Assembly: GCF_000024905.1 (NCBI RefSeq)
Contig: NC_013522.1
Coordinates: forward strand, 372,001 to 436,000
DNA length: 64,000 nt
Direction of reading: 5' to 3'
Source of the DNA: Thermanaerovibrio acidaminovorans DSM 6589
GTDB taxonomy: Bacteria; Synergistota; Synergistia; Synergistales; Synergistaceae
Below, piece after piece: positions 1-64,000 of the stretch (its first letter is position 1; each line of letters begins with the position of its first letter). The notes under the pieces were generated by a model that worked only from the letters and a program-made list of their open reading frames with translations, was not told the origin of the DNA and did not search any database. The translations under genes and the position numbers were made by a program.

Positions 1-1019
1 CAACGAAGCACCTCCACCCGGAAGGACCGGTCCCTTAGGCTGAAGCGGGGGGCCAGCTGCGGGGTGATCAGGACCCTGCGGTCCTCGGTGACGAAGATGG
101 CCTGGCAGCGGTGCCTCGACAGGATCTCCATCCCCCTCTCTGGGCCCGCCACGAAAAGGGCGGTGCTGAGCCCGTCCGCCAGGGCGGAGGAGCTACACGC
201 CACCGATACAGCCATGAGCCCACTCCGGGCGGGCTCTCCGGTGGAGGGGTCCAGGATGTGGTGGTACCTGACCCCGTCCCTCTCGAAGTACCTCTCGTAG
301 ACCCCGGAGGTGACCACTGCGGCCCTCCGTTCCGGCAGCTCCAGCACCCCAAGCACCTCACCCCTGGGACGATCCGGGTGCTGAATCCCTATGCGCCAGA
401 CAGCCTTGGGTGGGGGACCAAATACCACCACGTTGCCCCCCAGATCCATCACCGCCCGGCGGATACCCATGGAGGCTAGTAGCTCCACTAGCCGGTCCCC
501 GGCGAATCCCTTGGCTATCCCCCCCAGGTCCAGGCGGCCCGCCGATAGGGAGAACCGGTGATCCCCCAGGTATCGAAGGGTCCGGTAGTCCACCGTCTCC
601 AGGGCCCTTAGGATCTCCTCCCGGGAGGGGACCCTGGCCTCCTCGGTGCCTATCCCCCATAGGCGGCTCAGGGCACCTATGGTGGGGTCGAAGGCCCCGT
701 GGGTCCCCTGGGCCACCTGGATGGAGAGCCGGAGCACCTGCTCCGTCTCCGGGGAGGCCTTAAGGGCCCCGGTGGAGGACAGGATGGACACCTCTGAGGT
801 GGGCACGTGGGCCGACAGGAGCCCCTCCAGGCGCCGTATCTCCTCCTCCATCCGGTCAAGCACCTTGGGGTCATCGGATTGGACCTTGAGGCGCATGAGG
901 GTGTCCATGGCGAAAACCTCCCTCTCTTCCCAGGGGAGGTCTCTTCGAGCTCCTGAAATGGCCAACCCCGCCAGGGCCAACAGGGCCAGAACGGCGGTTA
1001 GAAGGTAGGATCTCCTCAT
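1..1019 (-). CDS. apbE: FAD:protein FMN transferase ApbE (3' end beyond window)
   Basis: Transfers FMN from FAD onto threonines of extracytoplasmic flavoproteins such as Rnf/Nqr subunits. The frame opens at ATG 1019 and runs off the left edge, so the C-terminus is missing. Visible are an N-terminal membrane or signal segment (LLTAVLALLALAGLAISG), an FAMDT motif near residue 36, the signature LDLGGIAKGFAGDRL, then MDLGGNVVVFG and HHILDPSTGEPARSG, all typical of ApbE. There is no cysteine lipobox, so it is probably an uncleaved or Sec-processed periplasmic protein. It lies 41 bp downstream of the CoA-disulfide reductase-like gene on the same strand and could share its transcript. Identification rests on the Mg/FAD-binding motifs and is firm; the protein it modifies is not in the window. 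Confidence 0.93.
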   Translation of the reverse strand, partial: MRRSYLLTAVLALLALAGLAISGARRDLPWEEREVFAMDTLMRLKVQSDDPKVLDRMEEEIRRLEGLLSAHVPTSEVSILSSTGALKASPETEQVLRLSIQVAQGTHGAFDPTIGALSRLWGIGTEEARVPSREEILRALETVDYRTLRYLGDHRFSLSAGRLDLGGIAKGFAGDRLVELLASMGIRRAVMDLGGNVVVFGPPPKAVWRIGIQHPDRPRGEVLGVLELPERRAAVVTSGVYERYFERDGVRYHHILDPSTGEPARSGLMAVSVACSSSALADGLSTALFVAGPERGMEILSRHRCQAIFVTEDRRVLITPQLAPRFSLRDRSFRVEVLR

Positions 1020-1060
1020 GACGGGGGAGATCCTACCACGAAATGGCCCATGTATCCAGG

Positions 1061-2410
1061 CTAGAGGTGTTTGAGCAAGACTCGGGCCGCCACCTGGACC
1101 GGGTCCCACACGGGGGAGAATGGTGGAGCGTAGCTCAGGTCCATGGCCACCAGGTCCTCGGCGGTGAGCCCACCCCTTATGGCGGTGGCGATCACGTCGA
1201 TCCGCTTGGCGGCCCCCTCGATCCCCACTATCTGGCCCCCTACTATGGCCCCGGAACCCCTGAGGGCCAGGAGCTTCACCGTGATGTCCCCAGATCCCGG
1301 GTAGTACCCCGCCCGGGTCTCGTCCGCCGCGGAGGCGGCCACGAAGTCCAGCCCCAGCTCGGCGGCCTCACGCTCCGACAGGCCGGTGCGCCCCACCTCG
1401 TACTTGCATATCTTGCACACCGCGGTGCCCAGGACCCCCTGGAACTCCTGATGCCGTCCCGCCAGGTTCATCCCCGCCACCCGGCCCATCTTGTTGGCCG
1501 ATGTGCCCATGGCCACGTAGAAGGGCCTCTTGGTGAGCATGTGATAGTTCTGGGCGCAGTCCCCCGCGGCCCACACCCCGTCAACCGCTGTCCTCATGGT
1601 CAGGTCCACCTGGATGGAGTTCCTCACCCCCAGGGGGATGCGGCTCCTCTCCGCCAGGTCTGAGTTGGGCACCACCCCAAGTCCCAGCACCACCAGGTCC
1701 GCCTCGATGAAGCCCCGGTCGGTCCAGACCCCCTTGACCCAGCCGCCGCTGGACTCCACGGAGGACAGGGCCTCCTGGGCCCTTAGCTGGATCCCCACGT
1801 CCTCCAGGGCCTTCCCCACCAGCTCCCCCATGTCCGGGTCCAGGGTGCCCATCACGGTCCTGGCCCTCTCAACGACAGTCACCTGGATCCCCCGGTGGCA
1901 ATTGAGCGCCTCCGCCACCTCGAGGCCTATGTAGCCGCCCCCTATGATCACCGCCCTCCTGGGGCGCCGGTCCTCCACCGCCCTCATGAGCTCTATTCCG
2001 CTGTCCAGGGTGTTAACCCCGAAGACCCCGGGGGAGTCTATCCCCTCCACCTGGGGCCTCAAGGGCTTGGCCCCGGTGGCTATGAGGAGCTGGTCGTAAT
2101 CCTCCTGGTAGGTGCCTCCCCGGTGCTGCACCGTAACCCGTCTGGCCTCCGGATCCACCTGAACCACCTCGGACAGGGTCCTAACCTCTATGCCCGATGA
2201 GGCGAACTCCTCCGGGGTCCTGGAGATGAGCCTCCGGGGGTCCTTTATGAGCCCCGCCACCAGGTAGGGGATCCCGCAGGCGGAGTAGGAAGTGTAGCTC
2301 CCCCTCTCGAATGCTAGGATCTCCACATCTCGATCCAGGCGCCGGAGCTGGCTCGCGGCGCTCATCCCCGCCGCGTCGGCCCCCACTATGAGAACCCGTC
2401 TCTTGGCCAA
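1061..2410 (-). CDS. FAD/NAD(P)-dependent CoA-disulfide reductase-like oxidoreductase
   Basis: A pyridine nucleotide-disulfide oxidoreductase of the CoA-disulfide reductase/NADH oxidase group, about 449 aa. The N-terminus carries the FAD-binding dinucleotide fold (VLIVGADAAGMSAA), followed by SYSACGIPYLV, whose single cysteine matches the catalytic Cys of CoA-disulfide reductases and NADH oxidases. A second nucleotide fold (AVIIGGGYIGLEVAEAL) binds NAD(P)H, and VWAAGDCA is the third FAD motif. The C-terminus looks like the dimerisation domain. An in-frame GTG at 2419 and ATG at 2416 lie inside the RBS (AGGGGGTGA), so TTG 2410, five to six bases after it, is the likelier start. Substrate (CoA disulfide, persulfide or oxygen) cannot be fixed from sequence. 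apbE follows on the same strand. Confidence 0.85.
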   Translation of the reverse strand: MAKRRVLIVGADAAGMSAASQLRRLDRDVEILAFERGSYTSYSACGIPYLVAGLIKDPRRLISRTPEEFASSGIEVRTLSEVVQVDPEARRVTVQHRGGTYQEDYDQLLIATGAKPLRPQVEGIDSPGVFGVNTLDSGIELMRAVEDRRPRRAVIIGGGYIGLEVAEALNCHRGIQVTVVERARTVMGTLDPDMGELVGKALEDVGIQLRAQEALSSVESSGGWVKGVWTDRGFIEADLVVLGLGVVPNSDLAERSRIPLGVRNSIQVDLTMRTAVDGVWAAGDCAQNYHMLTKRPFYVAMGTSANKMGRVAGMNLAGRHQEFQGVLGTAVCKICKYEVGRTGLSEREAAELGLDFVAASAADETRAGYYPGSGDITVKLLALRGSGAIVGGQIVGIEGAAKRIDVIATAIRGGLTAEDLVAMDLSYAPPFSPVWDPVQVAARVLLKHL

Positions 2411-2461
2411 AACCATCACCCCCTGGTTGCGTCTTTAGCATATTTTAGGGCCAAGGGTGGG

Positions 2462-2488
2462 TTAGCATAAGGGGTTATCTGTTAAAAT
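2462..2488 (+). promoter_or_regulatory. Candidate promoter for the membrane-anchored unknown gene
   Basis: TTAGCA at 2462-2467 and TAAAAT at 2483-2488 with a 15-bp spacer lie in the short AT-rich gap between two divergent genes. The spacer is short, so the call is tentative. Confidence 0.35.
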
Positions 2489-2523
2489 GAAGCTCCGATA
2501 ACGAACATTAGGGGGTGCTTTGG

Positions 2524-3414
2524 GTGCCCGATTACGCGGTGTTGAGCGGGGTTGTGGACGGCAAGAACGACCGGGGGCAGAGGGTTCAGATCCTCTTCTG
2601 CGCCCTGGGGGACTCCAAGAAGCTGGCCTGGGTGAAGACCGCAGGGGTCAGCGATGAGGTTCCGGTGCCCGAGGGCTGGAGGGAGCGGGCGGCGCTGATC
2701 GACTCCCTCCAGAGGGACGACCAGTCCCTGGCCTCCTACGGGGCCCTCCAGGTCCGGCTCTTCATCCAGGATAACCAGGCGGTCCAGCGGGCCATCCTGC
2801 AGGGGAACGTGAAGCCTCTGGAGTACGACCTGGTGAGGTTCGCCATGGACAGGCTGGCCCTCAAGGCGGTGACGGTGGCCCGGATGGACGAGATCTCCGA
2901 GGACGAGGCCCGGTCGGAGTTCGAGGCGGTGGAGAGGCGCTCCCAGGCGGAGGCCCAGGAGGAGGCCCTCTCCGGTGGTGAGGGGGCTCCCTACAAGCCT
3001 CAGGTGCCCCACCTGGTGATGCTCACCTGTCAGCCCGTGCTGGATCCGGTGGGGGGCATACCCCTCCAGGCCCTCTCCGAGGGGGACGAGATCCTGGCCG
3101 CTCTGCCCCAGGACTCCTTCTTCTTCGACATATTCAAGTCCAAGATCCCGGACTTCGACGGGGTGGTATCCGCCCGGGTCATGTCGGTTAAGAAGACAGA
3201 GACGGGGAGCACCCAGGTGGACCTGTTCCTATCCGAGGGGCTTGTGGGGGTCCTCAGGCTGTCGGGCAACGTCAGAGTCAAGCGGTCCGTGGCGGAGGTC
3301 CAGGAGAAGGAGCCCATTGGGGCGGCGCCACCCCCATCGCCCATGGTGATGATAGGGGTAGGGGTGGCCTTGGCCCTGGCGGCGGGGGTGGCCTTCTACC
3401 TCTTCTTCCGCTGA
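2524..3414 (+). CDS. Unknown protein with C-terminal membrane anchor
   Basis: I do not recognise this 296-aa protein. The body is soluble-looking and acidic, with a charged helical stretch around residues 120-160 (MDEISEDEARSEFEAVERR). The last about 22 residues form one hydrophobic helix (VMIGVGVALALAAGVAFYLFF) ending in Arg, so it is probably a tail-anchored inner-membrane protein with its bulk in the cytoplasm. No signal peptide is seen. GTG 2524 is preferred over GTG 2515 because 2515 lies inside the RBS AGGGGGTG (2510-2517), leaving six bases of spacing. Its 3' end overlaps the convergent endonuclease V gene by 19 bp, which rules out a terminator between them. Confidence 0.7.
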   Translation: MPDYAVLSGVVDGKNDRGQRVQILFCALGDSKKLAWVKTAGVSDEVPVPEGWRERAALIDSLQRDDQSLASYGALQVRLFIQDNQAVQRAILQGNVKPLEYDLVRFAMDRLALKAVTVARMDEISEDEARSEFEAVERRSQAEAQEEALSGGEGAPYKPQVPHLVMLTCQPVLDPVGGIPLQALSEGDEILAALPQDSFFFDIFKSKIPDFDGVVSARVMSVKKTETGSTQVDLFLSEGLVGVLRLSGNVRVKRSVAEVQEKEPIGAAPPPSPMVMIGVGVALALAAGVAFYLFFR

Positions 3415-4061
3415 CAGGGTCCCTTGGACAGCAGGTCCGCCAGCCGGGTGGGCTCCGGTAGCCTGTAGCCCCTGAGGGCCCTTAGGGTCACGTCCAGGGC
3501 CCCGTCAAGGTCTATCATGTGCCCCGGGGTGACGAATATGGGCCTCGCCCCCCGCCGGCTCCTCAACGCCCAGCCCACCTGGGATCGGTTGAGCCAGATG
3601 GGGCCTATGGACAGCGGGTCCGGGCCGGGCTCCTCGAAGGACCCCACCAGCAACGATTTGGATATCCCCAGGGAGGGGACATTTAGTGCCACCCCCAGGT
3701 GGCTGGCTATCCCTAGCCCCCGGGGGTGGGCGATGCCGCATCCGTCCACCATCACCAGATCGAAGGGCATCCCCAAGCCCTCCAGGGCCCGTACCATGGA
3801 GTCCAGCTCCCTGAAGGAAAGGAAGCCCGGCACGTAGGGCACTCGGCAGGGCCCCTCGAAGAGGGCCTCCGCCGCCGGTGTGAGCTCCGGCCAGGACAGG
3901 AGGACCGCCGCCGCCCGGATAGTGCGGTCCCTCTCGGAGCAGTCCACCCCCGCCACCAACCTGGGCTCCCCCGCCAGGGGGCAGAGGCGCACCTCTTGGG
4001 CCAACCGGCGCTGAAGCTCCGCCGCCCCCTCGAAGGGGCCAACCGGGCCCTTCCTAACCAT
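3396..4061 (-). CDS. nfi: Endonuclease V (deoxyinosine 3'-endonuclease)
   Basis: Cleaves the second phosphodiester bond 3' of deoxyinosine and starts repair of deaminated adenine. The 221-aa protein has the whole family signature in order: GVDCS with the first metal-binding Asp, VPYVPGFLSFRE with the catalytic Glu, and VDGCGIAHPRGLGIASHLG with the second Asp and the conserved His. E. coli Nfi is of similar length. Start ATG 4061 has RBS AGGTGGTGA eight bases upstream; the longer GTG 4076 frame starts inside that RBS. The gene is divergent from the BcsB-like gene, whose promoter -35 box overlaps its translation start region, and convergent with the tail-anchored unknown. Confidence 0.95.
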   Translation of the reverse strand: MVRKGPVGPFEGAAELQRRLAQEVRLCPLAGEPRLVAGVDCSERDRTIRAAAVLLSWPELTPAAEALFEGPCRVPYVPGFLSFRELDSMVRALEGLGMPFDLVMVDGCGIAHPRGLGIASHLGVALNVPSLGISKSLLVGSFEEPGPDPLSIGPIWLNRSQVGWALRSRRGARPIFVTPGHMIDLDGALDVTLRALRGYRLPEPTRLADLLSKGPCQRKKR

Positions 4062-4066
4062 GGCTG

Positions 4067-4094
4067 TTGTCACCACCTTTGTTGGGTTTATAAT
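4067..4094 (+). promoter_or_regulatory. Promoter for the BcsB-like gene
   Basis: TTGTCA (4067-4072), 16-bp spacer and TATAAT (4089-4094) make a near-consensus sigma70-type promoter reading into the BcsB-like gene. The -35 box overlaps the leader of divergent nfi. Confidence 0.65.
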
Positions 4095-4159
4095 AACTTG
4101 AGTTTAACAGGATTGCTCATATTTGTGCCCCCATGGGGCGCGGTGGAGGGGTAGATCAG

Positions 4160-6061
4160 TTGTCGGCCAGATGCTCGAGGGCCCTTGGGGCCGCGTTGTT
4201 CATGTGCCTAATCCTCTGGTGTTCCCATGGCTGGGCGGGGGAGGTAAGGGTCAGCCTGGGTGATATGGGGTACCCGTCGGGGGTGATGATCCCCGGACCT
4301 AGGGGGGAAGTGAGCCTCCTCCTGCCCGTGCCGGGTTCGTCCCCAGGGGGGCGTATCGAGCTGTCCTACGTCTGTCCCCCGGGGGTGAGCGGCGGTGCTC
4401 TGGGCATCGCCGTGGATGGGGTGGATGGGGGCACCATCCCCATAGGTCCCGGATCCGGCCGGGCCTCGTTCCGCCTCCCCGGGGCCTCCGCCAAGGGGCG
4501 GATCCTGGTGAGGCTCCGGGCATCCCTGGCGGGTCCTGGGGCCCTCTGGGACGATCCCACCGCCGAGAACCTGGGGTTGAAGCTGGGGGCCGATTCCGAG
4601 ATGGTGCTGGATGGGCCGGTGACGCCCCCCAAGGGGATCTCCCAGTGGATCGGCTCCCTCAGCGGTTCCGTGGCGGTGGTGGTGCCCGACAAGCCCAAGG
4701 ACGAGGAGCTGTCCGCCGCGTTCGGGGTTCTGGGGATGCTGGTTCGGCGTCTTCCTCACCGCAACGTGTCCCTGATCCGGTCCTCCGAGGAGGTGTCGGC
4801 GGTGGACAGCCTCAGGATCCGGATCCAGATGGATCCCGGCAGGGCTGAGGGGGCCCTGGTTGGGGGTGGGGGCCGGTGGATCCTCATAAACGGTTCCTCC
4901 AGGGAGTCGCTGGTGATGCTCTGTTCCAGGCTCTTCGACCCCAAGTTCCAGGGGGTCCTCCAGGGGGCGGAGGCCACCAACCTGCAGGGGGGCGGAACCG
5001 GAGGGGCGCCCAGCTGGCGCTACGAGCCCATCTCCAGGAGCTGGTCCTCCTCCTGGGGGGTGGAGCGGGGGATTCTGAGCTTCGTGGGTGCCGTGCCCCG
5101 CCGGGTCAGGGTGTCCCTCCGGGGGGTTGTGCCCGCCTCGGTGAGGGATCCGGAGGTGGCGCTGGACCTATACATCAACGGTGACCTGGTTGGCTCCGTC
5201 AAGCTGGGCTCAGGGGGTTTCTCTAAGGACCTGAGCGTTCCCGAGTGGGTTAGGATATACCCCAGGAATAAGGTGGCCATGGTCTTCAGGGGGGCCGGGG
5301 GGCCTCCGAGCGTCGGGGTCGATTCGGTGGCCATAGGGGACCTGCGGGAGTCCCCCTTCGACCTGGCGGACCTGCCCGCCTACCTGGAGGGGGCCTCCCT
5401 GTTGGTGGACCGGGACCTGCGGTGGACCGGCGTCAAGGGGGCGGGGTCGATCTTCGCCTGGCTGGCGTCGTACCTGCCGGATGGGTATCCCGCCTTCCCC
5501 AGGGTGACCACCTACGAGTCCACCTTCTCCCCCCCAAAGGGGATCATGATCTCGGTGAGCAGCCGGATTCCGGAGACCATGTCGGACCGTCTCCGGGTGC
5601 TGGTCTCCGACGGGGGGGTCAAGGTCAAGGCACCCCGGGTGGAGGCGAACCTGTCGGACCGGTCCTTCAGCCTCATGGGGCAGGCCCTGGACGGTGACGG
5701 GGGTATGGCGGTGCTGGTAACCTCCGCGGTGGAGGCGCTTCCAAGGGCCGCGGTGGCCCTAATGGACACTCCGCAGCGGGACCTGGCGGGGGACGTGTTC
5801 TTCTACTCCGACGGGGGTGGGGTCAAGATCTGGGACCTGGAGGAGCCCCAGAGGCGGAGCCTCCTGGCGGGTCTCTGTGGTTGGCTCAGGAGGCTCGACC
5901 CAAAGGTGCGCCTTCCGTTTCAATGGCCCCTGGACGGAAGGCTTACCATCTGCGTACTGGGAGGGGCGGCGGTCCTTCTGGGGGTCTTGGCCCTTTGGCT
6001 GACCCGGTCATGGGATACCAGGCGGAGACGCAGAAATAGGATCAGGAAGAGGTACATTTGA
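4160..6061 (+). CDS. BcsB-like exopolysaccharide export/synthesis protein, envelope-anchored
   Basis: A 633-aa protein with the layout of the cellulose synthase regulatory subunit BcsB: signal peptide (GAALFMCLILWCSHGWAG, cut near residue 27), a long beta-rich periplasmic body, and one C-terminal membrane helix (LTICVLGGAAVLLGVLALWL) followed by a basic tail. Three BcsB-like patterns are visible: VVVPDKPKDEELSAAFGVLG, ILINGSSRESLVMLCSRLF, and DLYINGDLVGSVKL followed by RNKVAMVF. TTG 4160 follows GGAGGGG by eight to nine bases and gives a better signal peptide than ATG 4133. No BcsA synthase is adjacent. It converges on a diguanylate cyclase gene, and BcsA/BcsB systems are classically c-di-GMP activated, so a c-di-GMP-controlled polysaccharide is plausible. 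Similarity is remote; the family call is inference. Confidence 0.55.
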   Translation: MSARCSRALGAALFMCLILWCSHGWAGEVRVSLGDMGYPSGVMIPGPRGEVSLLLPVPGSSPGGRIELSYVCPPGVSGGALGIAVDGVDGGTIPIGPGSGRASFRLPGASAKGRILVRLRASLAGPGALWDDPTAENLGLKLGADSEMVLDGPVTPPKGISQWIGSLSGSVAVVVPDKPKDEELSAAFGVLGMLVRRLPHRNVSLIRSSEEVSAVDSLRIRIQMDPGRAEGALVGGGGRWILINGSSRESLVMLCSRLFDPKFQGVLQGAEATNLQGGGTGGAPSWRYEPISRSWSSSWGVERGILSFVGAVPRRVRVSLRGVVPASVRDPEVALDLYINGDLVGSVKLGSGGFSKDLSVPEWVRIYPRNKVAMVFRGAGGPPSVGVDSVAIGDLRESPFDLADLPAYLEGASLLVDRDLRWTGVKGAGSIFAWLASYLPDGYPAFPRVTTYESTFSPPKGIMISVSSRIPETMSDRLRVLVSDGGVKVKAPRVEANLSDRSFSLMGQALDGDGGMAVLVTSAVEALPRAAVALMDTPQRDLAGDVFFYSDGGGVKIWDLEEPQRRSLLAGLCGWLRRLDPKVRLPFQWPLDGRLTICVLGGAAVLLGVLALWLTRSWDTRRRRRNRIRKRYI

Positions 6062-6075
6062 GCGGGCAGTGGGTC

Positions 6076-7470
6076 CTACCTCTGGGCCTCCTTCCCCTGC
6101 TTGTGGGCGTACATCTTCCGATCCAGTTCATCTATTATCTCCTCCAGGTCCCTCGTGTCCGTAGGACTCAGCTCCTCGAAGCCAAAGCTCAACCCAACCG
6201 GGGTGCCGTATTCCTCTGTGAAGGCCATAGTGGACTGGAACCTCATTACGAAGTTATCGAATAGCTCAAAGCCGGATATTCCCTCGTAGCCGTGGACCAT
6301 TATGACGAACTCGTCTCCTCCCCATCGGCACATGAGGTCCGCTCCACGGAAGGAGTGCATCATGATCTTGCCCATCAGCTTCAGGATCCGGTCCCCCTCG
6401 AAATGGCCATGGGTGTCGTTTATCCTCTTGAGCCCGTCCAGATCCATGTAGGCCATGAAGCACGTCTCCCCGGACTTCCGGGTCTCGGATAGGACCTCCC
6501 GGGCCTGGCCGATGAAACCTCGGCGGTTTAGCAGCCCGGTTAATGGGTCGGTGATAGCCTGTAGCTTCAACTGATCCCTCAGGAGGCACAGCTCCGTAAC
6601 GTCTCTCATGGTGATCACGCGGGCCTCCTGCGATCCCCAGGAGGTGATTCCGATCTTGACGTCCAACACCATGGCATCCCCCGATGGCAGGGTAACGTGT
6701 AACTCCGTCTTCTCCTCCTCGTTTGTGGCGAAGGGGATCATTCCACCGGTCCATCCGGCGGATCGGAGGATCATCTCCCCGGCCGGGTTCACGTAGAGGA
6801 CCTCCCCAGAGGTTGATGCCACTAGGATGCCATCGTCCACCATCGCCATGGTGTTGTAAAGGTTATCCCGTAGGTTCCTGGCGTCCCTCTCCAGCTCCTC
6901 CTGGCGGGTCAGCAGATCGTTCAATTGCCTGGCGGACTGGGATGAAGAATCCACCAGGGAGAAGATGAGGTTAACTATCTGCATCTTCTGGGCGGTTATC
7001 TTGTGTACCTGGTCCCCCACGTTTATCTCCAGCACCACCTGGGCCTCGTTGCCAGACGGCCTGGTAAGGTAATAGTTTATGAGAGATAGGACCTGCTTGA
7101 TTATGTTATCCGGCGTTGAGGGCTTGACGATGAAATTGTCTGCCCCGGCCTTTAGGCCGTTGATCACCTCCACAGGGTCCGTTAGGGCGGTGAGCAGGAT
7201 CACCGGGATGTTATGAGTTCTCTGATCCTCCTTGATCCTCCTGCACAGTTCGAAACCGTCCATCCGGGGCATCATCACATCAGAGATGATGATAGACGGC
7301 ATCTCATCCGACGATAGAGCCCATCTGAGGGTGTCCTCACCGTTCTTGAACCAGTAGACTTTGAAGCCCTCCGCCTCGAGGAGGGATTTGAGTCCTCTGC
7401 CCTGAGTTTGGCTGTCCTCCGCCAGCAGTATGGTGTGATTGTTCGGGTCCAACATGTTAGCCACGCCCAT
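6076..7470 (-). CDS. WspR-like response regulator diguanylate cyclase (REC-PAS-GGDEF)
   Basis: Makes cyclic di-GMP from two GTP when its receiver domain is phosphorylated. REC spans about residues 12-135 with phospho-acceptor Asp64 (IISDVMMPRMDG) and the conserved Lys in FIVKPS. A short coiled linker (about 180-205) leads to a PAS-like sensor at about 205-300 (MVDDGILVAS...GEVLYVNPAGEMIL). GGDEF covers about 305-464 with an intact RWGGDEF at 382-388. The product-inhibition I-site RxxD is present as RGAD at 375-378, exactly five residues before GGDEF. Last gene of the chemosensory operon, two bases after cheB. Pseudomonas WspR lacks the PAS, so this copy probably has an extra sensory input. 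Confidence 0.92.
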   Translation of the reverse strand: MGVANMLDPNNHTILLAEDSQTQGRGLKSLLEAEGFKVYWFKNGEDTLRWALSSDEMPSIIISDVMMPRMDGFELCRRIKEDQRTHNIPVILLTALTDPVEVINGLKAGADNFIVKPSTPDNIIKQVLSLINYYLTRPSGNEAQVVLEINVGDQVHKITAQKMQIVNLIFSLVDSSSQSARQLNDLLTRQEELERDARNLRDNLYNTMAMVDDGILVASTSGEVLYVNPAGEMILRSAGWTGGMIPFATNEEEKTELHVTLPSGDAMVLDVKIGITSWGSQEARVITMRDVTELCLLRDQLKLQAITDPLTGLLNRRGFIGQAREVLSETRKSGETCFMAYMDLDGLKRINDTHGHFEGDRILKLMGKIMMHSFRGADLMCRWGGDEFVIMVHGYEGISGFELFDNFVMRFQSTMAFTEEYGTPVGLSFGFEELSPTDTRDLEEIIDELDRKMYAHKQGKEAQR

Positions 7471-7472
7471 GG

Positions 7473-8525
7473 TTATTCCCTAACATCTCTTTCAGTTCTA
7501 GTTACCAAACTTGCAAGACGGGATCCAAGCTCCGCCGGAGGAGCCAGCAGGGTAACTCCGCCAAGCATGTAAGCCTCACCGGGCATCCCCCAAACCACCG
7601 AAGAGGCCTGATCCTGGGCCATGGTGAAAGCTCCGGCCCCTCTGGCTTCCGCCATCTCCAGCGACCCGTCGGTCCCCATGCCGGAGAGGAGCACTGCGGC
7701 CCAACGTGGGCCGTACTCCTTGAGCATGGACCTGAACAGGACCGATACGGCGGGCCTCACCCCGTGCTCCGGGGGCTCCTCCGACAGATCCACCGACCCG
7801 TTCCTCACCTTCATGTGCAAACCGGATGGGCACAGAAAAACCTTGCCTCCACTGAGGCGTTCCCCCCGGGAAGCTATGGAAATCACATGTCCAGATCCGT
7901 CCCCCAACCACCTAGCGTAGCCCTCCTCAAAGCCCTTGAACATGTGTTGTACCAGCAGGATGGGCACCGGACAGGGAGAGGGAATGGACTTGAGAAGCTC
8001 AAGGGTGGACTTGGGCCCCCCGGTGGATGCCCCTATGGCCACCGCCTCAATGGGATGTGGCGTCCTCTCAACCATGGAAGGCGGCGGTACCTCAGGTGAA
8101 GGTTTAGGTGGGGCCGCGTGTGGGATGCGGTTGATTATCGGGAGGGCCCTCCAGAGGACCTCCTTTGCAAAGGCCTCAGGGGTGGTCCCCGGCCCAGGCT
8201 TGGCCATGATGTCATCCGCCCCCATCTCCAGAGCCCGGAACGTGAGCGCCAGCTCCGATGGGGACCATACGGAGGATATGACGATTATGGCCAGCTGCCG
8301 AAGGGCCTTTATCCGCTGGCAGGCCTGGATGCCTCCCATGCCGGGCATCTCTATGTCCATGGTCACCAAGTGGAAGTGATCCCCCGATATGCGGATTATC
8401 TCCTCCGCCTCCTCCCCGGAGAAGGCCAGGGTCACCGACGAGACCTCCCCCATGGCGGAGAGCCCCCTCTTCAGGTACCTCTGGAAAGTGGGGGAGTCGT
8501 CCACCACCAGCACGTTCAAGCCCAT
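7473..8525 (-). CDS. cheB: CheB/WspF-type chemoreceptor methylesterase
   Basis: Removes methyl groups from, or deamidates, chemoreceptor glutamates. The 350-aa protein has an N-terminal REC domain with phospho-Asp in VTMDIEMPGM (near residue 56) and a C-terminal esterase. The catalytic triad is visible: Ser in AIGASTGGPK, His in LLVQHMFKG and Asp in GMGTDGSLEM. Length equals typical CheB. ATG 8525 sits directly behind GGAGGTGACCC. It lies 13 bp after the cheA-type gene and just before the GGDEF regulator, the same relative position as wspF in Pseudomonas. Phosphorylation by the upstream hybrid kinase is expected from the family. Confidence 0.95.
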   Translation of the reverse strand: MGLNVLVVDDSPTFQRYLKRGLSAMGEVSSVTLAFSGEEAEEIIRISGDHFHLVTMDIEMPGMGGIQACQRIKALRQLAIIVISSVWSPSELALTFRALEMGADDIMAKPGPGTTPEAFAKEVLWRALPIINRIPHAAPPKPSPEVPPPSMVERTPHPIEAVAIGASTGGPKSTLELLKSIPSPCPVPILLVQHMFKGFEEGYARWLGDGSGHVISIASRGERLSGGKVFLCPSGLHMKVRNGSVDLSEEPPEHGVRPAVSVLFRSMLKEYGPRWAAVLLSGMGTDGSLEMAEARGAGAFTMAQDQASSVVWGMPGEAYMLGGVTLLAPPAELGSRLASLVTRTERDVRE

Positions 8526-8538
8526 GGGTCACCTCCAA

Positions 8539-10626
8539 TCATCCCAGCATGTCTGATACCAGGGAAGTCAGCCTCCCTTGGTCGAAGCTCCCCTTGGGTA
8601 CGTGGGCGTCCGCACCTGCTTCGATGCCCCGCTGGACGTCCTCCGGGGACTCAAGGGAGGTGACCAGGATGACCGGGATGGACCTCAACGCGGGGGAGCC
8701 CTTGATCCGCCGGGTGAGCTCGAACCCGTCCATCCGGGGCATCTCCACGTCGGTTATCACCAGGTGGTGGGGATCCCGGGATATCACCTCCCAGGCCTCC
8801 TGGCCGTCCGCCGCGGTGGTGACCTGGTAGCCCAGGGAGGTCATCAGGTTCCTCAGGAGGGCCCTGGATGTGACCGAGTCCTCCACCACCAGGATCCTCT
8901 TGGGCCCCTGGTCCGCCTGGGCCCCTTGGCCGGCCGATGAGCCGTGGGGGGAGGAGTCCGCCAGGTCCGACGGGTTGAGCACCGGCACCACACTGCCGTT
9001 GCCCAGCAGGACGCCACCTTGAAAGAACCTGACCTTGCCCAGGAACTCACCCAGGGGCTTCAGGATCCCCTCGTGGACCCCCAGGACCTGGTCCACCTGG
9101 ATGGCCACCGAGGACCCGGAGGAGGAGATCACCACCGCCACGGGCCTTGATCCCTTGGAGGAGGTGCCGTCCTTGAGGGACAGCAGATCCCCCAGGGGGA
9201 CCAGGGGGAGGTGGCGATCCTTTACCCTGATCATTCCTGGGTGAGGGGAGCGCTCGATCCTGATGGAGCACTCCACGGATGATGAGGGGAGGGAGAAGAG
9301 GTGCCCCCCCGCGGCCACCAGGACCCCCTGGTAGGTCCGCATGGTGACCGGGAACTCCAATGTGAAGCAGGTACCGTGCCCAACTTGGCTCTCAACCCGG
9401 ATGGATCCCCCCAGGCGCTCCACCGTCTCCTTCACTATGGACATGCCTATGCCCCGGCCGGAGACGTCGGTGACCCTGTCCGCGGTGGAGAACCCGGAGC
9501 GGAAGATCAGCTCCGTGGCCTCCTGGTCCGACATGGCCTCCGCCTCCTCGGGGGTTATCAGCCGGTCCTTAAGGGCCCTCTGCTTGAGCCTCCTGGGATC
9601 AATGCCCCGGCCGTCGTCCCGGACGGTCAGGATCCCCACGCTGCCGCTGGCGGAGATCTCTATCTCCAGGTTCCCCACCCTTGGCTTGCCGGAGGCCTCC
9701 CTATCCTGGGGGGGCTCGATGCCGTGGTCCACCGAGTTCCGGACCAGATGCACCAAGGGCTCCTTGAGAGACTCCATCACGTTCCTGTCCAGCCTCACGT
9801 CCCCTCCGCTGACGGAGACCCATAACTCCTTCTGGGTCTTGATCGCCAGGGATGACGCGGCCTCCTTGAGGTACCGAAGAAGCCCGGAAGCGCTGAGCAT
9901 GCTAAGTTGCCTCACCTTGTCCAGCAGGTTCTTGACCGACCGGTCTATGGATCCCACGTCCTCCAGGAGGCCCTTGGTGAGTTCCCGAAGGTGCCTCAAG
10001 TTCCCCGCTTGCCCCTTGGCCGCCTGGTTCAGGTCCTCCGCCTTCCTGGCCGCGTAGAGCACCAGGGGGATCAGGTCCTCCAGGAGCATGGACAACTCCT
10101 CCACCTGGGAGAACCGGACCCTCACCGTGTCGGATCCCTGGGGCGCCGGAGGGCTTGGTTGGCGATCCGGCTGGTCCGCCGGGGCCACCGGCTCCCCGGG
10201 GGGCGGTGTCTCCCCCTGGGGAGCCCTTGGGGCGGAGGGGGAGGGCACGTCCACTTGCCTTCCCTCCGCCAGGTCCTTAAGGGCCTTCAGCAGGTCTCCC
10301 ACATTGAGCTCCTCCCCCTGGATGAGCCGAGACAGGGAGTCCAGGGCGGATCCCAGGGTGAGGATGTGGGGGGTCTCCAAGGACAGGCCCCCCCTCTTGG
10401 CGGCGGACACCACCGACTCCATGGCCTGGCACAGGGTGCTGACCTTAAGGTAGCCCACCGCCTGGGAGGCCCCCTTCATGTTGTGAAGGGCCCGGTAGGC
10501 CTCCTCAAGCCTCTTGGGATCCCGGACCGCCGCCGGGTCCCCAAGGACGTCCCGGACCATTGACACGTACTCCCCCGCCTCCAGGATGAAGTCCTGCCAG
10601 AGCTCCTCCATGAAGTCCTGGGTCAT
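8539..10626 (-). CDS. WspE-like hybrid CheA histidine kinase with C-terminal receiver
   Basis: Signal-transducing kinase of a chemosensory array, 695 aa. Order of domains: HPt (residues about 1-110) with phospho-acceptor His48 in ALHNMKG; a proline-rich linker (about 120-160); dimerisation helices; HATPase with HLVRNSVDHGIE (N box), DDGRGID and GRGIGMSIVKETVERLGG; a CheW-like domain; and a REC domain whose acceptor is Asp626 (VITDVEMPRMDGFEL). The fused receiver separates it from flagellar CheA and matches WspE. ATG 10626 is preceded by GAGGTGGCACC. It is nine bp downstream of the MCP gene. Expected targets are the GGDEF regulator and CheB encoded immediately after it. Confidence 0.94.
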   Translation of the reverse strand: MTQDFMEELWQDFILEAGEYVSMVRDVLGDPAAVRDPKRLEEAYRALHNMKGASQAVGYLKVSTLCQAMESVVSAAKRGGLSLETPHILTLGSALDSLSRLIQGEELNVGDLLKALKDLAEGRQVDVPSPSAPRAPQGETPPPGEPVAPADQPDRQPSPPAPQGSDTVRVRFSQVEELSMLLEDLIPLVLYAARKAEDLNQAAKGQAGNLRHLRELTKGLLEDVGSIDRSVKNLLDKVRQLSMLSASGLLRYLKEAASSLAIKTQKELWVSVSGGDVRLDRNVMESLKEPLVHLVRNSVDHGIEPPQDREASGKPRVGNLEIEISASGSVGILTVRDDGRGIDPRRLKQRALKDRLITPEEAEAMSDQEATELIFRSGFSTADRVTDVSGRGIGMSIVKETVERLGGSIRVESQVGHGTCFTLEFPVTMRTYQGVLVAAGGHLFSLPSSSVECSIRIERSPHPGMIRVKDRHLPLVPLGDLLSLKDGTSSKGSRPVAVVISSSGSSVAIQVDQVLGVHEGILKPLGEFLGKVRFFQGGVLLGNGSVVPVLNPSDLADSSPHGSSAGQGAQADQGPKRILVVEDSVTSRALLRNLMTSLGYQVTTAADGQEAWEVISRDPHHLVITDVEMPRMDGFELTRRIKGSPALRSIPVILVTSLESPEDVQRGIEAGADAHVPKGSFDQGRLTSLVSDMLG

Positions 10627-10635
10627 GGTGCCACC

Positions 10636-12315
10636 TCAGATCCTGTAGACTTCCAGCACCTTGGTCAGGTTGTAGCTGGCCGCCTTGAGGTCCAGGGTGG
10701 CGGACTCCAGCTCCTTGATGGCCTCCGTGTTGTCCCTGCTGGTGGAGCGGATCTGCTCCATGGCCTGGTTCACCTGATCCACCCCCAGGAAGAGGTCCTG
10801 GTTGGCCCTGAGGGTCTGGGTGGACATCTGGGCTATCTCCCCCAGGTGCCGGGCCATCTGGTCCATGGCGGACCTGACCGGCTCCGTGTGCCTGGAGGCC
10901 TCGTTGGTGGCCTTCACCCCCTGCTCGGTGGCCATCACCGCCGCGGATGTGGCCCGTTGCACCTCCCCCAGCTTGCGCTTAACCTCCTTGGCCTGGGCCT
11001 TGGACTGCTCCGCCATGGACTTTATCTCCGAGGCCACCACTGCGAAGCCCCTGCCCGCCTCCTGAGCCTTGGCGGCCTCCACCGCGGCGTTCACCGCCAG
11101 CAGGTTCGATTGCTCCGCCAGGTCCTCCACCGTGTCCGCCACGTCCATGATCTCCCGGGTCTTATCGTTCAGGGTGACTATGGTGTCCGAGAGGAAGCCC
11201 ATCCTCTCCCGGATGCGCTCGATGGCGTCCAGCAGGGCCGTGGCGGCCTCGTGGGTGGCGATCACCAGCTCCAGACCCCGCTTGGTCAGCTCGCTGGCGT
11301 CCTCCATCTTCTTGGCGGTGGTCTTGGCGGTGGCCTTTATCTCCTCCATGGACGTGGAGCTCTCCGCCAGGGACGCGTAGTTCTCCTCCGCACTGGCCGC
11401 CAGCTGGGACGCCACCGCCGAGGCGGTCACCGAGAGGGACTCTATGCCCTTCGCCACCGCCCGGGTCTCCAGCACCTGCCCCCTTATCCGGTCCGCAGTG
11501 GACCTTATGCTCCTGGCCATGACGCCCATCTCGTCATCCCCCTGGAGCAGCCCCGGATCCAGCTGGACGTCCAACTCCCCCGCCTCAAGCCGGGCCATGG
11601 CCTCCGACGCCAGGCCTACGATCCGGGAGATGGAGGAGGTCACCCAGTAGCCGGTCAGCAGGGTCAGCAGGATTATCAGGCCTATCACCAGGAGGGACCT
11701 GTGGGCGAACTCGTTGTACATCCGGTCCACCGACTCCAGGGCGGAGGTCTCCTCCTGTCCGAACCGGTCCGCGGTCCTCTCCGACAGGACCCCGAAGGCG
11801 TCCGAGACCGCCACCATCCTGGAGATGTGCTGATCCAGCCTGGCCAGCTCCTCCCTGCCCCTCCGGGTGGCCAGCGCCCGGGCCGCCTCCAGGAACGCCC
11901 GGTCCAGCTGGGCGTGCCCCTCCCTCCAGACGGAGTAGGACTCCTCTAGCTGGGTCCCCACCTGGGCCAGGTCACCTCCCTTGGCCCCCGCCATCCGGGA
12001 GAGCTGGGCCACCTGGCGCCCCACCTGGTCTATGGCGGAGGACTTGTCGGACACCAGCCGCCGGGCCTCATCCTCCCCCATCCTGGAGGTGGAGAGGGTC
12101 GCCATGCTGTTGAGGAAATTGACCCTCACCTGGAGCCGCCTGTAGTTGATCTCGTCCGCCAGGACCGACATGCTTGCCAGGTCCTGGGCGTGCCTTATGG
12201 AGTAGGATATCCGCTCCTTCAGGAGGAAGACGAAGGCCCCAAGGCCCCCCAGCATCAGCAAAAGGGCCAGGACGAAGACGGTCAAGCGGGATCTTATGCT
12301 AGGTCTGAACGACAC
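10636..12315 (-). CDS. Methyl-accepting chemotaxis protein (WspA-like receptor)
   Basis: Membrane chemoreceptor of 559 aa. TM1 (LTVFVLALLLMLGGLGAFVFLL) near residues 12-33 is followed by a periplasmic helical-bundle domain of about 160 residues and TM2 (LLVIGLIILLTLLTGYWV) near 197-215. A HAMP domain and a long cytoplasmic signalling hairpin come next; its tip reads DLAEQSNLLAVNAAVEAAKAQ then GRGFAVVASEIKSMAEQS, the hallmark kinase-control region. Start GTG 12315 lies behind AGGGGGTTGCGCC. It sits between a cheW and the hybrid cheA, so it is the dedicated receptor of this pathway. The sensed signal is unknown; Pseudomonas WspA responds to surface contact and envelope stress. Confidence 0.94.
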   Translation of the reverse strand: MSFRPSIRSRLTVFVLALLLMLGGLGAFVFLLKERISYSIRHAQDLASMSVLADEINYRRLQVRVNFLNSMATLSTSRMGEDEARRLVSDKSSAIDQVGRQVAQLSRMAGAKGGDLAQVGTQLEESYSVWREGHAQLDRAFLEAARALATRRGREELARLDQHISRMVAVSDAFGVLSERTADRFGQEETSALESVDRMYNEFAHRSLLVIGLIILLTLLTGYWVTSSISRIVGLASEAMARLEAGELDVQLDPGLLQGDDEMGVMARSIRSTADRIRGQVLETRAVAKGIESLSVTASAVASQLAASAEENYASLAESSTSMEEIKATAKTTAKKMEDASELTKRGLELVIATHEAATALLDAIERIRERMGFLSDTIVTLNDKTREIMDVADTVEDLAEQSNLLAVNAAVEAAKAQEAGRGFAVVASEIKSMAEQSKAQAKEVKRKLGEVQRATSAAVMATEQGVKATNEASRHTEPVRSAMDQMARHLGEIAQMSTQTLRANQDLFLGVDQVNQAMEQIRSTSRDNTEAIKELESATLDLKAASYNLTKVLEVYRI

Positions 12316-12372
12316 GGCGCAACCCCCTATTCTTCACGATTATGTTGAGCTGATGATAACACCGGTTTCCGG

Positions 12373-12834
12373 TCACAAGGCCAGGGCCTCCATCCGGACT
12401 ATCATCACGTCTCCCGCCATCCCCTCCAGGGGGTGGTCCGGGGGGGTCTCCGTCACGTCCTCCCGGGGGACCCTCATGGTGCCCTCCAGGGAGTCGAAGC
12501 CGATCCCGAACTGGCCGTGCCGGTTTAAGGTTACCATGGCTACCCTTAGGGGGCCCGGGGCCTCGATCTTGAGGGGGTAGGACAGGTCCAGGAGGGGCAC
12601 TATGGACCCCCTCAGGTTGAAGACCCCCGCCACGTGGGGGGGAAGGGTGGGAATGGGGGTGTAACCCTTGAGGCGCACCACCTCGCCCCAGGAGTCGGGC
12701 CGGAAGGCCAGCAGGGACGACCCCCTCCTGAACACCATGAGCTCCTCCCAGTCCGACCTCTCATGTGACTCCGCCGCCAGCCTTCGGGCCCTCTCCAGCA
12801 GCCTGGCGTTGACTCCGGATCCTTGGGATACCAA
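12373..12834 (-). CDS. CheW-like adaptor (first of two in the Wsp-like operon by position)
   Basis: CheW-fold scaffold that couples receptor to kinase, 153 aa. The conserved CheW core is visible: VAGVFNLRGSIVPLLDLSYPL (strands around the RG motif) and the later GIGFDSLEG. An N-terminal extension of about 25 charged residues precedes the domain. TTG 12834 follows GGGGAGGTGATGTCCA with ideal spacing. It lies 57 bp upstream of the MCP gene and 40 bp downstream of cheR. Two CheW proteins flanking a CheR is exactly the wspB-wspC-wspD arrangement. Confidence 0.88.
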   Translation of the reverse strand: MVSQGSGVNARLLERARRLAAESHERSDWEELMVFRRGSSLLAFRPDSWGEVVRLKGYTPIPTLPPHVAGVFNLRGSIVPLLDLSYPLKIEAPGPLRVAMVTLNRHGQFGIGFDSLEGTMRVPREDVTETPPDHPLEGMAGDVMIVRMEALAL

Positions 12835-12874
12835 TGGACATCACCTCCCCCACTGGATTTTAAACCCTTGGGCA

Positions 12875-14185
12875 TCAGGTGATAACCCCCTGGGCGGCCC
12901 GCCTCATGTCCCTCACCCTGACCGACTCCCCCAGGAGGGTATGGCCATCGTCATCCATCCCCTGGATGGAGCTCAGCAGTAGCCTGGCGTGCCTATTGGC
13001 CAGCGATAGGTCCCCCCGGGAGGCGGCGAGCATCATGATGCAGTAGTGGGCCTCGGGGAAGAGGGGGTCGATGAAGACCGCCCTCGAGAGGGCCCTCATG
13101 GCCTCCTGGTCCAGCCCCATGTCCATCAGCACCACCCCCTCCAGGAATGGGAACCTGGGGTCCTTGACGTGGGTCTCCTGGGCGGCCCGGCAGGCGGCGA
13201 GGGCCCCCTCCAGGTCCCCCCCGTCGGCCATCCTGGTTATCTCCTCCACCGTCCGGTGTGGGGATGGGGTCCCCTGAGCCCCTTGGGGGCCTTCCACCGG
13301 CGGCTTTCCCTTGGGGGCCGAGGCCCGTGGGCTGGGGGCGGGTGGCCTGGCCGGGGTGGGACCTGTCCTGTCCTTGGGGTTGTGCCCCCCGGGGGCTTGG
13401 GGGTGCCAATGCAAGACTGCCTGAAAGGTGGAGTGTCCCGCCGGGGCGAATAGGTCCCTGCCCAGGGAGGCCACCGATGGGGCCTCCGCGTAGCCCACGG
13501 TAAGGAGGCCTCCCTCCAGGAGGATTCTGTGGAACACCTCCAGGGCCCTCCTTATGGCCTCCTCGGTGAAGTATATGAACAGGTTCCTGCAGGAGACGCC
13601 GTGGAACGCACCCTCCGGGGGCTGAAAGACGTTGCCCACGTGAAAGGTGACGTTCCGCCGGTAGCGTTCCTTGAGCTGGAAGAGCCCGTCAGGGGTCTCG
13701 TCGAAGTAGGTCCTCACGGGGGACGTGCCGTCCATTCCCCGGAGGGACCAGCGGGAGTAGACCCCCCTCATGGCCTTGGCTATGGCGGAGGGGCTTATGT
13801 CGGTGCCGATTATGTGGAAGTCCTCCTTGCCCATGTTCATCAGCAGGATCGCCATGGAGTAGGGTTCCTCCCCGGAGCTGCAGGCGGGGCACCAGATCTT
13901 GAGGTTCCGCCGGTTCGAGAGGGCCACCAGGAAGTCCTCCGTGGAGGCCCTCTGCCTCATGAAGAACGTCTCCCCCACCCGCATGAGCTCCCCGCCGATG
14001 GCCACCAGCCTGTCCATCCCAAGCCGCTCCAGCTGGCCTGGGAGGATCCCCTTCTCCCGGCACCAGTCCTCCAGGGCCTTGGTCAGATCCCCCTCCCGTC
14101 CCTCCATCTGGATCCCGAACGCGAGGGATATGGACCGGGAGAGGCGCCGGGCCAGTTGCTCCAGTCCGTCGGATCCTTGGTTCAT
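12875..14185 (-). CDS. CheR methyltransferase with C-terminal TPR-like domain (WspC-like)
   Basis: Methylates chemoreceptor glutamates using S-adenosylmethionine. The 436-aa protein has the CheR all-alpha N-domain, then the SAM-binding motif WCPACSSGEEPYSMA, IIGTDISPSAIAKAM and CRNLFIYF, then a Pro-rich linker and a C-terminal helical repeat region (LEGVVLMDMGLDQEAMRALSRAVFIDPLFPEAHY) that reads as TPR. Fusion to TPR is the WspC architecture, not flagellar CheR. ATG 14185 overlaps the stop of the upstream cheW as ATGA, implying translational coupling. The frame is open upstream to 14809, but that part is out-of-frame antisense-like sequence over cheW and sir2 and is not coding. Confidence 0.93.
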   Translation of the reverse strand: MNQGSDGLEQLARRLSRSISLAFGIQMEGREGDLTKALEDWCREKGILPGQLERLGMDRLVAIGGELMRVGETFFMRQRASTEDFLVALSNRRNLKIWCPACSSGEEPYSMAILLMNMGKEDFHIIGTDISPSAIAKAMRGVYSRWSLRGMDGTSPVRTYFDETPDGLFQLKERYRRNVTFHVGNVFQPPEGAFHGVSCRNLFIYFTEEAIRRALEVFHRILLEGGLLTVGYAEAPSVASLGRDLFAPAGHSTFQAVLHWHPQAPGGHNPKDRTGPTPARPPAPSPRASAPKGKPPVEGPQGAQGTPSPHRTVEEITRMADGGDLEGALAACRAAQETHVKDPRFPFLEGVVLMDMGLDQEAMRALSRAVFIDPLFPEAHYCIMMLAASRGDLSLANRHARLLLSSIQGMDDDGHTLLGESVRVRDMRRAAQGVIT

Positions 14186-14565
14186 CCCAGGAGGTCCCCC
14201 GGGTTCAGCACCGTGGCCATCTGGTCCCTCTCGTGGCCGTACTGGATCACCAGGCCCCCTGGGGACTGGGCCTGGGACAGGGGCTCGAATATCCCCTCCA
14301 CCTGGTCCACCCACAGGCCAACCGTTCCCCGGTCCGTGGTGACCAGCACTATGGCGTCCGAGGTCTTCATCTCCTTTGCGTCCTGTTCCATGGGGCCTCG
14401 GGGGTCCGCCACGGGGATCACCTGGGAGCCCACCTTCAGGGTCCCCGCCACGGTGCCGCACCGCCCCTCGGGGCTCAGCGCCGCCGCCGGCAGGGCCCGG
14501 ATGACCATGTCCAACGGCACCGCCAGCCTCCTGGCCCCCACCGCCAGGACCATGTACCTGGTCAA
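14182..14565 (-). CDS. CheW-like adaptor (second, upstream of cheR)
   Basis: A 127-aa CheW-fold protein. It shows the usual beta pattern: an N-terminal strand (MVLAVGARRLAVPLDMVIRALP), VGSQVIPVADPRGP, then GLWVDQVEGIFEPL and a C-terminal LNPGDLLG. The classical NLRG motif is degenerate, so it is a divergent family member. TTG 14565 with GGGGGTGG four bases upstream is the likely start; ATG 14553 is an alternative. Its stop overlaps the cheR start (ATGA), and it lies 18 bp after the sirtuin gene, so the sirtuin is probably on the same transcript. Confidence 0.8.
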   Translation of the reverse strand: MTRYMVLAVGARRLAVPLDMVIRALPAAALSPEGRCGTVAGTLKVGSQVIPVADPRGPMEQDAKEMKTSDAIVLVTTDRGTVGLWVDQVEGIFEPLSQAQSPGGLVIQYGHERDQMATVLNPGDLLG

Positions 14566-14583
14566 TCAACCACCCCCATGGGT

Positions 14584-15324
14584 CTAGGGTTTCAGCCCCA
14601 TCTCCGCCGCCAGTCTCATGAAGAAGGGGTCTATGTCCTCCTCTATCATTATATCTATCGGCCTTCTCACGTGTCCGGTGTATATTTCCCCCCGGCTCAC
14701 CACCGCCAGGGTGCCCTTGCACAGGCTTGGGAGCGACGCCGCGGGGGTCACGGTGAGGGAGGAGCCCACCACCAGCATGACCTGGCAGTCCCTGGAGAGC
14801 TCCATGCACCGATCAAGGTCCCTTACCCCCTCGCCGAAGAAGACCACGTGGGGCTTTATGAGCCCTCCGCAGGAGCAGAGGGGCACCTCCCGCTCCTCCA
14901 TCATGGCCTTAAGGTCCCCCAACGAGTAGGTGCGTCCGCAGGTGAGGCACGAGTTCTCCCCGATGCCGCCGTGGATCTCGATCACGTTCCTGGAGCCCGC
15001 CCGCTGGTGTAGCCCGTCCACGTTCTGGGTTATCACCGCGAGGTCCTTCGTCTCCTCCAGCTTGGCGATGAACCGGTGGGCGAAGGAGGGCCGTACGGCC
15101 TCCACCATCTCCAGGAACCTGCGGTGGAACCCGTAGAAGGTGGAGGGGTTCACCATGAAGTGGTCTATGTCGAAGATCCTCTCCGCCTCCGCCCCCAGCT
15201 GACGGTATATGCCGTTGGGCCCCCGGAAGTCCGGTATGCCCGACGCGGTGGATATCCCGGCCCCGGTGAGCACCACGATCCTACGGGCCCCCTCCAGGGC
15301 GGATGCCAAGGCCTTCAACCCCAT
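14584..15324 (-). CDS. cobB: NAD-dependent protein deacylase, sirtuin (Sir2/CobB)
   Basis: Removes acyl groups from lysines, consuming NAD+. The 246-aa protein has every sirtuin motif: TGAGISTASGIPDFRG, ITQNVDGLHQRAGS, catalytic His in IEIHGG, the zinc tetrad (CLTCG near 125 and CSCGG near 147), then LKPHVVFFGE-like IKPHVVFFGEGV, and VVGSSLTVTPA. ATG 15324 has AGGGATCG upstream and gives a standard N-terminus; the 20-residue extension to 15384 is unlikely. First gene of the Wsp-like operon by position (18-bp gap). In E. coli CobB deacetylates CheY, so a role in tuning this chemosensory system is possible but unproven. Confidence 0.94.
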   Translation of the reverse strand: MGLKALASALEGARRIVVLTGAGISTASGIPDFRGPNGIYRQLGAEAERIFDIDHFMVNPSTFYGFHRRFLEMVEAVRPSFAHRFIAKLEETKDLAVITQNVDGLHQRAGSRNVIEIHGGIGENSCLTCGRTYSLGDLKAMMEEREVPLCSCGGLIKPHVVFFGEGVRDLDRCMELSRDCQVMLVVGSSLTVTPAASLPSLCKGTLAVVSRGEIYTGHVRRPIDIMIEEDIDPFFMRLAAEMGLKP

Positions 15325-15425
15325 TTCGATCCCTCGCTTTCCTGTTTTATAAGTTGATTGTAATATACATCTTGACGGCCTCATGGGCCAGGGAGAAGTT
15401 TGAGAGATGGAGGGGGGATGTGGTG

Positions 15426-17339
15426 TTGTCCCGCGCAGTACCGGGGATCAGCCTCATGAGCGACTACGACGTTTACCTTTTCAAGGAGGGGCGGCACTTC
15501 CGACTCTACCGGTGTCTCGGTTGTCACCCCATGGAGGTGGACGGCCAGCCCGGGGCCCTCTTCGCCCTTTGGGCCCCCAACGCGGAATGGGTGTCGGTGG
15601 CGGGGGACTTCAACGGATGGGACCCGGACTCCCACCGGCTCTACCCCCGGTGGGACGGGTCCGGGATCTTCGAGGGTTTCGTCCCCTTCGCCAAGGCGGG
15701 GGACGTCTACAAGTACGTGATAAGGTCCCGGGTGACCGGCGAGACCTACGAGAAGACGGATCCCTTCGGCTTCCTCTTCGAGTGTCCTCCCAGGAGCGGT
15801 TCGGTGGTGTGGGACCTGTCGTACTCCTGGGGGGATGGGGAATGGATGGAGGGGCGGGGGGCCAAGAACTGGCTGGAGTCCCCCTGGACCATATATGAGG
15901 CCCACCTGGGTTCCTGGCAGAGGGTGCCAGAGGAGGGGAACCGTCCGCTGTACTACCGGGAGGCGGCGGAGAGGCTTGGCAACTACCTGAGGGAGACGGG
16001 CTTCACCCACCTGGAGCTGTTGCCGGTGATGGAGCATCCATTCTACGGATCCTGGGGCTACCAGACCCTGGGCTACTTCGCCCCCACCTCCCGCTACGGC
16101 TCCCCCCAGGACTTCATGTGCCTGGTGGACCACCTACACCGGCTGGGGATAGGGGTCATCCTGGATTGGGTTCCCTCCCACTTTCCCAAGGACGGCCACG
16201 GGCTGGGCTTCTTCGACGGCACCTGCCTTTTCGAGCACCAGGACCCCCGAAAGGGTTACCACCCGGACTGGAAGTCCGGGATCTTCAACTACGACCGGCC
16301 CGAGGTGGTCAGCTTCCTGGGGAGCTCCGCCGCCTTCTGGTGCGACGTGTACCACGCGGACGCCCTGCGGGTGGACGCGGTGGCTTCCATGCTCTACCTG
16401 GACTACTCCCGGCCCCCGGGGGAGTGGGTCCCCAACCGGTACGGAGGGAGGGAGAACCTGGGGGCCATCGAGTTCCTCCGGGCCATGAACGCGGAGCTAT
16501 ACCGGAGCTTCCCGGGGGTGGAGACCATAGCGGAGGAGTCCACCTCCTGGCCCATGGTGAGCCGACCCGCGTTCCTGGGGGGGCTAGGCTTCGGCATGAA
16601 GTGGAACATGGGCTGGATGCACGACGTGTTGCGCCACATGTCCCGGGATCCGATCCACCGGAGGTGGCACCTGGAGGAGCTCACCTTCGGCCTCTGGTAC
16701 AACTACTCGGAGAACTTCGTCCTACCCCTCTCCCATGACGAGGTGGTCCACGGAAAGGGCTCCCTGTGGGGGAAGATGTGGGGGGATCCGTGGCAGAGGG
16801 CGGCGGCGCTAAGGCTCCTCTACGGCTGGATGTACTGCCATCCGGGCAAGAAGTTGCTCTTCATGGGGGGCGAATTCGGCCAGGAGGCGGAGTGGGATCA
16901 CGATAGGAGCCTGGACTGGCACCTGATAGCCCAGTCGGACCTGCACCGGGGGGTCTTCCAGTGGGTCAAGGACCTGAACCGTTTCCTCCGGGAGCGGCCG
17001 TGCCTCTACCAGCTGGACTTCCAGAGGGAGGGGTTCCAGTGGGTTGACTGCGACGACCGGGACAACGTGGTCCTGTCGTGCATCAGATTCTCCCGGGACG
17101 GGGGAATGGTGCTGGGCATAGGCAACTTCACCCCGGTTACCCGCCGGGGTTACGTGGTGGGGGTCCCCAGGGGAGGCTTCTGGCGGGAGGCCCTCAACTC
17201 CGACGGGGCCTGCTACGGGGGCTCCGGGGAGGGCAACCTGGGTGGGGTGTGGGCCCGGGACCAGGGATCCCACGGCAGGCCCTTCTCCCTGGAGCTGACC
17301 CTGCCGGGCCACTCGTTCATCTTCCTGGAGCCCGCTTGA
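15426..17339 (+). CDS. glgB: 1,4-alpha-glucan branching enzyme
   Basis: Introduces alpha-1,6 branches into glycogen. About 637 aa: N-terminal CBM48 (ALFALWAPNAEWVSVAGDFNGWD), then a GH13 barrel with LELLPVMEHPFYGSWGYQ, the nucleophile Asp in ALRVDAVASMLY, acid/base Glu in TIAEESTSWP and the third carboxylate in LSHDEVVHGKGS, then a C-terminal beta domain. Start is ambiguous among GTG 15420, GTG 15423 and TTG 15426; TTG 15426 is eight bases after GGAGGGGGG. Divergent from the sirtuin gene and overlapping or directly followed by malQ, so glgB-malQ form an operon for glycogen metabolism. Confidence 0.95.
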   Translation: MSRAVPGISLMSDYDVYLFKEGRHFRLYRCLGCHPMEVDGQPGALFALWAPNAEWVSVAGDFNGWDPDSHRLYPRWDGSGIFEGFVPFAKAGDVYKYVIRSRVTGETYEKTDPFGFLFECPPRSGSVVWDLSYSWGDGEWMEGRGAKNWLESPWTIYEAHLGSWQRVPEEGNRPLYYREAAERLGNYLRETGFTHLELLPVMEHPFYGSWGYQTLGYFAPTSRYGSPQDFMCLVDHLHRLGIGVILDWVPSHFPKDGHGLGFFDGTCLFEHQDPRKGYHPDWKSGIFNYDRPEVVSFLGSSAAFWCDVYHADALRVDAVASMLYLDYSRPPGEWVPNRYGGRENLGAIEFLRAMNAELYRSFPGVETIAEESTSWPMVSRPAFLGGLGFGMKWNMGWMHDVLRHMSRDPIHRRWHLEELTFGLWYNYSENFVLPLSHDEVVHGKGSLWGKMWGDPWQRAAALRLLYGWMYCHPGKKLLFMGGEFGQEAEWDHDRSLDWHLIAQSDLHRGVFQWVKDLNRFLRERPCLYQLDFQREGFQWVDCDDRDNVVLSCIRFSRDGGMVLGIGNFTPVTRRGYVVGVPRGGFWREALNSDGACYGGSGEGNLGGVWARDQGSHGRPFSLELTLPGHSFIFLEPA

Positions 17340-17353
17340 TGGGAGGGATGTCC

Positions 17354-18838
17354 ATGTTTCTGGAGCGCAGGAGGGGAGTGCTGCTTCACTTCACGTCCCT
17401 GCCAGGTCCCTACGGGGCAGGGGACCTGGGGCCCGTGGCCAGGTCCGTGGCGGAGGGGATGGCCGCTCAGGGGTGGACCATCTGGCAGATGCTGCCCCTC
17501 AACTACCCTAACCCCGCCATGGGCTTCAGCCCCTACGCCTCCTACGGGGCCCTGCCCCTGAACCCCACGGTGATATCCCTGGATGACCTGGCGGAGGAGG
17601 GCTGGATACCCGGGGAGGAGCTCCGCAACCTCCAAGTACGGCTGCCGGATCCCTGGAGGGCGGACTTGCAGGGGGCCTTCCGGGCCCGAAGGGCGGGGGT
17701 TGCCCTGGCCTTCCAGGCCCTCAAGAGGGGGCACATGAGGGACCGGTACCTGGAGTTTCGCCAGCGGGAGTGGGAGTGGCTTGAGGGCTGGGGGGTCTTC
17801 ATGGCCCTGAAGGACTCCCTGGGGGGCAGCCACTGGGTCCACTGGCCCGAGCGCTTCAGGTCCCTTGAGAGGGCCCTGGCCCACTGGGACGAAGGGCTGG
17901 AGGAGGGGGCGGAGCTGTACCGGTTCGAGCAGTTCCTGGCCAGGCGACAGCTGGACCGGTTCAGGGCCCACTGCGAGGCCCTGGGGGTGAGGCTCCTGGG
18001 GGACATGCCCATCTACGTGGCCCACGACGGCATGGACCCCTGGGCCTGCCCGTACCTGTTCGAGCTGGACGGGGAGGGGAACCCGGTAGAGGTGGCTGGG
18101 GTGCCGCCGGACTACTTCAGCGAGACCGGCCAGCGGTGGGGCAACCCCCTGTACCGGTGGGAGGCCATGGGGGAGGACCGGTACCTATGGTGGCGGGTGA
18201 GGCTCCGCAAGGCCCTGGAGTGGTTCCACGCGGTCCGGCTGGATCACTTCCGGGGTTTTGCGGGGTACTGGGCCATACCGGCGGAGGAGATGACCGCGGT
18301 GAGGGGCCGTTGGAGGCCGGGGCCAGGGGAGGCCCTTTTCGATGCCCTGGTGGAGGACCTGGGGGGAGATCCATCCGGGGAGGGACCCTCCCTGCCCATC
18401 GTGGCGGAGGACCTGGGGGTGATAACCCAGGACGTTACCCGCCTCAGGCTAAGGTACCGGCTACCGGGGATGCGGGTCCTCCAGTTCGCTTTCTCCGGGG
18501 GTGATGACAATCCCCACCTGCCTTTCAACCACGAGGGGCTGGGATTGGCGTACACCGGCACCCACGACAACGACACCACCCTGGGCTGGTGGCTATCCGC
18601 CTCGGCGGAGGAGAGGAGGGGGCTCTTCCGGTACGTGGGGAGGCCCCTCACGGCGGAGGAGGCGGTGAGGGAGATGGTGCGCCTGGCGCTGAACTCCCCC
18701 AGCCGGTGGAGGATCGTGCCCCTGCAGGACCTGATGCTATTGGGGTCCAGACACCGGATGAACACCCCCTCGTCCCGGGAGGGCAACTGGGTCTTCCGGG
18801 CCATGAGGGTGGAGCTTGACGGGCTCCTTGGGGGTTGA
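17354..18838 (+). CDS. malQ: 4-alpha-glucanotransferase (amylomaltase)
   Basis: GH77 enzyme that disproportionates alpha-1,4-glucans, 494 aa. The N-terminal GVLLHFTSLPGPYGAGDLG is diagnostic, followed by the invariant SPYASYGALPLNP. The catalytic nucleophile is Asp in RLDHFRGFAGYWAIP, the acid/base Glu in IVAEDLGVIT, and the transition-state Asp in YTGTHDNDTTLGW. ATG 17354 lies seven bases after GGGAGG, which itself overlaps the glgB stop region (TGATG). Co-transcription with glgB is almost certain from the 14-bp gap. Cytoplasmic. Confidence 0.95.
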   Translation: MFLERRRGVLLHFTSLPGPYGAGDLGPVARSVAEGMAAQGWTIWQMLPLNYPNPAMGFSPYASYGALPLNPTVISLDDLAEEGWIPGEELRNLQVRLPDPWRADLQGAFRARRAGVALAFQALKRGHMRDRYLEFRQREWEWLEGWGVFMALKDSLGGSHWVHWPERFRSLERALAHWDEGLEEGAELYRFEQFLARRQLDRFRAHCEALGVRLLGDMPIYVAHDGMDPWACPYLFELDGEGNPVEVAGVPPDYFSETGQRWGNPLYRWEAMGEDRYLWWRVRLRKALEWFHAVRLDHFRGFAGYWAIPAEEMTAVRGRWRPGPGEALFDALVEDLGGDPSGEGPSLPIVAEDLGVITQDVTRLRLRYRLPGMRVLQFAFSGGDDNPHLPFNHEGLGLAYTGTHDNDTTLGWWLSASAEERRGLFRYVGRPLTAEEAVREMVRLALNSPSRWRIVPLQDLMLLGSRHRMNTPSSREGNWVFRAMRVELDGLLGG

Positions 18839-18900
18839 TGGGGGTATGGGGGTCTGATATTCTGGCTGTGTTTTATACATCAGAGCGGGAGGTGGATCCC

Positions 18901-19887
18901 TTGAGGCTGATAAGGGGCGGTGTTCTGAAGCGGGTGCTCCCCATGTCCGAGGCGGTGAAGGGGGTAAAGAGGGCCCTGTCCGCCTGGTCTTCCGGGAGCT
19001 GTCAGGTGCCGGTCAGGGAGAGGCTGTCGCTGAAGCTCGGGGACGTGCTCTTCATGCCCGCGTCGGTAGACCACGTGGTGGAGACCGCGGGGGTCAAGGT
19101 TATATCCGTCTTCCCCGGAAACCTGGCCCAGGGGAAGCCCTCCATAACGTCCCTGATGGTGCTCATCTCCTCCGAGACCGGCGAGGTGGAGGCGCTGCTG
19201 GACGGGACGGAGCTCACCCGGATCCGGACCGGGGCGGTTACCGCCTGTGGCACGGAGCTGCTGGCTCGGGAGGACGCCAGGATCGGCGCCCTCTTCGGCA
19301 CCGGTGGTCAGGCCATGACCCAGCTGGAGGGGATGCTTCACGCCCGGTCCCTGGAGGAGGTGAAGGTCTATGACCAGTTCAGGGAGAGGATAATGGCCTT
19401 CATCGAGGCCGCCCGTCCCATGGCGGAGGCCCGGGGTTGCCGTCTGGTCCCCGCGGAGGATCCGGAGGAAGCGGTGGCCAACGCCATGGTGGTAACCACC
19501 GTCACCACCTCCAGCACCCCGGTCTTTCCCGGGGCCATGCTCCCCATGGGGGCCCACGTGAACGCCATAGGGGCCTACACCCCCTCCGCCCGGGAGCTGG
19601 ACACCGAGACCCTCACCCGGGCGGACCTGGTCTTCGTGGACAACCTGAAGGCGGTCATGGAGGAGGCGGGGGACCTGCTGATCCCCATATCCGAGGGGGC
19701 CTTCGGTCCCGAGCGGATAACCGGCGAGCTGGGGGAGATCCTGCTGGGGCTGAAGCAGGGGAGGAGCTCCAGCGCCCAGATAACCGTAATGAAGAGCGTG
19801 GGCTTCGGTGCCCTGGACGTGGTGTGCGCCCGGCGGGCCCTCGACCTGGCTCTCAAGATGGGGCTTGGGGAGGAGCTGGAGATCTAG
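18901..19887 (+). CDS. Ornithine cyclodeaminase / mu-crystallin family protein
   Basis: NAD(P)-binding imine reductase or cyclodeaminase fold, 328 aa, the usual family length. Visible motifs: VLPMSEAVKGVKRAL at the N-terminus, GDVLFMPASV, TRIRTGAVTACGTELLAR, the Rossmann motif IGALFGTGGQAMTQLEGM, and GAHVNAIGAYTPSARELD. TTG 18901 starts seven or eight bases after GGGAGGTGG; the longer frame to 18835 has no RBS. Relatives include ornithine cyclodeaminase, ketimine reductase and alanine dehydrogenase, so the substrate is uncertain, although an imino or amino acid is likely. It lies 62 bp after malQ and converges one base from the LtaS-like gene. Confidence 0.88.
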   Translation: MRLIRGGVLKRVLPMSEAVKGVKRALSAWSSGSCQVPVRERLSLKLGDVLFMPASVDHVVETAGVKVISVFPGNLAQGKPSITSLMVLISSETGEVEALLDGTELTRIRTGAVTACGTELLAREDARIGALFGTGGQAMTQLEGMLHARSLEEVKVYDQFRERIMAFIEAARPMAEARGCRLVPAEDPEEAVANAMVVTTVTTSSTPVFPGAMLPMGAHVNAIGAYTPSARELDTETLTRADLVFVDNLKAVMEEAGDLLIPISEGAFGPERITGELGEILLGLKQGRSSSAQITVMKSVGFGALDVVCARRALDLALKMGLGEELEI

Positions 19888-19888
19888 C

Positions 19889-21097
19889 TCAGGGCAGGCC
19901 CAGCATCCGTCTGGAGAGGGCCTTCACCCGCTCCGCCTCCCGCCACTGGGGGTTGAGGACCGGTGGGGCGCTCGCGTTGAGGGTAAGGTCCACCACCCGC
20001 TTGCCGCCGAAGGCGCTCCAGTAATCCCGGTATATGATCTCGTCCTGGGGGAAGGGGACCAGATCGGTCCCCTCTCCAAGGACGTTTTGCCCCGCCCCCT
20101 CGAAGGGGATCCCCAATAGGTGGGCCACCGTGGGGGCCAGGTCAAGCTGCCCTACCGGCCGGTCCACCTGGAGCCTGAGGTACCCCTCCCTGGAGGGGAT
20201 CAGCAGGATCATGGGGACCCGGCCGAAGTCCCTCTGCCGGTGCGGCTCCCGGGTGAGTCTCTCCATGGAGTTCATCTCCAGGAACCGGTTCAGCTCCTCC
20301 GTATCCCCGATCCCCGGTGCCCGGTGGTCCCCGTAGAGGGCGATGATGGTCCGCCTTCCCAGGGGGGATCGGGTCACCCAGTCCACCAGGAGCCCCACCG
20401 CGTGATCCGTGTAATTGGCGCTCTGGAGGTAGTCCCCCAGGGTGGTGCCCTGGAACTTCCCGGAGTCGAAGTCCCACACCTTGTCCACCTTGTAGGGGTG
20501 GTGGCTGGAGAGGGTCATCACCAAGGCGAAGAAGGGCTCCCTTAGGAGACCCCGGGAGAGGGTGTGGATCAACTGCCTTGAGAGGCTCAGGTCCGATATG
20601 CCCAGCCCCACCAGCTGGTCGTTCACCAGGGCCCCCTGGTGGTAGTAGCGGTCGATGCCTATTAGGGGATAGACCTTCTTCCGGTTCCAAACCGATGGGG
20701 AGTTGCCGTGGAAGGCGTAGGTGTGGTAGCCCGCCTCCTTGAGGGCCCTCGGAAGGGATCGCATCGGCTTGGATATGTCCTTGAAGGCCGCCCCGTCCGG
20801 AAGGGGCAGGATGGAGCACATGGCCAGCAGCTCCGCGTCGGAGGTGTTCCCCATGCCGGTCTGGGCGTAGCACCGGGAGAAGGAGACCCCGGAGGAGTGG
20901 AGCCTGTTCAGGTTCGGCGTAACCTCCCGGCCGTCCACCCGGGAGCCTATGAGGAACTGCTGGATGGACTCCATCTGGATGTAGATCAGGTTGTAGCCCC
21001 TAAAGGCCCCGAAGGGCACCTCCTCCCCCCAGGCCTGGCCTCCGAGCAGGATTACGGCCAGCATGATCGTGAGCGCGAGCTTGTACGGTTTGAACAA
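19889..21097 (-). CDS. Secreted LtaS-like phosphoglycerol transferase/sulfatase-fold protein lacking a membrane domain
   Basis: Alkaline-phosphatase-superfamily enzyme of the lipoteichoic-acid-synthase type, 402 aa. A signal peptide (ALTIMLAVILLGGQAWG) precedes the catalytic domain: NLIYIQMESIQQFLIGS (metal-binding Glu), TPNLNRL, the nucleophile Thr in TGMGNTSDAEL, LSSHHPY and ALYGDHRAPG. Unlike LtaS it has no five-helix membrane domain, so it should act as a soluble or loosely bound periplasmic enzyme. TTG 21097 follows GAGGGGTGA by eight bases. A full-length paralogue is encoded at 23361-25247. Phosphoglycerol transfer to a glycan or lipid is inferred; a phosphodiesterase role is possible. 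Confidence 0.85.
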   Translation of the reverse strand: MFKPYKLALTIMLAVILLGGQAWGEEVPFGAFRGYNLIYIQMESIQQFLIGSRVDGREVTPNLNRLHSSGVSFSRCYAQTGMGNTSDAELLAMCSILPLPDGAAFKDISKPMRSLPRALKEAGYHTYAFHGNSPSVWNRKKVYPLIGIDRYYHQGALVNDQLVGLGISDLSLSRQLIHTLSRGLLREPFFALVMTLSSHHPYKVDKVWDFDSGKFQGTTLGDYLQSANYTDHAVGLLVDWVTRSPLGRRTIIALYGDHRAPGIGDTEELNRFLEMNSMERLTREPHRQRDFGRVPMILLIPSREGYLRLQVDRPVGQLDLAPTVAHLLGIPFEGAGQNVLGEGTDLVPFPQDEIIYRDYWSAFGGKRVVDLTLNASAPPVLNPQWREAERVKALSRRMLGLP

Positions 21098-21199
21098 GAT
21101 CGTTATCACCCCTCGCCACGATTATACCCCTCTCTTGAAACTCCAGGGGGAAGTTGGTGTAGGATATAAAGGTTAAAATCCGAGAAAGGAGTGATCGTT

Positions 21200-21610
21200 T
21201 TGGCCAAGCTGAAGGACATGTACGACTTCCTGGCCAAGAACCCCTTCGGGTTCCTGGCCACCTGGTCGGAGGGGGGGCCCCGGGTTAGGCCCTTCATGTT
21301 CCAGTTCGAGGATCGGGGTTGTCCCCTTTTCTGTCTTTCCAACGACAAGGAGGTTTACGGACAGTTGAAGGCGGATCCCCGCTGCGAAGTGGCCTTCTGC
21401 ACCCCAGACTGGTCCGTTACGCTAAGGATTCGGGGTAAGGCGGAGTTCTTCCCGGGCCTTGAGCAGAAGAAGCGGATATTGGACGGGAACGAGACCTTGA
21501 GGGAGATGTACGGAACCCCGGACAATCCCCGGTTCGAGGTGTTCCGCCTGGTGGACTTTGAGGCCTTCTTCTGGGACTTCTCGGGCCGGAAGGACCCGGT
21601 GGAGAGGTAG
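21200..21610 (+). CDS. Pyridoxamine 5'-phosphate oxidase-family flavin split-barrel protein
   Basis: A 136-aa FMN-binding split-barrel protein. The N-terminus reads MYDFLAKNPFGFLATWSEGGPRVRPF, the typical first strand pair contacting FMN phosphate, followed by LFCLSNDKEVYGQLKADPRCEVAF and LRIRGKAEF. Such small proteins are usually FMN reductases or bind FMN/F420/heme; substrate unknown. TTG 21200 is eight bases after AAAGGAGTGA, and the in-frame GTG 21191 lies within that RBS. It is followed at once by a strong terminator. Confidence 0.85.
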   Translation: MAKLKDMYDFLAKNPFGFLATWSEGGPRVRPFMFQFEDRGCPLFCLSNDKEVYGQLKADPRCEVAFCTPDWSVTLRIRGKAEFFPGLEQKKRILDGNETLREMYGTPDNPRFEVFRLVDFEAFFWDFSGRKDPVER

Positions 21611-21614
21611 TGGA

Positions 21615-21638
21615 GGGGGGCCTGCGGCCCCCCTTTTT
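21615..21638 (+). terminator. Rho-independent terminator
   Basis: Eight-bp stem GGGGGGCC/GGCCCCCC with a TGC loop followed by five T, directly after the flavin split-barrel gene. The T-run touches the stop codon of the convergent AGCS gene. Confidence 0.85.
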
Positions 21639-22993
21639 CAGCCCCTGTGGTTGGGATCTTGGGTCTCGAAGTCCTTGAGGGCCTTGATCACCTGGGGGGC
21701 CAGCATGATCAGCGCCAGCAGGTTTGGAAGCACCATGAGGCCGTTGAAGGTGTCCGCCAGCTCCCACGCCAGGTCCACCTTGAGGGTGGACCCCAAGATG
21801 ATGAAGCCCACCACCGCCAGCTTGTAGGGGGTGAGCCCCCGGGTTCCCAGCAGGTACTTCACGTTGGCCTCCCCGAAGAAGTACCAGCCCACGATGGTGG
21901 AGAAGGCGAAGAAGAGGAGGCAGGTGGCCACGAAGGCGTTGCCCATGGGGCCCATGGCGGCGGTGAAGGCCCGCTGGGTGAGGGCTATGCCGGTGGTCTT
22001 GCCGTCCAGGACGCCGGTGCAGAGGATTGCAAAGGCGGTCATGTTGAGCACCACGAAGGTGTCGATGAATACCCCAACGATGCCCATGAGGCCCTGTTCC
22101 GCCGGGTGGCTTACCTTGGCCACCGCGTGGGCGTGGGGGGTGGACCCCATCCCCGCCTCGTTGGAGAAGAGCCCCCGGGCGATGCCGTACCGGGCCGCCT
22201 CCCGGATGGTGGCCCCCACGACCCCTCCGGTGGCCGCCATGGGGTCGAAGGCCCCCAGCAGGATGGACCAGATCACGTGGGGCAGCTGGGGTATGTAGGT
22301 GACTATTATGTAGAGGCTGCCCAGGATGTAGATCCCCGCCATCAGTGGCACCATCTTCTCGGTCACCGCCGCTATTCGGCCTATGCCGCCGATGAACACG
22401 AAGGCCCCCACTGCTCCCAGGGCCAGGCCGGTCACCAGGGGGGGTACGTTGAAGGCGGTCTTGAACGCGTCGGCGATGGAGTTGGACTGGACCATGTTGC
22501 CCATGAAGCCCAGGGCGGCGATTATGGCGATGGAGAAGAAGGCCGCCATGCGGGGCATGTGGAGCCCCTGGCTTATGTAGTATGCGGGGCCCCCGGTCAC
22601 GTTGCCCCTGTCGTCCTGGGTCTTGTAGAGCTGTCCCAGGGTGGCCTCCGCCAGGTTGGTGGCCATGCCGAAGAAGGCCGCCAGGTACATCCAGAAGATG
22701 GCCCCCGGGCCCCCCATGGCGATGGCGGTGGCGGCCCCCGCCAGGTTGCCGGTTCCCACCTGGGCGGCGATGGCGGTGGCCAGGGCCTGGAAGGAGGACA
22801 TGCCCTCCCTGCCAGCCCTCTGGCCGAAGAGGTTCAGCTCCCCGAAGGCCTTCCTGAAGGCCCTCCCGAAGAGCCGGATCTGGACGAAGCGAAGCTTGAA
22901 GGTGAGAAACAGGCCGGTGCCGCAGAGCAGGAAGATGAGCAGATAGCCCCACAACACCCGGTTAACTTCCTGGACGAAACGCAGTAGATCCAT
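21638..22993 (-). CDS. Sodium:alanine/glycine symporter (AGCS family)
   Basis: Na+-coupled amino-acid importer of the inner membrane, 451 aa, ten or eleven membrane helices expected. The family signature is complete: ALATAIAAQVGTGNLAGAATAIAMGGPGAIFWMY, then ATNLAEATLGQLYKTQ, and GLFSNEAGMGSTPHAHA in the second half. Start ATG 22993 is preceded by GGGAGGAGATTGAGG; the 30-residue extension to 23083 has no hydrophobic or conserved content. A candidate promoter lies in the AT-rich stretch near 23168-23196. Substrate is most likely alanine, glycine or serine. Confidence 0.95.
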   Translation of the reverse strand: MDLLRFVQEVNRVLWGYLLIFLLCGTGLFLTFKLRFVQIRLFGRAFRKAFGELNLFGQRAGREGMSSFQALATAIAAQVGTGNLAGAATAIAMGGPGAIFWMYLAAFFGMATNLAEATLGQLYKTQDDRGNVTGGPAYYISQGLHMPRMAAFFSIAIIAALGFMGNMVQSNSIADAFKTAFNVPPLVTGLALGAVGAFVFIGGIGRIAAVTEKMVPLMAGIYILGSLYIIVTYIPQLPHVIWSILLGAFDPMAATGGVVGATIREAARYGIARGLFSNEAGMGSTPHAHAVAKVSHPAEQGLMGIVGVFIDTFVVLNMTAFAILCTGVLDGKTTGIALTQRAFTAAMGPMGNAFVATCLLFFAFSTIVGWYFFGEANVKYLLGTRGLTPYKLAVVGFIILGSTLKVDLAWELADTFNGLMVLPNLLALIMLAPQVIKALKDFETQDPNHRG

Positions 22994-23167
22994 CCTCAAT
23001 CTCCTCCCTTCCGGTCTCCAAGCGGGTTCGCTTTGCCTTTGCCAGGGACCGGCTAGGGAGGCAGGAGGTCGCGCTGCCCCCACGGGACGCGGGCCCCTGG
23101 TCAGAGCTTGTCCATGGCCACCATCGATATCCCCCCTTTTTTGAGGGGATATTCTAAGTTTATTGGA

Positions 23168-23196
23168 TATATTTGTCTATTTGCCAAAAATATCAA
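23168..23196 (-). promoter_or_regulatory. Candidate promoter for the AGCS symporter gene
   Basis: On the minus strand TTGATA (23196-23191), 17-bp spacer, AATATA (23173-23168). The leader to the start codon would be about 170 nt and contains the GATATCCCC inverted repeat. Confidence 0.4.
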
Positions 23197-23289
23197 AACT
23201 ATTTACCGAATTTTAGTTTAGTGACCCGCTGATGGCCCACAGTTGCGACCGGGGCGGAATATTCCGGCCCGGTGGGTCTCCGTTTCGGC

Positions 23290-23317
23290 TTGCCTTCCGG
23301 GGGGGTGGGTGTATAAT
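23290..23317 (+). promoter_or_regulatory. Promoter for the LtaS-like/GT2 pair
   Basis: TTGCCT (23290-23295), 16-bp spacer, perfect TATAAT (23312-23317), about 37 nt before the ATG of the LtaS-like gene. Confidence 0.75.
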
Positions 23318-23360
23318 CTATCGGATCTTCGAAGGCGGTTTAATTGGGAGGATATGAGAC

Positions 23361-25247
23361 ATGAAGTTCAGGGGTAATCCGGGTGGGATCCGGGGGTTGG
23401 CGGGGCACCTCATATGGCCCCTGGCGGTCTGGACCGTCAGCTCCTTCAAGTTCCTGGCCCTCTGCGACTCCATGAGGGGGGGATCCCAGTGGTGGCCCCA
23501 GGTTCTCTGGTCCACCATCCTGGGTGCCCTGGCCCTTTCGGGGCTGCCCCTTCTGCTCCCCAGGAGGGTGAGGCCCCTGGGGTTCGTGGCGGTGAGCGCC
23601 CTGGTGTCCGCCCTCTGTCTGGCGGACCTGCTCTACTATAGGTACTACACGGACCTCTTCACCGTTCGCAGCCTCTCCCTGGCGGGACAGCTGGGGGACG
23701 TGTGGGACTCGGTCCGGTCCCTCTTCTCCATGGGGGACCTGCTGTTCCTCATGGACCTGCCGGTCCTCCTGGCGGTGGCCCTCTTGGACTTGAGATCCAG
23801 GGAGAGGGACCTCAGGTTCCGCTTCCGGGCCGCGGGGACCTGCCTGTGCCTGTTGGGCCTTTTGCCCTTCGGCTTCCAGACCGGGATCGTCAGGCTCAGG
23901 GTGCCCGGCTACGTGAGGGCCATGTGGGACCGGCCGGCGGTGATGTTCACGCTGGGGCCCGTGGGGTACCACCTGGCGGACCTCATTAACGCCTCGTCGG
24001 ACCTCTTCGCCTCCCGGGCGGTGGCCGCCCAGGACGAGGAGGCCCTCCTGGATTGGGCGGTCAAGCGCCGCCAGCAGGTGCCGGTCTCCCAGCGGGACTC
24101 CCTCCACGGGGCCGGCAAGGGGCTCAACCTGATAGTGGTCCAGGTGGAGGCCCTCCAGGGGTTCGTCATGAACCTGAAGGTGGGGGGCCAGGAGGTGACC
24201 CCCAACCTTAACCGCCTGGCCCGGCGGAGCCTCTACTTCCCCAACGTCTACAACCAGACCGGTGCGGGCAACACCTGCGACGCGGAGTTCATGGTCCAGA
24301 CCTCCCTCTTCCCCTCCGCCACCGGGGTGGCCTACGTGAGGTTCTCGGGCAACTACTTCGAGTCCCTCCCCCGGATCCTCCAGAGGAACGGCTACGAGAC
24401 CCTATCCATGCACGGCAACAGGGCCTCCTTCTGGAACAGGCACCGGATGCACCCCGCCCTGGGTTTCCAGGAGTTCTTCAGCAAGGAGAGGCTGAGGAGC
24501 GATGAGGAGATAGGCCTGGGCCTGTCGGACCGGAGCTTCTTCGAGCAGGGAGCCCGGATCCTATCGGAGCGGAAGGGGCCCTTCTACGCCTTCATGGTGA
24601 CCTTGAGCAGCCACCACCCCTTCTCGTTCCAGGGGATACCCAGGACGCTCAAGCTGGACGGGTCCCTGGAGGGGACCTTTCTGGGGGATTACCTCAACGC
24701 CATTCACTATGCGGATGCTCAGATAGGCAGGTTTCTGCAGGATCTCAGGAGGAGGGGGATCCTGGACAGGTCGGTGCTGGTGGTCTACGGGGACCACACC
24801 GCCATACCCAACGCCAACGGGTCGGAGCTGGAGGTCCTCCTGGAGCAGGATCTAAAGGACCCGTTGAGGTGGAGGGCCCTGCAGAAGGTGCCGCTGATGA
24901 TACGGCTCCCCAAGGGCAGGGGTGCCAGGGTGGTGGAGACCACCGGGGGGCACGTGGACATAGGCCCCACCGTGGCGTCCATCATGGGGGTGAACATGCC
25001 CCTGGCGTTCGGCCAGGACCTTCTAACCGCCCGGGTGGGCACCGTGGTCTTCCGAAACGGGACCTTCATAAGGGGCGGGGTCTTCGTGGACCCCACCGCC
25101 CGGATGGCCTGGAGCATGGGGACCTTGTCGGAGGTGCCCTTCGACGCCTACCGGGACCTGGCGGAGGGGGCGTCGGAGGCGCTGCGCCTGTCGGACCTGC
25201 TACTGGAGAAGGACATGGCCCAGAGGGTTTGCGAGAGGCTGCCTTGA
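23361..25247 (+). CDS. LtaS-family phosphoglycerol transferase, membrane-bound
   Basis: Polytopic enzyme of 628 aa. Five N-terminal membrane helices lie within about residues 15-180 (for example FVAVSALVSALCLADLLYY and LLFLMDLPVLLAVALLDL). The extracytoplasmic sulfatase-fold domain has NLIVVQVEALQGFV (metal Glu), TPNLNRLA, nucleophile Thr in QTGAGNTCDAEFMVQTSLFP, MHGNRASFWNRHRMHP, LSSHHPFSF and VVYGDHTAIPN. This is the complete LtaS/OpgB-type layout. ATG 23361 has GGGAGGATATGAGAC upstream. The downstream gene is a processive glycosyltransferase, so the enzyme may decorate a periplasmic or surface glycan with phosphoglycerol. Lipoteichoic acid itself is not expected in a two-membrane bacterium. 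Confidence 0.9.
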   Translation: MKFRGNPGGIRGLAGHLIWPLAVWTVSSFKFLALCDSMRGGSQWWPQVLWSTILGALALSGLPLLLPRRVRPLGFVAVSALVSALCLADLLYYRYYTDLFTVRSLSLAGQLGDVWDSVRSLFSMGDLLFLMDLPVLLAVALLDLRSRERDLRFRFRAAGTCLCLLGLLPFGFQTGIVRLRVPGYVRAMWDRPAVMFTLGPVGYHLADLINASSDLFASRAVAAQDEEALLDWAVKRRQQVPVSQRDSLHGAGKGLNLIVVQVEALQGFVMNLKVGGQEVTPNLNRLARRSLYFPNVYNQTGAGNTCDAEFMVQTSLFPSATGVAYVRFSGNYFESLPRILQRNGYETLSMHGNRASFWNRHRMHPALGFQEFFSKERLRSDEEIGLGLSDRSFFEQGARILSERKGPFYAFMVTLSSHHPFSFQGIPRTLKLDGSLEGTFLGDYLNAIHYADAQIGRFLQDLRRRGILDRSVLVVYGDHTAIPNANGSELEVLLEQDLKDPLRWRALQKVPLMIRLPKGRGARVVETTGGHVDIGPTVASIMGVNMPLAFGQDLLTARVGTVVFRNGTFIRGGVFVDPTARMAWSMGTLSEVPFDAYRDLAEGASEALRLSDLLLEKDMAQRVCERLP

Positions 25248-25355
25248 GTGTAAAATACCTTGTCCGCTCCGGGATCTGGATTTAGAGACCCGCCGGATCG
25301 GAGGTAAAGCCGATAAGCTTTCTGAAACTGAAAACCTTGATCGGGGGATAGAGTC

Positions 25356-26672
25356 ATGAGTGGTGAGGAGATGTTCTACTTTTCCGTATGGTGGGGCTGG
25401 TGGCTGGTTCAGTGCTGTCTGTACCTGCTCTTCGGGTTGCTGATCGCCGACGGCATATATCAGTTCGTGGTGAGCTTCCGGGGCTGGTGGACCCCCAAGG
25501 CGCCCCCCAAGGCCTCCAGGTACCGGCGCTTCGCGGTGCTGATCCCCGCCCACAACGAGGCCCGGGTCATAGGACCCCTTCTGGAGAGCCTCAAGGAGCA
25601 GGACTATCCCAAGGATTGCTACCGGGTCTTCGTGTCCTGCGACAACTGCACCGACCACACCGCCCAGGTGGCGGCCCTGCACGGGGCGGTTCCCCTCATA
25701 AGGACCGACACCACCAAGAGCGGCAAGACCTGGAACGTCCGCTGGGCCCTGACCCAGATACCCATGGACGAGGTGGACGCGCTGGTCATGTTCGACGCGG
25801 ACAACCTGGCATCCCGGGACTTCCTCTCCCGGATGAACGACTACATGGAGGCCCACCCGGAGGCGGAGGCGGTCCAGGGGGTTCTTGATGTCAAGAACCC
25901 GGACGACAACTGGCTCACCAAGGCCTACGCCCTGGCCTACTGGTACACCAACCGGTTCTGGCAGCTGGCCAGGTCCAACTGGGGCCTGTCCTGTACCCTG
26001 GGGGGCACCGGGCTGGTCATAAGGTCCTCCACCCTCCGCCGCATCGGCTGGAACCTGGAGAGCCTCACCGAGGACCTGGAGATGTCCACCCGGCTCATCC
26101 TTTCCGGCAGCCGGGTCCACTGGAACGAGCACGCGGTGGTGTACGACGAGAAGCCCCTGGACTACCGCATATCGGTCCGGCAGCGGACCCGGTGGATGCA
26201 GGGCCACTACTGGGTCTGCTGGCGGTACGGAATGGAGGCCCTCAAGATGTTCTTCCGGACCCGGCGGCTTCAGTACCTGGACCTGTTCCTGTACCTGTTG
26301 GCCCCCGCCAAGGCCTGCATATCCCTGTTGGCCATGTTCGCCGGCATGGCCTACACGGTGATAAACAACGCCATCCTCTTCCCCACCCTGGAGAGCAAGG
26401 CCCCCACCACCCCGCTGGAGTGGATGGCCTTCGTGGGGCTCCCGGTGGCCATGATATTGGCCCACTGCCTCTTCGTGGCCCTGGTGGGACCCTCCATGCA
26501 CCGCCGCCGCCTCTGCCTGGGCTACGTGAAGGACGTGTTCGGCTACTTCCTCTTCGGCCTATCATGGATCCCCATCCTCTTCAAGGCCGCCTTCCTGGCC
26601 AAGGACCAGGGAGTCTGGGTGAAGACCGAACACACCAGGAGCATCTCCATAGGCCAGGTTACCAACCGCTGA
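25356..26672 (+). CDS. Processive family 2 glycosyltransferase (membrane)
   Basis: Inverting GT2 polysaccharide synthase or lipid glycosyltransferase, 438 aa. One N-terminal helix (WWLVQCCLYLLFGLLIADGI) precedes the GT-A domain with VLIPAHNEARVIGPLLESL, the UDP-binding Asp in SCDNCTD, FDADN (DxD), SLTEDLEMS (TED catalytic base) and RQRTRWMQGH (QxxRW). Several C-terminal helices follow, giving a BcsA/HAS-like synthase topology without a PilZ domain. ATG 25356, RBS GGGGGATAG. The 108-bp gap to the LtaS-like gene has no terminator, so they are likely co-expressed. The sugar donor cannot be told from sequence. Confidence 0.92.
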   Translation: MSGEEMFYFSVWWGWWLVQCCLYLLFGLLIADGIYQFVVSFRGWWTPKAPPKASRYRRFAVLIPAHNEARVIGPLLESLKEQDYPKDCYRVFVSCDNCTDHTAQVAALHGAVPLIRTDTTKSGKTWNVRWALTQIPMDEVDALVMFDADNLASRDFLSRMNDYMEAHPEAEAVQGVLDVKNPDDNWLTKAYALAYWYTNRFWQLARSNWGLSCTLGGTGLVIRSSTLRRIGWNLESLTEDLEMSTRLILSGSRVHWNEHAVVYDEKPLDYRISVRQRTRWMQGHYWVCWRYGMEALKMFFRTRRLQYLDLFLYLLAPAKACISLLAMFAGMAYTVINNAILFPTLESKAPTTPLEWMAFVGLPVAMILAHCLFVALVGPSMHRRRLCLGYVKDVFGYFLFGLSWIPILFKAAFLAKDQGVWVKTEHTRSISIGQVTNR

Positions 26673-26703
26673 CCCCCATATACACCACACCGGATCCCCT
26701 GGA

Positions 26704-26727
26704 CGGGCGGAGGCTTGCCTCCGCCCG
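26704..26727 (+). terminator. Terminator-like hairpin after the GT2 gene
   Basis: Perfect 11-bp inverted repeat CGGGCGGAGGC/GCCTCCGCCCG with a two-base centre, followed by GATTCAATTT. The T content after the stem is modest. Confidence 0.6.
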
Positions 26728-26839
26728 ATTCAATTTGTACGCCCCCTCCCGATCCCTCGTTGACTTCAGAGGGATGTATAATGCAATATATTTGCATGGC
26801 AGTTCCGATCTCGATGAGGGAAGAGGAGGGATGTTGTCG

Positions 26840-27829
26840 ATGAAGCGAGGACGCATTGCGGTAGCCGTGGCGCTCATGGTCTGCCTGTTGGGGGCCACGT
26901 CCGCCCTGGCGGCGGGGAAGTTCATTACCATAGTGACCGGCACCACCGGGGGCACCTACTATCCGGTGGGGACCATCCTGGCCAACCACTTCAACTCGGT
27001 CTTGGGCTCCAAGGGCTACAAGTGGTCCGCCCAGAGCAGCGGCGGCACCGCGGAGAACCTGGAGATGATGCGCAAGAAGGAGGCGGAGATGGCCATCGCC
27101 ATGGCGAACCTGACCGGTTTCGCCTACACCGGGACGGTCCGCTACGAGGGCAAGAGGATAGAGAACCTGCGCTACGTGATGGGCCTTTGGCCCGACGTGA
27201 CCCAGTTCGTGGTCCGGGAGGACGCCAAAATATCCACCTGGAAGGACCTTAAGGGCAAGAAGGTGGCGGTTGGCCCCGCCGCGTCGGGGACCGAGTTCTC
27301 CAGCCGGGTGATCCTCAAGGCGGTGGCGGGGCTCACCTTCGACGACATAGTCCCCGAGCGGGTGGGCTACACCGAGGCCTCCCAGGCGCTCCAGAACGGC
27401 CAGATCCACGCCTTCAACGCCGAGGCAGGGGTTCCCGTGGGGGCCGTATCGGAGCTCCTGGCGGGCAGGACCAAGGTCAAGTTCCTCGAGTTCTCCGACG
27501 AGGACCTGCAGCGCCTTAGGAAGGAGGGCCCCTACTACTACCGGGTGGTGGTGCCCGCGGGGACCTACCCTAAGCAGGACAAGCCCCTCAACCTGGCGGG
27601 GATAAAGTCCGCCCTGATCGTGGACAAGAGCGTGCCGGACCAGGTGGTGTACGACATGCTCAAGGTGATCTACGACAACAAGGACAGGATGGCCAAGGAG
27701 CACGGGGCCTTCGCCAAGATAGACTACGAGAAGCCCCTGGACGGCCTCTTCGGCGCCCCCCTGCACCCCGGGGCGATAAAGTTCTTCATGGATCGGGGCA
27801 TCAAGATCCCGCCGAGGCTCCTGCCCTAG
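26840..27829 (+). CDS. TAXI-family TRAP transporter solute receptor
   Basis: Periplasmic binding protein of a TRAP transporter, 329 aa. Signal peptide (IAVAVALMVCLLGATSALAAG) then the TAXI motif region FITIVTGTTGGTYYPVGTILA, SGGTAENLEMMRKKEAEMAIA, LKGKKVAVGPAASGTEFSS and VPERVGYTEASQALQNGQI. ATG 26840 or TTG 26834 both follow AGGAGGG; the spacing of ten favours neither strongly. The open frame extends to 26192 over the GT2 gene, but that part is not coding. The fused TRAP permease follows after a hairpin. TAXI receptors commonly bind glutamate, glutamine or other carboxylates; ligand not determinable. Confidence 0.92.
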   Translation: MKRGRIAVAVALMVCLLGATSALAAGKFITIVTGTTGGTYYPVGTILANHFNSVLGSKGYKWSAQSSGGTAENLEMMRKKEAEMAIAMANLTGFAYTGTVRYEGKRIENLRYVMGLWPDVTQFVVREDAKISTWKDLKGKKVAVGPAASGTEFSSRVILKAVAGLTFDDIVPERVGYTEASQALQNGQIHAFNAEAGVPVGAVSELLAGRTKVKFLEFSDEDLQRLRKEGPYYYRVVVPAGTYPKQDKPLNLAGIKSALIVDKSVPDQVVYDMLKVIYDNKDRMAKEHGAFAKIDYEKPLDGLFGAPLHPGAIKFFMDRGIKIPPRLLP

Positions 27830-27840
27830 GGATCCGCTCT

Positions 27841-27866
27841 CGAAGGGGGGCCCAGGCCCCCCTTCG
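27841..27866 (+). terminator. Intercistronic hairpin between TRAP receptor and permease
   Basis: Perfect 12-bp inverted repeat CGAAGGGGGGCC/GGCCCCCCTTCG with a CA centre, 11 nt after the receptor stop and 29 nt before the permease start, followed by ACTTTAG. It may act as a partial terminator or a 3' RNA-stability element that keeps receptor mRNA above permease mRNA. Confidence 0.7.
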
Positions 27867-27894
27867 ACTTTAGCCTTGAACGGAGGTTTGTCCC

Positions 27895-29805
27895 TTGAAC
27901 CAGATCCTTAAGCTCCTATCCCCCTTCGAGAGCCTGCCGAACCGGTCCTTCTCCGGCAGGCTCAAGCTGGCGGTGGGCCTCTACGCGGTGGCGGTGTCGC
28001 TGATCCACTGTTGGATGAACACCATGGGGGTCATGATGACCATAAAGATGAACGCCCTTCACCTGGGGACCCTCATGGGGCTCACGTTCATCCTGTGCCC
28101 CGCCATGCCCTGGTCCCCCAAGGACCGGCCGTCGGTCCTGGACCTGATCCTGGCGGGGTTCTCCCTCTTCTCCGCCGCCTACATGATCGTCCGGTACGAT
28201 CAGCTCTTGGCCCTCAACATGGAGCCCTCAGCTATGGACCTGTGGCTTGGGGCCCTGATGGTGGCGGTCCTGGCGGAGGCAAGCCGCCGGTCCGTTGGGA
28301 TCCCCCTTACGTTGCTTAGCCTGGCCTTCCTGGGCTACACCCGGTTCGGCCCCTACTTCCCGGGCCTCTTCGCCCACCGGGGGTTCAACTGGGAGAGGAT
28401 CCTGGTGCGGATGATCTTCACCGACGAGGGGATCTACGGCACCACCCTGACCGTGTCCGCCACCTACGTTTTCATGTTCATCCTCTTCGGTGCCTTCCTG
28501 GCCGCCACCAGGACCAGCGAGTTCTTCAACGACCTGGCGCTGGCGCTGGCGGGCCGTTACCGGGGGGGGCCCGCCAAGGTGTCGGTCATAGCCTCCGCCC
28601 TGATGGGCACCATCTCCGGCAGCGCCCAGGCCAACGTGGCCACCACCGGGGCCTTCACCATCCCGCTGATGAAGAAGATAGGCTACCCGGACTACTTCGC
28701 CGGGGCTGTCGAGGCCTCCGCCAGCACCGGCGGGATACTCATGCCCCCCATAATGGGGGCCACCGCCTTCATCATGAGCTCCTTCCTTGGGATCCCCTAC
28801 GTGAAGATAATGCTGGCGGGCTTCGCCCCGGCGATCCTCTACTTCCTGGGGATCATGTTCATGGTGGACCTTCAGGCCAAGCGACAGGGGATGAGGGGGC
28901 TGCCCCCCGAGGAGGTGCCCAGCCTTTCGAAGACCATGGCGGAGCGGGGGCACATGCTGATACCCCTGGCGTTCATCATCTACATGCTGGTGGCGGGCTA
29001 CACCCCGCTGTTCTCCGCCATGGCGGGGCTGGTGGCCATAATCGTGGTCTCCTCCCTCAGGCCCAGCACCCGGATGAGCCTAAAGGACGCCCTCAGGGCA
29101 CTGGAGGATGGGGCGGTGAGCTCCGCCCCGGTGGCGGTCTCCTGTGCCATCGTGGGCTTCATAGTGGGGTCCGTGGGGATGACCGGGCTAGGACAGGTGA
29201 TAGCCCTCAACATAATGCACCTCTCCGGTGGCATGCTGTGGGCGTCGCTGCTTCTCTGCATGGTGGCTTCAATCGTCCTGGGAATGGGGCTCCCATCCAC
29301 CGCCTGCTACATCGTGGTGGCCACCATAGCGGCCCCGGCCCTTCAGGGCATGGGGGTCCCCTCCCTGGCGGCCCACTTCTTCGCCTTCTACTACGGGACC
29401 CTGTCGGGGGTGGTGCCCCCGGTGGCGCTCACCAGCTTCACCGCCGCGGGGCTATCGGGGGGGCGTCCCACCAAGGTGGCCCTTACGGGGCTCTTCCTCA
29501 CCTCCTCGGGGCTCATACTGCCCTTCTTCTTCGTCTACAACCCGGTGCTCCTCCTGATCGACTTCTCTTGGGTGAGCTTCCTCGGAGTCTTCGGCCTCAC
29601 CGCCCTGGGGATCCTCTGCCTGTCCGGAGCCTTCATAGGCACCGGGCTGACCGACATGGGCTGGGTGGAGAGGCTAGCCTTCCTTGTGGCTGGGGTGGTG
29701 CTGGTGTACCCCAAGGGGGCTGGCTTGGCCCTGTCGCTGGGGGCCTTCCTGGGGGCCTTTGCCCTCCACCTGATCATGAGCCGCCGGCGGACCGTCCCGG
29801 CGTGA
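27895..29805 (+). CDS. TRAP transporter fused permease (DctQM type)
   Basis: Inner-membrane carrier of 636 aa joining the 4-helix small subunit and the about 12-helix large subunit. The large-subunit signatures are clear: ALMGTISGSAQANVATTGAFTIPLMKKIGY, AVEASASTGGILMPPIMGATAF, and the repeat in the second half SIVLGMGLPSTACYIVVATIAAP with FYYGTLSGVVPPVALTSFTAAG. TTG 27895 follows GGAGG by eight bases. Uses an ion gradient (usually Na+) instead of ATP. Functions with the TAXI receptor upstream; a terminator follows. Confidence 0.94.
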   Translation: MNQILKLLSPFESLPNRSFSGRLKLAVGLYAVAVSLIHCWMNTMGVMMTIKMNALHLGTLMGLTFILCPAMPWSPKDRPSVLDLILAGFSLFSAAYMIVRYDQLLALNMEPSAMDLWLGALMVAVLAEASRRSVGIPLTLLSLAFLGYTRFGPYFPGLFAHRGFNWERILVRMIFTDEGIYGTTLTVSATYVFMFILFGAFLAATRTSEFFNDLALALAGRYRGGPAKVSVIASALMGTISGSAQANVATTGAFTIPLMKKIGYPDYFAGAVEASASTGGILMPPIMGATAFIMSSFLGIPYVKIMLAGFAPAILYFLGIMFMVDLQAKRQGMRGLPPEEVPSLSKTMAERGHMLIPLAFIIYMLVAGYTPLFSAMAGLVAIIVVSSLRPSTRMSLKDALRALEDGAVSSAPVAVSCAIVGFIVGSVGMTGLGQVIALNIMHLSGGMLWASLLLCMVASIVLGMGLPSTACYIVVATIAAPALQGMGVPSLAAHFFAFYYGTLSGVVPPVALTSFTAAGLSGGRPTKVALTGLFLTSSGLILPFFFVYNPVLLLIDFSWVSFLGVFGLTALGILCLSGAFIGTGLTDMGWVERLAFLVAGVVLVYPKGAGLALSLGAFLGAFALHLIMSRRRTVPA

Positions 29806-29806
29806 C

Positions 29807-29836
29807 CGGAGGGGCCTCCTGGGGCCCCTCCGCTTT
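29807..29836 (+). terminator. Rho-independent terminator after the TRAP operon
   Basis: Ten-bp stem CGGAGGGGCC/GGCCCCTCCG with a TCCTGG loop, then CTTT. Confidence 0.7.
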
Positions 29837-29845
29837 AGGTGCCCG

Positions 29846-30661
29846 TTAAAGGTCCACCCAGATGGAGTTCGGTCCGGTCCTGACGTTGCGGGGCTGGACC
29901 GTGTCCCTTATCAGGGACAGGATCTCCTTCACGTCCCCGCCGAAGCTGGCCCCGATGGTGGCGTTCCCGGAGGAGTAGGAGGTCACCATGGCCTGGCGGG
30001 TGGCCGGGTGGGACTGGACCTTTTGGAGGATGGCGTTCACCTGCTGGAAGTCCTGGGCGCCGGTGATGGTGACCGTCACGTCCCTGTAGCGGTACGAGGT
30101 GGGGTAGGAGCCGTGGATGGTCTGCCCCTGGCCCGATATGAGCCGCTGGGCCAGCTCCCGGGAGGCGGCCTCCAGGGCCTTCTGGGACGCCTCGTCGGGG
30201 GTGCCCCCCAGCTGCTTTGAGCTGGCCATCTGGCTCAGCAGGTACTTCCCGTCCTGGGTGGAGTAGCCCTGGATGGTGACCGTGGCGGTGGCGGTGTAGG
30301 TGCCGAAGTCGTTTCTCACCGCCTCCGCCAGGGTTGCCTTGCCCACCAGGAATATCCGCACGTCGTAGGTCTTGCCCAGGGCCTTTATGGCCTTTGCGTC
30401 CCCGGACCTGAGGAGCTCGGACCGCTTGTCCGCCTTGATCTTCTTCACCTGGGCGTCGTTGACCACCGGGTAGCCGTTCTCTATAAGCGCCTGGGTGATC
30501 ACCGTGGAGGCGGTGTCCACCGCCAGGTTGTCCCTGAAGAGCCCGCTGGCGGACTCGAAGATCATCACCGCGATCCTCTTGTGGGGTGGGAGCATGGCCC
30601 CCTGGGCGGAGCAGGGTATCAGCACCCCCAGGAGGAGCGCCAGGGTTAGCAAGCGTCTCAA
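29846..30661 (-). CDS. Secreted protein related to LpoB/CsgG (PBP-activator-like), paralogue of its neighbour
   Basis: A 271-aa exported protein. Signal peptide LLTLALLLGVLIPCSAQGA precedes KRIAVMIFESASGLF, a strand pattern shared with CsgG and LpoB families, then NLAVDTASTVITQALIENGYPVVND and a long alpha/beta body; the C-terminal third has FQQVNAILQKVQ and a possible second alpha/beta domain. TTG 30661 follows AGAGGGGGTGA; GTG 30670 is in the RBS. It sits 14 bp after the CsgG-type gene on the same strand and likely forms an envelope complex with it. Exact role unknown; outer-membrane lipoprotein transport or peptidoglycan-synthesis control are family possibilities. Confidence 0.75.
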   Translation of the reverse strand: MRRLLTLALLLGVLIPCSAQGAMLPPHKRIAVMIFESASGLFRDNLAVDTASTVITQALIENGYPVVNDAQVKKIKADKRSELLRSGDAKAIKALGKTYDVRIFLVGKATLAEAVRNDFGTYTATATVTIQGYSTQDGKYLLSQMASSKQLGGTPDEASQKALEAASRELAQRLISGQGQTIHGSYPTSYRYRDVTVTITGAQDFQQVNAILQKVQSHPATRQAMVTSYSSGNATIGASFGGDVKEILSLIRDTVQPRNVRTGPNSIWVDL

Positions 30662-30675
30662 GCCCATCACCCCCT

Positions 30676-31593
30676 CTACCTTATGCCCACCCGGAAGGAC
30701 TCCACGTCCCCGGTGTAGGGTATCACCTTGTCACCCCGTCTCACGTCGATGCCCTTGATCAGGGTCCCCTTGGAGTAGTTGGGGTTCACCTCGGTGATCC
30801 TTACGAGCCCCAGGTTGACCTTCTCCACGTCCAGGATCTCCCCCTTGAGGCCCAGCACCGGGGCCCCCTCACCGTAGACCATGAAGAGCTGTCCCGCCTG
30901 GACCCCGTGGTTGGACCCCCCGTCTATGGTGACCACCTTGGCCATCTCGGAGAGCACGTTGAAGGGCTTGACGCCGATGGAGGACCCCACCTTGCCCTTC
31001 ACCTGCTCGACTATCTTGGTTACCGCCTTGTAGGTGGCCTGTCCCAGGAGCCCCCCCGCCTTGCCGGTGCCGAAGACCGCGGAGTCGTAGGCCAGGCCCC
31101 CCTGGGTCTGATTGGCCGCCCCCTCCGCCCTGGCGGTGGTTATAACCTCTCCGGTGGCGGCGTTGATGAGCCTCACGTCCAGGGTCACGTAGGCGGTCTC
31201 GGATCCGACCGCTACTCCGCTGAGGCCCCCGAACGGCAGGGGTATGACCCCCCCGGAGGCCTCGTAGCGGTACTGGGTTATGGACCCGGTCATCAGGTAC
31301 TCCGCTCCCAGCAACTGGCCCATCTGGACCGCCGAGGAGGGGGAGGTTAGCCCCTGGGCGGACATCCTCTGCTCCATGGCGATCTGGTCTATCCTGGAGC
31401 GCTCCACCACGGAGAAGAGGCCGGTGTTGAAGAGCTCGGTGGTCATCATGTCCGCGATGGCCGCCGCGGGGGCCCCGGCGCCGGAGCTGTCCTGGAAGCT
31501 GAGCACCGCTATCCTGGCCTTGGCCAGGGAAGGGGAGCCCATGGCCAGGATCAGTCCCAGGGCCAGCAGGGCCGTCAAGGTTCTCGTTCTCAT
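30676..31593 (-). CDS. CsgG/curli-assembly-family secreted protein
   Basis: A 305-aa exported protein with signal peptide (LTALLALGLILAMGSPSLA) and a CsgG-type domain: ARIAVLSFQDSSG, AIADMMTTELFNTGLFSVVERSRIDQIAMEQRM, MGQLLGAEYLMTGSITQYRYE, and VTLDVRLINAATGEVITTARAEG. These are the conserved strand-helix blocks of CsgG and related FlgT-like proteins. A C-terminal part (VQAGQLFMVYGEG...VRITEVN) resembles the FlgT C-terminal beta barrel. There is no lipobox cysteine, so it is not a CsgG lipoprotein pore in the strict sense. ATG 31593 with GGGAGTGA upstream. No curlin genes are present. Confidence 0.82.
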   Translation of the reverse strand: MRTRTLTALLALGLILAMGSPSLAKARIAVLSFQDSSGAGAPAAAIADMMTTELFNTGLFSVVERSRIDQIAMEQRMSAQGLTSPSSAVQMGQLLGAEYLMTGSITQYRYEASGGVIPLPFGGLSGVAVGSETAYVTLDVRLINAATGEVITTARAEGAANQTQGGLAYDSAVFGTGKAGGLLGQATYKAVTKIVEQVKGKVGSSIGVKPFNVLSEMAKVVTIDGGSNHGVQAGQLFMVYGEGAPVLGLKGEILDVEKVNLGLVRITEVNPNYSKGTLIKGIDVRRGDKVIPYTGDVESFRVGIR

Positions 31594-31664
31594 TAACGAT
31601 CACTCCCTTCTTAATTTTATCCCGAAATTATATCACTTGATCACCCATGTGGCATCCTGGGGGT

Positions 31665-31694
31665 AAAAAACAGGGGGGCCAAAGGCCCCCCCTG
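31665..31694 (-). terminator. Terminator for the ferredoxin gene
   Basis: Minus-strand stem of eight or more G:C pairs (plus-strand arms CAGGGGGGCC and GGCCCCCCCTG around AAA) followed on the minus strand by TGTTTTTT. Confidence 0.85.
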
Positions 31695-31707
31695 GTCTCC
31701 CCCGGGA

Positions 31708-31881
31708 CTACTGGGAGATGGCGCTCACCGGGCAGGTGGCGACGCAGGCGCCGCACTCTACGCAGGCGTCGGGGTTAACCTCCGCCTTGCCGTCCACCAT
31801 GGAGATGGCGGAGGTGGGGCAAACCCCCACGCAAGCCTCGCAACCCACGCAGGTATCCTTGTCCACTACAGCCTTGGCCAT
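31708..31881 (-). CDS. 2[4Fe-4S] ferredoxin
   Basis: A 57-aa clostridial-type ferredoxin. Two CxxCxxCxxxCP cluster motifs are visible: CVGCEACVGVCP at residues 11-22 and CVECGACVATCP at 40-51, in the usual internal duplication. ATG 31881 has GAGGAGGAACCGAGA upstream. It carries low-potential electrons; its position divergent from ptb-iorAB makes it the likely acceptor for indolepyruvate oxidoreductase. A terminator follows the stop. Confidence 0.95.
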   Translation of the reverse strand: MAKAVVDKDTCVGCEACVGVCPTSAISMVDGKAEVNPDACVECGACVATCPVSAISQ

Positions 31882-32183
31882 TCTCGGTTCCTCCTCTTCG
31901 AATGGGATGGGCTTCCATGAAGCCTGCCCAATTTTACCCTCTAAGGGGCCCGGCTACAACCGGGCCCGGGGGACCGGGTTCTGCGGATATATAGCTCCAA
32001 AAAGGGTAAAAACATAAAAGGGCTAACAGAACACATAGACAGCTTTAGTTTTTTAGAGATATCGCCGGTTTATCTCTGGACAATCCGCCACTGGGGTATT
32101 AACCTTGACCCGTAGGGGGAAACTTTCGGGTTATTTAGGTGATTTCGTCGTTTTCAACTCGATCTTTGGGGGGTATGGTTTGC
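31882..32183. other. Divergent intergenic region between ferredoxin and ptb
   Basis: About 300 bp. The left part holds a minus-strand promoter candidate and a GGGCCCGG/CCGGGCCC palindrome (31946-31967). The right half is AT-rich (31981-32065) and contains TTGACC at 32105-32110 without a convincing -10 box. No ORF with an RBS and no recognisable riboswitch was found. Confidence 0.6.
31931..31959 (-). promoter_or_regulatory. Candidate ferredoxin promoter with overlapping palindrome
   Basis: Minus strand TTGTAG (31959-31954), 17-bp spacer, TAAAAT (31936-31931). The -35 box is the loop of a perfect 8-bp inverted repeat GGGCCCGG/CCGGGCCC. Confidence 0.5.
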
Positions 32184-33086
32184 ATGCTGCGGAGTTACGA
32201 CCAGGTATTGGATAGGGTTCGTTCCGGTGGCCGGGTGACCCTGGCGGTGGCATCCGCGGAGGACATGGAGGTCTTGCGGTGCGTGGCCATGGCCCGGGAG
32301 GAGGGCATATGCGACGCCCTCCTGGTGGGGGATCCGTCCAAGATAGGTCCCATGGCGAAGGAGCTGGGTCTATCGGACCTGCCGGTCATAGCGGATCCGG
32401 ACCCTGCGTCCGCGGCGGTGACCGCCGCCAACGAGGTCCGAGAGGGGAGGGCCCAGGTGCTGATGAAGGGGCTGGTGAACACCAGCGACTTCATGCGGGG
32501 AGTGCTCAACCCCGACAAGGGGCTGAGGACCGGCAGCCTCATAAGCCACCTGTCGGTGTTTCAGATCCCCGGAGAGGATCGGCTGGTCTTCCACACCGAC
32601 GGGGGGATAAACATAGCCCCGGACCTGGAGGCCAAGCGGGGTATCCTTAGGAACGCCCTTTCGGCCCTGTGGGCCCTGGGCTACGAGAGGCCCAACGTGG
32701 CGGTGCTCTGCGCCAACGAGCAGGTGAACCCCAAGATGCAGGCCACCGTGGACGCGGCGGCCCTGGTGGAGGAGTGGGGCCGGGGTGAGTTCGGATCCTG
32801 CGTGATGGAGGGGCCCATAGCCCTGGACGTGGCCATATCCCCCGAGGCGGCGCATCACAAGGGGATAGAGAGCCGCATATCCGGCCAGGTGGACCTGTTC
32901 CTCATGCCCAACATAGAGACCGGCAACGTGGCGGGCAAGAGCCTCATCTACTACGCCAAGGCCCAGATGGCGGGCCTGGTCCTTGGGGCCAAGGCCCCCA
33001 TAGTGCTCACCTCCCGGGCGGAGACCGCCCGGGGCAAGCTGTACTCCATAGCCATGGCCTGCCTGGTGTCCCAGGGGGCCCGTTAA
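32184..33086 (+). CDS. ptb: Phosphate butyryltransferase/acetyltransferase-family phosphate acyltransferase
   Basis: Converts an acyl-CoA and phosphate to acyl-phosphate and CoA, the step before ATP formation by an acyl kinase. The 300-aa protein has the Pta/Ptb fold: ALLVGDPSKIGPMAKELG, VLMKGLVNTSDFMRGVLN, RTGSLISHLSVFQIPG, TDGGINIAPDLEAK, VAVLCANEQVNPKMQATVDA and MPNIETGNVAGKSLIYYAKAQMAGLVLGAKAPIVLTSRA. ATG 32184 is ten bases after GGGGGG; upstream ATG 32175 and 32139 lack spacing. It precedes iorAB, so it probably handles aryl- or branched acyl-CoA from amino-acid fermentation. The kinase is not in this window. Confidence 0.9.
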   Translation: MLRSYDQVLDRVRSGGRVTLAVASAEDMEVLRCVAMAREEGICDALLVGDPSKIGPMAKELGLSDLPVIADPDPASAAVTAANEVREGRAQVLMKGLVNTSDFMRGVLNPDKGLRTGSLISHLSVFQIPGEDRLVFHTDGGINIAPDLEAKRGILRNALSALWALGYERPNVAVLCANEQVNPKMQATVDAAALVEEWGRGEFGSCVMEGPIALDVAISPEAAHHKGIESRISGQVDLFLMPNIETGNVAGKSLIYYAKAQMAGLVLGAKAPIVLTSRAETARGKLYSIAMACLVSQGAR

Positions 33087-33144
33087 GGTTTCTGCGGGAC
33101 CGGGGTCCCGTTCGAGTTGCTAGGAGACGAAGGAGGGGAATGCC

Positions 33145-34923
33145 TTGGCAGGTAAGGCGATACTTACGGGCAACGAGGCGATAGCCAGGGGTGCCTGGGA
33201 GGCGGGGCTTCACGTGGCGGCCGCATATCCCGGCACTCCCAGCACGGAGATATTGGAGAACATGTCCCAGTATCGGGAGATCTACTCCGAGTGGTCCACC
33301 AACGAGAAGGTGGCTCTGGAGGTGGCCAGCGGGGCCTCCATCGGCGGCGCTAGGGCCCTGGCGGCCATGAAGCACGTGGGGGTGAACGTGGCGGCGGACC
33401 CGCTCTTCACCATGGCCTACATAGGGGTCAACGGGGGCCTGGTCCTGGTCTCCGCCGACGACCCGGGGCTCTTCAGCTCCCAGAACGAGCAGGACAACCG
33501 CTGGTACGCCCCGCACGCCAAGATACCCATGCTGGAGCCCTCGGACAGCCAGGAGTGCAAGGACTTCATGAAGGCCGCCTTCGAGATATCCGAGAGGTTC
33601 GACACCCCGGTCCTCTTCCGGGTCACCACCCGGGTCTGTCACAGCAAGGGGGTGGTGGAGCTCGGAGAGCGGCAGGAGGTGCCCATCAGGGAGTACCACC
33701 GGGACATCCGTAAGACCCTCATGGCCCCCTCCTCCGCCAAGGCCAGGCACTACGTGGTGGAGGAGCGGCTGGCGGCCCTGAGGGACTACTCCAACGACTG
33801 TCCCTTCAACCGGATCGAGTGGGGGCCTGACCGGCGGATAGGGGTCATAGCCAGCGGCATCGGCTACCAGCACGCCCGGGAGGCCTTCGGCGATCAGGCC
33901 AGCTACCTCAAGATAGGCTTCTCCCATCCCCTGCCGGATCGGCTCATATCCGTCTTCGCCCGGAGCGTGGACCGGGTGGTGGTGGTGGAGGAGAACGAGC
34001 CCTACATCGAGAACTTCGTGAGGCAGCTGGGGATAGACTGCGTGGGCCGGGAGCTGCTGCCTGCGGTGGACGAGCTGTCCCCCGCGGTGGTGAGGCGGGC
34101 CTTCGTGTCCTCCGAGGAGCCCAAGGTGGCCAGGCCCGACTGTCCGGTGCCGGGCCGTCCGCCAGTGCTGTGCGCCGGCTGTCCCCATAGGGGCATCTTC
34201 TACGCCATGAGCCGGATCAAGGACAAGGTGGTGACCAGCGACATCGGCTGCTACACCTTGGGGGCCATGGAGCCCCTGAACGTGGGGGACACGGTGATCT
34301 GCATGGGGGCGTCGGTCTCCGCCGGGGTGGGCTTCCAGAAGGTCCAGCAGCTGGCGGGCCGCAAGGGGAAGGTGTTCGGGGTCATCGGGGACTCCACCTT
34401 CTTCCACTCGGGGATAACGGGGCTCATCGACTCGGTGTACAACAAGGTCCCCCTGGCGCTGGTGATCGTGGACAACCGGATAACCGCCATGACGGGACAT
34501 CAGGAGAACCCCGGGACCGGCCGGACCCTGATGGGGGAGGAGACCGTGAGCCTGGACATCGAGGCCCTGTGCGTGGCCTGCGGGGTCAAGAGGGAGAACC
34601 TGGTGGTGGTGGATCCCTACGATTACAAGGCCTGTGAGGCGGCGGTGAAGGCGGCGGAGGCCTCGGAGGAGCCCTTCGTGATAATAACCCGCCGGCCCTG
34701 CGCCCTCATAAAGGAGGTCCAGCGAGCCAGGGCTGGGGTGCACTGCGTGGTGGATCACTCCAAGTGCGTCAAGTGCAAGTCCTGCATAAGGCCCGGGTGT
34801 CCCGCTATAGCCATGAAGGATGGGGTAATCGTGATAGACACCGCCCAGTGCAACGGTTGCGGCCTGTGTCTCCAGCTCTGCCCCAAGGGGGCCATCTCTA
34901 GGGAGGGCGAGGTAAATGAGTAG
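33145..34923 (+). CDS. iorA: Indolepyruvate:ferredoxin oxidoreductase, alpha subunit
   Basis: Oxidatively decarboxylates aryl 2-oxoacids to aryl-acyl-CoA, reducing ferredoxin. The 592-aa protein starts with the pyrimidine/TPP domain (LTGNEAIARGAWEAGLHVAAAYPGTPSTEI), has the core TPP-binding motif GDSTFFHSGITGLIDSVYNK with later VDNRITAMTGHQENPGTG, and ends in two 4Fe-4S motifs (CVKCKSCIRPGCP and CNGCGLCLQLCP). This is the archaeal/clostridial IorA layout. TTG 33145 follows GAAGGAGGGG. Its stop overlaps iorB by eight bases. Works with ptb upstream and the divergent ferredoxin. Confidence 0.96.
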   Translation: MAGKAILTGNEAIARGAWEAGLHVAAAYPGTPSTEILENMSQYREIYSEWSTNEKVALEVASGASIGGARALAAMKHVGVNVAADPLFTMAYIGVNGGLVLVSADDPGLFSSQNEQDNRWYAPHAKIPMLEPSDSQECKDFMKAAFEISERFDTPVLFRVTTRVCHSKGVVELGERQEVPIREYHRDIRKTLMAPSSAKARHYVVEERLAALRDYSNDCPFNRIEWGPDRRIGVIASGIGYQHAREAFGDQASYLKIGFSHPLPDRLISVFARSVDRVVVVEENEPYIENFVRQLGIDCVGRELLPAVDELSPAVVRRAFVSSEEPKVARPDCPVPGRPPVLCAGCPHRGIFYAMSRIKDKVVTSDIGCYTLGAMEPLNVGDTVICMGASVSAGVGFQKVQQLAGRKGKVFGVIGDSTFFHSGITGLIDSVYNKVPLALVIVDNRITAMTGHQENPGTGRTLMGEETVSLDIEALCVACGVKRENLVVVDPYDYKACEAAVKAAEASEEPFVIITRRPCALIKEVQRARAGVHCVVDHSKCVKCKSCIRPGCPAIAMKDGVIVIDTAQCNGCGLCLQLCPKGAISREGEVNE

Positions 34924-35497
34924 GAACTCCACCAATAGCATTCTCCTGGTAGGCGTCGGGGGGCAGGGCACCATACTGGCCTCCAAGGTCCTCTCCGAGG
35001 GCCTCATGAAGATGGGCTACGACGTGAAGATGTCGGAGATCCACGGCATGTCCCAGAGGGGGGGCAGCGTTACCACCCACGTGAGGTACGGGGAGAAGGT
35101 CTACTCGCCGGTCATCTCCGAGGGGGAGGCGGACATCCTGGTGGCCTTCGAGAAGCTGGAGGCCGCCCGGTGGCTCAGCTACCTCAAGGAGGGGGGCACC
35201 CTGGTGGTGAACGACTACGAGATCTACCCGGTGCCGGTTCTCCTGGGCAAGGACTCCTACCCGGAGGGGCTGGACGAGATGTTCCGCCGGAAGGTGAGGG
35301 ACTTGAAGATCTTCGACGCCGGGAAGGTGGCCCAGGAGCTGGGGAACGTGAAGGCTCAGAACGTGGTGCTACTGGGGGCCCTCATAAGGTCCATGGGGCT
35401 GGACACCATAGACTGGTCCCAGGTGCTGGCGGACGTGGTGCCCCCCAGGTTCCTGGAGCTGAACGTGAAGGCCCTGAAGGCGGGGATGGAGCTTTAG
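34916..35497 (+). CDS. iorB: Indolepyruvate:ferredoxin oxidoreductase, beta subunit
   Basis: Gamma-type 2-oxoacid:ferredoxin oxidoreductase domain, 193 aa, partner of IorA. Motifs: ILLVGVGGQGTILASKVLSEG, EIHGMSQRGGSVTTHVRYG and LVAFEKLEAARWL, followed by KAQNVVLLGALIRSMGL. ATG 34916 lies within the end of iorA (ATGAGTAG overlap), implying coupled translation. A terminator hairpin follows 24 bp after the stop. Confidence 0.96.
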   Translation: MSRNSTNSILLVGVGGQGTILASKVLSEGLMKMGYDVKMSEIHGMSQRGGSVTTHVRYGEKVYSPVISEGEADILVAFEKLEAARWLSYLKEGGTLVVNDYEIYPVPVLLGKDSYPEGLDEMFRRKVRDLKIFDAGKVAQELGNVKAQNVVLLGALIRSMGLDTIDWSQVLADVVPPRFLELNVKALKAGMEL

Positions 35498-35521
35498 GGG
35501 CCTGAGGGGATAGCGCAAGCC

Positions 35522-35547
35522 GGAGGGGGGACCTGGGTCCCCCCTCC
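35522..35547 (+). terminator. Terminator-like hairpin after iorB
   Basis: Perfect 12-bp stem GGAGGGGGGACC/GGTCCCCCCTCC with a TG centre, followed by TTACC. Confidence 0.7.
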
Positions 35548-35578
35548 TTACCCTGCTCTGATAGGTGTATGTTCCGGG

Positions 35579-35734
35579 TCAGGCCGCCCTGGACGGATCT
35601 CCGCAGCTCATCAGGTCCTCCAGCGTCACGCACCGGCGGTGAAAGGCGGAGGCCCTGTCGGCGTCGAAGAGCCTCTCCACGGAGCCTCCCTTGAGAACGT
35701 ATATTCTGCCTATGAGCCTCATGAACTTGGTCAT
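35579..35734 (-). CDS. Unknown 51-aa basic protein
   Basis: Not recognised. ATG 35734 has a strong RBS (AGGAGGTG, six bases before). The product begins MTKFMRLIGRIYVLKGGSV, then RLFDADRASAFHRR and ends VTLEDLMSCGDPSRAA; it is basic at the N-terminus with a short hydrophobic patch, and no transmembrane helix is certain. Its own promoter with a perfect palindromic operator lies directly upstream (35767-35797), so it is a regulated monocistronic gene. The longer frame to 35797 would start inside that operator and is rejected. Confidence 0.6.
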   Translation of the reverse strand: MTKFMRLIGRIYVLKGGSVERLFDADRASAFHRRCVTLEDLMSCGDPSRAA

Positions 35735-35767
35735 GATCAACACCTCCTGGTCATCTTGTCCAGGGTC

Positions 35768-35797
35768 ATGATAACTCACAGTTATCATGAGTGTCAA
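35768..35797 (-). promoter_or_regulatory. Promoter overlapped by a perfect 10-3-10 palindrome (operator)
   Basis: Minus strand TTGACA (35797-35792), 18-bp spacer, TATCAT (35773-35768). Inside it, arms CATGATAACT and AGTTATCATG (plus strand 35767-35776 and 35780-35789) are exact reverse complements around CAC, covering the spacer and -10 box. A dimeric repressor bound there would block RNA polymerase. Confidence 0.8.
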
Positions 35798-35803
35798 CCA
35801 CCC

Positions 35804-36109
35804 CTACCCCTTGGAGTCTATTATGACCCCCCGGGTGTCCTTCGGGCTGTGGGCCTCCAGCAGGGAGGTGGGGCGTTCCTTTACGCGCCTCAGGGCCTCC
35901 CTTGGGTCCTCCGGGGGCTCGTCCTGGTGGAGGGGTTCCCGGTCCCTCGCCTCTTGGTGGGGCTGGTTCCCGCCCCCCTGGCGGGACTCCTCCTCCAGGA
36001 AGTCCTCCCAGCGGCGGCGCACCCTGCCCGGTTCCCCCTTGGGTCCCCTCTTGGGGCGCACGGGCTCCACCGGGTTGACCCCGTTTACGGCTTCCACCCT
36101 CCTGTCCAA
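35804..36109 (-). CDS. Unknown hydrophilic 101-aa protein
   Basis: Not recognised. TTG 36109 follows AGGGGGGTGA by five bases, so translation is credible; GTG 36118 lies in the RBS. The product starts MDRRVEAVNGVNPVEPVRPKRG and is then very charged and polar (RRRWEDFLEEESRQGGG...), probably disordered with a short helical middle. No signal peptide or membrane helix. It lies 77 bp downstream of the NSS symporter on the same strand and upstream of the palindromic promoter. Confidence 0.5.
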   Translation of the reverse strand: MDRRVEAVNGVNPVEPVRPKRGPKGEPGRVRRRWEDFLEEESRQGGGNQPHQEARDREPLHQDEPPEDPREALRRVKERPTSLLEAHSPKDTRGVIIDSKG

Positions 36110-36186
36110 TCGGATCACCCCCCTAGTCCTACTAAGTTATCGGACCTGGGGGGTGGGTCCATTCGGGACCTGGGGATCATTTCTCC

Positions 36187-37584
36187 CTAGAGCCTTATCA
36201 CCCCCGCGGTGCTCAGGAAGACCAGCAGTAGCAGCGCCGGGGTTATGTACCGGAGGACGAACCGGTAGGCGGCGATGAGCCCCCGGTTGTTCAGGGTGCC
36301 TCCGTTGGAGAGCTGTTCCTCCACGATCCCGCTCTTGAGCACGTAGCCCACGAAGACCGCGGTGAGGAGCCCGCCTATGGGCATCATGATGTTGCTGGAC
36401 AGGTGGTCGTAGAGGTCGAAGAAGGTCCTGCCCAGAATATGGATGCCCCCGAGGTAGGAGGACCCGTCCGCCGATAGGGTGGCGGTGGCGCCGATGGAGC
36501 CGATGATGATGCAGTTGAGTAGCGCCGCCAGGGGGCGCTTCAGCTTGAGCTCCTCCACCATGAAGGCGATGGGGACCTCCATTATGGAGAGCATGGCGGT
36601 GGTGGCGGCGAAGCAGGTGAGGAGGAAGAAGGCGGCCAGGAGCAGGTTGCCCAGGGGTATCTGGCTGAAGACCAGGGGGATGGTCATGAACAGGAGTCCT
36701 GGCCCGGCGGAGGGCTCCATGCCGAAGCTGAAGACCGTGGGGAAGATGGCCAGCCCCGCCAGCAGGGAGACCAGGGTGTCCGAGGCGGCAACCCGGACGG
36801 CGGTGTTGATCAGCCGGTTGTCGTCGGTGAAGTAGGATCCGTAGGTGATCATGGTGCTCATCCCAAGGGAGAGCTTGAAGAACGCCAGTCCCAGGGCGGC
36901 CAGGATGACCGAAGGGGTCAGCTTTGAGAAGTCCACGTTGAACAGGAAGCGGATGCCATCCTTGGCTCCTGGCAGGGTGAGGGCCCTTATGTCGCATAGG
37001 ATGATGAGGACGAACAGGAGGGGCATGAGGGTCTTGGTGATCCGCTCTATGCCGCTGCGGACCCCCAGAGATATGGCGCTACCAACCAGGGCCAGCACGA
37101 TCCACTGCCACAGGACCGGGGACATGGCCCCCCGGAGCGACGTGGCGCCGGCGCCCACCACCGCCTTGAAGAGGGGACCCACCTGCTCCTTGGTTATCCC
37201 CGCCAGCTGTCCGGTGGCGGCCTTGAAGAAGTAGAAGTAGACCCAGCCCGCCACGTCGGTGTAGAAGAACATGATGAGGTAGGCGGACAGGACCCCCAGG
37301 ACCCCCACGAACCTCCAGGGGGTTGCGGGGTTGCCGGTCACGTTCCTGAAGGAGCCCACCGCGTTGCCCCTTCCCCTGCGGCCTATTATGAACTCTCCGG
37401 TCATGACCGGGATCCCCACCAGGGCTATGCATATGAAGTAGACCAGGAGGAAGGCGCCCCCTCCGTTGACTCCAGTGAGGTAGGGGAACTTCCATATGTT
37501 GCCAAGCCCCACCGCGGACCCAAGGGTGGCGAAGAAGACCGCCAGCCCGGATGAGAAACCCTCCCGCTTCTTTCCGTCGGACAA
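36187..37584 (-). CDS. Neurotransmitter:sodium symporter (NSS/SNF family)
   Basis: LeuT-like Na+-coupled amino-acid importer, 465 aa with about 11-12 membrane helices. The helix-1 substrate/Na site reads FFATLGSAVGLGNIWKFPYLTGVNGGGAF, the strongest family signature; helix 6 contains LAALGLAFFKLSLGMSTMITYGSYF, and helix 8 LLTCFAATTAMLSIMEV. TTG 37584 lies eight bases after GGAGG; the 14-residue extension has no RBS. Transports amino acids such as tyrosine, tryptophan or leucine in relatives, which would suit an amino-acid fermenter; the substrate here is unknown. Confidence 0.93.
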   Translation of the reverse strand: MSDGKKREGFSSGLAVFFATLGSAVGLGNIWKFPYLTGVNGGGAFLLVYFICIALVGIPVMTGEFIIGRRGRGNAVGSFRNVTGNPATPWRFVGVLGVLSAYLIMFFYTDVAGWVYFYFFKAATGQLAGITKEQVGPLFKAVVGAGATSLRGAMSPVLWQWIVLALVGSAISLGVRSGIERITKTLMPLLFVLIILCDIRALTLPGAKDGIRFLFNVDFSKLTPSVILAALGLAFFKLSLGMSTMITYGSYFTDDNRLINTAVRVAASDTLVSLLAGLAIFPTVFSFGMEPSAGPGLLFMTIPLVFSQIPLGNLLLAAFFLLTCFAATTAMLSIMEVPIAFMVEELKLKRPLAALLNCIIIGSIGATATLSADGSSYLGGIHILGRTFFDLYDHLSSNIMMPIGGLLTAVFVGYVLKSGIVEEQLSNGGTLNNRGLIAAYRFVLRYITPALLLLVFLSTAGVIRL

Positions 37585-37707
37585 AGAAACCAACCTCCTT
37601 CGAATTTTAACGGCCAATGGCCACAAAATGGGATCGCTGTATATTTGCTCCCATTTGTCGTTGAGTCAACCGGCAGAAATCGATTGCCAACTTTAAGAAA
37701 AGTAATA

Positions 37708-37739
37708 GCCGCCGGTGGGCTTCGGTGCCCTCCGGCGGC
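37708..37739 (-). terminator. Terminator for the nitroreductase gene
   Basis: Stem arms GCCGCCGGTGGGC and GCCCTCCGGCGGC (one mismatch) around TTCGGT, followed on the minus strand by TATTACTTTTCTT. Confidence 0.75.
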
Positions 37740-37773
37740 CAGGTGGTTAACCGGGTTTCAGTCTCGGCGGGGG

Positions 37774-38415
37774 TTAGTCCTTGGGGGAGAACCTGCCGAG
37801 GTGGACGAACTCCTCCAGGGGGCGCCTCAGGCCCCTCGGCAACAGGGTAACCCCGTCCCTCAGGTATCCCACCGCTATCAGCATGGGGATCACGAACCTG
37901 CCAGGTATGCCGAAGGCCTCCTTGACCTTCGATTCGTTGAACCCGTCCATGGGGTGGGTGGACAGCCCGTGTCCCATGGCGGCGATCATTAGGCTCATGG
38001 CGAAGAGGGACGCGTTCTTGACCGCGAAGAGGCGCCGCCTCTCCGAGTCCATCTCCCCGTAGAGGTTGAAGGGCATGGGGCGGGTGCGCTCCACGTCCTC
38101 CGCCTTCATGTAGCCCAGCTCCACCATGCTCTTGAGCACCCGGTCGATGTGCCGCTCCACCGCCATGGGGTCCGACGCCACGATCAGGACCGCCGAGGCC
38201 TCTTCCACCTTGGGCTGGTTGAAGGCGCACTCCCGAAGGCGCCTCTTGTCCTCCGGGTCCTTGACCACCACCACCTCCCAGGGCTGGAGGTTGAAGGATG
38301 ACGGGGCCAGGTTGGCCTCCTCTATGACCTCCTCCAGGACCCCTTCGGGTATCCTCCTTCCAGGATCGAAGAAGTTTATCGATCGCCTGGACCTTATCGC
38401 CTCCCGCACGTCCAC
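37774..38415 (-). CDS. Nitroreductase-family FMN oxidoreductase
   Basis: Small dimeric flavoenzyme, 213 aa. Motifs: REAIRSRRSINFFDPGRR (FMN phosphate-binding RSxR), EEANLAPSSFNLQPWEVVVV and the C-terminal region PGRFVIPMLIAVGYLRDG. Active on quinones, nitro compounds or flavins in relatives. GTG 38415 follows GGGAGTGA by five bases and gives the usual MDVREAI N-terminus; the basic 17-residue extension to 38466 is unlikely. A terminator follows. Confidence 0.9.
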   Translation of the reverse strand: MDVREAIRSRRSINFFDPGRRIPEGVLEEVIEEANLAPSSFNLQPWEVVVVKDPEDKRRLRECAFNQPKVEEASAVLIVASDPMAVERHIDRVLKSMVELGYMKAEDVERTRPMPFNLYGEMDSERRRLFAVKNASLFAMSLMIAAMGHGLSTHPMDGFNESKVKEAFGIPGRFVIPMLIAVGYLRDGVTLLPRGLRRPLEEFVHLGRFSPKD

Positions 38416-38515
38416 TAGGATCACTCCCTTCCTTCGGCCCGGTGTTGCCTTCCGCCGATTCTTCATTTAAATTATATATCACGATAGCCACAGCATTGGA
38501 CAGGGGGTGACCGTC

Positions 38516-38827
38516 ATGGAGGAGGATCTGAAGGAGGTTCTGCGTCGTCTGGAGGCGCTGGAGGCCCGGCTGCCGGCGGTTGAGGAGGAGGAGAGGCAGG
38601 AGGACCGGATCCGCCAGTACCTGGGGGAGTTCAAGGCCTACGTGGACGAGATGCGGGAGCGGGTGCTGGACCGGATAGCCAAGGGGGCGGGGGCCATATC
38701 GGAGCCCGCCTCGGCGGCGATCCACCGGGCCACGTCGGTGGTTGGGGAGTCTCCCCTGGCGGTGGCGGCCCTGGCGTTCGGCGCCGGGCTCCTGCTGGGG
38801 GCCCTGGTGAGGCACCACCGGGACTGA
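38516..38827 (+). CDS. ElaB/YqjD-like (DUF883-type) membrane-anchored protein
   Basis: A 103-aa protein with a charged coiled-coil body (EDLKEVLRRLEALEARLPAVEEEERQE) and a C-terminal membrane helix SPLAVAALAFGAGLLLGALV followed by RHHRD, the same layout as E. coli YqjD/ElaB, inner-membrane proteins that tether ribosomes in stationary phase. ATG 38516 is preceded by AGGGGGTGACCGTC; GTG 38507 is in the RBS. Two more small membrane proteins follow, as in the yqjD-yqjE-yqjK cluster. Homology is inferred from architecture. Confidence 0.7.
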   Translation: MEEDLKEVLRRLEALEARLPAVEEEERQEDRIRQYLGEFKAYVDEMRERVLDRIAKGAGAISEPASAAIHRATSVVGESPLAVAALAFGAGLLLGALVRHHRD

Positions 38828-38837
38828 TCCTAGGCGG

Positions 38838-39113
38838 ATGGAGCCCATAGCCAAGTTCGTTCTGGGCGTCCTGGATGCCATCGAGGCGGAGATGCGGCTC
38901 CTTCTGGCCCTCTCCGCCCGATGGGCCCTGGGGATGTTCCTGTCCATTTCGTTTCTGGTGCTGGGCATCGCCTTCGGGGCCTACGGGGCATCGCTTTGGC
39001 TGAGGCCCCGGGTTGGGGGGCCCCTGGCCTTCGGCCTGGTGGGATTGGCGCTGGCTCTCTGCGGATGGGGGTGTTGCCTGTGGGCTTCGGGGTCTCGGAG
39101 GAGAGGGAGCTGA
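38838..39113 (+). CDS. YqjE/holin-superfamily-III-like two-helix membrane protein
   Basis: A 91-aa membrane protein with an N-terminal amphipathic helix (VLDAIEAEMRLLLALSARWAL) and two membrane helices (MFLSISFLVLGIAFGAYGASLWL and LAFGLVGLALALCGWGCCLWA). This matches the DUF1469/YqjE fold. It starts ten bases after the DUF883-like gene; the RBS AGGCGG is close to the ATG. Likely part of a three-gene membrane module. Confidence 0.6.
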   Translation: MEPIAKFVLGVLDAIEAEMRLLLALSARWALGMFLSISFLVLGIAFGAYGASLWLRPRVGGPLAFGLVGLALALCGWGCCLWASGSRRRGS

Positions 39114-39325
39114 CCCGTGCCCGGGAGGCGCTGCTCGAGTCCTCCCGGGGGGCGGACCGATGGGTCCGGGAGCACCGGCTGGGCATATGGCTGAGCGCCC
39201 TGGCCCTGGGGGCTGGAGTCGGTTTCCTGGGCCCCAGGAGGGCCATGGGGATCGCAAGGGGGCTCATATCCCTCCTGGTCCTCCCCGGCAGGGGCCCGGG
39301 GGAGGGTGTCCCGTCCCCCAAATAG
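39080..39325 (+). CDS. YqjK-like small membrane protein (third in trio)
   Basis: An 81-aa protein overlapping the YqjE-like gene by 34 bases in another frame. GTG 39080 lies six bases after GGGGGTG; ATG 39065 is an alternative. A charged helix (SEERELTRAREALLESSRGADRWVREHR) leads to a hydrophobic segment LGIWLSALALGAGVGFL and a weaker GIARGLISLLVL. The order soluble helix then membrane helix parallels YqjK, but sequence identity could not be judged. Confidence 0.5.
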   Translation: MGFGVSEERELTRAREALLESSRGADRWVREHRLGIWLSALALGAGVGFLGPRRAMGIARGLISLLVLPGRGPGEGVPSPK

Positions 39326-39497
39326 GTTTACATTTTTAATTTTGAAGCCCAAATCTTAAATGTCTTTCCCGGCCCCTCCGGCTTTTAATCCGGGCGAGCC
39401 GGGTGTTATCGTGTCCTTTGGCGGCGGCCTCGGTTGGTGCCGTCACACACGCCGAAGGGAGGGAACGGCTTAAGGGGCTGGACCTGTCAATCCCTTT
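39326..39497. other. Intergenic stretch upstream of the PEPCK-like fragment
   Basis: About 170 bp, AT-rich at its left end (39328-39362) and GC-rich after. It holds no convincing RBS or promoter for the next frame and no trace of the missing PEPCK N-terminal domain. Confidence 0.4.
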
Positions 39498-40259
39498 GTG
39501 ATGTTGTTTCATGGGGCTTTGTCAGGCGTGGCATTGGAGCCCTCCTACTTCGACAAGACATCCGACTACCCCTGCGGATCCCCGGACAACCGCTACCTCC
39601 TGTCCATCCAGAACTGCGGTGTTACGTTGGACTCCACGGGACGCCGGGTGCCGGTGATGGAGGACGTGCGCAACGGCAATGGCAGGGCCATCAAGTCCAG
39701 GCTCTGGTCCCCCGACCGGGTGGACAGGATCGACGACCCGCTGGACGCGGTCTTCTGGATCATGAAGGACCCGGTCCTGGGGGCCGCCATGGGGGCCACG
39801 TTGGCCACCAAGAGGAGCAGCGCCGAGAGGCTGGCCTCCGGGGTGGACCCGGAGGCTTTGGTCTTCGAGCCCTTCGCTAACCCCTTCAGGGCCTACCCCC
39901 TTCGGGAGGACTACGAGAAGTTCAAGGGGATCTTTGGGAGGGGTGTCAGGTGTTTCGTGCTCAACACCGGTCACTTCATGGGTCGGAAGGTGCCAAAGGA
40001 TCTCACGCTGCAGGTCCTACTGGACGTGGTGGAGGGGCGCTGCGGCTTCCAGGGGCTGGTGGGTGGGATGGACTACCTGCCCATCGATGGTTTCGAGCCC
40101 CCTGTGGACGATCCGGGGTACCGGGAGGTTCTCCGGCGGTCTCTGGAGGCCCGGATCAGGTTCCTGGGAGAGAGGGAGGAGTGCACCGGGGGCTACGATA
40201 GCCTGCCCGACGAGTGCGTCCATGCCATAGGGGACCTGGTGGCGGAGCTGGGGGTTTAG
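39498..40259 (+). pseudogene. PEPCK-like C-terminal fragment (possible pseudogene)
   Basis: A 253-aa frame resembling the C-terminal half of ATP-dependent phosphoenolpyruvate carboxykinase or a PEPCK-like DUF family such as DUF4914. Alignable blocks are FEPFANPFRAYPLREDYEKF (compare the PEPCK block FSACFGxPFxxLHP) and CFVLNTGHFMGRKVPKDLTL (compare LVNTGWTGG...TR). The P-loop (GxSGTGKT), the kinase-2 Asp pair and the N-terminal domain are absent, and PEPCK is usually about 530 aa. No RBS precedes ATG 39498. It therefore looks like a truncated remnant, or a short PEPCK-like protein of unknown role. The frame is uninterrupted, so decay would be recent. Confidence 0.5.
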
Positions 40260-40287
40260 TTAAAAAAACTTAACGAGATCCCCTGGG

Positions 40288-40315
40288 TTGACAAAATTTT
40301 TAGAAGATCTATAAT
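40288..40315 (+). promoter_or_regulatory. Consensus promoter of the cold-shock gene
   Basis: Perfect TTGACA (40288-40293), 16-bp spacer, perfect TATAAT (40310-40315), the strongest promoter in the window. The about 63-nt leader contains a GTCCTTTC-type stem (GTCCTT...AAGGAC, 40347-40366) and ends in AGGAGG. Confidence 0.9.
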
Positions 40316-40384
40316 GGCCTCGTTGTCGGGTTTCGGCAGCGCAACCGTCCTTCTCTAGAAAGGACTAAATTCAGGAGGCAACAA

Positions 40385-40588
40385 GTGGCTACTCAGGGAA
40401 CGGTTAAGTGGTTCAACGCGACGAAGGGTTATGGCTTCATCACCACCGACGAGGGCAGGGACGTGTTCTGTCACTTCAGCGCCATCAAGATGGATGGCTA
40501 CAGGACCCTCGAGGAGGGGCAGCGGGTCTCCCTGGACGTGGAGATGGGTCCCAAGGGCGAGCAGGCTGCCAACGTGGTTAAGCTCTAA
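40385..40588 (+). CDS. csp: Cold-shock domain protein
   Basis: RNA-chaperone OB-fold of 67 aa. RNP1 [11 protein letters not shown] and RNP2 DVFCHFSAI are both present (canonical KGFGFI and VFVHF with Tyr and Cys substitutions). GTG 40385 has AGGAGG at nine bases. It is transcribed from a consensus promoter with a structured leader and ends at a strong terminator, so it is a highly expressed single gene. Confidence 0.95.
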
Positions 40589-40606
40589 GTCTTTATAGGC
40601 CTAGGT

Positions 40607-40644
40607 GGGAGGGGCGACGCAATGTCGCCCCTCCCTTGATTTTT
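40607..40644 (+). terminator. Rho-independent terminator of csp
   Basis: Perfect 12-bp stem GGGAGGGGCGAC/GTCGCCCCTCCC with a GCAAT loop, followed by TTGATTTTT. Confidence 0.92.
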
Positions 40645-41094
40645 ATGCCCCCGGGCCTGGCCCCTTGGGGAACTTCTCCCCCCTTGAGGTGGCGGCGTTC
40701 ACCCTCCGGCGGATCGCCTCACCGGATCTGGGCTGTGGGGGAGGGGCTTGAGTCATGGCGGCATAGCAGGGCATGGGATAGGTACGTTAGATCGGGTGGT
40801 ATAGTTGTCCTGTGTTTGGGCGATGGCATGTGAAGGGGGGATGGGGATGATTCGGCCGGCTCACAGGTGACGCCCCGGAGTCTACGGCACGGTCTGCGCC
40901 GTTGTTGCCGTTGTTGGAGAGCGCCTGGGCGTGAGGACCGGGTGGCGGGCCGGACCTCCCTTGGGTTGAGCCCATCCCCCGGTACGGTTCCCTTGCGGAT
41001 GATCGGACTCACCGAAGGATCTCCCTCTGCGCTCTCCGCCTTCGCACCAGGCGGCATCCATCTCGTCTCATCGCCAAAGCCGCCTTTGCCATGT

Positions 41095-41253
41095 GGGAGC
41101 TCCATCTTCACCGCCGCGTTCATCCCCCGGATAACCGGCAACCTGGTCGACAAGGTTGCCTGCTGTGTCCTGGTGGCCCTCATATTGCCAAAGCTCCCCG
41201 CCAGGATCCACGCCATGAGCGGCACCCCCTTCTTCAGGGGTAAGGGGGAGTAG
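41095..41253 (+). pseudogene. Possible remnant of an ECF-transporter S-component-like membrane protein
   Basis: Translation in the plus frame of 40867-41253 ends with FTAAFIPRITGNLVDKVACCVLVALILPKLPARI, a pattern like the last two helices of ECF S-components (GxxxNxVDKxxxxLLAxxIxKxLP). The upstream part of that frame is not membrane-like and has no RBS, so at best this is a C-terminal relic. Low confidence. Confidence 0.3.
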
Positions 41254-41259
41254 GCTGGG

Positions 41260-41871
41260 ATGGAACGAAGCTATAGATTGGTCGTGCTGTGCCACTGCAT
41301 ACTGAACGCCAACGCCATCGTTGATGGGGAGGCCCGGTACCCGGGGGCCATGGGGGAGTTCCTGGCGCCGCTCGTGGCGGAGGGAACGGGGATCATCCAG
41401 CTGCCATGTCCGGAGAGCACCTTCCTTGGCTTGAGGAGATGCCCCATGGGGGTGGAGCAGTACGACAGCCCGGCCTTTCGCCGGCACTGTTCCAGGATAC
41501 TGGAGCCCTTCATGGACCAGATCCAGGATGCCCTACAGAACGGTGTCCAGGTCCTGGGGGTAGTGGGCGTTAAGGGGAGCCCCAGCTGCGGCGTAACCGC
41601 CACCTGCACCGGCCGCATGTCCCCCGATACCCGCAAGGTTGTGGACTTCGCTGTCCGCTATGGCAGTGCCGGGGTCTTCATCCAGGTGCTCCGCCGGGAG
41701 CTCTTGGCCCGGGGGATCGACCTGCCGATGACGGATGTTGACAACGGAGATCCAAGCTCCGCCTCGTGGAAGGCCGCCAGGGAAGAGCTGACCGCAGAAG
41801 CCGCTGAGGCCCCGGCGCGCGGAGGGTCAAATATATTTGTCCCTCCGCTTCATATCTCCAGTGGATTTTAA
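41260..41871 (+). CDS. TudS-related putative desulfidase (CD3072-like)
   Basis: A 203-aa protein related to DUF523/TudS, enzymes that use a [4Fe-4S] cluster to remove sulfur from thiouracil-type compounds. Cysteines sit where the family ligands lie: LCHCILNANAIVDGEARYPGA, IIQLPCPESTFLGLRRCPMGVEQYD, and GVKGSPSCGVTATCTG. ATG 41260 follows GGGGGAG. The extended C-terminus (EELTAEAAEAPARGGSNIF) is polar. It precedes the DAACS symporter promoter by a few bases. Biochemical substrate unknown. Confidence 0.75.
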   Translation: MERSYRLVVLCHCILNANAIVDGEARYPGAMGEFLAPLVAEGTGIIQLPCPESTFLGLRRCPMGVEQYDSPAFRRHCSRILEPFMDQIQDALQNGVQVLGVVGVKGSPSCGVTATCTGRMSPDTRKVVDFAVRYGSAGVFIQVLRRELLARGIDLPMTDVDNGDPSSASWKAAREELTAEAAEAPARGGSNIFVPPLHISSGF

Positions 41872-41899
41872 TTGCATGGCGGTCGGGTTTTTGTATAAT
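41872..41899 (+). promoter_or_regulatory. Promoter for the dicarboxylate/amino-acid symporter
   Basis: TTGCAT (41872-41877), 16-bp spacer, TATAAT (41894-41899), starting at the last base of the preceding gene's stop region. Leader about 50 nt. Confidence 0.75.
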
Positions 41900-41954
41900 T
41901 ACTTTAAGGGAATTCGACCGATTCCTTAATTTTCATTCATCGGAGGTGTTGTGT

Positions 41955-43241
41955 TTGAGCGGTTCCAACGGTTCCAAGGGCTTATTGGGTTTTTACTTCG
42001 GCACCAGCCTGGTGGCTAGGATCCTTGTCGCCACCGCGCTGGGGGCGGCGGTGGGGCTCGCCCTGGGACCCCAGGCGGCGGCGGTCAAGCCCCTGGGCGA
42101 CCTGTTGCTTCGTCTTCTGAGGATGATAGTGGTTCCCGTGGTCTTCTTCTCCCTGGTGGTTGGGGCCTCCAGCGTTTCCCCCTCCAGGCTGGGCTCCGTT
42201 GGGATCAAGCTCATCGCCTACTACACCATAACCACCGCCCTGGCGGTGACGGTGGGGCTCCTCTTCGCGAACCTGCTCAAGCCCGGGCTTGGGCTGGTCC
42301 TGGAGGGCACCGGCGGGGCCACCCTGTCGGCCACCCCGCCGAGCCTGGTTGAAACCCTCCTCAACGTGGTGCCCACCAACCCGGTGGAGGCCCTGGCGGG
42401 GGGGAACATGCTCCAGATAATATTCTTCGCCCTGCTGCTGGGCATAGGCATAAGCACCCTCTCCGAGTCCCAGGACCCGCGGCTCAGCTCCGCCGGGCAG
42501 GCGGTCTTCAAGGTCTGCGAGGGCGGGGCGGAGGCCATGTACAAGATCACCAAGTGGATCATGGAGTACGCCCCCATCGGGGTCTTCGCCCTGATCGCCA
42601 CCGTATTCTCCCAGCAGGGAAGCAAGGTTGCCGGGCCTCTGGCCATGGCGTTGGGGACCGTTTACCTGGCTTTCGGGGCCCACATGGTGGTGATCTACGG
42701 GGCGGCCCTCAAGGCCTTCGGCCTGAGTCCCCTTGGCTTCTTCCGCCGCGCCAGGGAGGCCATGATAACCGCCTTCGTGACCCGCAGCAGCAGCGCCACC
42801 CTGCCGGTCACCATGGAGGTGTCGGAGGAGATGCTCGGGGTCTCTAAGGGCATATTTTCCTTCACCTTGCCGCTGGGGGCAACCATAAACATGGACGGCA
42901 CCGCCATATACCAGGGGGTGTGCGTCATGTTCGTGGCCAACTGCATGGGGCAGGCCCTCTCCCTTAGCCAGCAGCTTACGGTGATACTGACCGCCACCCT
43001 GGCCTCCATAGGCACCGCAGGGGTGCCGGGAGCGGGGGCCATAATGCTGCTCATGGTGCTCAACTCGGTGGGCATATCGGTGTCGGAGGGGACCGCCGCT
43101 GCCGCCGCCTACGCCATGATCCTGGGTATCGACTCCATAATGGACATGGGGCGCACCCTGCTCAACGTGACGGGCGACATGGTGGGCACCGTGGTGGTGG
43201 CCAAGGGCGAGGGGGAGCTGGACGGATCCAAGTGGGATTGA
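41955..43241 (+). CDS. Dicarboxylate/amino acid:cation symporter (DAACS, GltP/GltT type)
   Basis: Glutamate/aspartate or dicarboxylate importer driven by Na+ or H+, 428 aa. Hallmarks: LRLLRMIVVPVVFFSLVVGA, the serine-rich re-entrant loop AFVTRSSSATLPVTM, the Na+-binding stretch PLGATINMDGTAIYQGVCVMFVA, GTAGVPGAGAIMLLMVL and LGIDSIMDMGRTLLNVTGDMVGTVVVA with the substrate-binding Asp and Asn. TTG 41955 is six bases after GGAGGTG. Regulated from the promoter at 41872-41899 and closed by a palindromic terminator. Confidence 0.95.
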   Translation: MSGSNGSKGLLGFYFGTSLVARILVATALGAAVGLALGPQAAAVKPLGDLLLRLLRMIVVPVVFFSLVVGASSVSPSRLGSVGIKLIAYYTITTALAVTVGLLFANLLKPGLGLVLEGTGGATLSATPPSLVETLLNVVPTNPVEALAGGNMLQIIFFALLLGIGISTLSESQDPRLSSAGQAVFKVCEGGAEAMYKITKWIMEYAPIGVFALIATVFSQQGSKVAGPLAMALGTVYLAFGAHMVVIYGAALKAFGLSPLGFFRRAREAMITAFVTRSSSATLPVTMEVSEEMLGVSKGIFSFTLPLGATINMDGTAIYQGVCVMFVANCMGQALSLSQQLTVILTATLASIGTAGVPGAGAIMLLMVLNSVGISVSEGTAAAAAYAMILGIDSIMDMGRTLLNVTGDMVGTVVVAKGEGELDGSKWD

Positions 43242-43265
43242 TCCATCCGCCCACACCGCAGAGCG

Positions 43266-43290
43266 AAGGGGGCCCCGCGGGGCCCCCTTT
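43266..43290. terminator. Bidirectional terminator between convergent genes
   Basis: AAGGGGGCCCC/GGGGCCCCCTT arms with a GC centre, T-rich or A-rich on both sides. It closes the DAACS gene (plus) and overlaps the end of the MinD-like gene (minus). Confidence 0.8.
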
Positions 43291-44180
43291 CATTCTCCCT
43301 CCTCGACGGCATCCTCGCCCAGGAGATCCTCCATGCCCTCTTTGATGGCCTGGATGGCCTTCGCCAAGGGGGCGCTGGGTATCCTGGCCATGGCCAAGTC
43401 CCTTGCGATCTCCTGGTCGAACGGTATCTCCGCCAAGAGGGGCCATCCCATCTCATCGCAGGTCCGTCTCACCGCCTGGGCCCCCTCCTCCGAGAGGTCC
43501 GAGCGGTTCAGGACCACCGCCATGGGGACCCTGAGGCGGCTTGCCAGCTCCCCAAGACGCCTCAGGTCGTGAAGCCCGCTCCTGGAGGGCTCGGTGACCG
43601 CCAGGGCCAGTTGGCAACCGGTTATGGCCGAGGCGGCGGGGCAGGCGACCCCCGGGGGCCCGTCCACCAGGACCCAGCGCTTACCGAGCTCCCGTCCGGT
43701 CTTCCGGGCCCTATCCCTGAGGAGCTGAACCAGCCGGCCGGAGTTCTCCCCCCCGGGGTGCAGCCGGGCGTGCCAGAAGGGGCCCAGGTCCGTCTCGCTA
43801 CGAAAGACGTCCCCTTGGATCGACGGGGAGAGGGAGATGGCCCCCGTGGGGCAAACCACGGCGCAGGCCCCGCACCCCTCGCATCGACGCCGATCCAGCC
43901 GAACCTCTCCATCCTCCAGCCATATGGCGTCGAACCGGCAAGCGGCGGCGCACCTTCCGCAACCTTCGCATAGGTGGCGGCGCATCTCCGCCTTCTCCTG
44001 CCCCATGAAGTCCTCCCTCTCCAGGATCCGGGGCCTCAATAGGATCCAAAGGTCCGGCACGTTCACGTCCGCATCGCACAGGACGCAGTCCCCCTTGAGC
44101 GCCGCCGCCAGGGCGGAGGACACGGTGGTCTTGCCGGTTCCTCCCTTGCCGCTCACCACCGCGATCTCCAGGGGGTTCAT
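43290..44180 (-). CDS. MinD-like ATPase with inserted 2[4Fe-4S] ferredoxin domain (copy 1)
   Basis: P-loop ATPase of the Mrp/MinD superfamily, 296 aa. The deviant Walker A is SGKGGTGKTTVS (signature Lys at SGKGG), switch LCDADVNVPDL, and near the middle VDGPPGVACPAAS. After the first strands an 8-Cys ferredoxin module is inserted (CEGCGRCAAACRF and CEGCGACAVVCPTGAI). ATG 44180 overlaps the stop of copy 2 (ATGA), RBS GGAGGTGA. Such pairs occur beside NifX/NifB-type proteins in anaerobes that do not fix nitrogen; an Fe-S carrier or redox-complex maturation role is inferred. Confidence 0.9.
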   Translation of the reverse strand: MNPLEIAVVSGKGGTGKTTVSSALAAALKGDCVLCDADVNVPDLWILLRPRILEREDFMGQEKAEMRRHLCEGCGRCAAACRFDAIWLEDGEVRLDRRRCEGCGACAVVCPTGAISLSPSIQGDVFRSETDLGPFWHARLHPGGENSGRLVQLLRDRARKTGRELGKRWVLVDGPPGVACPAASAITGCQLALAVTEPSRSGLHDLRRLGELASRLRVPMAVVLNRSDLSEEGAQAVRRTCDEMGWPLLAEIPFDQEIARDLAMARIPSAPLAKAIQAIKEGMEDLLGEDAVEEGE

Positions 44181-45013
44181 CCGGTCACCTCCATTACCCA
44201 TCTCCAGGCGGACTCGGCCGCCATCGCCCACGAGGGGTCCACCGCAGAGGGCGGTACCCCCACCGCGTATCCCTCCGCCACCCTCCTGGAAAAGGATATC
44301 CTTGCAAGCTCCGGCAGGGTGCCCAGGATCCCCCCAAGTGGAGGGTCCTCCTCCAGGATCCCGGAGCGGTTCACCACCAGGGCGGTGGGCTTCCCCAGCT
44401 CCACCAAAACCTGGGCGGCCACCTCCGCGTCCGCCCTCCCGAAGGGGGTGGGCTCGGTCACCAGGATGACCGCGTCCGCCTCTCGCACCGCCGCCATCAT
44501 TGGACAGGCGGCCCCCGGGGGGGAGTCGATCACCGCATCCCTTCCCTCCGCTAACCCAACCTCAATGGCCCGGTGGATCACCGGGACCGGATTGGGGTTA
44601 CCTACCAGGAGGCGCCCCTCCACCAGGATCGCGTCCCCCGCCACGCCCCGGCCAATCACCCCCACCGGCCTATCCACCTGGTATAGCGCCCCACGGGGAC
44701 AAGCCAGCACGCAGGCCCCGCATCCGTGGCAGAGGGAATTGAAGACCGGGGGGGCCTGTCCAAAGGAGAACACGGCGCCGAAACGGCATGTCCTGGAACA
44801 GGTGCCGCAACGGGCGCAAAGGTCATCCACCACCTGGGGGGTAGGGATGGTGGCGTTCATGGTGGCCATGGGCGGGTTGCCCAGGAGCAGGGCCAGGTTG
44901 GGTTCCTCCACGTCCGCGTCGACGGCCGTAACCCCCCGCCTGGACAGGACGAGGGAGGCGGAGAAAGACGTCTTCCCCGCCCCGCCCTTGCCGCTCACCA
45001 CCGCAATGGCCAT
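44177..45013 (-). CDS. MinD-like ATPase with inserted 2[4Fe-4S] ferredoxin domain (copy 2)
   Basis: Paralogue of copy 1, 278 aa: Walker A SGKGGAGKTSFS, AVDADVEEPNLALLLG, ferredoxin insertion CARCGTCSRTCRF and CHGCGACVLACPRGAL, and IDSPPGAACPMMAAV. ATG 45013 has weak RBS TAGGCGATAGG; ATG 45037 abuts GGAGG with no spacing. It overlaps the NifX-type gene stop. Both copies lacking other domains suggests a heterodimer. Confidence 0.9.
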   Translation of the reverse strand: MAIAVVSGKGGAGKTSFSASLVLSRRGVTAVDADVEEPNLALLLGNPPMATMNATIPTPQVVDDLCARCGTCSRTCRFGAVFSFGQAPPVFNSLCHGCGACVLACPRGALYQVDRPVGVIGRGVAGDAILVEGRLLVGNPNPVPVIHRAIEVGLAEGRDAVIDSPPGAACPMMAAVREADAVILVTEPTPFGRADAEVAAQVLVELGKPTALVVNRSGILEEDPPLGGILGTLPELARISFSRRVAEGYAVGVPPSAVDPSWAMAAESAWRWVMEVTG

Positions 45014-45024
45014 GGGCCTATCGC

Positions 45025-45399
45025 CTAGTGATGGCATCCTCCGTCTCCGTGGCCGCAGACGCTCCCCGGCTGGTGGTCGCAGAGGCTCTCCCCCTCCTCT
45101 AGCCGGCCGGAGAGGAACGCGTCCACCACCTCCTCCGCGGGGCCCGATACCCCTAGACAGACCCTTATGCCGTTGGCCTTGAAGAGGGATACCGCCCTAT
45201 CTCCCATGCCCCCCGCCAGGATGGTCTTGACCCCCAGGTCCGCCAGCCACCGGGGAAGCCTGCCCGGCTCATGTCCCGGGTTCTCGTAGACCTCCCGCGC
45301 CACCGGTTTGTCCTCGTCGGTGGCAACCACCAGGAACTCAGGGGCGTGACCGAAGTGGGGGCAGACCAGCCCCCCCTCCATCGGAACCGCTATCTTCAA
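45025..45399 (-). CDS. NifX/NifB-type dinitrogenase iron-molybdenum cofactor-family protein
   Basis: A 124-aa protein with the NifX/NafY fold: KIAVPMEGGLVCPHFGHAPEFLVVATDE, then LADLGVKTILAGGMGDRAVSLFKANGIRVCLGVSG. Unusual is the Cys/His tail (CDHQPGSVCGHGDGGCHH), a likely metal-binding extension. TTG 45399 is eight bases after AAGGAGGG. No nitrogenase genes are near, so the cofactor it handles is not FeMo-co for nitrogen fixation. Second gene in the Fur-box-headed operon. Confidence 0.88.
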   Translation of the reverse strand: MKIAVPMEGGLVCPHFGHAPEFLVVATDEDKPVAREVYENPGHEPGRLPRWLADLGVKTILAGGMGDRAVSLFKANGIRVCLGVSGPAEEVVDAFLSGRLEEGESLCDHQPGSVCGHGDGGCHH

Positions 45400-45421
45400 C
45401 TCATCATCCCTCCTTAGGCTG

Positions 45422-45646
45422 TCATCCCTTGGCCTCGTCGCCTTGGGCCCCAAGGCGCCTCACCTGATCCTCCAGGGCGGCTACCCGGGAGATCAGCTCC
45501 GACGCGCAGACCCATCCCCGGTCAGGGCGGGAATGCCACGATAACCTTCGTCCCCGGCGGAACCCCATGCCACCGCCGCAGGGGCCCATGCCGCAACCCC
45601 GGCGGGGAGTTACGTTGCGCCTAGCCACGCGATTGAGACCGTACAC
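45422..45646 (-). CDS. DUF5320-like Gly/Cys/Arg-rich small protein
   Basis: A 74-aa protein with an N-terminal Gly/Cys/Arg-rich segment (RRGCGMGPCGGGMGFRRG) and a C-terminal helix (ISRVAALEDQVRRLGAQGDEA), the composition of DUF5320 proteins commonly found beside NifX/MinD clusters. GTG 45646 has GGAGGTGGGCGAC ahead. First gene of an operon of four (DUF5320, NifX-type, MinD-like 2, MinD-like 1), headed by a promoter covered by a Fur box. Confidence 0.65.
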   Translation of the reverse strand: MYGLNRVARRNVTPRRGCGMGPCGGGMGFRRGRRLSWHSRPDRGWVCASELISRVAALEDQVRRLGAQGDEAKG

Positions 45647-45665
45647 GTCGCCCACCTCCACTATT

Positions 45666-45706
45666 GATATTGATTATCATTATATTGTCGTCCCCCTGGA
45701 AGTCAA
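45666..45706 (-). promoter_or_regulatory. Promoter with overlapping Fur box (DUF5320-NifX-MinD operon)
   Basis: Minus strand TTGACT (45706-45701), 16-bp spacer, TATAAT (45684-45679). The plus-strand stretch GATATTGATTATCATTATA (45666-45684) matches the 19-bp Fur consensus GATAATGATAATCATTATC at 16 positions and covers the -10 box. Iron-repressed expression expected. Confidence 0.75.
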
Positions 45707-45739
45707 GGGATCGGGCTTGAGATGTCCACCGGTAGGGTA

Positions 45740-45789
45740 AAAAAGAGGGGTAACCGAGCCCCCATGACGGGTGTCCCCCGGTTACCCCC
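45740..45789 (-). terminator. Terminator of the Mrp operon
   Basis: Minus-strand stem with arms GGGGTAACCG and CGGTTACCCC (plus strand 45747-45756 and 45779-45788) around a GC-rich loop, followed by TCTTTTTTAC. It lies just after the mrp stop. Confidence 0.8.
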
Positions 45790-45803
45790 TTGCAAGTCAA
45801 GCC

Positions 45804-46637
45804 CTAAGTCTCCTGGGGGCCGATGAAGGCCTGGATAATCGGATCCAGCAGCTCCAGGTTGTGGTACTCCTCGATGCGTCCCATGTCCCCCAGCTTGGAT
45901 ATGGAGGTGTCCATCGGAAGGGTCGCCACCCTCTCCACCGACCACTTGGAGGCCAGCTGATCCAGGCTGCTGGGGCCGAACACGTCCCATCGCTGGCCGC
46001 AGTGGGGGCATATGGCGTAGGCCATGTTCTCCACCAGGCCCAGTATCTCGGTGTTCATCATGGTAGCCATGTGCATTGCCTTCTCAACCACCATGTTGGC
46101 CAGCTCCTGGGGGGAGGTGACCACCACCATCCCGTCCAGGGGTATGCTCTGCATGACCGTCAGCGGCGCGTCCGAGGTCCCCGGCGGAAGGTCTATCAGC
46201 AGGGCGTCCAGGTCCCCCCAGAGGACCTCTTCGTAGAACTGCTTGATGGTGTTGGCTATTATGGGCCCCCTCCATATCACCGGCTTGGTGGCGTCCTCCA
46301 ACAGAAGGTTGATGGACATGACCGATATGCCCAGGGTGGGAGATTTGGGCGGGATGATCCCCAGTGGGGATCCCATGGGCATGGAGCTTATCCCCATAAG
46401 CTTTGGGATGGATGGGCCGGTGATGTCCGCGTCCAGGATCCCCACCTTTAAGCCCTTCCTAGCCAGGGCCACCGCCATCAGGGCCGAGACGGAGCTCTTG
46501 CCCACCCCACCCTTGCCGCTGCCGATTGCCACTATCCGACCGATGGACCTCTTGGGGCCCTTGCTCACACCGCATGCCTCGGGGGTCGAATCGCACGCCC
46601 CCCTCTGGGCGCAGTTGCCACAGGCGTTCTCAGACAC
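45804..46637 (-). CDS. mrp: Mrp/NBP35-family Fe-S carrier ATPase
   Basis: Fe-S cluster carrier, 277 aa. N-terminal CGNCAQRGACDSTPEACG, Walker A SGKGGVGKSSVSA, DADITGPSIPKLMG, LIDLPPGTSDA, VTSPQELANMVVEKA and the C-terminal CxxC (AICPHCG) that holds the bridging cluster. GTG 46637 after GGGGGGTAATGAACG. Second gene of the operon with NifX-type 2; a terminator follows. Role: cluster transfer to target apoproteins, inferred from family. Confidence 0.93.
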   Translation of the reverse strand: MSENACGNCAQRGACDSTPEACGVSKGPKRSIGRIVAIGSGKGGVGKSSVSALMAVALARKGLKVGILDADITGPSIPKLMGISSMPMGSPLGIIPPKSPTLGISVMSINLLLEDATKPVIWRGPIIANTIKQFYEEVLWGDLDALLIDLPPGTSDAPLTVMQSIPLDGMVVVTSPQELANMVVEKAMHMATMMNTEILGLVENMAYAICPHCGQRWDVFGPSSLDQLASKWSVERVATLPMDTSISKLGDMGRIEEYHNLELLDPIIQAFIGPQET

Positions 46638-46687
46638 CGTTCATTACCCCCCAATATCGATCTCTTCGCATCGCCGTATCCCCTTAG

Positions 46688-47011
46688 TCAGTCCAGGGGG
46701 ATCGCCTCTCCTGAGAGGTACCGGGCCACACAATCCGCTGCGGTGGCCCCCTCGGCGAGGTAGGCCCTCATATTGGCCGCCTTCAGTGCAGATGCGGCGT
46801 TGGGACCAAGCCTCGGGGCCAGGACCACCGACACGCCTTTAGCGGATAGCAAACCCACCGCCGCCGCGGCCGCCCCGTGCTCCCCAACCGCCAGGTCCAT
46901 CGCCTGGACGAACGACCCACTGGGGTCGAAGATCAGGAACCACGGGGCCCTGGCGAATCGTTCCGCGGGCCTTGCGCTTGGCTCCCGCCCCTCCGCTGCT
47001 ACGGCTATCAT
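46688..47011 (-). CDS. NifX-type Fe-Mo cofactor-family protein, second copy
   Basis: A 107-aa protein of the NifX fold: MIAVAAEGREPSARPAERFARAPWFLIF, then GLLSAKGVSVVLAPRLGPNAASALKAANMRAYLAEGATAADCVARYL. Lacks the metal-binding Cys/His tail of the other copy. ATG 47011 is six bases after AGGGGGTG; GTG 47020 lies in the RBS. Headed by a Fur box (47029-47047), followed by mrp 50 bp downstream. Confidence 0.82.
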   Translation of the reverse strand: MIAVAAEGREPSARPAERFARAPWFLIFDPSGSFVQAMDLAVGEHGAAAAAVGLLSAKGVSVVLAPRLGPNAASALKAANMRAYLAEGATAADCVARYLSGEAIPLD

Positions 47012-47028
47012 CACGCGCACCCCCTATA

Positions 47029-47047
47029 GCTATAGATTATCATTATC
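47029..47047 (-). promoter_or_regulatory. Fur box ahead of NifX-type 2/mrp
   Basis: Minus strand reads GATAATGATAATCTATAGC (47047-47029), matching the Fur consensus at 16 of 19 positions with a perfect first 13. It lies 18 nt from the start codon, positioned to block initiation. Confidence 0.75.
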
Positions 47048-47060
47048 AATAACCACGGGT

Positions 47061-47088
47061 ATTTTAAACCCCCCTTGAGTCCAGTCAA
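47061..47088 (-). promoter_or_regulatory. Candidate promoter embedded in the fur terminator
   Basis: Minus strand TTGACT (47088-47083), 16-bp spacer, TAAAAT (47066-47061), reading to NifX-type 2. The -35 box is one arm of the terminator stem. Confidence 0.5.
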
Positions 47089-47098
47089 GGGGGGTTTT
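47066..47098. terminator. Terminator of the MOSC-fur operon
   Basis: Thirteen-bp stem AAACCCCCCTTGA/TCAAGGGGGGTTT around GTCCAG, with A/T runs on both sides, after the fur stop (47106). Confidence 0.88.
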
Positions 47099-47105
47099 CG
47101 CGTCC

Positions 47106-47633
47106 CTATGGGGTGCATCTCCTTCGGCGGCGTCCGCAGCAGGAGACGTATCGGTGGTCGATCCCTTCCGGGGGGGGGTCATCCCCGCACTGGGGGCATA
47201 TCCCCAGTATCTGGATGGTCTGGGGCATGAGCCGATACCCCACCTTCCCGGCCCAGTCCCTTAGGGCCTCCACCTTGGCCTCCTGGTCATCCAGGTGTTG
47301 GATCCTTCCACAACGGCTGCAGAGGACGTACAGGTGGGTGCCCCCCTCGGCCAGGTGGAACCGGGAGAAGCCCTCCCCCCGGTCGACGGCGTGTACCAGC
47401 CCCACCTGGCTGAGCACCATCAGCGTCCTGTAGACGGTGGCGAAGCCCACCGAGGGGTCCTTGGACTGGACCCGCTCCATGATCTCCCGGGCGCTGAGGT
47501 GCTCCCCTTGGCTCTCCAGCAGGGTTTCGATGATCAGTCGCCTTGGGCCGGTCCTGCGACACCCCTTCCGCGCCAGGGCCTCCAGGTACCGCTCGGTCCT
47601 CTGGCGGAGGTCCCCACGTGCCCCCTCAGCCAA
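47106..47633 (-). CDS. fur: Fur-family ferric uptake regulator
   Basis: Iron (or zinc/peroxide) responsive repressor, 175 aa. The winged helix covers about residues 20-85 (RRTGPRRLIIETLLESQGEHLSAREIMERVQ and VGFATVYRTLMVLSQVGLV), followed by the metal-sensing domain RFHLAEGGTHLYVLCSRCGRI and the second CxxC (GICPQCG). A C-terminal CC...C tail (YVSCCGRRRRRC) is unusual. TTG 47633 is nine bases after GGAGGATGG and overlaps the MOSC stop by eight bases. Fur-box-like sequences occur in front of the neighbouring operons, so these are likely targets. Confidence 0.92.
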   Translation of the reverse strand: MAEGARGDLRQRTERYLEALARKGCRRTGPRRLIIETLLESQGEHLSAREIMERVQSKDPSVGFATVYRTLMVLSQVGLVHAVDRGEGFSRFHLAEGGTHLYVLCSRCGRIQHLDDQEAKVEALRDWAGKVGYRLMPQTIQILGICPQCGDDPPPEGIDHRYVSCCGRRRRRCTP

Positions 47634-48063
47634 GGTCCCCATCCTCCACGGTGACCCGGTCGCCGGGGGAGACCGGTCCACCCCGCTCCACCGAGAGGAA
47701 GTAGCCCTTGGTGGGCAGAAGACACCATCCCCGGTAATCGTAGGTGTGAGGCTCCCCAGGCTTCTTGCCCCTCTCCACCACCCGGAGGCGAACGGAGGGG
47801 CCCACGGCCAGCACCTGACCGGGGGACAGCCCCTCCGGAAGCCCCTCTATCACCAGGTTCTCCGCCAGGCTCCCGGGGGGGAAGTCGAAGCCCGCCTCCG
47901 CCGCCCGGATGTCCTCGAGCCTAAGAAGGCTTACCTGCCTCTCCACCAGCCCGAAGTGGGAGTCCTCCTGGGTGCCCTTGCCCTCAACGAAGACCGCCCG
48001 CTGACGTGCCGTCTTTGGCTCCCTCCGCTCTCCGCTGGTGCACACCGCAATCACCTTAGCCAT
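47626..48063 (-). CDS. MOSC-domain protein
   Basis: A 145-aa single MOSC domain, beta-barrel proteins that bind pterin or molybdenum-sulfur and often deliver sulfur to Mo-cofactors. Motifs: MAKVIAVCTSGERREPKTARQ, EDSHFGLVERQVSLLR and GLPEGLSPGQVLAVG, then RLRVVERGKKPGEP. Lacks the family's single conserved Cys loop except at CTSGE. ATG 48063 after GGGAGGGGAG. Overlaps fur, so both are coexpressed from the promoter near 48146. Confidence 0.85.
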   Translation of the reverse strand: MAKVIAVCTSGERREPKTARQRAVFVEGKGTQEDSHFGLVERQVSLLRLEDIRAAEAGFDFPPGSLAENLVIEGLPEGLSPGQVLAVGPSVRLRVVERGKKPGEPHTYDYRGWCLLPTKGYFLSVERGGPVSPGDRVTVEDGDLG

Positions 48064-48134
48064 CTCTATCTCCCCTCCCAGGATCCCAGCCAATCCCGCC
48101 GGATGATCCAACCCGCGTTGGCTATCCTGAAAAC

Positions 48135-48153
48135 GATTATCAGATATTATATT
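48135..48153 (-). promoter_or_regulatory. Promoter with weaker Fur-box-like element for MOSC-fur
   Basis: TATAAT on the minus strand (48151-48146) adjoins GATAATCGTTTTC (48143-48131), similar to half of a Fur box. About 12 of 19 consensus positions match; autoregulation of fur is plausible but unproved. Confidence 0.5.
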
Positions 48154-48222
48154 GAGCTCCGTCGGCTCGTAAAGGCGTGTCCCCGGACTACCGTTGGCCC
48201 AAGGGGGGGACAATGGGGGTTG

Positions 48223-48228
48223 TATAAT
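48223..48228 (+). promoter_or_regulatory. TATAAT box just before the ABC permease ATG
   Basis: Perfect TATAAT ends seven nt before ATG 48235, with no clear -35. Either the mRNA would be leaderless or the true start lies downstream. Confidence 0.4.
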
Positions 48229-48234
48229 GGCTTC

Positions 48235-49071
48235 ATGAACCGAGCCAAGGGAGATCAGATTGGTTACGAAAACTATGATCCGGATCCCCGGAGGGCTACA
48301 TCCGGTTCGCCGGTCCTTTGGGGCCCAGGGGCGGTGATCGCCGGGGCGCTCCTGGCCCTATGGTGGATCGGATCAAGGATGGGGCTCTGGACTTCCTACA
48401 TACTGCCCTCCCCTTCGGCGGTGGGGGCAGCATTCCTGGACCTGGTCTACTCCGGCAGGCTGAGGGAGCACCTTTTGTCCAGCCTGACCAGGATAGGGAT
48501 GGGCTTCACCATGTCCTCCGCGGTGGCCCTCCCGGCGGGGATCCTAATGGGGTTGAGGCCCCGGTTGCGCCGGGCCATCTCCCCCCTCCTGGAGTTCATG
48601 CGCCACGTGCCGCCCCTTGCCCTGCTTCCCCTCCTGATACTTTGGTTCGGAATAGGGGAGGGGTCCAAGCTGGCGGTCATAGCCCTGGCGTCCTTCTTCC
48701 CCGCCTTCATCAACGCCATGGAGGGGGTTATGGGGTGCGACAGGTCCCTGGTGGAGGTGGGACACGCCTTCGGGTTGTCCGAGAGGGAGATCATCGGTCG
48801 GATAGTCCTTCCGTACTCGCTGCCCTACGTGTTGGCGGGCTTGAGGCTTGCCCTGGGCTACAGCTGGCGGTCCCTCATAGGGGCGGAGCTCCTGGCGGCC
48901 TCCTCGGGGCTTGGGTACATGATCCAGGATGCCCAGGCCATGTCCAGGCCCGACGTGGCCCTGGTGGGCATATTCGTCATAGGTCTGGTGGGGATAGCCT
49001 CCGATGGGCTATTCAGGGTCATAACATCGAGCCTGCTGGTGGGGAGGAGGTGGGGGGATGACGCCCATTGA
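48235..49071 (+). CDS. NitT/TauT-type ABC transporter permease
   Basis: Inner-membrane permease, 278 aa, five or six helices. The EAA loop reads GCDRSLVEVGHAFGLSEREIIGRIVLPYSLPYVLAGLRLALGYSW, matching SsuC/TauC. Earlier LPLLILWFGIGEGSKLAVIALASFFPAFINAM is another family hallmark. ATG 48235 has a distant GGGGG and a TATAAT only seven bases upstream. An alternative is GTG further in. Divergent from MOSC-fur; ATPase overlaps by 14 bases. Frame is open from 47437 but that part is not coding. Confidence 0.9.
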   Translation: MNRAKGDQIGYENYDPDPRRATSGSPVLWGPGAVIAGALLALWWIGSRMGLWTSYILPSPSAVGAAFLDLVYSGRLREHLLSSLTRIGMGFTMSSAVALPAGILMGLRPRLRRAISPLLEFMRHVPPLALLPLLILWFGIGEGSKLAVIALASFFPAFINAMEGVMGCDRSLVEVGHAFGLSEREIIGRIVLPYSLPYVLAGLRLALGYSWRSLIGAELLAASSGLGYMIQDAQAMSRPDVALVGIFVIGLVGIASDGLFRVITSSLLVGRRWGDDAH

Positions 49072-49807
49072 CCTTATATTAGAGGGGGTGGGGCGCCGGT
49101 TCACCACCCCCGGTGGGGCCTTGGACGCCCTGAAGGATGTTCGGTTGGGGATACCCTGGGGTACCATGACGGCGGTGGTGGGTCGGAGCGGGTGTGGAAA
49201 GACCACGTTACTTCGGCTGATAGCCGGCCTGGACAGTCCCACCACCGGAACCATCCGGTTCGCCTCCCGCCATGGCGGGGAGCTGGACCGAGACCATGTC
49301 CGCTTCGGCATGGTCTTCCAGGAGCCCCGGCTGATGCCCTGGCTGTCGGTGGAGGGGAACGTGGCCTTCCCGCTGGTGGGCAGGTTCGGTCGGGCCGAGA
49401 TCTCCCGCCGGGTCGATGGGGCCCTCGAGATGACCGGGTTGACCGATTTCCGCTCCGCCATGCCCCACCAGATATCCGGCGGAATGGCTCAGCGGGTGGC
49501 CTTGGGACGGGCGTTGGCCTACGATCCCGACGTGGTGCTCATGGACGAGCCCTTCGCTTCCTTGGATTACTTCACCAGAAGGGTCATGCAGAGGGAGGTC
49601 CTGCGAATCCGCCAGAGGACCGGAAAGACCTTCATCCTGGTCACCCACGACATCGACGAGGCTCTGGCCATGGGGGACTCGGTGGTGGTGCTGAGGGATG
49701 GGGAGGTGGCGGGCACGTTCCATGTGCCCCACCTCCTGGACGATTCGATCCACGCGGAGCTGTCCCAAATCAAGAGGGAGATTTTGATGTCCATAGGGGA
49801 GGTGTAG
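49058..49807 (+). CDS. NitT/TauT-type ABC transporter ATP-binding protein
   Basis: ATPase of 249 aa with Walker A GRSGCGKTT, Q-loop VFQEPRLMPW, ABC signature ISGGMAQRVALGRAL, Walker B VVLMDEPFASLD and switch His in LVTHDIDEALAMGD. The SsuB/TauB group shares QEPRLMPW. Overlaps the permease, so the three are one operon. Confidence 0.95.
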   Translation: MTPIDLILEGVGRRFTTPGGALDALKDVRLGIPWGTMTAVVGRSGCGKTTLLRLIAGLDSPTTGTIRFASRHGGELDRDHVRFGMVFQEPRLMPWLSVEGNVAFPLVGRFGRAEISRRVDGALEMTGLTDFRSAMPHQISGGMAQRVALGRALAYDPDVVLMDEPFASLDYFTRRVMQREVLRIRQRTGKTFILVTHDIDEALAMGDSVVVLRDGEVAGTFHVPHLLDDSIHAELSQIKREILMSIGEV

Positions 49808-49811
49808 AGAT

Positions 49812-50762
49812 ATGAATGTTAAGTTGAGCAGGATCTTTTGGGCCCTATGCGTCGCGCTGGCCCTTGTGGGGGGGCCGGTGGGCCGTTCGATGGCGGGGGA
49901 TAGGGTCAACATCACCTACGTGAAGGCCCCCCTCAACGTGCCGTCCATAGTGGAGCGGCACCTGGGGCTCTTCGAAAAGGCCTTCGCCCCCCTGGGATAC
50001 CGGGTGGACTTCCCGGAGCTAACCACCGGGCCTCAACAGACCCAGGCCATGGCGGCCGGATCGGTCCAGGTGGCCCACTGCCTCGGTGGAACCTCCGCTC
50101 TCCTGGCCGCCGCCGGCGGGGTGGACCTCAAGATAGTCGGTATCTACAGCAGGTCCCCCAAGGCCTTCGTCATCCTGGTCAAGGATCCATCCATCCGGAC
50201 CGTAAAGGACCTGAAGGGGCGGACGGTGGTGGGCCCCAAGGGCACGGTGCTTCACCAGCTGCTGGTGGCGGCCTTGAGGGTTCACCGCTTGGAGCAGAGG
50301 GACGTGGAGTTCCTGGACATGGGAATCCCTAATGGAGTGGCGGCCCTGATGGCCGGAAGGGCCCATGCGGCCCTGGCCGCCGGCCCCTCGGTGACCAGGG
50401 CGGTCAAGGAGGGGGCCCGGATCCTCACCGACGGGAATGGGCTGGTGGAGGGGACCACCGTGATCGCCATGTCCGGATCCTTCGTCCGGGAGAAGCCCAA
50501 GCTGGCCAGGCTGTTCCTCAAAACCCATAGGGACGCGCTGGCCTGGATCCGGGCACACCCCATGGAGGCGGAGGAGATGACCGCCAAGGAGACGGGCCTA
50601 TCCCCCCAGGAGGTGAGGTCTGCGCTCCCCCTCTACGACTTCGATCCCACCATAAGGGCATCGGATCTGGATGAGCTCGAAAGGACCCAGGATTTCCTCC
50701 TGGACAGCGGGCTCATGTGGAGGCGGGTGGACCTGAGGACCCTGGTCCTCAGGGATCTGTAG
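49812..50762 (+). CDS. NitT/TauT-type ABC transporter substrate-binding protein
   Basis: Periplasmic receptor of 316 aa. Signal peptide (RIFWALCVALALVGGPVGRSMA) then a SsuA/THI5-type fold: VNITYVKAPLNVPSIVERHLGLFEKAFAPLGYRVDFPEL, GPQQTQAMAAGSVQVAHCLGGTSALLAAAGGVDLKIV, TVKDLKGRTVVGPKGTVLHQLL. Such proteins bind sulfonates, nitrate, taurine or thiamine precursors; the ligand is not identifiable. Its 3' end overlaps the convergent EamA gene by 14 bases. Confidence 0.9.
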   Translation: MNVKLSRIFWALCVALALVGGPVGRSMAGDRVNITYVKAPLNVPSIVERHLGLFEKAFAPLGYRVDFPELTTGPQQTQAMAAGSVQVAHCLGGTSALLAAAGGVDLKIVGIYSRSPKAFVILVKDPSIRTVKDLKGRTVVGPKGTVLHQLLVAALRVHRLEQRDVEFLDMGIPNGVAALMAGRAHAALAAGPSVTRAVKEGARILTDGNGLVEGTTVIAMSGSFVREKPKLARLFLKTHRDALAWIRAHPMEAEEMTAKETGLSPQEVRSALPLYDFDPTIRASDLDELERTQDFLLDSGLMWRRVDLRTLVLRDL

Positions 50763-51651
50763 CCTCTCCCTGGGACGACAGCGCCTTGGGCCAGGGCATC
50801 TCCACCAGCAGGATGGCGAACATCACCAGGGAGCCCCCCAGGACCATCTGGAGGGTGAACCGCTCCCCCAGGATCATGACCCCCGATACGGCGCCGAACA
50901 CCGCCTCGGTGGATAGCAGCAGCGCCGCGTGAGTGGGGGAGGTGTACTTCTGGGCCACGTTCTGGATGGTGAAGGCCCCCACGGTAGAGAAGAGGATCAT
51001 GTACAGGAGCGACATCCACCCCCGGAGGGGCATGTGGAAAGAAGGGGCCTCGAAGGCGGCGAAGGGCAGGCTTATGAGCCCCAGGACCACCATCTGCATG
51101 GCCGCCAGCGCCACCGGGTCGGTCCGCTTGGTGAACCGATCCACCGCGATGAGATGACAGGCGTAGAAGAAGGCGGACATGAGGGTCATCACGTCCCCCC
51201 GGTTTAGAACCACCGCATCGGCGGAGCTGAGGGCCCATATGCCCGTAAGACAAGTGAGGGACGCCACCATGGCCCTGAGACCGGGGAAGACCCGGCTTAT
51301 GCCCCAGGAGACCAGGGGGGCCAGGACCACGTAGGTAGCGGTGAGGAACGCCTGCTTGCCCGCGGTGGTCCACATGAGACCCACGGTCTGAAGTGAGAAG
51401 GCGCAGAAGAGAAGGATCCCGGTGATCAGCCCGTCCTTCAGGCTGGTGCGGCTCAGCCCCCTGAAGTGCCGGAGGAACACCAGGCCAAGCATAAGACCAC
51501 CGATGAGAAACCGAACCACCAGGACCGTGAACGGAGGGAGGTAGTCAAGCGTGTCCTTCAGAACCGCGAACCCAACCCCCCAGAAGGCGGCGGCCATCAG
51601 TATGGCCCCGTCCGCCAACAGCACAGCCCGACGAGAGATCCCCTTGTTCAT
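50749..51651 (-). CDS. EamA/DMT-superfamily transporter
   Basis: Ten-helix membrane exporter of 300 aa, with the duplicated EamA repeat: AILMAAAFWGVGFAVLKDTLDYLPPFTVLVVRFLIGG in the first half and MSAFFYACHLIAVDRFTK through STPTHAALLLSTEAVFGAVSGVMILGE-like TSPTHAALLLSTEAVFGA in the second. ATG 51651 is six bases after AGGAG. Family exports amino acids or metabolites; substrate unknown. Confidence 0.9.
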   Translation of the reverse strand: MNKGISRRAVLLADGAILMAAAFWGVGFAVLKDTLDYLPPFTVLVVRFLIGGLMLGLVFLRHFRGLSRTSLKDGLITGILLFCAFSLQTVGLMWTTAGKQAFLTATYVVLAPLVSWGISRVFPGLRAMVASLTCLTGIWALSSADAVVLNRGDVMTLMSAFFYACHLIAVDRFTKRTDPVALAAMQMVVLGLISLPFAAFEAPSFHMPLRGWMSLLYMILFSTVGAFTIQNVAQKYTSPTHAALLLSTEAVFGAVSGVMILGERFTLQMVLGGSLVMFAILLVEMPWPKALSSQGEATDP

Positions 51652-51758
51652 CACCAACTCCTCCTGTAAAGTCCCTTGGACCGAATGGACCGCCCAACCA
51701 ATATATCACATACAACATGAGGAGTCTAACTTAAATTAAAAACAGGAGGTGGGGTTCC

Positions 51759-52175
51759 TTGGTGCTGATCAAGTTCCTGGTGGGGTTCCTGACCTGGGGG
51801 GCCATACTCTGGATGGTATACGGAAGGTACGGGGTCCCCTTCCTGGGGTCCCTCAGGGGGTCCGCCCGGGAGATACCGGGGGGCAGGCTCTTCGTCCCCT
51901 TCTTCCTCCTGGGGGAGGTGCTGATACAGGGCCTCTGGGTGGCCTACTGCGCCTCCAGGTCCATGGCCTTCGTGGAGGTCCTGGGCAAGCCCACGGCCTA
52001 CGGGCTTGGGTTCCTGGCCTGTCAGGTACCCCTGGCCATGGTGGCCCGATCCCAGGGGGCGGGGGAGATCTACCACGTCCTGAGGTCCGTGATCCCCATG
52101 GGCCTCTTCCCCGCCTTCGTGCTCCACCCCCAGTACATGGCCATATACGCCTGGGCGCTGGGACGGATGGGTTGA
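51759..52175 (+). CDS. Unknown four-helix membrane protein
   Basis: A 138-aa protein of about four membrane helices (LIKFLVGFLTWGAILWMVYG, LFVPFFLLGEVLIQGLWVAYC, YGLGFLACQVPLAMVARS and LFPAFVLHPQYMAIYAWALG). No family recognised. TTG 51759 has AGGAGGTG seven bases ahead. It ends 127 bp before the DUF1576 gene, whose extended -10 promoter starts just after its stop. Confidence 0.7.
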   Translation: MVLIKFLVGFLTWGAILWMVYGRYGVPFLGSLRGSAREIPGGRLFVPFFLLGEVLIQGLWVAYCASRSMAFVEVLGKPTAYGLGFLACQVPLAMVARSQGAGEIYHVLRSVIPMGLFPAFVLHPQYMAIYAWALGRMG

Positions 52176-52180
52176 TGGCT

Positions 52181-52189
52181 TGGTATAAT
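52181..52189 (+). promoter_or_regulatory. Extended -10 promoter of the leader ORF-DUF1576 operon
   Basis: TGG TATAAT at 52181-52189 forms an extended -10 (TGnTATAAT), eight bases after the preceding stop. No -35 is needed for such promoters. The leader to the 20-codon ORF is about 45 nt and AT-rich. Confidence 0.6.
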
Positions 52190-52240
52190 AATTGAGAACC
52201 CATGTGCTTTATTAAACAAAATTATAAAGGAGTGGTCCCC

Positions 52241-52303
52241 ATGTTGAGGAAATCCCTGAACCATTCGCCCCCCAAGTCCATCGGGTCCGGAGGTGTCTCC
52301 TGA
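52241..52303 (+). CDS. 20-codon leader ORF coupled to DUF1576
   Basis: ATG 52241 follows AAAGGAG by eight bases, a strong RBS. It encodes a basic, Ser/Pro/Gly-rich peptide starting MLRKSLNHSPPKS and stops at TGA 52301-52303, whose A is the first base of the DUF1576 ATG (TGATG). The DUF1576 RBS GGAGGTG lies within the ORF. Such overlap couples translation, so the peptide or its synthesis probably controls the main gene. Its existence rests only on the RBS and coupling. Confidence 0.6.
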   Translation: MLRKSLNHSPPKSIGSGGVS

Positions 52304-53568
52304 TGGTGGAGGAGCAGCGCAAGGAGTTCCGTCGATACTGGATCGTGGCATCCTTCATGTTCGCCGTGGCCATCTACGGGATGTACCTCTGCGACGGCCA
52401 GGTGGACGAGCTATTGGCGGGTCTGACCCGGATAATCACCTCCCCGTCTACCCTTATAACCGACTACGTGCTGCTTGGGGGCCCCAGCGCCGCCTTCGTC
52501 AACGCGGGGATGCTGGGCCTGTCTGCCTTGGGGGTCTGTGCCGTGGCGGGGGTGGGGCTCACCGGTCCCGCCATAGCGGCGGTCTTCACCGTCTGCGGGT
52601 TCGGGTTCTTCGGCAAGAACCTGTTCAACGTGTGGCCCATAATATTCGGCGTGGCCCTCCACAGTCGGTTCAAGGGGCTCCCATTCAAGGACCACCTGCT
52701 CATAGCCCTCTTCGGAACCTCCCTGGCACCACTGGTGAGCGAGCTGGCCTTCGGCGGCCACCTGTCCCCCATGGGCAACGGTCCCTTCTCGCTGGTGATG
52801 GCGGTGCTAGGCGGCCTGGCGGTGGGGTTCTTCCTGCCCCCCTTGGCCAAGCACTTCCTGGTGGTCCACCAGGGTTACAACCTCTACAACGTGGGCTTCT
52901 CCTGCGGCTTCCTGGGGCTGGTGGCCCTGGGCACCCTGAGGGCCCTGGGCATACCCCTGGAGGGGGGCTTCTACTGGTTCCACGGGGGACACGACCTGTT
53001 CTTCGTTCCTCTCCTGCTCTTCTTCTCCGGGATGATCATAACGGGGTTCATAATATGTCCCGATTTCAGGCGGGGCCTGGCGGAGCTCTACTCCTCCTCA
53101 GGACGTCTCGTGTCGGACTTCGTCCAGTACGCCGGGTTCGGCCCCTCGCTGGTTAACATGGGCACCCTGGGCCTGGTTGGGCTCTTATATCTCAAGTTCA
53201 CCGGGGGGGACATCAACGGCCCCACCATAGGGGGGCTAATGACCCTCTCGGGCTTCGGCGGCTTCGGCAAACACCTGAGGAACGTGCTCCCCGTGGCATT
53301 GGGGACCTGGTTTGCGGGGGCCATCTCCGTCTGGCCGGTCAACAACCCGGGCGCCACCCTGGCGGTGCTCTTCAGCGGATGCCTCGCCCCCGTGGGGGGT
53401 GCCTTCGGCCCCGCCGCGGGCTTCGCCGCCGGGTTCCTTCACCTCATCGTGGTCATGACCGTGGGGGGCATCCACGGGGGGCTCAGCCTGTATAATAACG
53501 GTCTATCGGGCGGCATCGTGGCCGCCATGCTTCTGCCGGTTCTGGAGTCCTTGCGGGAGGAGGATTGA
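52303..53568 (+). CDS. DUF1576-family polytopic membrane protein
   Basis: A 421-aa membrane protein of about twelve helices with an internal duplication: GPSAAFVNAGMLGLSALG and later GPSLVNMGTLGLVGLLYL each start a half, and GFGFFGKNLFNVWPIIFGV / GFGGFGKHLRNVLPVALGT repeat, as in the DUF1576 family. ATG 52303, RBS GGAGGTG. Function unknown; the duplication and helices suggest a channel or transporter. The following 117-aa soluble protein may be its partner. Confidence 0.88.
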   Translation: MVEEQRKEFRRYWIVASFMFAVAIYGMYLCDGQVDELLAGLTRIITSPSTLITDYVLLGGPSAAFVNAGMLGLSALGVCAVAGVGLTGPAIAAVFTVCGFGFFGKNLFNVWPIIFGVALHSRFKGLPFKDHLLIALFGTSLAPLVSELAFGGHLSPMGNGPFSLVMAVLGGLAVGFFLPPLAKHFLVVHQGYNLYNVGFSCGFLGLVALGTLRALGIPLEGGFYWFHGGHDLFFVPLLLFFSGMIITGFIICPDFRRGLAELYSSSGRLVSDFVQYAGFGPSLVNMGTLGLVGLLYLKFTGGDINGPTIGGLMTLSGFGGFGKHLRNVLPVALGTWFAGAISVWPVNNPGATLAVLFSGCLAPVGGAFGPAAGFAAGFLHLIVVMTVGGIHGGLSLYNNGLSGGIVAAMLLPVLESLREED

Positions 53569-53918
53569 TCCCAGTGAAAGGCCAGTGGGCCAAGGCCATC
53601 CACGCCTCCGGGGAGCTGGTGGCCTACCTTATCCGTCGCGGCGCCCGGGACATAGACAACCACTACCGGTTCCTGGATGGGGTCCTCCACGTGGAGATCC
53701 GCTCCAAGGACCTGGTGCTCTCCGACGAGGACCTCTCGAGGCTCCGCCGGAGGCTCATCCACCCCCAGCAGAGGGAGATAGGGGAGTACTACTGGGGGCT
53801 CGCCGGGGGGGAGCACAAGGGGACCGAGCTGGAGGTGGTAGGCAACGCCACTGAGGTCCTGTCGGTGGAGTCCTCCCCGGATGAGGGGACGGTGATACTC
53901 CTCCGACGAAGGGACTAG
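53565..53918 (+). CDS. Soluble partner of the DUF1576 protein, unknown
   Basis: A 117-aa protein (or 114 aa from GTG 53574) overlapping the DUF1576 stop as TTGA. A strand/helix pattern runs ASGELVAYLIRRGARDIDNHYRFLDGVLHVEIRSKDLVLSDEDLSRLRRRL. No signal peptide. Because it is coupled to the membrane gene, it is probably its cytoplasmic subunit or regulator. Not recognised as a known family. Confidence 0.65.
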   Translation: MIPVKGQWAKAIHASGELVAYLIRRGARDIDNHYRFLDGVLHVEIRSKDLVLSDEDLSRLRRRLIHPQQREIGEYYWGLAGGEHKGTELEVVGNATEVLSVESSPDEGTVILLRRRD

Positions 53919-55861
53919 CCGATGGAGTCCAGCTCGGCGGCCAGCTCCTCCCACCGGGCGTACAGCCCTTCCAGGGAGGAGCTCAGGCCGGACAGCTCCA
54001 CCATCAGCTCCTGAACCAGGGCGGAGTCGGAGAGCACCTCCGGATCGCAGAGCATGCTCTCCACCTGGGACTTCCTGCCCTCCGCCTCCTCGATGGCCCG
54101 CTCCACCGGGGCCATCCGGTCCTCCACCGCCTTGCGAAGCCTGTAAAGCCGGTTCCTCTCCTCCGCCTCCCTACGCCTCTCCTCCCGGAGGGAGCTCCCC
54201 TCCCTCCGCTGGGGGGCCTGGGAGGACCCAAGCTCCCGCTCCCTCTCCCTCTCCCTCTCCCTCTCCTGCTCCCGGCGCCTCTCGATGAACCGGGAGTAGT
54301 TCCCCACGTACTGGTGGAGGCATCCATCCCGCACCTCAAATACCCGGTTGCAGATCCGGTCCAGGAAGTCTCGGTGGTGGGACACCACCACCAGCGTCCC
54401 CTGATAGGCGTCCAGCGCCTCGGCGAAGATCTCCAGGGTGTCCTCGTCCAGGTGGTTGGTGGGCTCGTCCAGCAGGAGAAGGTTCACCGGGGACATCAGT
54501 ATCTTGGCCAGCGCCAGCCGGGACTTCTCCCCCCCGGAGAGAACCTCCACCGGCAGGTCCCAGTGGTCCGGGCCGAACAGGAAGGCCCCCAGCACCGACT
54601 TTACCTCCTGGTCCGTGAGCTGGTCCGAGCCGGAACGGGCCTCCTTGAACACCGTCCCCCGATAGTCCAGGTTCTCCGAGCTGTCCTGGGAGAAGAAGCC
54701 CGTCACCACCCCCTGCCCGAGCCTGACCTGCCCCTCGGTGGGGACCTGCTGGGAGGCCATGAGCCTCATCAGGGTGGACTTCCCCGAGCCGTTGTAGCCC
54801 ACCAGGGCCACCCGGTCCCCCCGGTGGAGCTCGAAATCCAGATCCCGGAGGATCCACCGGTCGTAGAGGACCCCCAGCCCCTTGGCCTCCAACACCAGCT
54901 CCGGTCCCCGGGGACAGCTGGGGATCCTTATCCGGACCTCCCGCCGGGAGGCCTCCAGCTGAACATCCTCCAGCCTCTCCAGCTGCTTCAGCCGGCTCTG
55001 CACCTGGGAGGCCTTGGAGGCCTTGCAGCGGAACCGCTGGACGAACTCCATGGTGTCCTCCCGGATCCGCTGTACCTCCCGGGCCCTGCGCCGCGCCGCC
55101 TCCTCCTCGGACCTCCGGGCCGCCAGGTAGTCCTCGTAGCTCCCCCGGTAGGTGCGAACCCTTCCGCCCCTTATCTCCGCCACCGCGGAGGTGACGGCGT
55201 TTATGAACCGGCGGTCGTGGGAGACCGCCACCATGGTGCCCTCGAACTGCCTAAGATACCCCTCCAGCCACTCGATGCTCTCCGTGTCCAGGTGGTTGGT
55301 GGGCTCGTCCAGCAGCATCACGTCCGGCTCGGATAGGAGGATGGACGCCAAGAGGATCCTCATCTTCCACCCCCCGGAGAAGCGGCCGCAGTCCCTCTCG
55401 TGATCCCCCTCCCGGAAACCCAGCCCCCACAGAACCCGCCGGGCCCGGGCCTCGAAGGAGTAGCCCTCCAGCCGAAGGATCAGGCCGTGCAGCCGGTCGT
55501 GCTCCCGGGCCAGCGCCAGGGCCTCCCCCTGGTCCAATCCCGCTTCCCCCATCCTACCCTCCAGACGCTTCAGCTCCTCCATGGCCTGGGACAGGCCGCA
55601 CCGGGCGGTCAGGAACTCCATCACCGTCCCGGGGCCCACCTGGGCTATGTCCTGGGGAAGGTAGCCTATGCGCCCACCCCTCACCTTGACGCTGCCCCCG
55701 TGGGGGGACTCCTCCCCGGCGATGAGCCTCATGAGGGAGGTCTTACCGCAACCGTTGGGCCCCACCAGGGCCACCTTCTCTCCGCCGGGCACCACCCAGT
55801 CGGCCCCGTCCAGGATCACCCGGTCCTGGTACCTAAGGGAGACCCCCTCAAGGATTATCAG
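53915..55861 (-). CDS. ABC-F family ATPase (ribosome-associated), apparent CTG start
   Basis: Soluble tandem-ABC protein of 648 aa related to EttA/Uup. Domain 1: VGPNGCGKTS, FSGGWKMRILLASILLSEPDVMLLDEPTNHLD; a linker helix pair (the P-site tRNA interaction region, about 240-300); domain 2: VGYNGSGKST and LSGGEKSRLALAKILMSPVNLLLLDEPTNHLD; a C-terminal coiled coil. No TM helices. The best start is CTG 55861: GGAGGG lies seven bases upstream and the product then begins MIILEGVSLRYQD, the usual N-terminus. TTG 55891 lies close to the predicted transcription start with no RBS. An RE-repeat from hexamer CCCTCT lies in the linker. Confidence 0.9.
   Translation of the reverse strand: MIILEGVSLRYQDRVILDGADWVVPGGEKVALVGPNGCGKTSLMRLIAGEESPHGGSVKVRGGRIGYLPQDIAQVGPGTVMEFLTARCGLSQAMEELKRLEGRMGEAGLDQGEALALAREHDRLHGLILRLEGYSFEARARRVLWGLGFREGDHERDCGRFSGGWKMRILLASILLSEPDVMLLDEPTNHLDTESIEWLEGYLRQFEGTMVAVSHDRRFINAVTSAVAEIRGGRVRTYRGSYEDYLAARRSEEEAARRRAREVQRIREDTMEFVQRFRCKASKASQVQSRLKQLERLEDVQLEASRREVRIRIPSCPRGPELVLEAKGLGVLYDRWILRDLDFELHRGDRVALVGYNGSGKSTLMRLMASQQVPTEGQVRLGQGVVTGFFSQDSSENLDYRGTVFKEARSGSDQLTDQEVKSVLGAFLFGPDHWDLPVEVLSGGEKSRLALAKILMSPVNLLLLDEPTNHLDEDTLEIFAEALDAYQGTLVVVSHHRDFLDRICNRVFEVRDGCLHQYVGNYSRFIERRREQERERERERERELGSSQAPQRREGSSLREERRREAEERNRLYRLRKAVEDRMAPVERAIEEAEGRKSQVESMLCDPEVLSDSALVQELMVELSGLSSSLEGLYARWEELAAELDSIG
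54239..54266 (-). repeat. Hexanucleotide tandem repeat in the ABC-F gene
   Basis: CCCTCT repeated about four times (plus-strand orientation), encoding alternating Arg-Glu in the linker after the second ABC domain. In-frame unit, so slippage would change linker length, not frame. Confidence 0.8.
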
Positions 55862-55891
55862 ATCCGATCCCTCCAGTCGTTGGTTTGCCAA

Positions 55892-55926
55892 GGGGGATTT
55901 TACAATCCCCCCGGATCCGTGTCCAA
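55892..55926 (-). promoter_or_regulatory. ABC-F promoter and 8-bp stem-loop
   Basis: Minus strand TTGGAC (55926-55921), 18-bp spacer, TAAAAT (55902-55897). The -10 box is flanked by arms of an exact inverted repeat GGGGGATT/AATCCCCC (55892-55899 and 55904-55911) with a TTAC centre. The transcript would start at about 55889, leaving a leader of roughly 30 nt before CTG 55861. Confidence 0.6.
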
Positions 55927-55990
55927 AGGGTACGATCACCGGGCGGGATGGTAAACTTGAACCATTACAAATCGAACCGGAGGACTGATC

Positions 55991-57205
55991 ATGAGAACTC
56001 TTCGATTCTGCTCCGACCGGCGGTGGCTGTCCTGGGTGCTGCAGGACGTGGGGAACTCCGCCTTCGCCACCACCGTGATGGCGGTCATGTACCCCCTCTT
56101 CTATCGGGAGGTGCTCGGCAGGGGAGGTCCGAACGAGCTGGTGCTGGCCATGTGGGGCTACGGCACCGCGGTGGGCATGTTGCTGACCGCCCTCATGGCG
56201 CCACCACTTGGGGCCTGGGCGGACTTGAGGGGCCTCAGGAAGAGGCTCTTCATCGCCTTCTCCCTGGTGGGGGTGGCGTCCTCCATCGCCATGGGGTTCC
56301 TTGGGGAGGGGCAGTGGATGCTTGGACTTGGGGTCTTCGTCATGGGCTCCCTGGGCTTCTCCTTCAACAATGTCTTCTACGATTCCTTCCTGCCCCACCT
56401 GGCCCGGGAGGAGGACAGGGCCTACCTCTCGTCCGCCGGCTACGCCATGGGCTACCTGGGGGGCGGGGTGCTGCTGCTGGTCAACGCCATCATGGCGGCC
56501 AGGATGGGGGAGGCGGGGTTCCGACTCTCCTTCGTGTCCGTGGGGCTCTGGTGGGCGGTCCTCCTGGTGCCCTTCGCCCTGTGGGTGGGGGAGCCGCCGG
56601 TGGAGCCCCACGGCGGCTTGGGGCCCTGGGAGAGGCCCCTCAGGACCCTCCGGGAGCTGCCCCGCACCCCAAACGTCATGTGGTTCCTCTTCGCCTTCTG
56701 GCTCTACAACGACGGCATAGGGACCATAATGAGGATGGGGGTCCTCTACGGGTCCACCCTGGGCATAGACCAGCGGACCCTGCTATTCTCCCTGGTGGCC
56801 ACCCAGTTCGTGGGGATCCCGCTGACCATGATCTGGGCCAAGGTGGCGGAGGCCTTTGGAGACAAGGCAACCCTGATGGTAACCCTGGGGGTGTACCTGG
56901 CCATATGCCTCATGGTGCCCTTCGTGAGGACCCCGGGGCACTTCTGGGCCATGGCCCTGTCCATAGGGTCCGTCCAGGGAGGCGCCCAGGCCCTGTCCAG
57001 ATCCCTCTTCTCCCGGATCGTCCCCAAGGAGCGGAGCGCGGAGCTCTTCGGTTTCTACGACCTGTCCAGCAAGTTCGCCGGGGTCCTGGGGCCCATGGCC
57101 TTCGGGGTAATATCCCAGCTGACCGGCTCCTTTGCTGTGGGGGGGCCGCTGCTGGCGGGGTTCTTCCTGTTGGGCATGGCTTTCCTTTCGAGGGTCAGGG
57201 CTTGA
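55991..57205 (+). CDS. UMF1/Atg22-type MFS transporter
   Basis: Twelve-helix major-facilitator protein, 404 aa. Motifs WVLQDVGNSAFATTVMAVMYPLFY and the family repeat GAWADLRGLRKRLFIAFSLVG and SFNNVFYDSFLPHLA are typical of the UMF1/Atg22-like group; YNDGIGTIMRMG and LSRSLFSRIVPKERSAELFGFYDLSSKFAGVLGP later. ATG 55991 with GGAGGACTGATC. Atg22 exports amino acids from vacuoles; here an amino-acid effluxer is plausible. Confidence 0.88.
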   Translation: MRTLRFCSDRRWLSWVLQDVGNSAFATTVMAVMYPLFYREVLGRGGPNELVLAMWGYGTAVGMLLTALMAPPLGAWADLRGLRKRLFIAFSLVGVASSIAMGFLGEGQWMLGLGVFVMGSLGFSFNNVFYDSFLPHLAREEDRAYLSSAGYAMGYLGGGVLLLVNAIMAARMGEAGFRLSFVSVGLWWAVLLVPFALWVGEPPVEPHGGLGPWERPLRTLRELPRTPNVMWFLFAFWLYNDGIGTIMRMGVLYGSTLGIDQRTLLFSLVATQFVGIPLTMIWAKVAEAFGDKATLMVTLGVYLAICLMVPFVRTPGHFWAMALSIGSVQGGAQALSRSLFSRIVPKERSAELFGFYDLSSKFAGVLGPMAFGVISQLTGSFAVGGPLLAGFFLLGMAFLSRVRA

Positions 57206-58757
57206 TCCCCCGCTTCTGGTAGGAGTTGCCTATGTGGAACGCCAGGGTCAGCCCCAGCCGGTGGTGTGGGTTGCTCAAGTCCACCTGCAGGATCTCCTCC
57301 AGGTCGTCCAGGTGGTTCCGCACCGTGTTGTAGTGCAGGTGCAGCCCCTTGGCGCACTGTTTGGCGTTGAAGTCGGAGCTGACCAGGCTCCGGACCAGAT
57401 CCTTGAGGGGCATGCTCCTCCTGGAGCTGGAGGGACCGTCCTCCAGCAGGGGCTCGAAGAACCGCTGATATACCCCCTTGGCCTCCGGCAGGCGGAACAG
57501 GTTGTCCAGCAGGGCGTAGAGGGACAGGTCGTCGTGGGCGTAGGCCCCGGGTTCCAGGCCGAACTCCCGAAGCCAGGTGAAGGTCCTCTTGGCCTCGTGG
57601 TACGATCGAGTCACGTCCTCCATGTTCCTGACCGGGCCGCCCACGGCCACATAGACCCTTAGGTCCTGCCCCTTCTGATCCCACTCCCGCTTCATTTGCT
57701 CCAGGTCGCCTACTGGCACCAGGCCGGTCCACATGTCCGCCAGCCGGTAGCTCATCACCGAGTTCTGGGGGGTCCACCGGGGGGACGACCCGTCCGCGGA
57801 GGACACCATCACCACGCATCCCCTCTTGGGGAGCACTATCCCAAGCTCCCTCATGTTGGCCTCCACGATGGAGGGGTCGTTGTATATGTCAAGACACAGG
57901 GCCTCGAAGAACCGCTCCTTCTTCATGGCTGACCGGTTGCTTATGGCCGCCAGCTCCAGGGCCGAGGCCCTCACCAGCGTCATGGCCCGAAGGACCATCC
58001 TGTCCTGCCTGGCGGAGGGCACCGTCTCCCCCTCGCTGAGCCACAGGTGCACCGTGAGGGGCGTGTCCGACAGGAACCGGTAGGAGGCGCTCCACTGAAG
58101 GGTCCCGCTGTTCCGAAGCTCCAGGTTCACCAACACCTGCCCCCTCTTGGGCAGCCCCCTCTCCTGAACCACCGGGGTCTTTATGAACCTCATGGCCTCC
58201 TCAGAGTCCTCCACTGAGCCGTCAGGAAGGAAGTTGTTGCATATGCCCAGCTGGCTGCACTGGACCGTGAGGGTCCTCTGAAGCCGGGAGGCGAAGGTGG
58301 AGAGTATCCGCTTTATGTCCAGCCCCTCCTCCAGGAAGCTCCCCACCTCGTCCAGGGAGCAGGAGGCCCGGTGCCGCTCCTGGAGGATGAAGGTCTGAAC
58401 CCCCTCGATTATGTCGGTCCAACGGTAGTGCATGGGGATCGACAGGAGCGGCAGGGCCAGCTGGTCCGCCAGGTTCACCATCCCGGGGGGTAGCTGGTGG
58501 TGATACCGGTCAAGCTTTATCCCCACCGCCGCCACGTTCCGCTCGTTGACCCGGGTCAGGAAGTCCACGAAGGCCCCCGGATCCTCCCGGAAGATGTAGC
58601 CGCTGCCCACCAGCAGTTCCCCACCCCTCATCCACCGGTCCACGTCCGGCGCGTCGATCACCGACACGGAGGTGAGCGCCCGGTTCAGACCCCCGCTGCC
58701 CCCCAGAAGCTCGAAGTCCGGGAAGAGGTGGTGCCGTAAAAGGTCCGCCGCTATCAA
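57195..58757 (-). CDS. PucR-family transcriptional regulator
   Basis: A 520-aa regulator. The PucR N-domain is seen in LLGGSGGLNRALTSVSVIDAPDVDRWMRGGELLVGSGYIF, and the C-terminal helix-turn-helix in FNAKQCAKGLHLHYNTVRNHLDDLEEILQVDLSNPHHRLGLTLA (PucR_HTH_30). The middle has a GGDEF-like/CdaR domain. TTG 58757 follows TGGGGGAT by four bases. Such regulators control purine, allantoin or other nitrogen catabolism in Bacillus and relatives, and here the divergent nitrilase-CoA transferase-AllH-FdrA-AllG block is the probable target. Its 3' end overlaps the MFS gene by 11 bases. Confidence 0.88.
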   Translation of the reverse strand: MIAADLLRHHLFPDFELLGGSGGLNRALTSVSVIDAPDVDRWMRGGELLVGSGYIFREDPGAFVDFLTRVNERNVAAVGIKLDRYHHQLPPGMVNLADQLALPLLSIPMHYRWTDIIEGVQTFILQERHRASCSLDEVGSFLEEGLDIKRILSTFASRLQRTLTVQCSQLGICNNFLPDGSVEDSEEAMRFIKTPVVQERGLPKRGQVLVNLELRNSGTLQWSASYRFLSDTPLTVHLWLSEGETVPSARQDRMVLRAMTLVRASALELAAISNRSAMKKERFFEALCLDIYNDPSIVEANMRELGIVLPKRGCVVMVSSADGSSPRWTPQNSVMSYRLADMWTGLVPVGDLEQMKREWDQKGQDLRVYVAVGGPVRNMEDVTRSYHEAKRTFTWLREFGLEPGAYAHDDLSLYALLDNLFRLPEAKGVYQRFFEPLLEDGPSSSRRSMPLKDLVRSLVSSDFNAKQCAKGLHLHYNTVRNHLDDLEEILQVDLSNPHHRLGLTLAFHIGNSYQKRGIKP

Positions 58758-59032
58758 TGCAATCCCCCATTCCTTACGGCCAGTTGTGAAGCGCATATCA
58801 ATATGGATAAGGTTGCTCCCATGACCGCTCCATCTTGTCACCCGTTGCCATATGATACACCCTGGGGAGGAAGTATTGTAGTGGGGCAGAGAAGGCGTTC
58901 GAATTATAGGATAGTTGGGAGCGTCCGATCGGAATGGGCTGGATCCTTCCGTCCGGTGTTGGTTAGCGATTACATAATATAGGATTTTGGAGCTAGGGGC
59001 CTATGTGTTGGGCTCACAGGGGGGATGAGGGG
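58758..59032. other. Divergent intergenic region between pucR and the carbamoyl operon
   Basis: About 275 bp, AT-rich near 58970-58985 (TTACATAATATAGG), holding a possible -10 (TAATAT) but no clear -35. Probable location of PucR operator sites; no distinct palindrome recognised. Confidence 0.4.
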
Positions 59033-59920
59033 ATGAGATCATTCGTGGCGGCGGCGGTCCAGTTCGCCGTGGAGCCCATGAACGTGAAGGAGAACCTATC
59101 GCGGGCTGAGGGTTGGATAGATCGGTGCGTCAAGGAGTCCGGGGCCCATCTGGTGGTACTGCCCGAGAGCTTCACCACCGGCTTCACCCCCGTGGGGGGT
59201 GCGGAGGACCTGTGGGATGCGGTGTCGGAGATCCCCGGTCCCTTGACCGACCAGGGGGTCCGTTGGGCCCGGGAGATGGGGATATACATAGTTTTCCCCA
59301 CCTACGAGAGGGGGAGCCAGCGGGGGGTGGTGTACAACTCCGCTGCCCTCATAGGCCCCTCAGGGATCTTGGGGGTCTATCGCAAGACCCATCCGTTCCC
59401 CACCGAGCGACTCGAGGGGGGAGGCTGGACCACCCCTGGGTATGAGCCCTTCTGCGTGGAGACCGAGCTGGGGAAGATAGGCATCGTCATCTGCTACGAC
59501 GGGGACTTCCCGGAGCTGGCCCGGGTCACCACCCTGATGGGGGCGGAGGTGATCTGCCGTCCCTCCGCCTTCATGAGGACCTTCGACCACTGGAACATCA
59601 CCAACCTGGCCAGGGCCTACGACAACCACGTGTACTGGATCGCCACCAACTCGGTGGGCAGGGACGCCTCCGGGGCCTATTTCTTCGGCGGGTCCATGAT
59701 AGTTCACCCCTCCGCCATGAAGCTCGCCCAGGCCAGGGCCAGCGACGAGTACGTGTGGGCCCGGCTGGAGCCGGATCCCATAAGACGCGTCTTCCCCAAC
59801 AGCTCCGCAGAGCAGTGGTTCGACCACGTGGAGGACCGGAACCTTCGAAGCTACAAGGGCCTCCTGGATCAGGGCCGGTGTCCCTTCGAGCCCGCCAGGC
59901 GGATCCCCTACGGGAGGTGA
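59033..59920 (+). CDS. Carbon-nitrogen hydrolase (nitrilase superfamily)
   Basis: Amidase/carbamoylase-type enzyme, 295 aa. Catalytic triad: Glu in VVLPESFTTGFTP, Lys in YRKTHPFPTE, Cys in GIVICYDGDFPELAR. Family includes N-carbamoylputrescine and N-carbamoyl-beta-alanine hydrolases, fitting the carbamoyl theme downstream. ATG 59033 after GGGGGGATGAGGGG. It opens the operon, five bases upstream of the CoA-transferase. Confidence 0.92.
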   Translation: MRSFVAAAVQFAVEPMNVKENLSRAEGWIDRCVKESGAHLVVLPESFTTGFTPVGGAEDLWDAVSEIPGPLTDQGVRWAREMGIYIVFPTYERGSQRGVVYNSAALIGPSGILGVYRKTHPFPTERLEGGGWTTPGYEPFCVETELGKIGIVICYDGDFPELARVTTLMGAEVICRPSAFMRTFDHWNITNLARAYDNHVYWIATNSVGRDASGAYFFGGSMIVHPSAMKLAQARASDEYVWARLEPDPIRRVFPNSSAEQWFDHVEDRNLRSYKGLLDQGRCPFEPARRIPYGR

Positions 59921-59925
59921 GCAGT

Positions 59926-61116
59926 ATGAAGATGCCGCTGGAGGGGTTGGTTATCCTGGATCTGACCCGGGTGCTGGCGGGGCCCTTCGCCACCATGATG
60001 CTGTCCGACATGGGGGCCCGGGTGATAAAGGTGGAGAACCCCGCGGGGGGCGACGACTCCCGGGCCTTTGCCCCCATGCTCAACGGGGAGAGCGCCTACT
60101 TCATGAGCATAAACCGGGGCAAGGAGAGCGTGGCCATAAACCTGAAGGACCCAAAGGGGAAGGAGCTCCTGCTGGAGCTGGTCAAGAAGGTGGACGTGCT
60201 GGTGGAGAACTTCAAGCCCGGCACCATGGACAAGCTGGGGCTGGGCTATGAGGTCCTGTCCCAGGTGAACCCCCGGCTCATCTACGCCGCCAGCTCCGGC
60301 TTTGGCCAGTACGGCCCCTACAGCCACCTGCCCGCCTACGACCTGATAATCCAAGGGATGGGGGGCCTTCAGAGCATAACCGGCCCGGACCCGGAGCACC
60401 CCACCAAGGTGGGCTCCTCCATGGCGGATATCCTGGCGGGGATCTTCACCGTCATAGGGATCCTTGCGGCCCTGAGGGCCCGGGAAGTTACCGGCTTGGG
60501 GCAGATGGTGGACGTGGCCATGCTGGACTGCCTTGTGGCCACCCTGGAGAACGCCATAGCCCGCTACGTGGTGACCGGATCGGTGCCCAGGCCCGCGGGC
60601 AACGACCACCCCTCAATAGCCCCCTTCGCCACCTTCGAGAGCGCCGACGGGTTCGTCAACATAGCGGCGGGCAACGACTCCCTCTGGCGGAAGCTGTGTG
60701 ACGCCCTGGGAATCGGCGAGCTGGCGGAGGACAGCCGGTTCCTCACCAACTCGGACCGGCTGGCCAACTGGCCGGAGCTCAAGGCCATCATAAACGAGCA
60801 CACCAGGACCAAGCCCACGGACCACTGGGTCAAGGTTCTGAGGGAGGCTCAGGTCCCCTGCGGCCCCATAAACACCGTGGACCGGGTCATGGCGGACCCC
60901 CACGTGCTGGCCCGGGACATGATCGTGTCCCTGGTTCACCCGGTGGCGGGGGAGCTCAAGGTGCCCGGGGTGCCCATAAAGTTCTCCAAGACCCCGGGGG
61001 AGATCAAGGGCCCCGCCCCGCTCTTGGGGCAGCACACCCGGTCGGTCCTCCAGGAGATGCTGGGGCTGGATCAGGAGGCCATCGACGAGCTCAAGGAGAA
61101 GGGCGCCATAGCTTGA
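59926..61116 (+). CDS. Family III CoA-transferase (CaiB/BaiF)
   Basis: Moves CoA between carboxylic acids by an Asp-thioester intermediate, 396 aa. N-terminal ILDLTRVLAGPFATMMLSDMGARVIKVE and VLVENFKPGTMDKLGLGYE, then the nucleophile Asp in LPAYDLIIQGMGGLQSITG. ATG 59926 with GGGAGGTGA. TTGA overlap at its end with the DUF2877 gene. Substrate unknown; it may activate a carboxylate for FdrA. Confidence 0.93.
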   Translation: MKMPLEGLVILDLTRVLAGPFATMMLSDMGARVIKVENPAGGDDSRAFAPMLNGESAYFMSINRGKESVAINLKDPKGKELLLELVKKVDVLVENFKPGTMDKLGLGYEVLSQVNPRLIYAASSGFGQYGPYSHLPAYDLIIQGMGGLQSITGPDPEHPTKVGSSMADILAGIFTVIGILAALRAREVTGLGQMVDVAMLDCLVATLENAIARYVVTGSVPRPAGNDHPSIAPFATFESADGFVNIAAGNDSLWRKLCDALGIGELAEDSRFLTNSDRLANWPELKAIINEHTRTKPTDHWVKVLREAQVPCGPINTVDRVMADPHVLARDMIVSLVHPVAGELKVPGVPIKFSKTPGEIKGPAPLLGQHTRSVLQEMLGLDQEAIDELKEKGAIA

Positions 61117-61796
61117 GGATCCTTGGGGCCAGCTCCGACCTGAAATCGTCGACCTTGAGGGTCCGGGAGGTCCACCGAAGGGCCCTGAACCTGGAGGGCC
61201 CCCTGGGGGAGAGGTACAGCCTGGTGACCGGCCCGTCCATGATGGGGCCCCGGAGCGCCCTGGTGGACCGGCTGCCGGTTCTCCCGGAGGGGGAGATGGT
61301 GAAATTGGAGGGGGGCTGGGATGCCACCTACGATCCCTCCCTGGCGGGGTTGAGGCCCCGGGGCCGTTGGAGGCCCCTGTGGCTAGAGTGGCTGGAGCTG
61401 ATGGATGACCCGGACCTGGAGGTGCTCAGGGGGCCGGTCCGGTCCGGGGAGTTGATGGGCCTGGTGGGGCTCGGCCCGGGTCACACCCCTGCGGGGGACG
61501 ACCTGATAACCGGTTGGCTGGCGGCCCGGTGGACGCTGGGGGACCTGGAGTCCACGTCCCGGTTTCTGGAGGGGTTCGATCCTGGGCTCACCACCTGGCT
61601 GGGGGGGGACCAGATGACCTGGGCGGCCAGGGGCTTCGCCTGGGCGCCCCTCAAGGGCCTCCTCTCCGCCCTGTCCAGCTCCGATCCGGAGGGGATCCTC
61701 GATGCCCTGGGGGAGCTGGAGGCGGTGGGGCACACCTCGGGGAGGAGCTGCCTTGTGGGATTGGCCCTGGGGTTGGAGGGGGCCATGGAGGTTTGA
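61113..61796 (+). CDS. allH: DUF2877 protein (AllH/YlbF-like)
   Basis: A 227-aa protein with the DUF2877 core GLVGLGPGHTPAGDDLITGWLAARW, and TSGRSCLVGLALGLEGAM at the C-terminus. In E. coli the FdrA-YlbE-YlbF proteins (AllF, AllG, AllH) are reported to form oxamate carbamoyltransferase. TTG 61113 overlaps the CoA-transferase stop (TTGA) and a GGAGAAGG lies ten bases before it. The symbol follows E. coli by homology and conserved order, not biochemistry. Confidence 0.82.
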   Translation: MRILGASSDLKSSTLRVREVHRRALNLEGPLGERYSLVTGPSMMGPRSALVDRLPVLPEGEMVKLEGGWDATYDPSLAGLRPRGRWRPLWLEWLELMDDPDLEVLRGPVRSGELMGLVGLGPGHTPAGDDLITGWLAARWTLGDLESTSRFLEGFDPGLTTWLGGDQMTWAARGFAWAPLKGLLSALSSSDPEGILDALGELEAVGHTSGRSCLVGLALGLEGAMEV

Positions 61797-61816
61797 TGCG
61801 GTTGGAGGTGATGGGG

Positions 61817-63355
61817 TTGCAGCGTTTGGAGGTTGTGGAACGGACGTACTACGACAGCGTGACCCTCATGAGGGTCGCCAAGGAGATAGGGGGCATGGAG
61901 GGGGTCAGCTCCGCATCCCTGTCCATGGGCACCGACGCCAACTTGAGGATCCTGGCCGCCGCGGGCTTCGACGTGTCGAATCTCAGCGCCACGCCCAACG
62001 ATCTGATAATAGCCGTCATGGGGGAGCAGGACGTGCTGGACCTGGCGGTGGCAAAGGCCAAGGAGTACCTGAGCAACCCCCCCTGGAGGCAGGGGCAGGA
62101 TGGCGGGGAGTCCTACAAGCCCCGGAGCCTGGACGGGGCCCTCACGGTCATGCCGGAGGCCAACCTGGCGGTGATCTCCGTGGCGGGGCGCTACGCGGGG
62201 GACGTGGCCATGGACTGCATAGCCAAGGACCTTAACGTGATGCTCTACTCGGACAACGTGCCCCTGGAGAAGGAGATAGAGGTCAAGCGGGCCGCGGCGG
62301 AGAAGGGGCTCCTGGTGATGGGCCCTGACTGCGGCACGGTGGTGATCCGTGGGGTGGCCATAGGCATGGCCAACTCGTGCCCCACCGGCCCGGTGTCCAT
62401 CGTGGCCGCCGCCGGCACGGGCCTTCAGGAGGTCCACGTGCAACTGGCCAGGCGGGGGGTCGGCACCCTCCACGGCATAGGCACCGGCGGCCGGGACGTC
62501 AAGTCCCAGGTGGGGGGGATCATGGTGGAGATGGCCTCCCGGCTCCTCCTGGAGGACCACGAGGTCCAGGTGCTGGTGATAGTGGGCAAGCCCCCCGCAC
62601 CGGAGGTGGAGGAGCGGATCCTCCATCTGGCCAGGGGTAGCTCCAAGCCGGTGGTGCTGGGCTTCGTCGGCGGCAAGGCCAAGGGGGACCAGCACCCGGT
62701 CTACATCTGCCGGGAGCTGGAGGAGACCGCTGCGGTGGCCGCCGCCCTGGCCAAGGGGGAGGACGTGCCCCAGGTCCGTGCCGCCATGGATGCCCAGGTG
62801 GAGGAGCTCAAGGCCCTGGCCAAGAGGATAGGCCCCAGGAAGGGGTACCTCAGGGGGCTCTACTCGGGCGGAACCCTCTGCTACGAGGCCCAGCTCATAG
62901 CCCGGGACATACTGGGCCCCATCCATAGCAACACCCCCCTGGAGGAGCACCTTAAGCTTGAGGACAGCCTCAGGTCGGTGGAGCACACCATAGTGGACTT
63001 CGGCGAGGACGAGTTCACCCAGGGACGCCTGCACCCCATGATAGACGTGTCCCTCCGGGCCTCCCGTTTCCAGGAGGAGGTCAAGGACCCGGAGGTCGGG
63101 GTGGTGCTCTTCGATGTGGTGATCGGTTACGGCTGCCACCCGGATCCCGCCACCGGGCTGGTGGAGGGCATCCGGAAGGCCAAGGAGATATGCGGCGACC
63201 GGGTGGTCTTTGTGGCCTCCGTCTGCGGGACCCCCGACGACGTCCAGGACGCGGACAGGCAGAGGAGGATCCTGGAGGAGGCCGGTGTGGTGGTGATGGA
63301 CAGCAACGCCAAGGCCTCGCGGCTTGCGTCCTTCCTTCTGTCGCTGTCGGAGTAG
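61817..63355 (+). CDS. fdrA: FdrA-family acyl-CoA synthetase-like protein (AllF)
   Basis: Succinyl-CoA-synthetase-alpha-like protein, 512 aa. FdrA hallmarks: TYYDSVTLMRVAKEIGGMEGV at the start, SMGTDANLRILAAAGF, then a CoA-ligase fold with MGPDCGTVVIRGVAIGMANS, GIGTGGRDVKSQVGGIMVEM, and GYGCHPDPATGL. TTG 61817 is five bases after GGAGGTGA; the longer frame from ATG 61796 lacks an RBS. Core of the cluster, with allH upstream and the DUF1116 gene downstream. Confidence 0.92.
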   Translation: MQRLEVVERTYYDSVTLMRVAKEIGGMEGVSSASLSMGTDANLRILAAAGFDVSNLSATPNDLIIAVMGEQDVLDLAVAKAKEYLSNPPWRQGQDGGESYKPRSLDGALTVMPEANLAVISVAGRYAGDVAMDCIAKDLNVMLYSDNVPLEKEIEVKRAAAEKGLLVMGPDCGTVVIRGVAIGMANSCPTGPVSIVAAAGTGLQEVHVQLARRGVGTLHGIGTGGRDVKSQVGGIMVEMASRLLLEDHEVQVLVIVGKPPAPEVEERILHLARGSSKPVVLGFVGGKAKGDQHPVYICRELEETAAVAAALAKGEDVPQVRAAMDAQVEELKALAKRIGPRKGYLRGLYSGGTLCYEAQLIARDILGPIHSNTPLEEHLKLEDSLRSVEHTIVDFGEDEFTQGRLHPMIDVSLRASRFQEEVKDPEVGVVLFDVVIGYGCHPDPATGLVEGIRKAKEICGDRVVFVASVCGTPDDVQDADRQRRILEEAGVVVMDSNAKASRLASFLLSLSE

Positions 63356-63367
63356 GGGGTGAGGGGT

Positions 63368-63544
63368 TTGAACCAGAAGCTGAGGAGCCTTCTCAAGGAG
63401 GGGCCCCGGGCGGTGAACATTGGGGTGGAGCAGTTCGCCCAGGACCTGGCCGCCCAGGGGGTTAAGGTGGTTCAGATGGACTGGCGGCCCCCCCAGGCGG
63501 GGTCGGATCTCCTGTCCAAGCTGAGAAAGCTGAAGAGGCAGTAG
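63368..63544 (+). CDS. Small FdrA-associated protein
   Basis: A 58-aa protein (NQKLRSLLKEGPRAVNIGVEQFAQDLAAQG, then VVQMDWRPPQAG). Small proteins with this DWRPP pattern recur beside fdrA in other anaerobes and have been named fdrA domain proteins. TTG 63368 follows AGGGGGTGA. Likely a subunit or chaperone of the FdrA complex, not tested. Confidence 0.75.
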   Translation: MNQKLRSLLKEGPRAVNIGVEQFAQDLAAQGVKVVQMDWRPPQAGSDLLSKLRKLKRQ

Positions 63545-63592
63545 GCGTTTGATCGAGCTGATCTAGATTAGGAAAGGGAGGGGTAGGTTGTC

Positions 63593-64000
63593 ATGGTAGA
63601 CATCGACAAGGCGAACCAGGAGGCCCTATCGAGGCTTCTGTCCGCCCAGCCGGTCCTGGTGGACATGGGGCTGGCCAAGGACGTGGTGCCCGGGATGGGG
63701 GAGAGGACCCTGCTTCACGCGGGGCCTCCCATCACGTGGGAGAGGATGTCGGGCCCCATGCGGGGGGCGGTGATGGCCGCGTGCCTCTACGAGGGGTGGG
63801 CCTCCACCCCGGAGGAGGCGGTGGAGCTGGCCGCCAGCGGTGAGATAACCTTTGATCCCTGCCACCACCACAGCGCCGTGGGGCCCATGGCGGGGGTCAC
63901 CAGCCCCAACATGCCGGTCTTCGTCATTGAGAACAAGGACCGGGGGAACCGGGCGTACTGCAGCATGAACGAGGGGCTGGGCAAGGTGATGAGGATGGGT
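63593..64000 (+). CDS. allG: DUF1116 protein (AllG/YlbE-like), 3' end beyond window
   Basis: The visible 136 aa start VDIDKANQEALSRLLSAQPVLVD and carry the family hallmark FDPCHHHSAVGPMAGVTSPNMPVFVIENK. It runs past the right edge. ATG 63593 with GGGAGGGG. Last visible member of the AllH-FdrA-AllG set; a carbamate kinase gene may follow outside the window. Confidence 0.9.
   Translation, partial: MVDIDKANQEALSRLLSAQPVLVDMGLAKDVVPGMGERTLLHAGPPITWERMSGPMRGAVMAACLYEGWASTPEEAVELAASGEITFDPCHHHSAVGPMAGVTSPNMPVFVIENKDRGNRAYCSMNEGLGKVMRMG

Follow-up and report, generated by a model that had tools for sequence, protein, structure and literature searches.

Seven co-directional open reading frames lie on the minus strand between positions 14565 and 6076 of the window, a 64,000-nucleotide stretch (bases 372001–436000) of the single 1,848,474-base contig that makes up the genome of Thermanaerovibrio acidaminovorans Su883T. 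They are separated, 5' to 3' in the operon, by −4 (an ATGA overlap between cheW1 and cheR), 40, 57, 9, 13, and 2 bases. The coordinates, the number of genes, and the short gaps are as described in an earlier annotation made from the sequence alone (hereafter the sequence-only reading), and the main domain of each product was found by Pfam. The first gene (14182–14565) starts with TTG and encodes a 127-residue CheW adaptor in the WspB position (CheW1; PF01584, 1.6e-10); its orthologue opens 15 other Synergistota operons. The second (12875–14185) encodes a 436-residue, WspC-like CheR methyltransferase (PF01739, 3e-35) with a C-terminal TPR region. For the TPR repeats, the best Pfam match in the window CheR was sub-threshold (TPR_11, E 0.013), whereas TPR_2 scored above the cut-off in the region, homologous by alignment, of the CheR of the closest relative (L038, T. 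velox-type). A second adaptor in the WspD position follows (CheW2, 12373–12834; 153 residues; PF01584, 1.5e-14), and then a methyl-accepting chemotaxis protein (MCP) receptor (10636–12315) with two transmembrane segments, a periplasmic domain, a HAMP domain just short of the Pfam cut-off (7e-5), and a signalling domain (PF00015, 1e-28). 4HB_MCP_1 was detected in 9 of the 12 members of the MCP alignment, the window receptor not being one of the nine; judged through these orthologues, the periplasmic region is predicted to be of the four-helix-bundle type. The hybrid CheA (8539–10626) combines Hpt (His48), dimerisation, HATPase, CheW, and REC (Asp626) domains and lacks a P2 domain. CheB (7473–8525) joins a receiver (PF00072, 1e-17) to a methylesterase (PF01339, 1e-48). 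The last gene (6076–7470) encodes a regulator with a receiver (Asp64; Response_reg, 7e-26), a linker (residues ~138–204), a PAS-like region (~200–300), and a GGDEF domain with an RxxD I-site (GGDEF, 6e-29). Pfam and neighbourhood annotation found no stand-alone CheY, CheC, CheD, or CheZ gene in the operon, and an NCBIfam search returned no equivalog above the cut-off.

The active-site, metal, substrate, and I-site residues of a diguanylate cyclase are all present in the regulator, which we predict to be a diguanylate cyclase with an intact active site. Asp64, the GGDEF motif, the I-site (R375..D378), and D360 were invariant across 16 regulator orthologues, as were the receiver residues (16/16); among 18 CheAs, His48 was invariant and Asp626 nearly so. 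The residues that the sequence-only reading had picked out for phosphorylation and catalysis thus held up on alignment. We take D360 to be the position of PleD D344, which marks c-di-GMP rather than Hypr type; the residue is Asp in all orthologues, and a Hypr-type (cGAMP) cyclase is disfavoured. The PAS-like region gave no Pfam match in the window regulator and was detected in the 15 others of the 16-row alignment, so that the extra PAS claimed relative to Pseudomonas WspR is supported through orthologues. A homologue search found the regulator to be the sole full-length REC-linker-PAS-GGDEF protein of the genome. An AlphaFold model of the regulator as a single sequence had a mean pLDDT of 41 and was not used.

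Eighteen bases upstream of the operon, and co-directional with it, lies a gene for a Sir2-family protein deacylase (14584–15384, minus strand; PF02146, 6e-50). By tblastn this gene adjoins the operon only in Thermanaerovibrio genomes (L038 and L039 only), and it is possibly co-transcribed with the operon. The convergent neighbour at 4133–6061 was considered as a BcsB-type periplasmic protein, an idea that was dropped; searches of Pfam and of PDB sequences returned nothing for it. A single-sequence model of this neighbour was poor (pLDDT 36).

Next, we surveyed 188 Synergistota genomes by a CheA search followed by neighbourhood annotation. The operon lineage occurs in at least 20 of them, in eight genus groups and five family groups. 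Besides the window, 15 operons (L061 counted) are complete, with all seven genes in identical order, while most of the remaining copies are partial, being broken by contig ends. Recurrence of this order and content is far beyond chance, and the neighbour comparison overturned the earlier expectation that such a system would be unusual for Synergistota. In two loci (L051 and L052) the genes are intact through cheB and the DNA continues beyond, with no cyclase gene after cheB; nor was a full-length cyclase homologue found elsewhere in either genome. The six-gene core can therefore be retained without the REC-linker-PAS-GGDEF cyclase.

In a tree of 41 CheA sequences, the window CheA grouped with those of other Synergistota (support 100/96), and next with CheAs from operons of the same order (L185, L189, L190, and L068; 100/99). 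It fell apart from the sampled flagellar CheAs. Wsp kinases formed a separate clade (100/100), which also contained L136. Forcing the window, Synergistota, and Wsp CheAs together cost 419 log-likelihood units and was rejected by the AU test (p-AU 1.25e-5). The CheB tree had the same arrangement with a borderline AU result (p = 0.054), and a tree of the receivers only was too short to separate the relationships (AU p = 0.11). The CheA and CheB trees place the operon in a lineage separate from Wsp and spread over several phyla.

The same six-gene order, with a linker-type regulator directly after cheB, was found in six Desulfobacterota loci (L225, L226, L227, L228, L185, and L189) and in Pseudomonas indica (L190); two further clusters are partial or variant (L229 and L233), and in L233 the order is retained, one MCP is additional, and the last gene encodes a REC-linker-GGDEF protein. 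The distribution outside Synergistota and Desulfobacterota is a sample and no census, resting for the receptor on the matches listed in a search of genome contigs. We built an HMM from the 67-residue segment behind the receiver of Synergistota regulators and ran it on the 6587 ORFs of all loci. Outside Synergistota it recovered a clean group of regulators at 17.5 to 59 bits (one at 14.8; best E down to 1e-16) above noise of less than 8 bits, several of these matches being one protein counted in two overlapping loci; none of six WspRs matched. An ITADRxQILxLLLSTYExAV-type motif is common to the group, and for most members the gene immediately before theirs is cheB in an operon with a CheA:REC. 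Because a model containing the linker served to retrieve many of the loci, the linker itself was selected for there and its place after CheB was not; L185, L189, and L190 were retrieved through CheA alone. What lies behind the linker varies: a histidine kinase (L185, L189, L226, L228, and L229), GGDEF-EAL-REC (L190), GGDEF (L233), nothing (L227), or PAS-GGDEF (Synergistota).

We then considered the operon within its genome. The host is an anaerobic synergistete, the phylum having been named correctly by the sequence-only reading, and it is motile via a tuft of lateral flagella (PMC3035242). The genome encodes two CheRs, about 19 receptors, 14 GGDEF matches (about 13 GGDEF proteins besides the operon cyclase), one EAL protein, and one PilZ match. 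A flagellar cluster at 1.36 Mb contains flhA, flhF, flhG, the gene for the PilZ protein, cheB, and cheA, and two further genes that we read as cheC and cheD. Flagellar chemotaxis genes are hence separate from the operon, which is therefore a second, dedicated chemosensory pathway; what the sequence-only reading had named as its refutation, flagella served by this operon, did not turn up. The second CheR is encoded away from the operon, and the operon's own CheR is dedicated to it. The lone PilZ protein (RRRYLR..DLSLGG; a modest score of 2e-5) is encoded between flhG and cheB, at position 1365232 of the contig. FlhA was present in 19 of 20 operon-bearing genomes versus 111 of 168 genomes without the operon (Fisher p = 0.009, with kinship ignored), and the single operon genome without FlhA is a fragmented assembly. 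The sequence-only reading had proposed a flagellum-independent output. Since the host swims, encodes FlhA, and has its only PilZ gene within a Che cluster distinct from the operon, an effect on the flagellum is instead plausible as a leading possibility.

The reading that we favour, and consider highly probable, is that the operon encodes a chemosensory pathway of the ACF class with a c-di-GMP output, Wsp-like in its working and of a lineage separate from Wsp. Chemosensory arrays and WspR/PleD-type cyclases are well understood, and family knowledge of this kind lies behind the phosphotransfer, cyclase activation, product, and feedback that we propose. An array of the MCP and two CheWs would sense a periplasmic or envelope cue and control the hybrid CheA, with the state of the receptor setting autophosphorylation at His48. 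Phosphate would pass from CheA to CheB, for adaptation together with CheR, and to Asp64 of the REC-linker-PAS-GGDEF regulator, activating the cyclase; the receiver fused to CheA may act as a phosphate sink or brake. Dimerisation of the receivers would, by way of the linker helix, bring the two GGDEF domains into alignment and raise c-di-GMP, which in turn may act back on the RxxD site in product inhibition. As to the stimulus we could only guess, and no observation here favours surface contact.

Could the operon instead serve flagellar chemotaxis, either as the system for it or as an additional one, and steer the motor directly via a CheY-like output? The species swims, and the operon keeps company with FlhA in the survey; yet the flagellar cluster at 1.36 Mb has a CheA and CheB of its own, and the operon ends in a cyclase gene and has none of the stand-alone Che genes listed above, making this reading very unlikely. 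Somewhat less improbable, but still doubtful, is that the cyclase answers mainly to its own PAS-like domain, with the chemosensory genes setting the background only. Such regulation would fit the detection of PAS in the 15 other regulators, and a second input is the role proposed for PAS and GAF domains added to regulators of this kind (PMC3447774). Against it, the receiver is invariant at its key positions, the REC-linker is the part common to the whole lineage, and the PAS of the window regulator has diverged below detection. A further reading refines the favoured ACF pathway rather than competing with its core mechanism: c-di-GMP would act chiefly on the flagellum via the one YcgR-like PilZ protein, and swimming would slow or cease in response to the cue. 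The siting of the sole PilZ match in the flagellar/che cluster and the co-occurrence of the operon with flagella make this main target a reasonable guess; the modest PilZ score and the want of a direct gene link between operon and PilZ, PilZ being the only receptor type searched for, keep it at a possibility that falls short of probable. Broader still is the idea that the six-gene core and the REC-linker adaptor form a plug-in module across phyla, with outputs exchanged behind the linker, and that the Synergistota PAS-GGDEF version, having two inputs (REC and PAS), arose apart from Wsp and is coupled to the flagellum via the lone PilZ brake; taken as a whole, we regard this as speculative and rather unlikely.

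The sequence-only reading had called the operon a complete Wsp-like system, and in parts and in chemosensory-to-c-di-GMP logic the resemblance stands. All seven components have counterparts in wspABCDEFR; CheR-TPR, the hybrid CheA:REC, and a REC-GGDEF regulator with an I-site and intact active site are found in both; and the signalling domain of the window receptor, with 123 and 147 residues flanking the tip, equals in length the one in WspA, which is classed as a 40H receptor (PMC2577667). Membership is another matter. All five Wsp reference loci (L178–L182: two from Pseudomonas and one each from Caballeronia, Paraburkholderia, and Cupriavidus) are ordered MCP-CheW-CheR-CheW-CheA-CheB-REC-GGDEF (A-B-C-D-E-F-R), whereas the window and the 15 other complete operons have B-C-D-A-E-F-R. 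The receptor tip is of the DLAEQSNLLAVNAA type, in agreement with L189, L190, L226, and L185, and not of the VADQTNLLSLNAAIEAEKAGEY type of WspA; the linker and PAS of the Synergistota regulators are missing from WspR. Against P. fluorescens PS833, used here in place of Pf0-1 or HI2424, to which the Wsp threshold of at least 30% identity per component refers, identities were 31% (CheA/WspE), 32% (CheB/WspF), 29% (CheR/WspC), 27% (MCP/WspA, signalling part only), 37% (CheW2 to WspB, part only), and 25% (regulator, part only), and CheW1 had no match to WspB of that strain. Kessler et al. defined Wsp through wspA–wspF synteny, which the window operon does not have, and confined it to beta- and gammaproteobacteria (PMC8552884). 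The Wsp gene order of a Novosphingobium megaplasmid locus (L065) and the wsp clusters reported from Zetaproteobacteria (PMC5513912) suggest that this range is too narrow. On gene order, together with the kinase's place outside the WspE clade, we reject Wsp membership, and a true Wsp orthologue in Synergistota that converts surface contact into matrix production is the least probable reading of all. The operon would be a functional analogue of Wsp, judged by its components, and annotators who give operons of this kind the name Wsp would ascribe surface sensing to them with nothing in its support.

The chemosensory-to-c-di-GMP wiring of Wsp thus appears also in a separate operon lineage, Wsp not being the sole solution of this kind, and an uncharacterised example is now placed in a fully sequenced thermophile. 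It is an ordinary kind of ACF chemosensory operon. The CheR-TPR ACF clusters described in PMC3447774, like the window operon, join CheR-TPR, which is typical of the class, to multidomain response regulators that include REC-GGDEF-PAS fusions; no Synergistota are named in the main text of that paper, which does not treat the present lineage there. Frz and Rhodospirillum centenum Che3, compared by description only, resemble the window in having a hybrid CheA (a CheA-CheY fusion) and have non-flagellar outputs according to the literature, but their gene order and outputs are unlike those of the window operon. The same-order ACF operons found here, likewise uncharacterised, come from Desulfobacterota, from Pseudomonas indica, and from a bacterium of the Rhodocyclaceae. 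They share with the window the gene order, the receptor tip, the clade in the CheA and CheB trees (more distantly in the case of the Rhodocyclaceae), and, in most, the REC-linker module. Their output is mostly a histidine kinase, GGDEF-EAL, or none, in contrast to the PAS-GGDEF of the window, and L233 has a GGDEF without PAS; a conserved linker before a swappable output offers a handle on how one kinase array may drive different enzymes.

The seven-gene chemosensory operon (window 6076–14565, minus strand) belongs to an operon lineage whose output varies. In two other Synergistota genomes (loci L051 and L052), the genes through CheB are intact and a cyclase gene 3' of CheB is absent. The same-lineage operon of a Desulfobacterota locus (L233, positions 1–10132), which carries one additional MCP gene, ends with a REC-linker-GGDEF gene lacking the PAS domain, and is a second version with a cyclase output.

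Eighteen bases upstream of cheW1 lies a Sir2-type deacylase gene (14584–15384, minus strand), which is probably co-transcribed with the operon, in Thermanaerovibrio only, and might link this pathway to control by protein acetylation. At the other end, the operon converges with a plus-strand gene (4133–6061), 14 bases away, encoding a 642-aa protein with a signal peptide and a C-terminal membrane helix. No Pfam family was found for this protein; its relatives in the other Thermanaerovibrio genomes (~40% identity) keep their position next to the operon. By eye only, it resembles BcsB.

A membrane glycosyltransferase of family 2 (25356–26672, plus strand), encoded 11 kb from the operon, bears an RQRTRW motif and is a candidate polysaccharide synthase. 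Sulfatase/LTA-synthase-like genes (19889–21109 and 23361–25247), read from their sequences by eye, lie near it. Genes for a PucR-like regulator, a nitrilase-type hydrolase, a CoA transferase, and DUF2877-like and FdrA-like proteins (57195–63355) resemble, by eye, an oxamate/allantoin-type cluster extending past the window edge.

Elsewhere in the genome (contig G000:C1), the sole PilZ match (1365232–1365558; L147, L058) is flanked by flhG and cheB in the flagellar cluster. Separate from both che clusters, a CheW gene adjoins a GGDEF protein gene (1604660–1605620; L059).

The Wsp range has been given as beta/gamma (PMC8552884). An operon in Wsp order on a Novosphingobium megaplasmid (L065, NZ_CP117882.1) is alphaproteobacterial and lies beyond that range.
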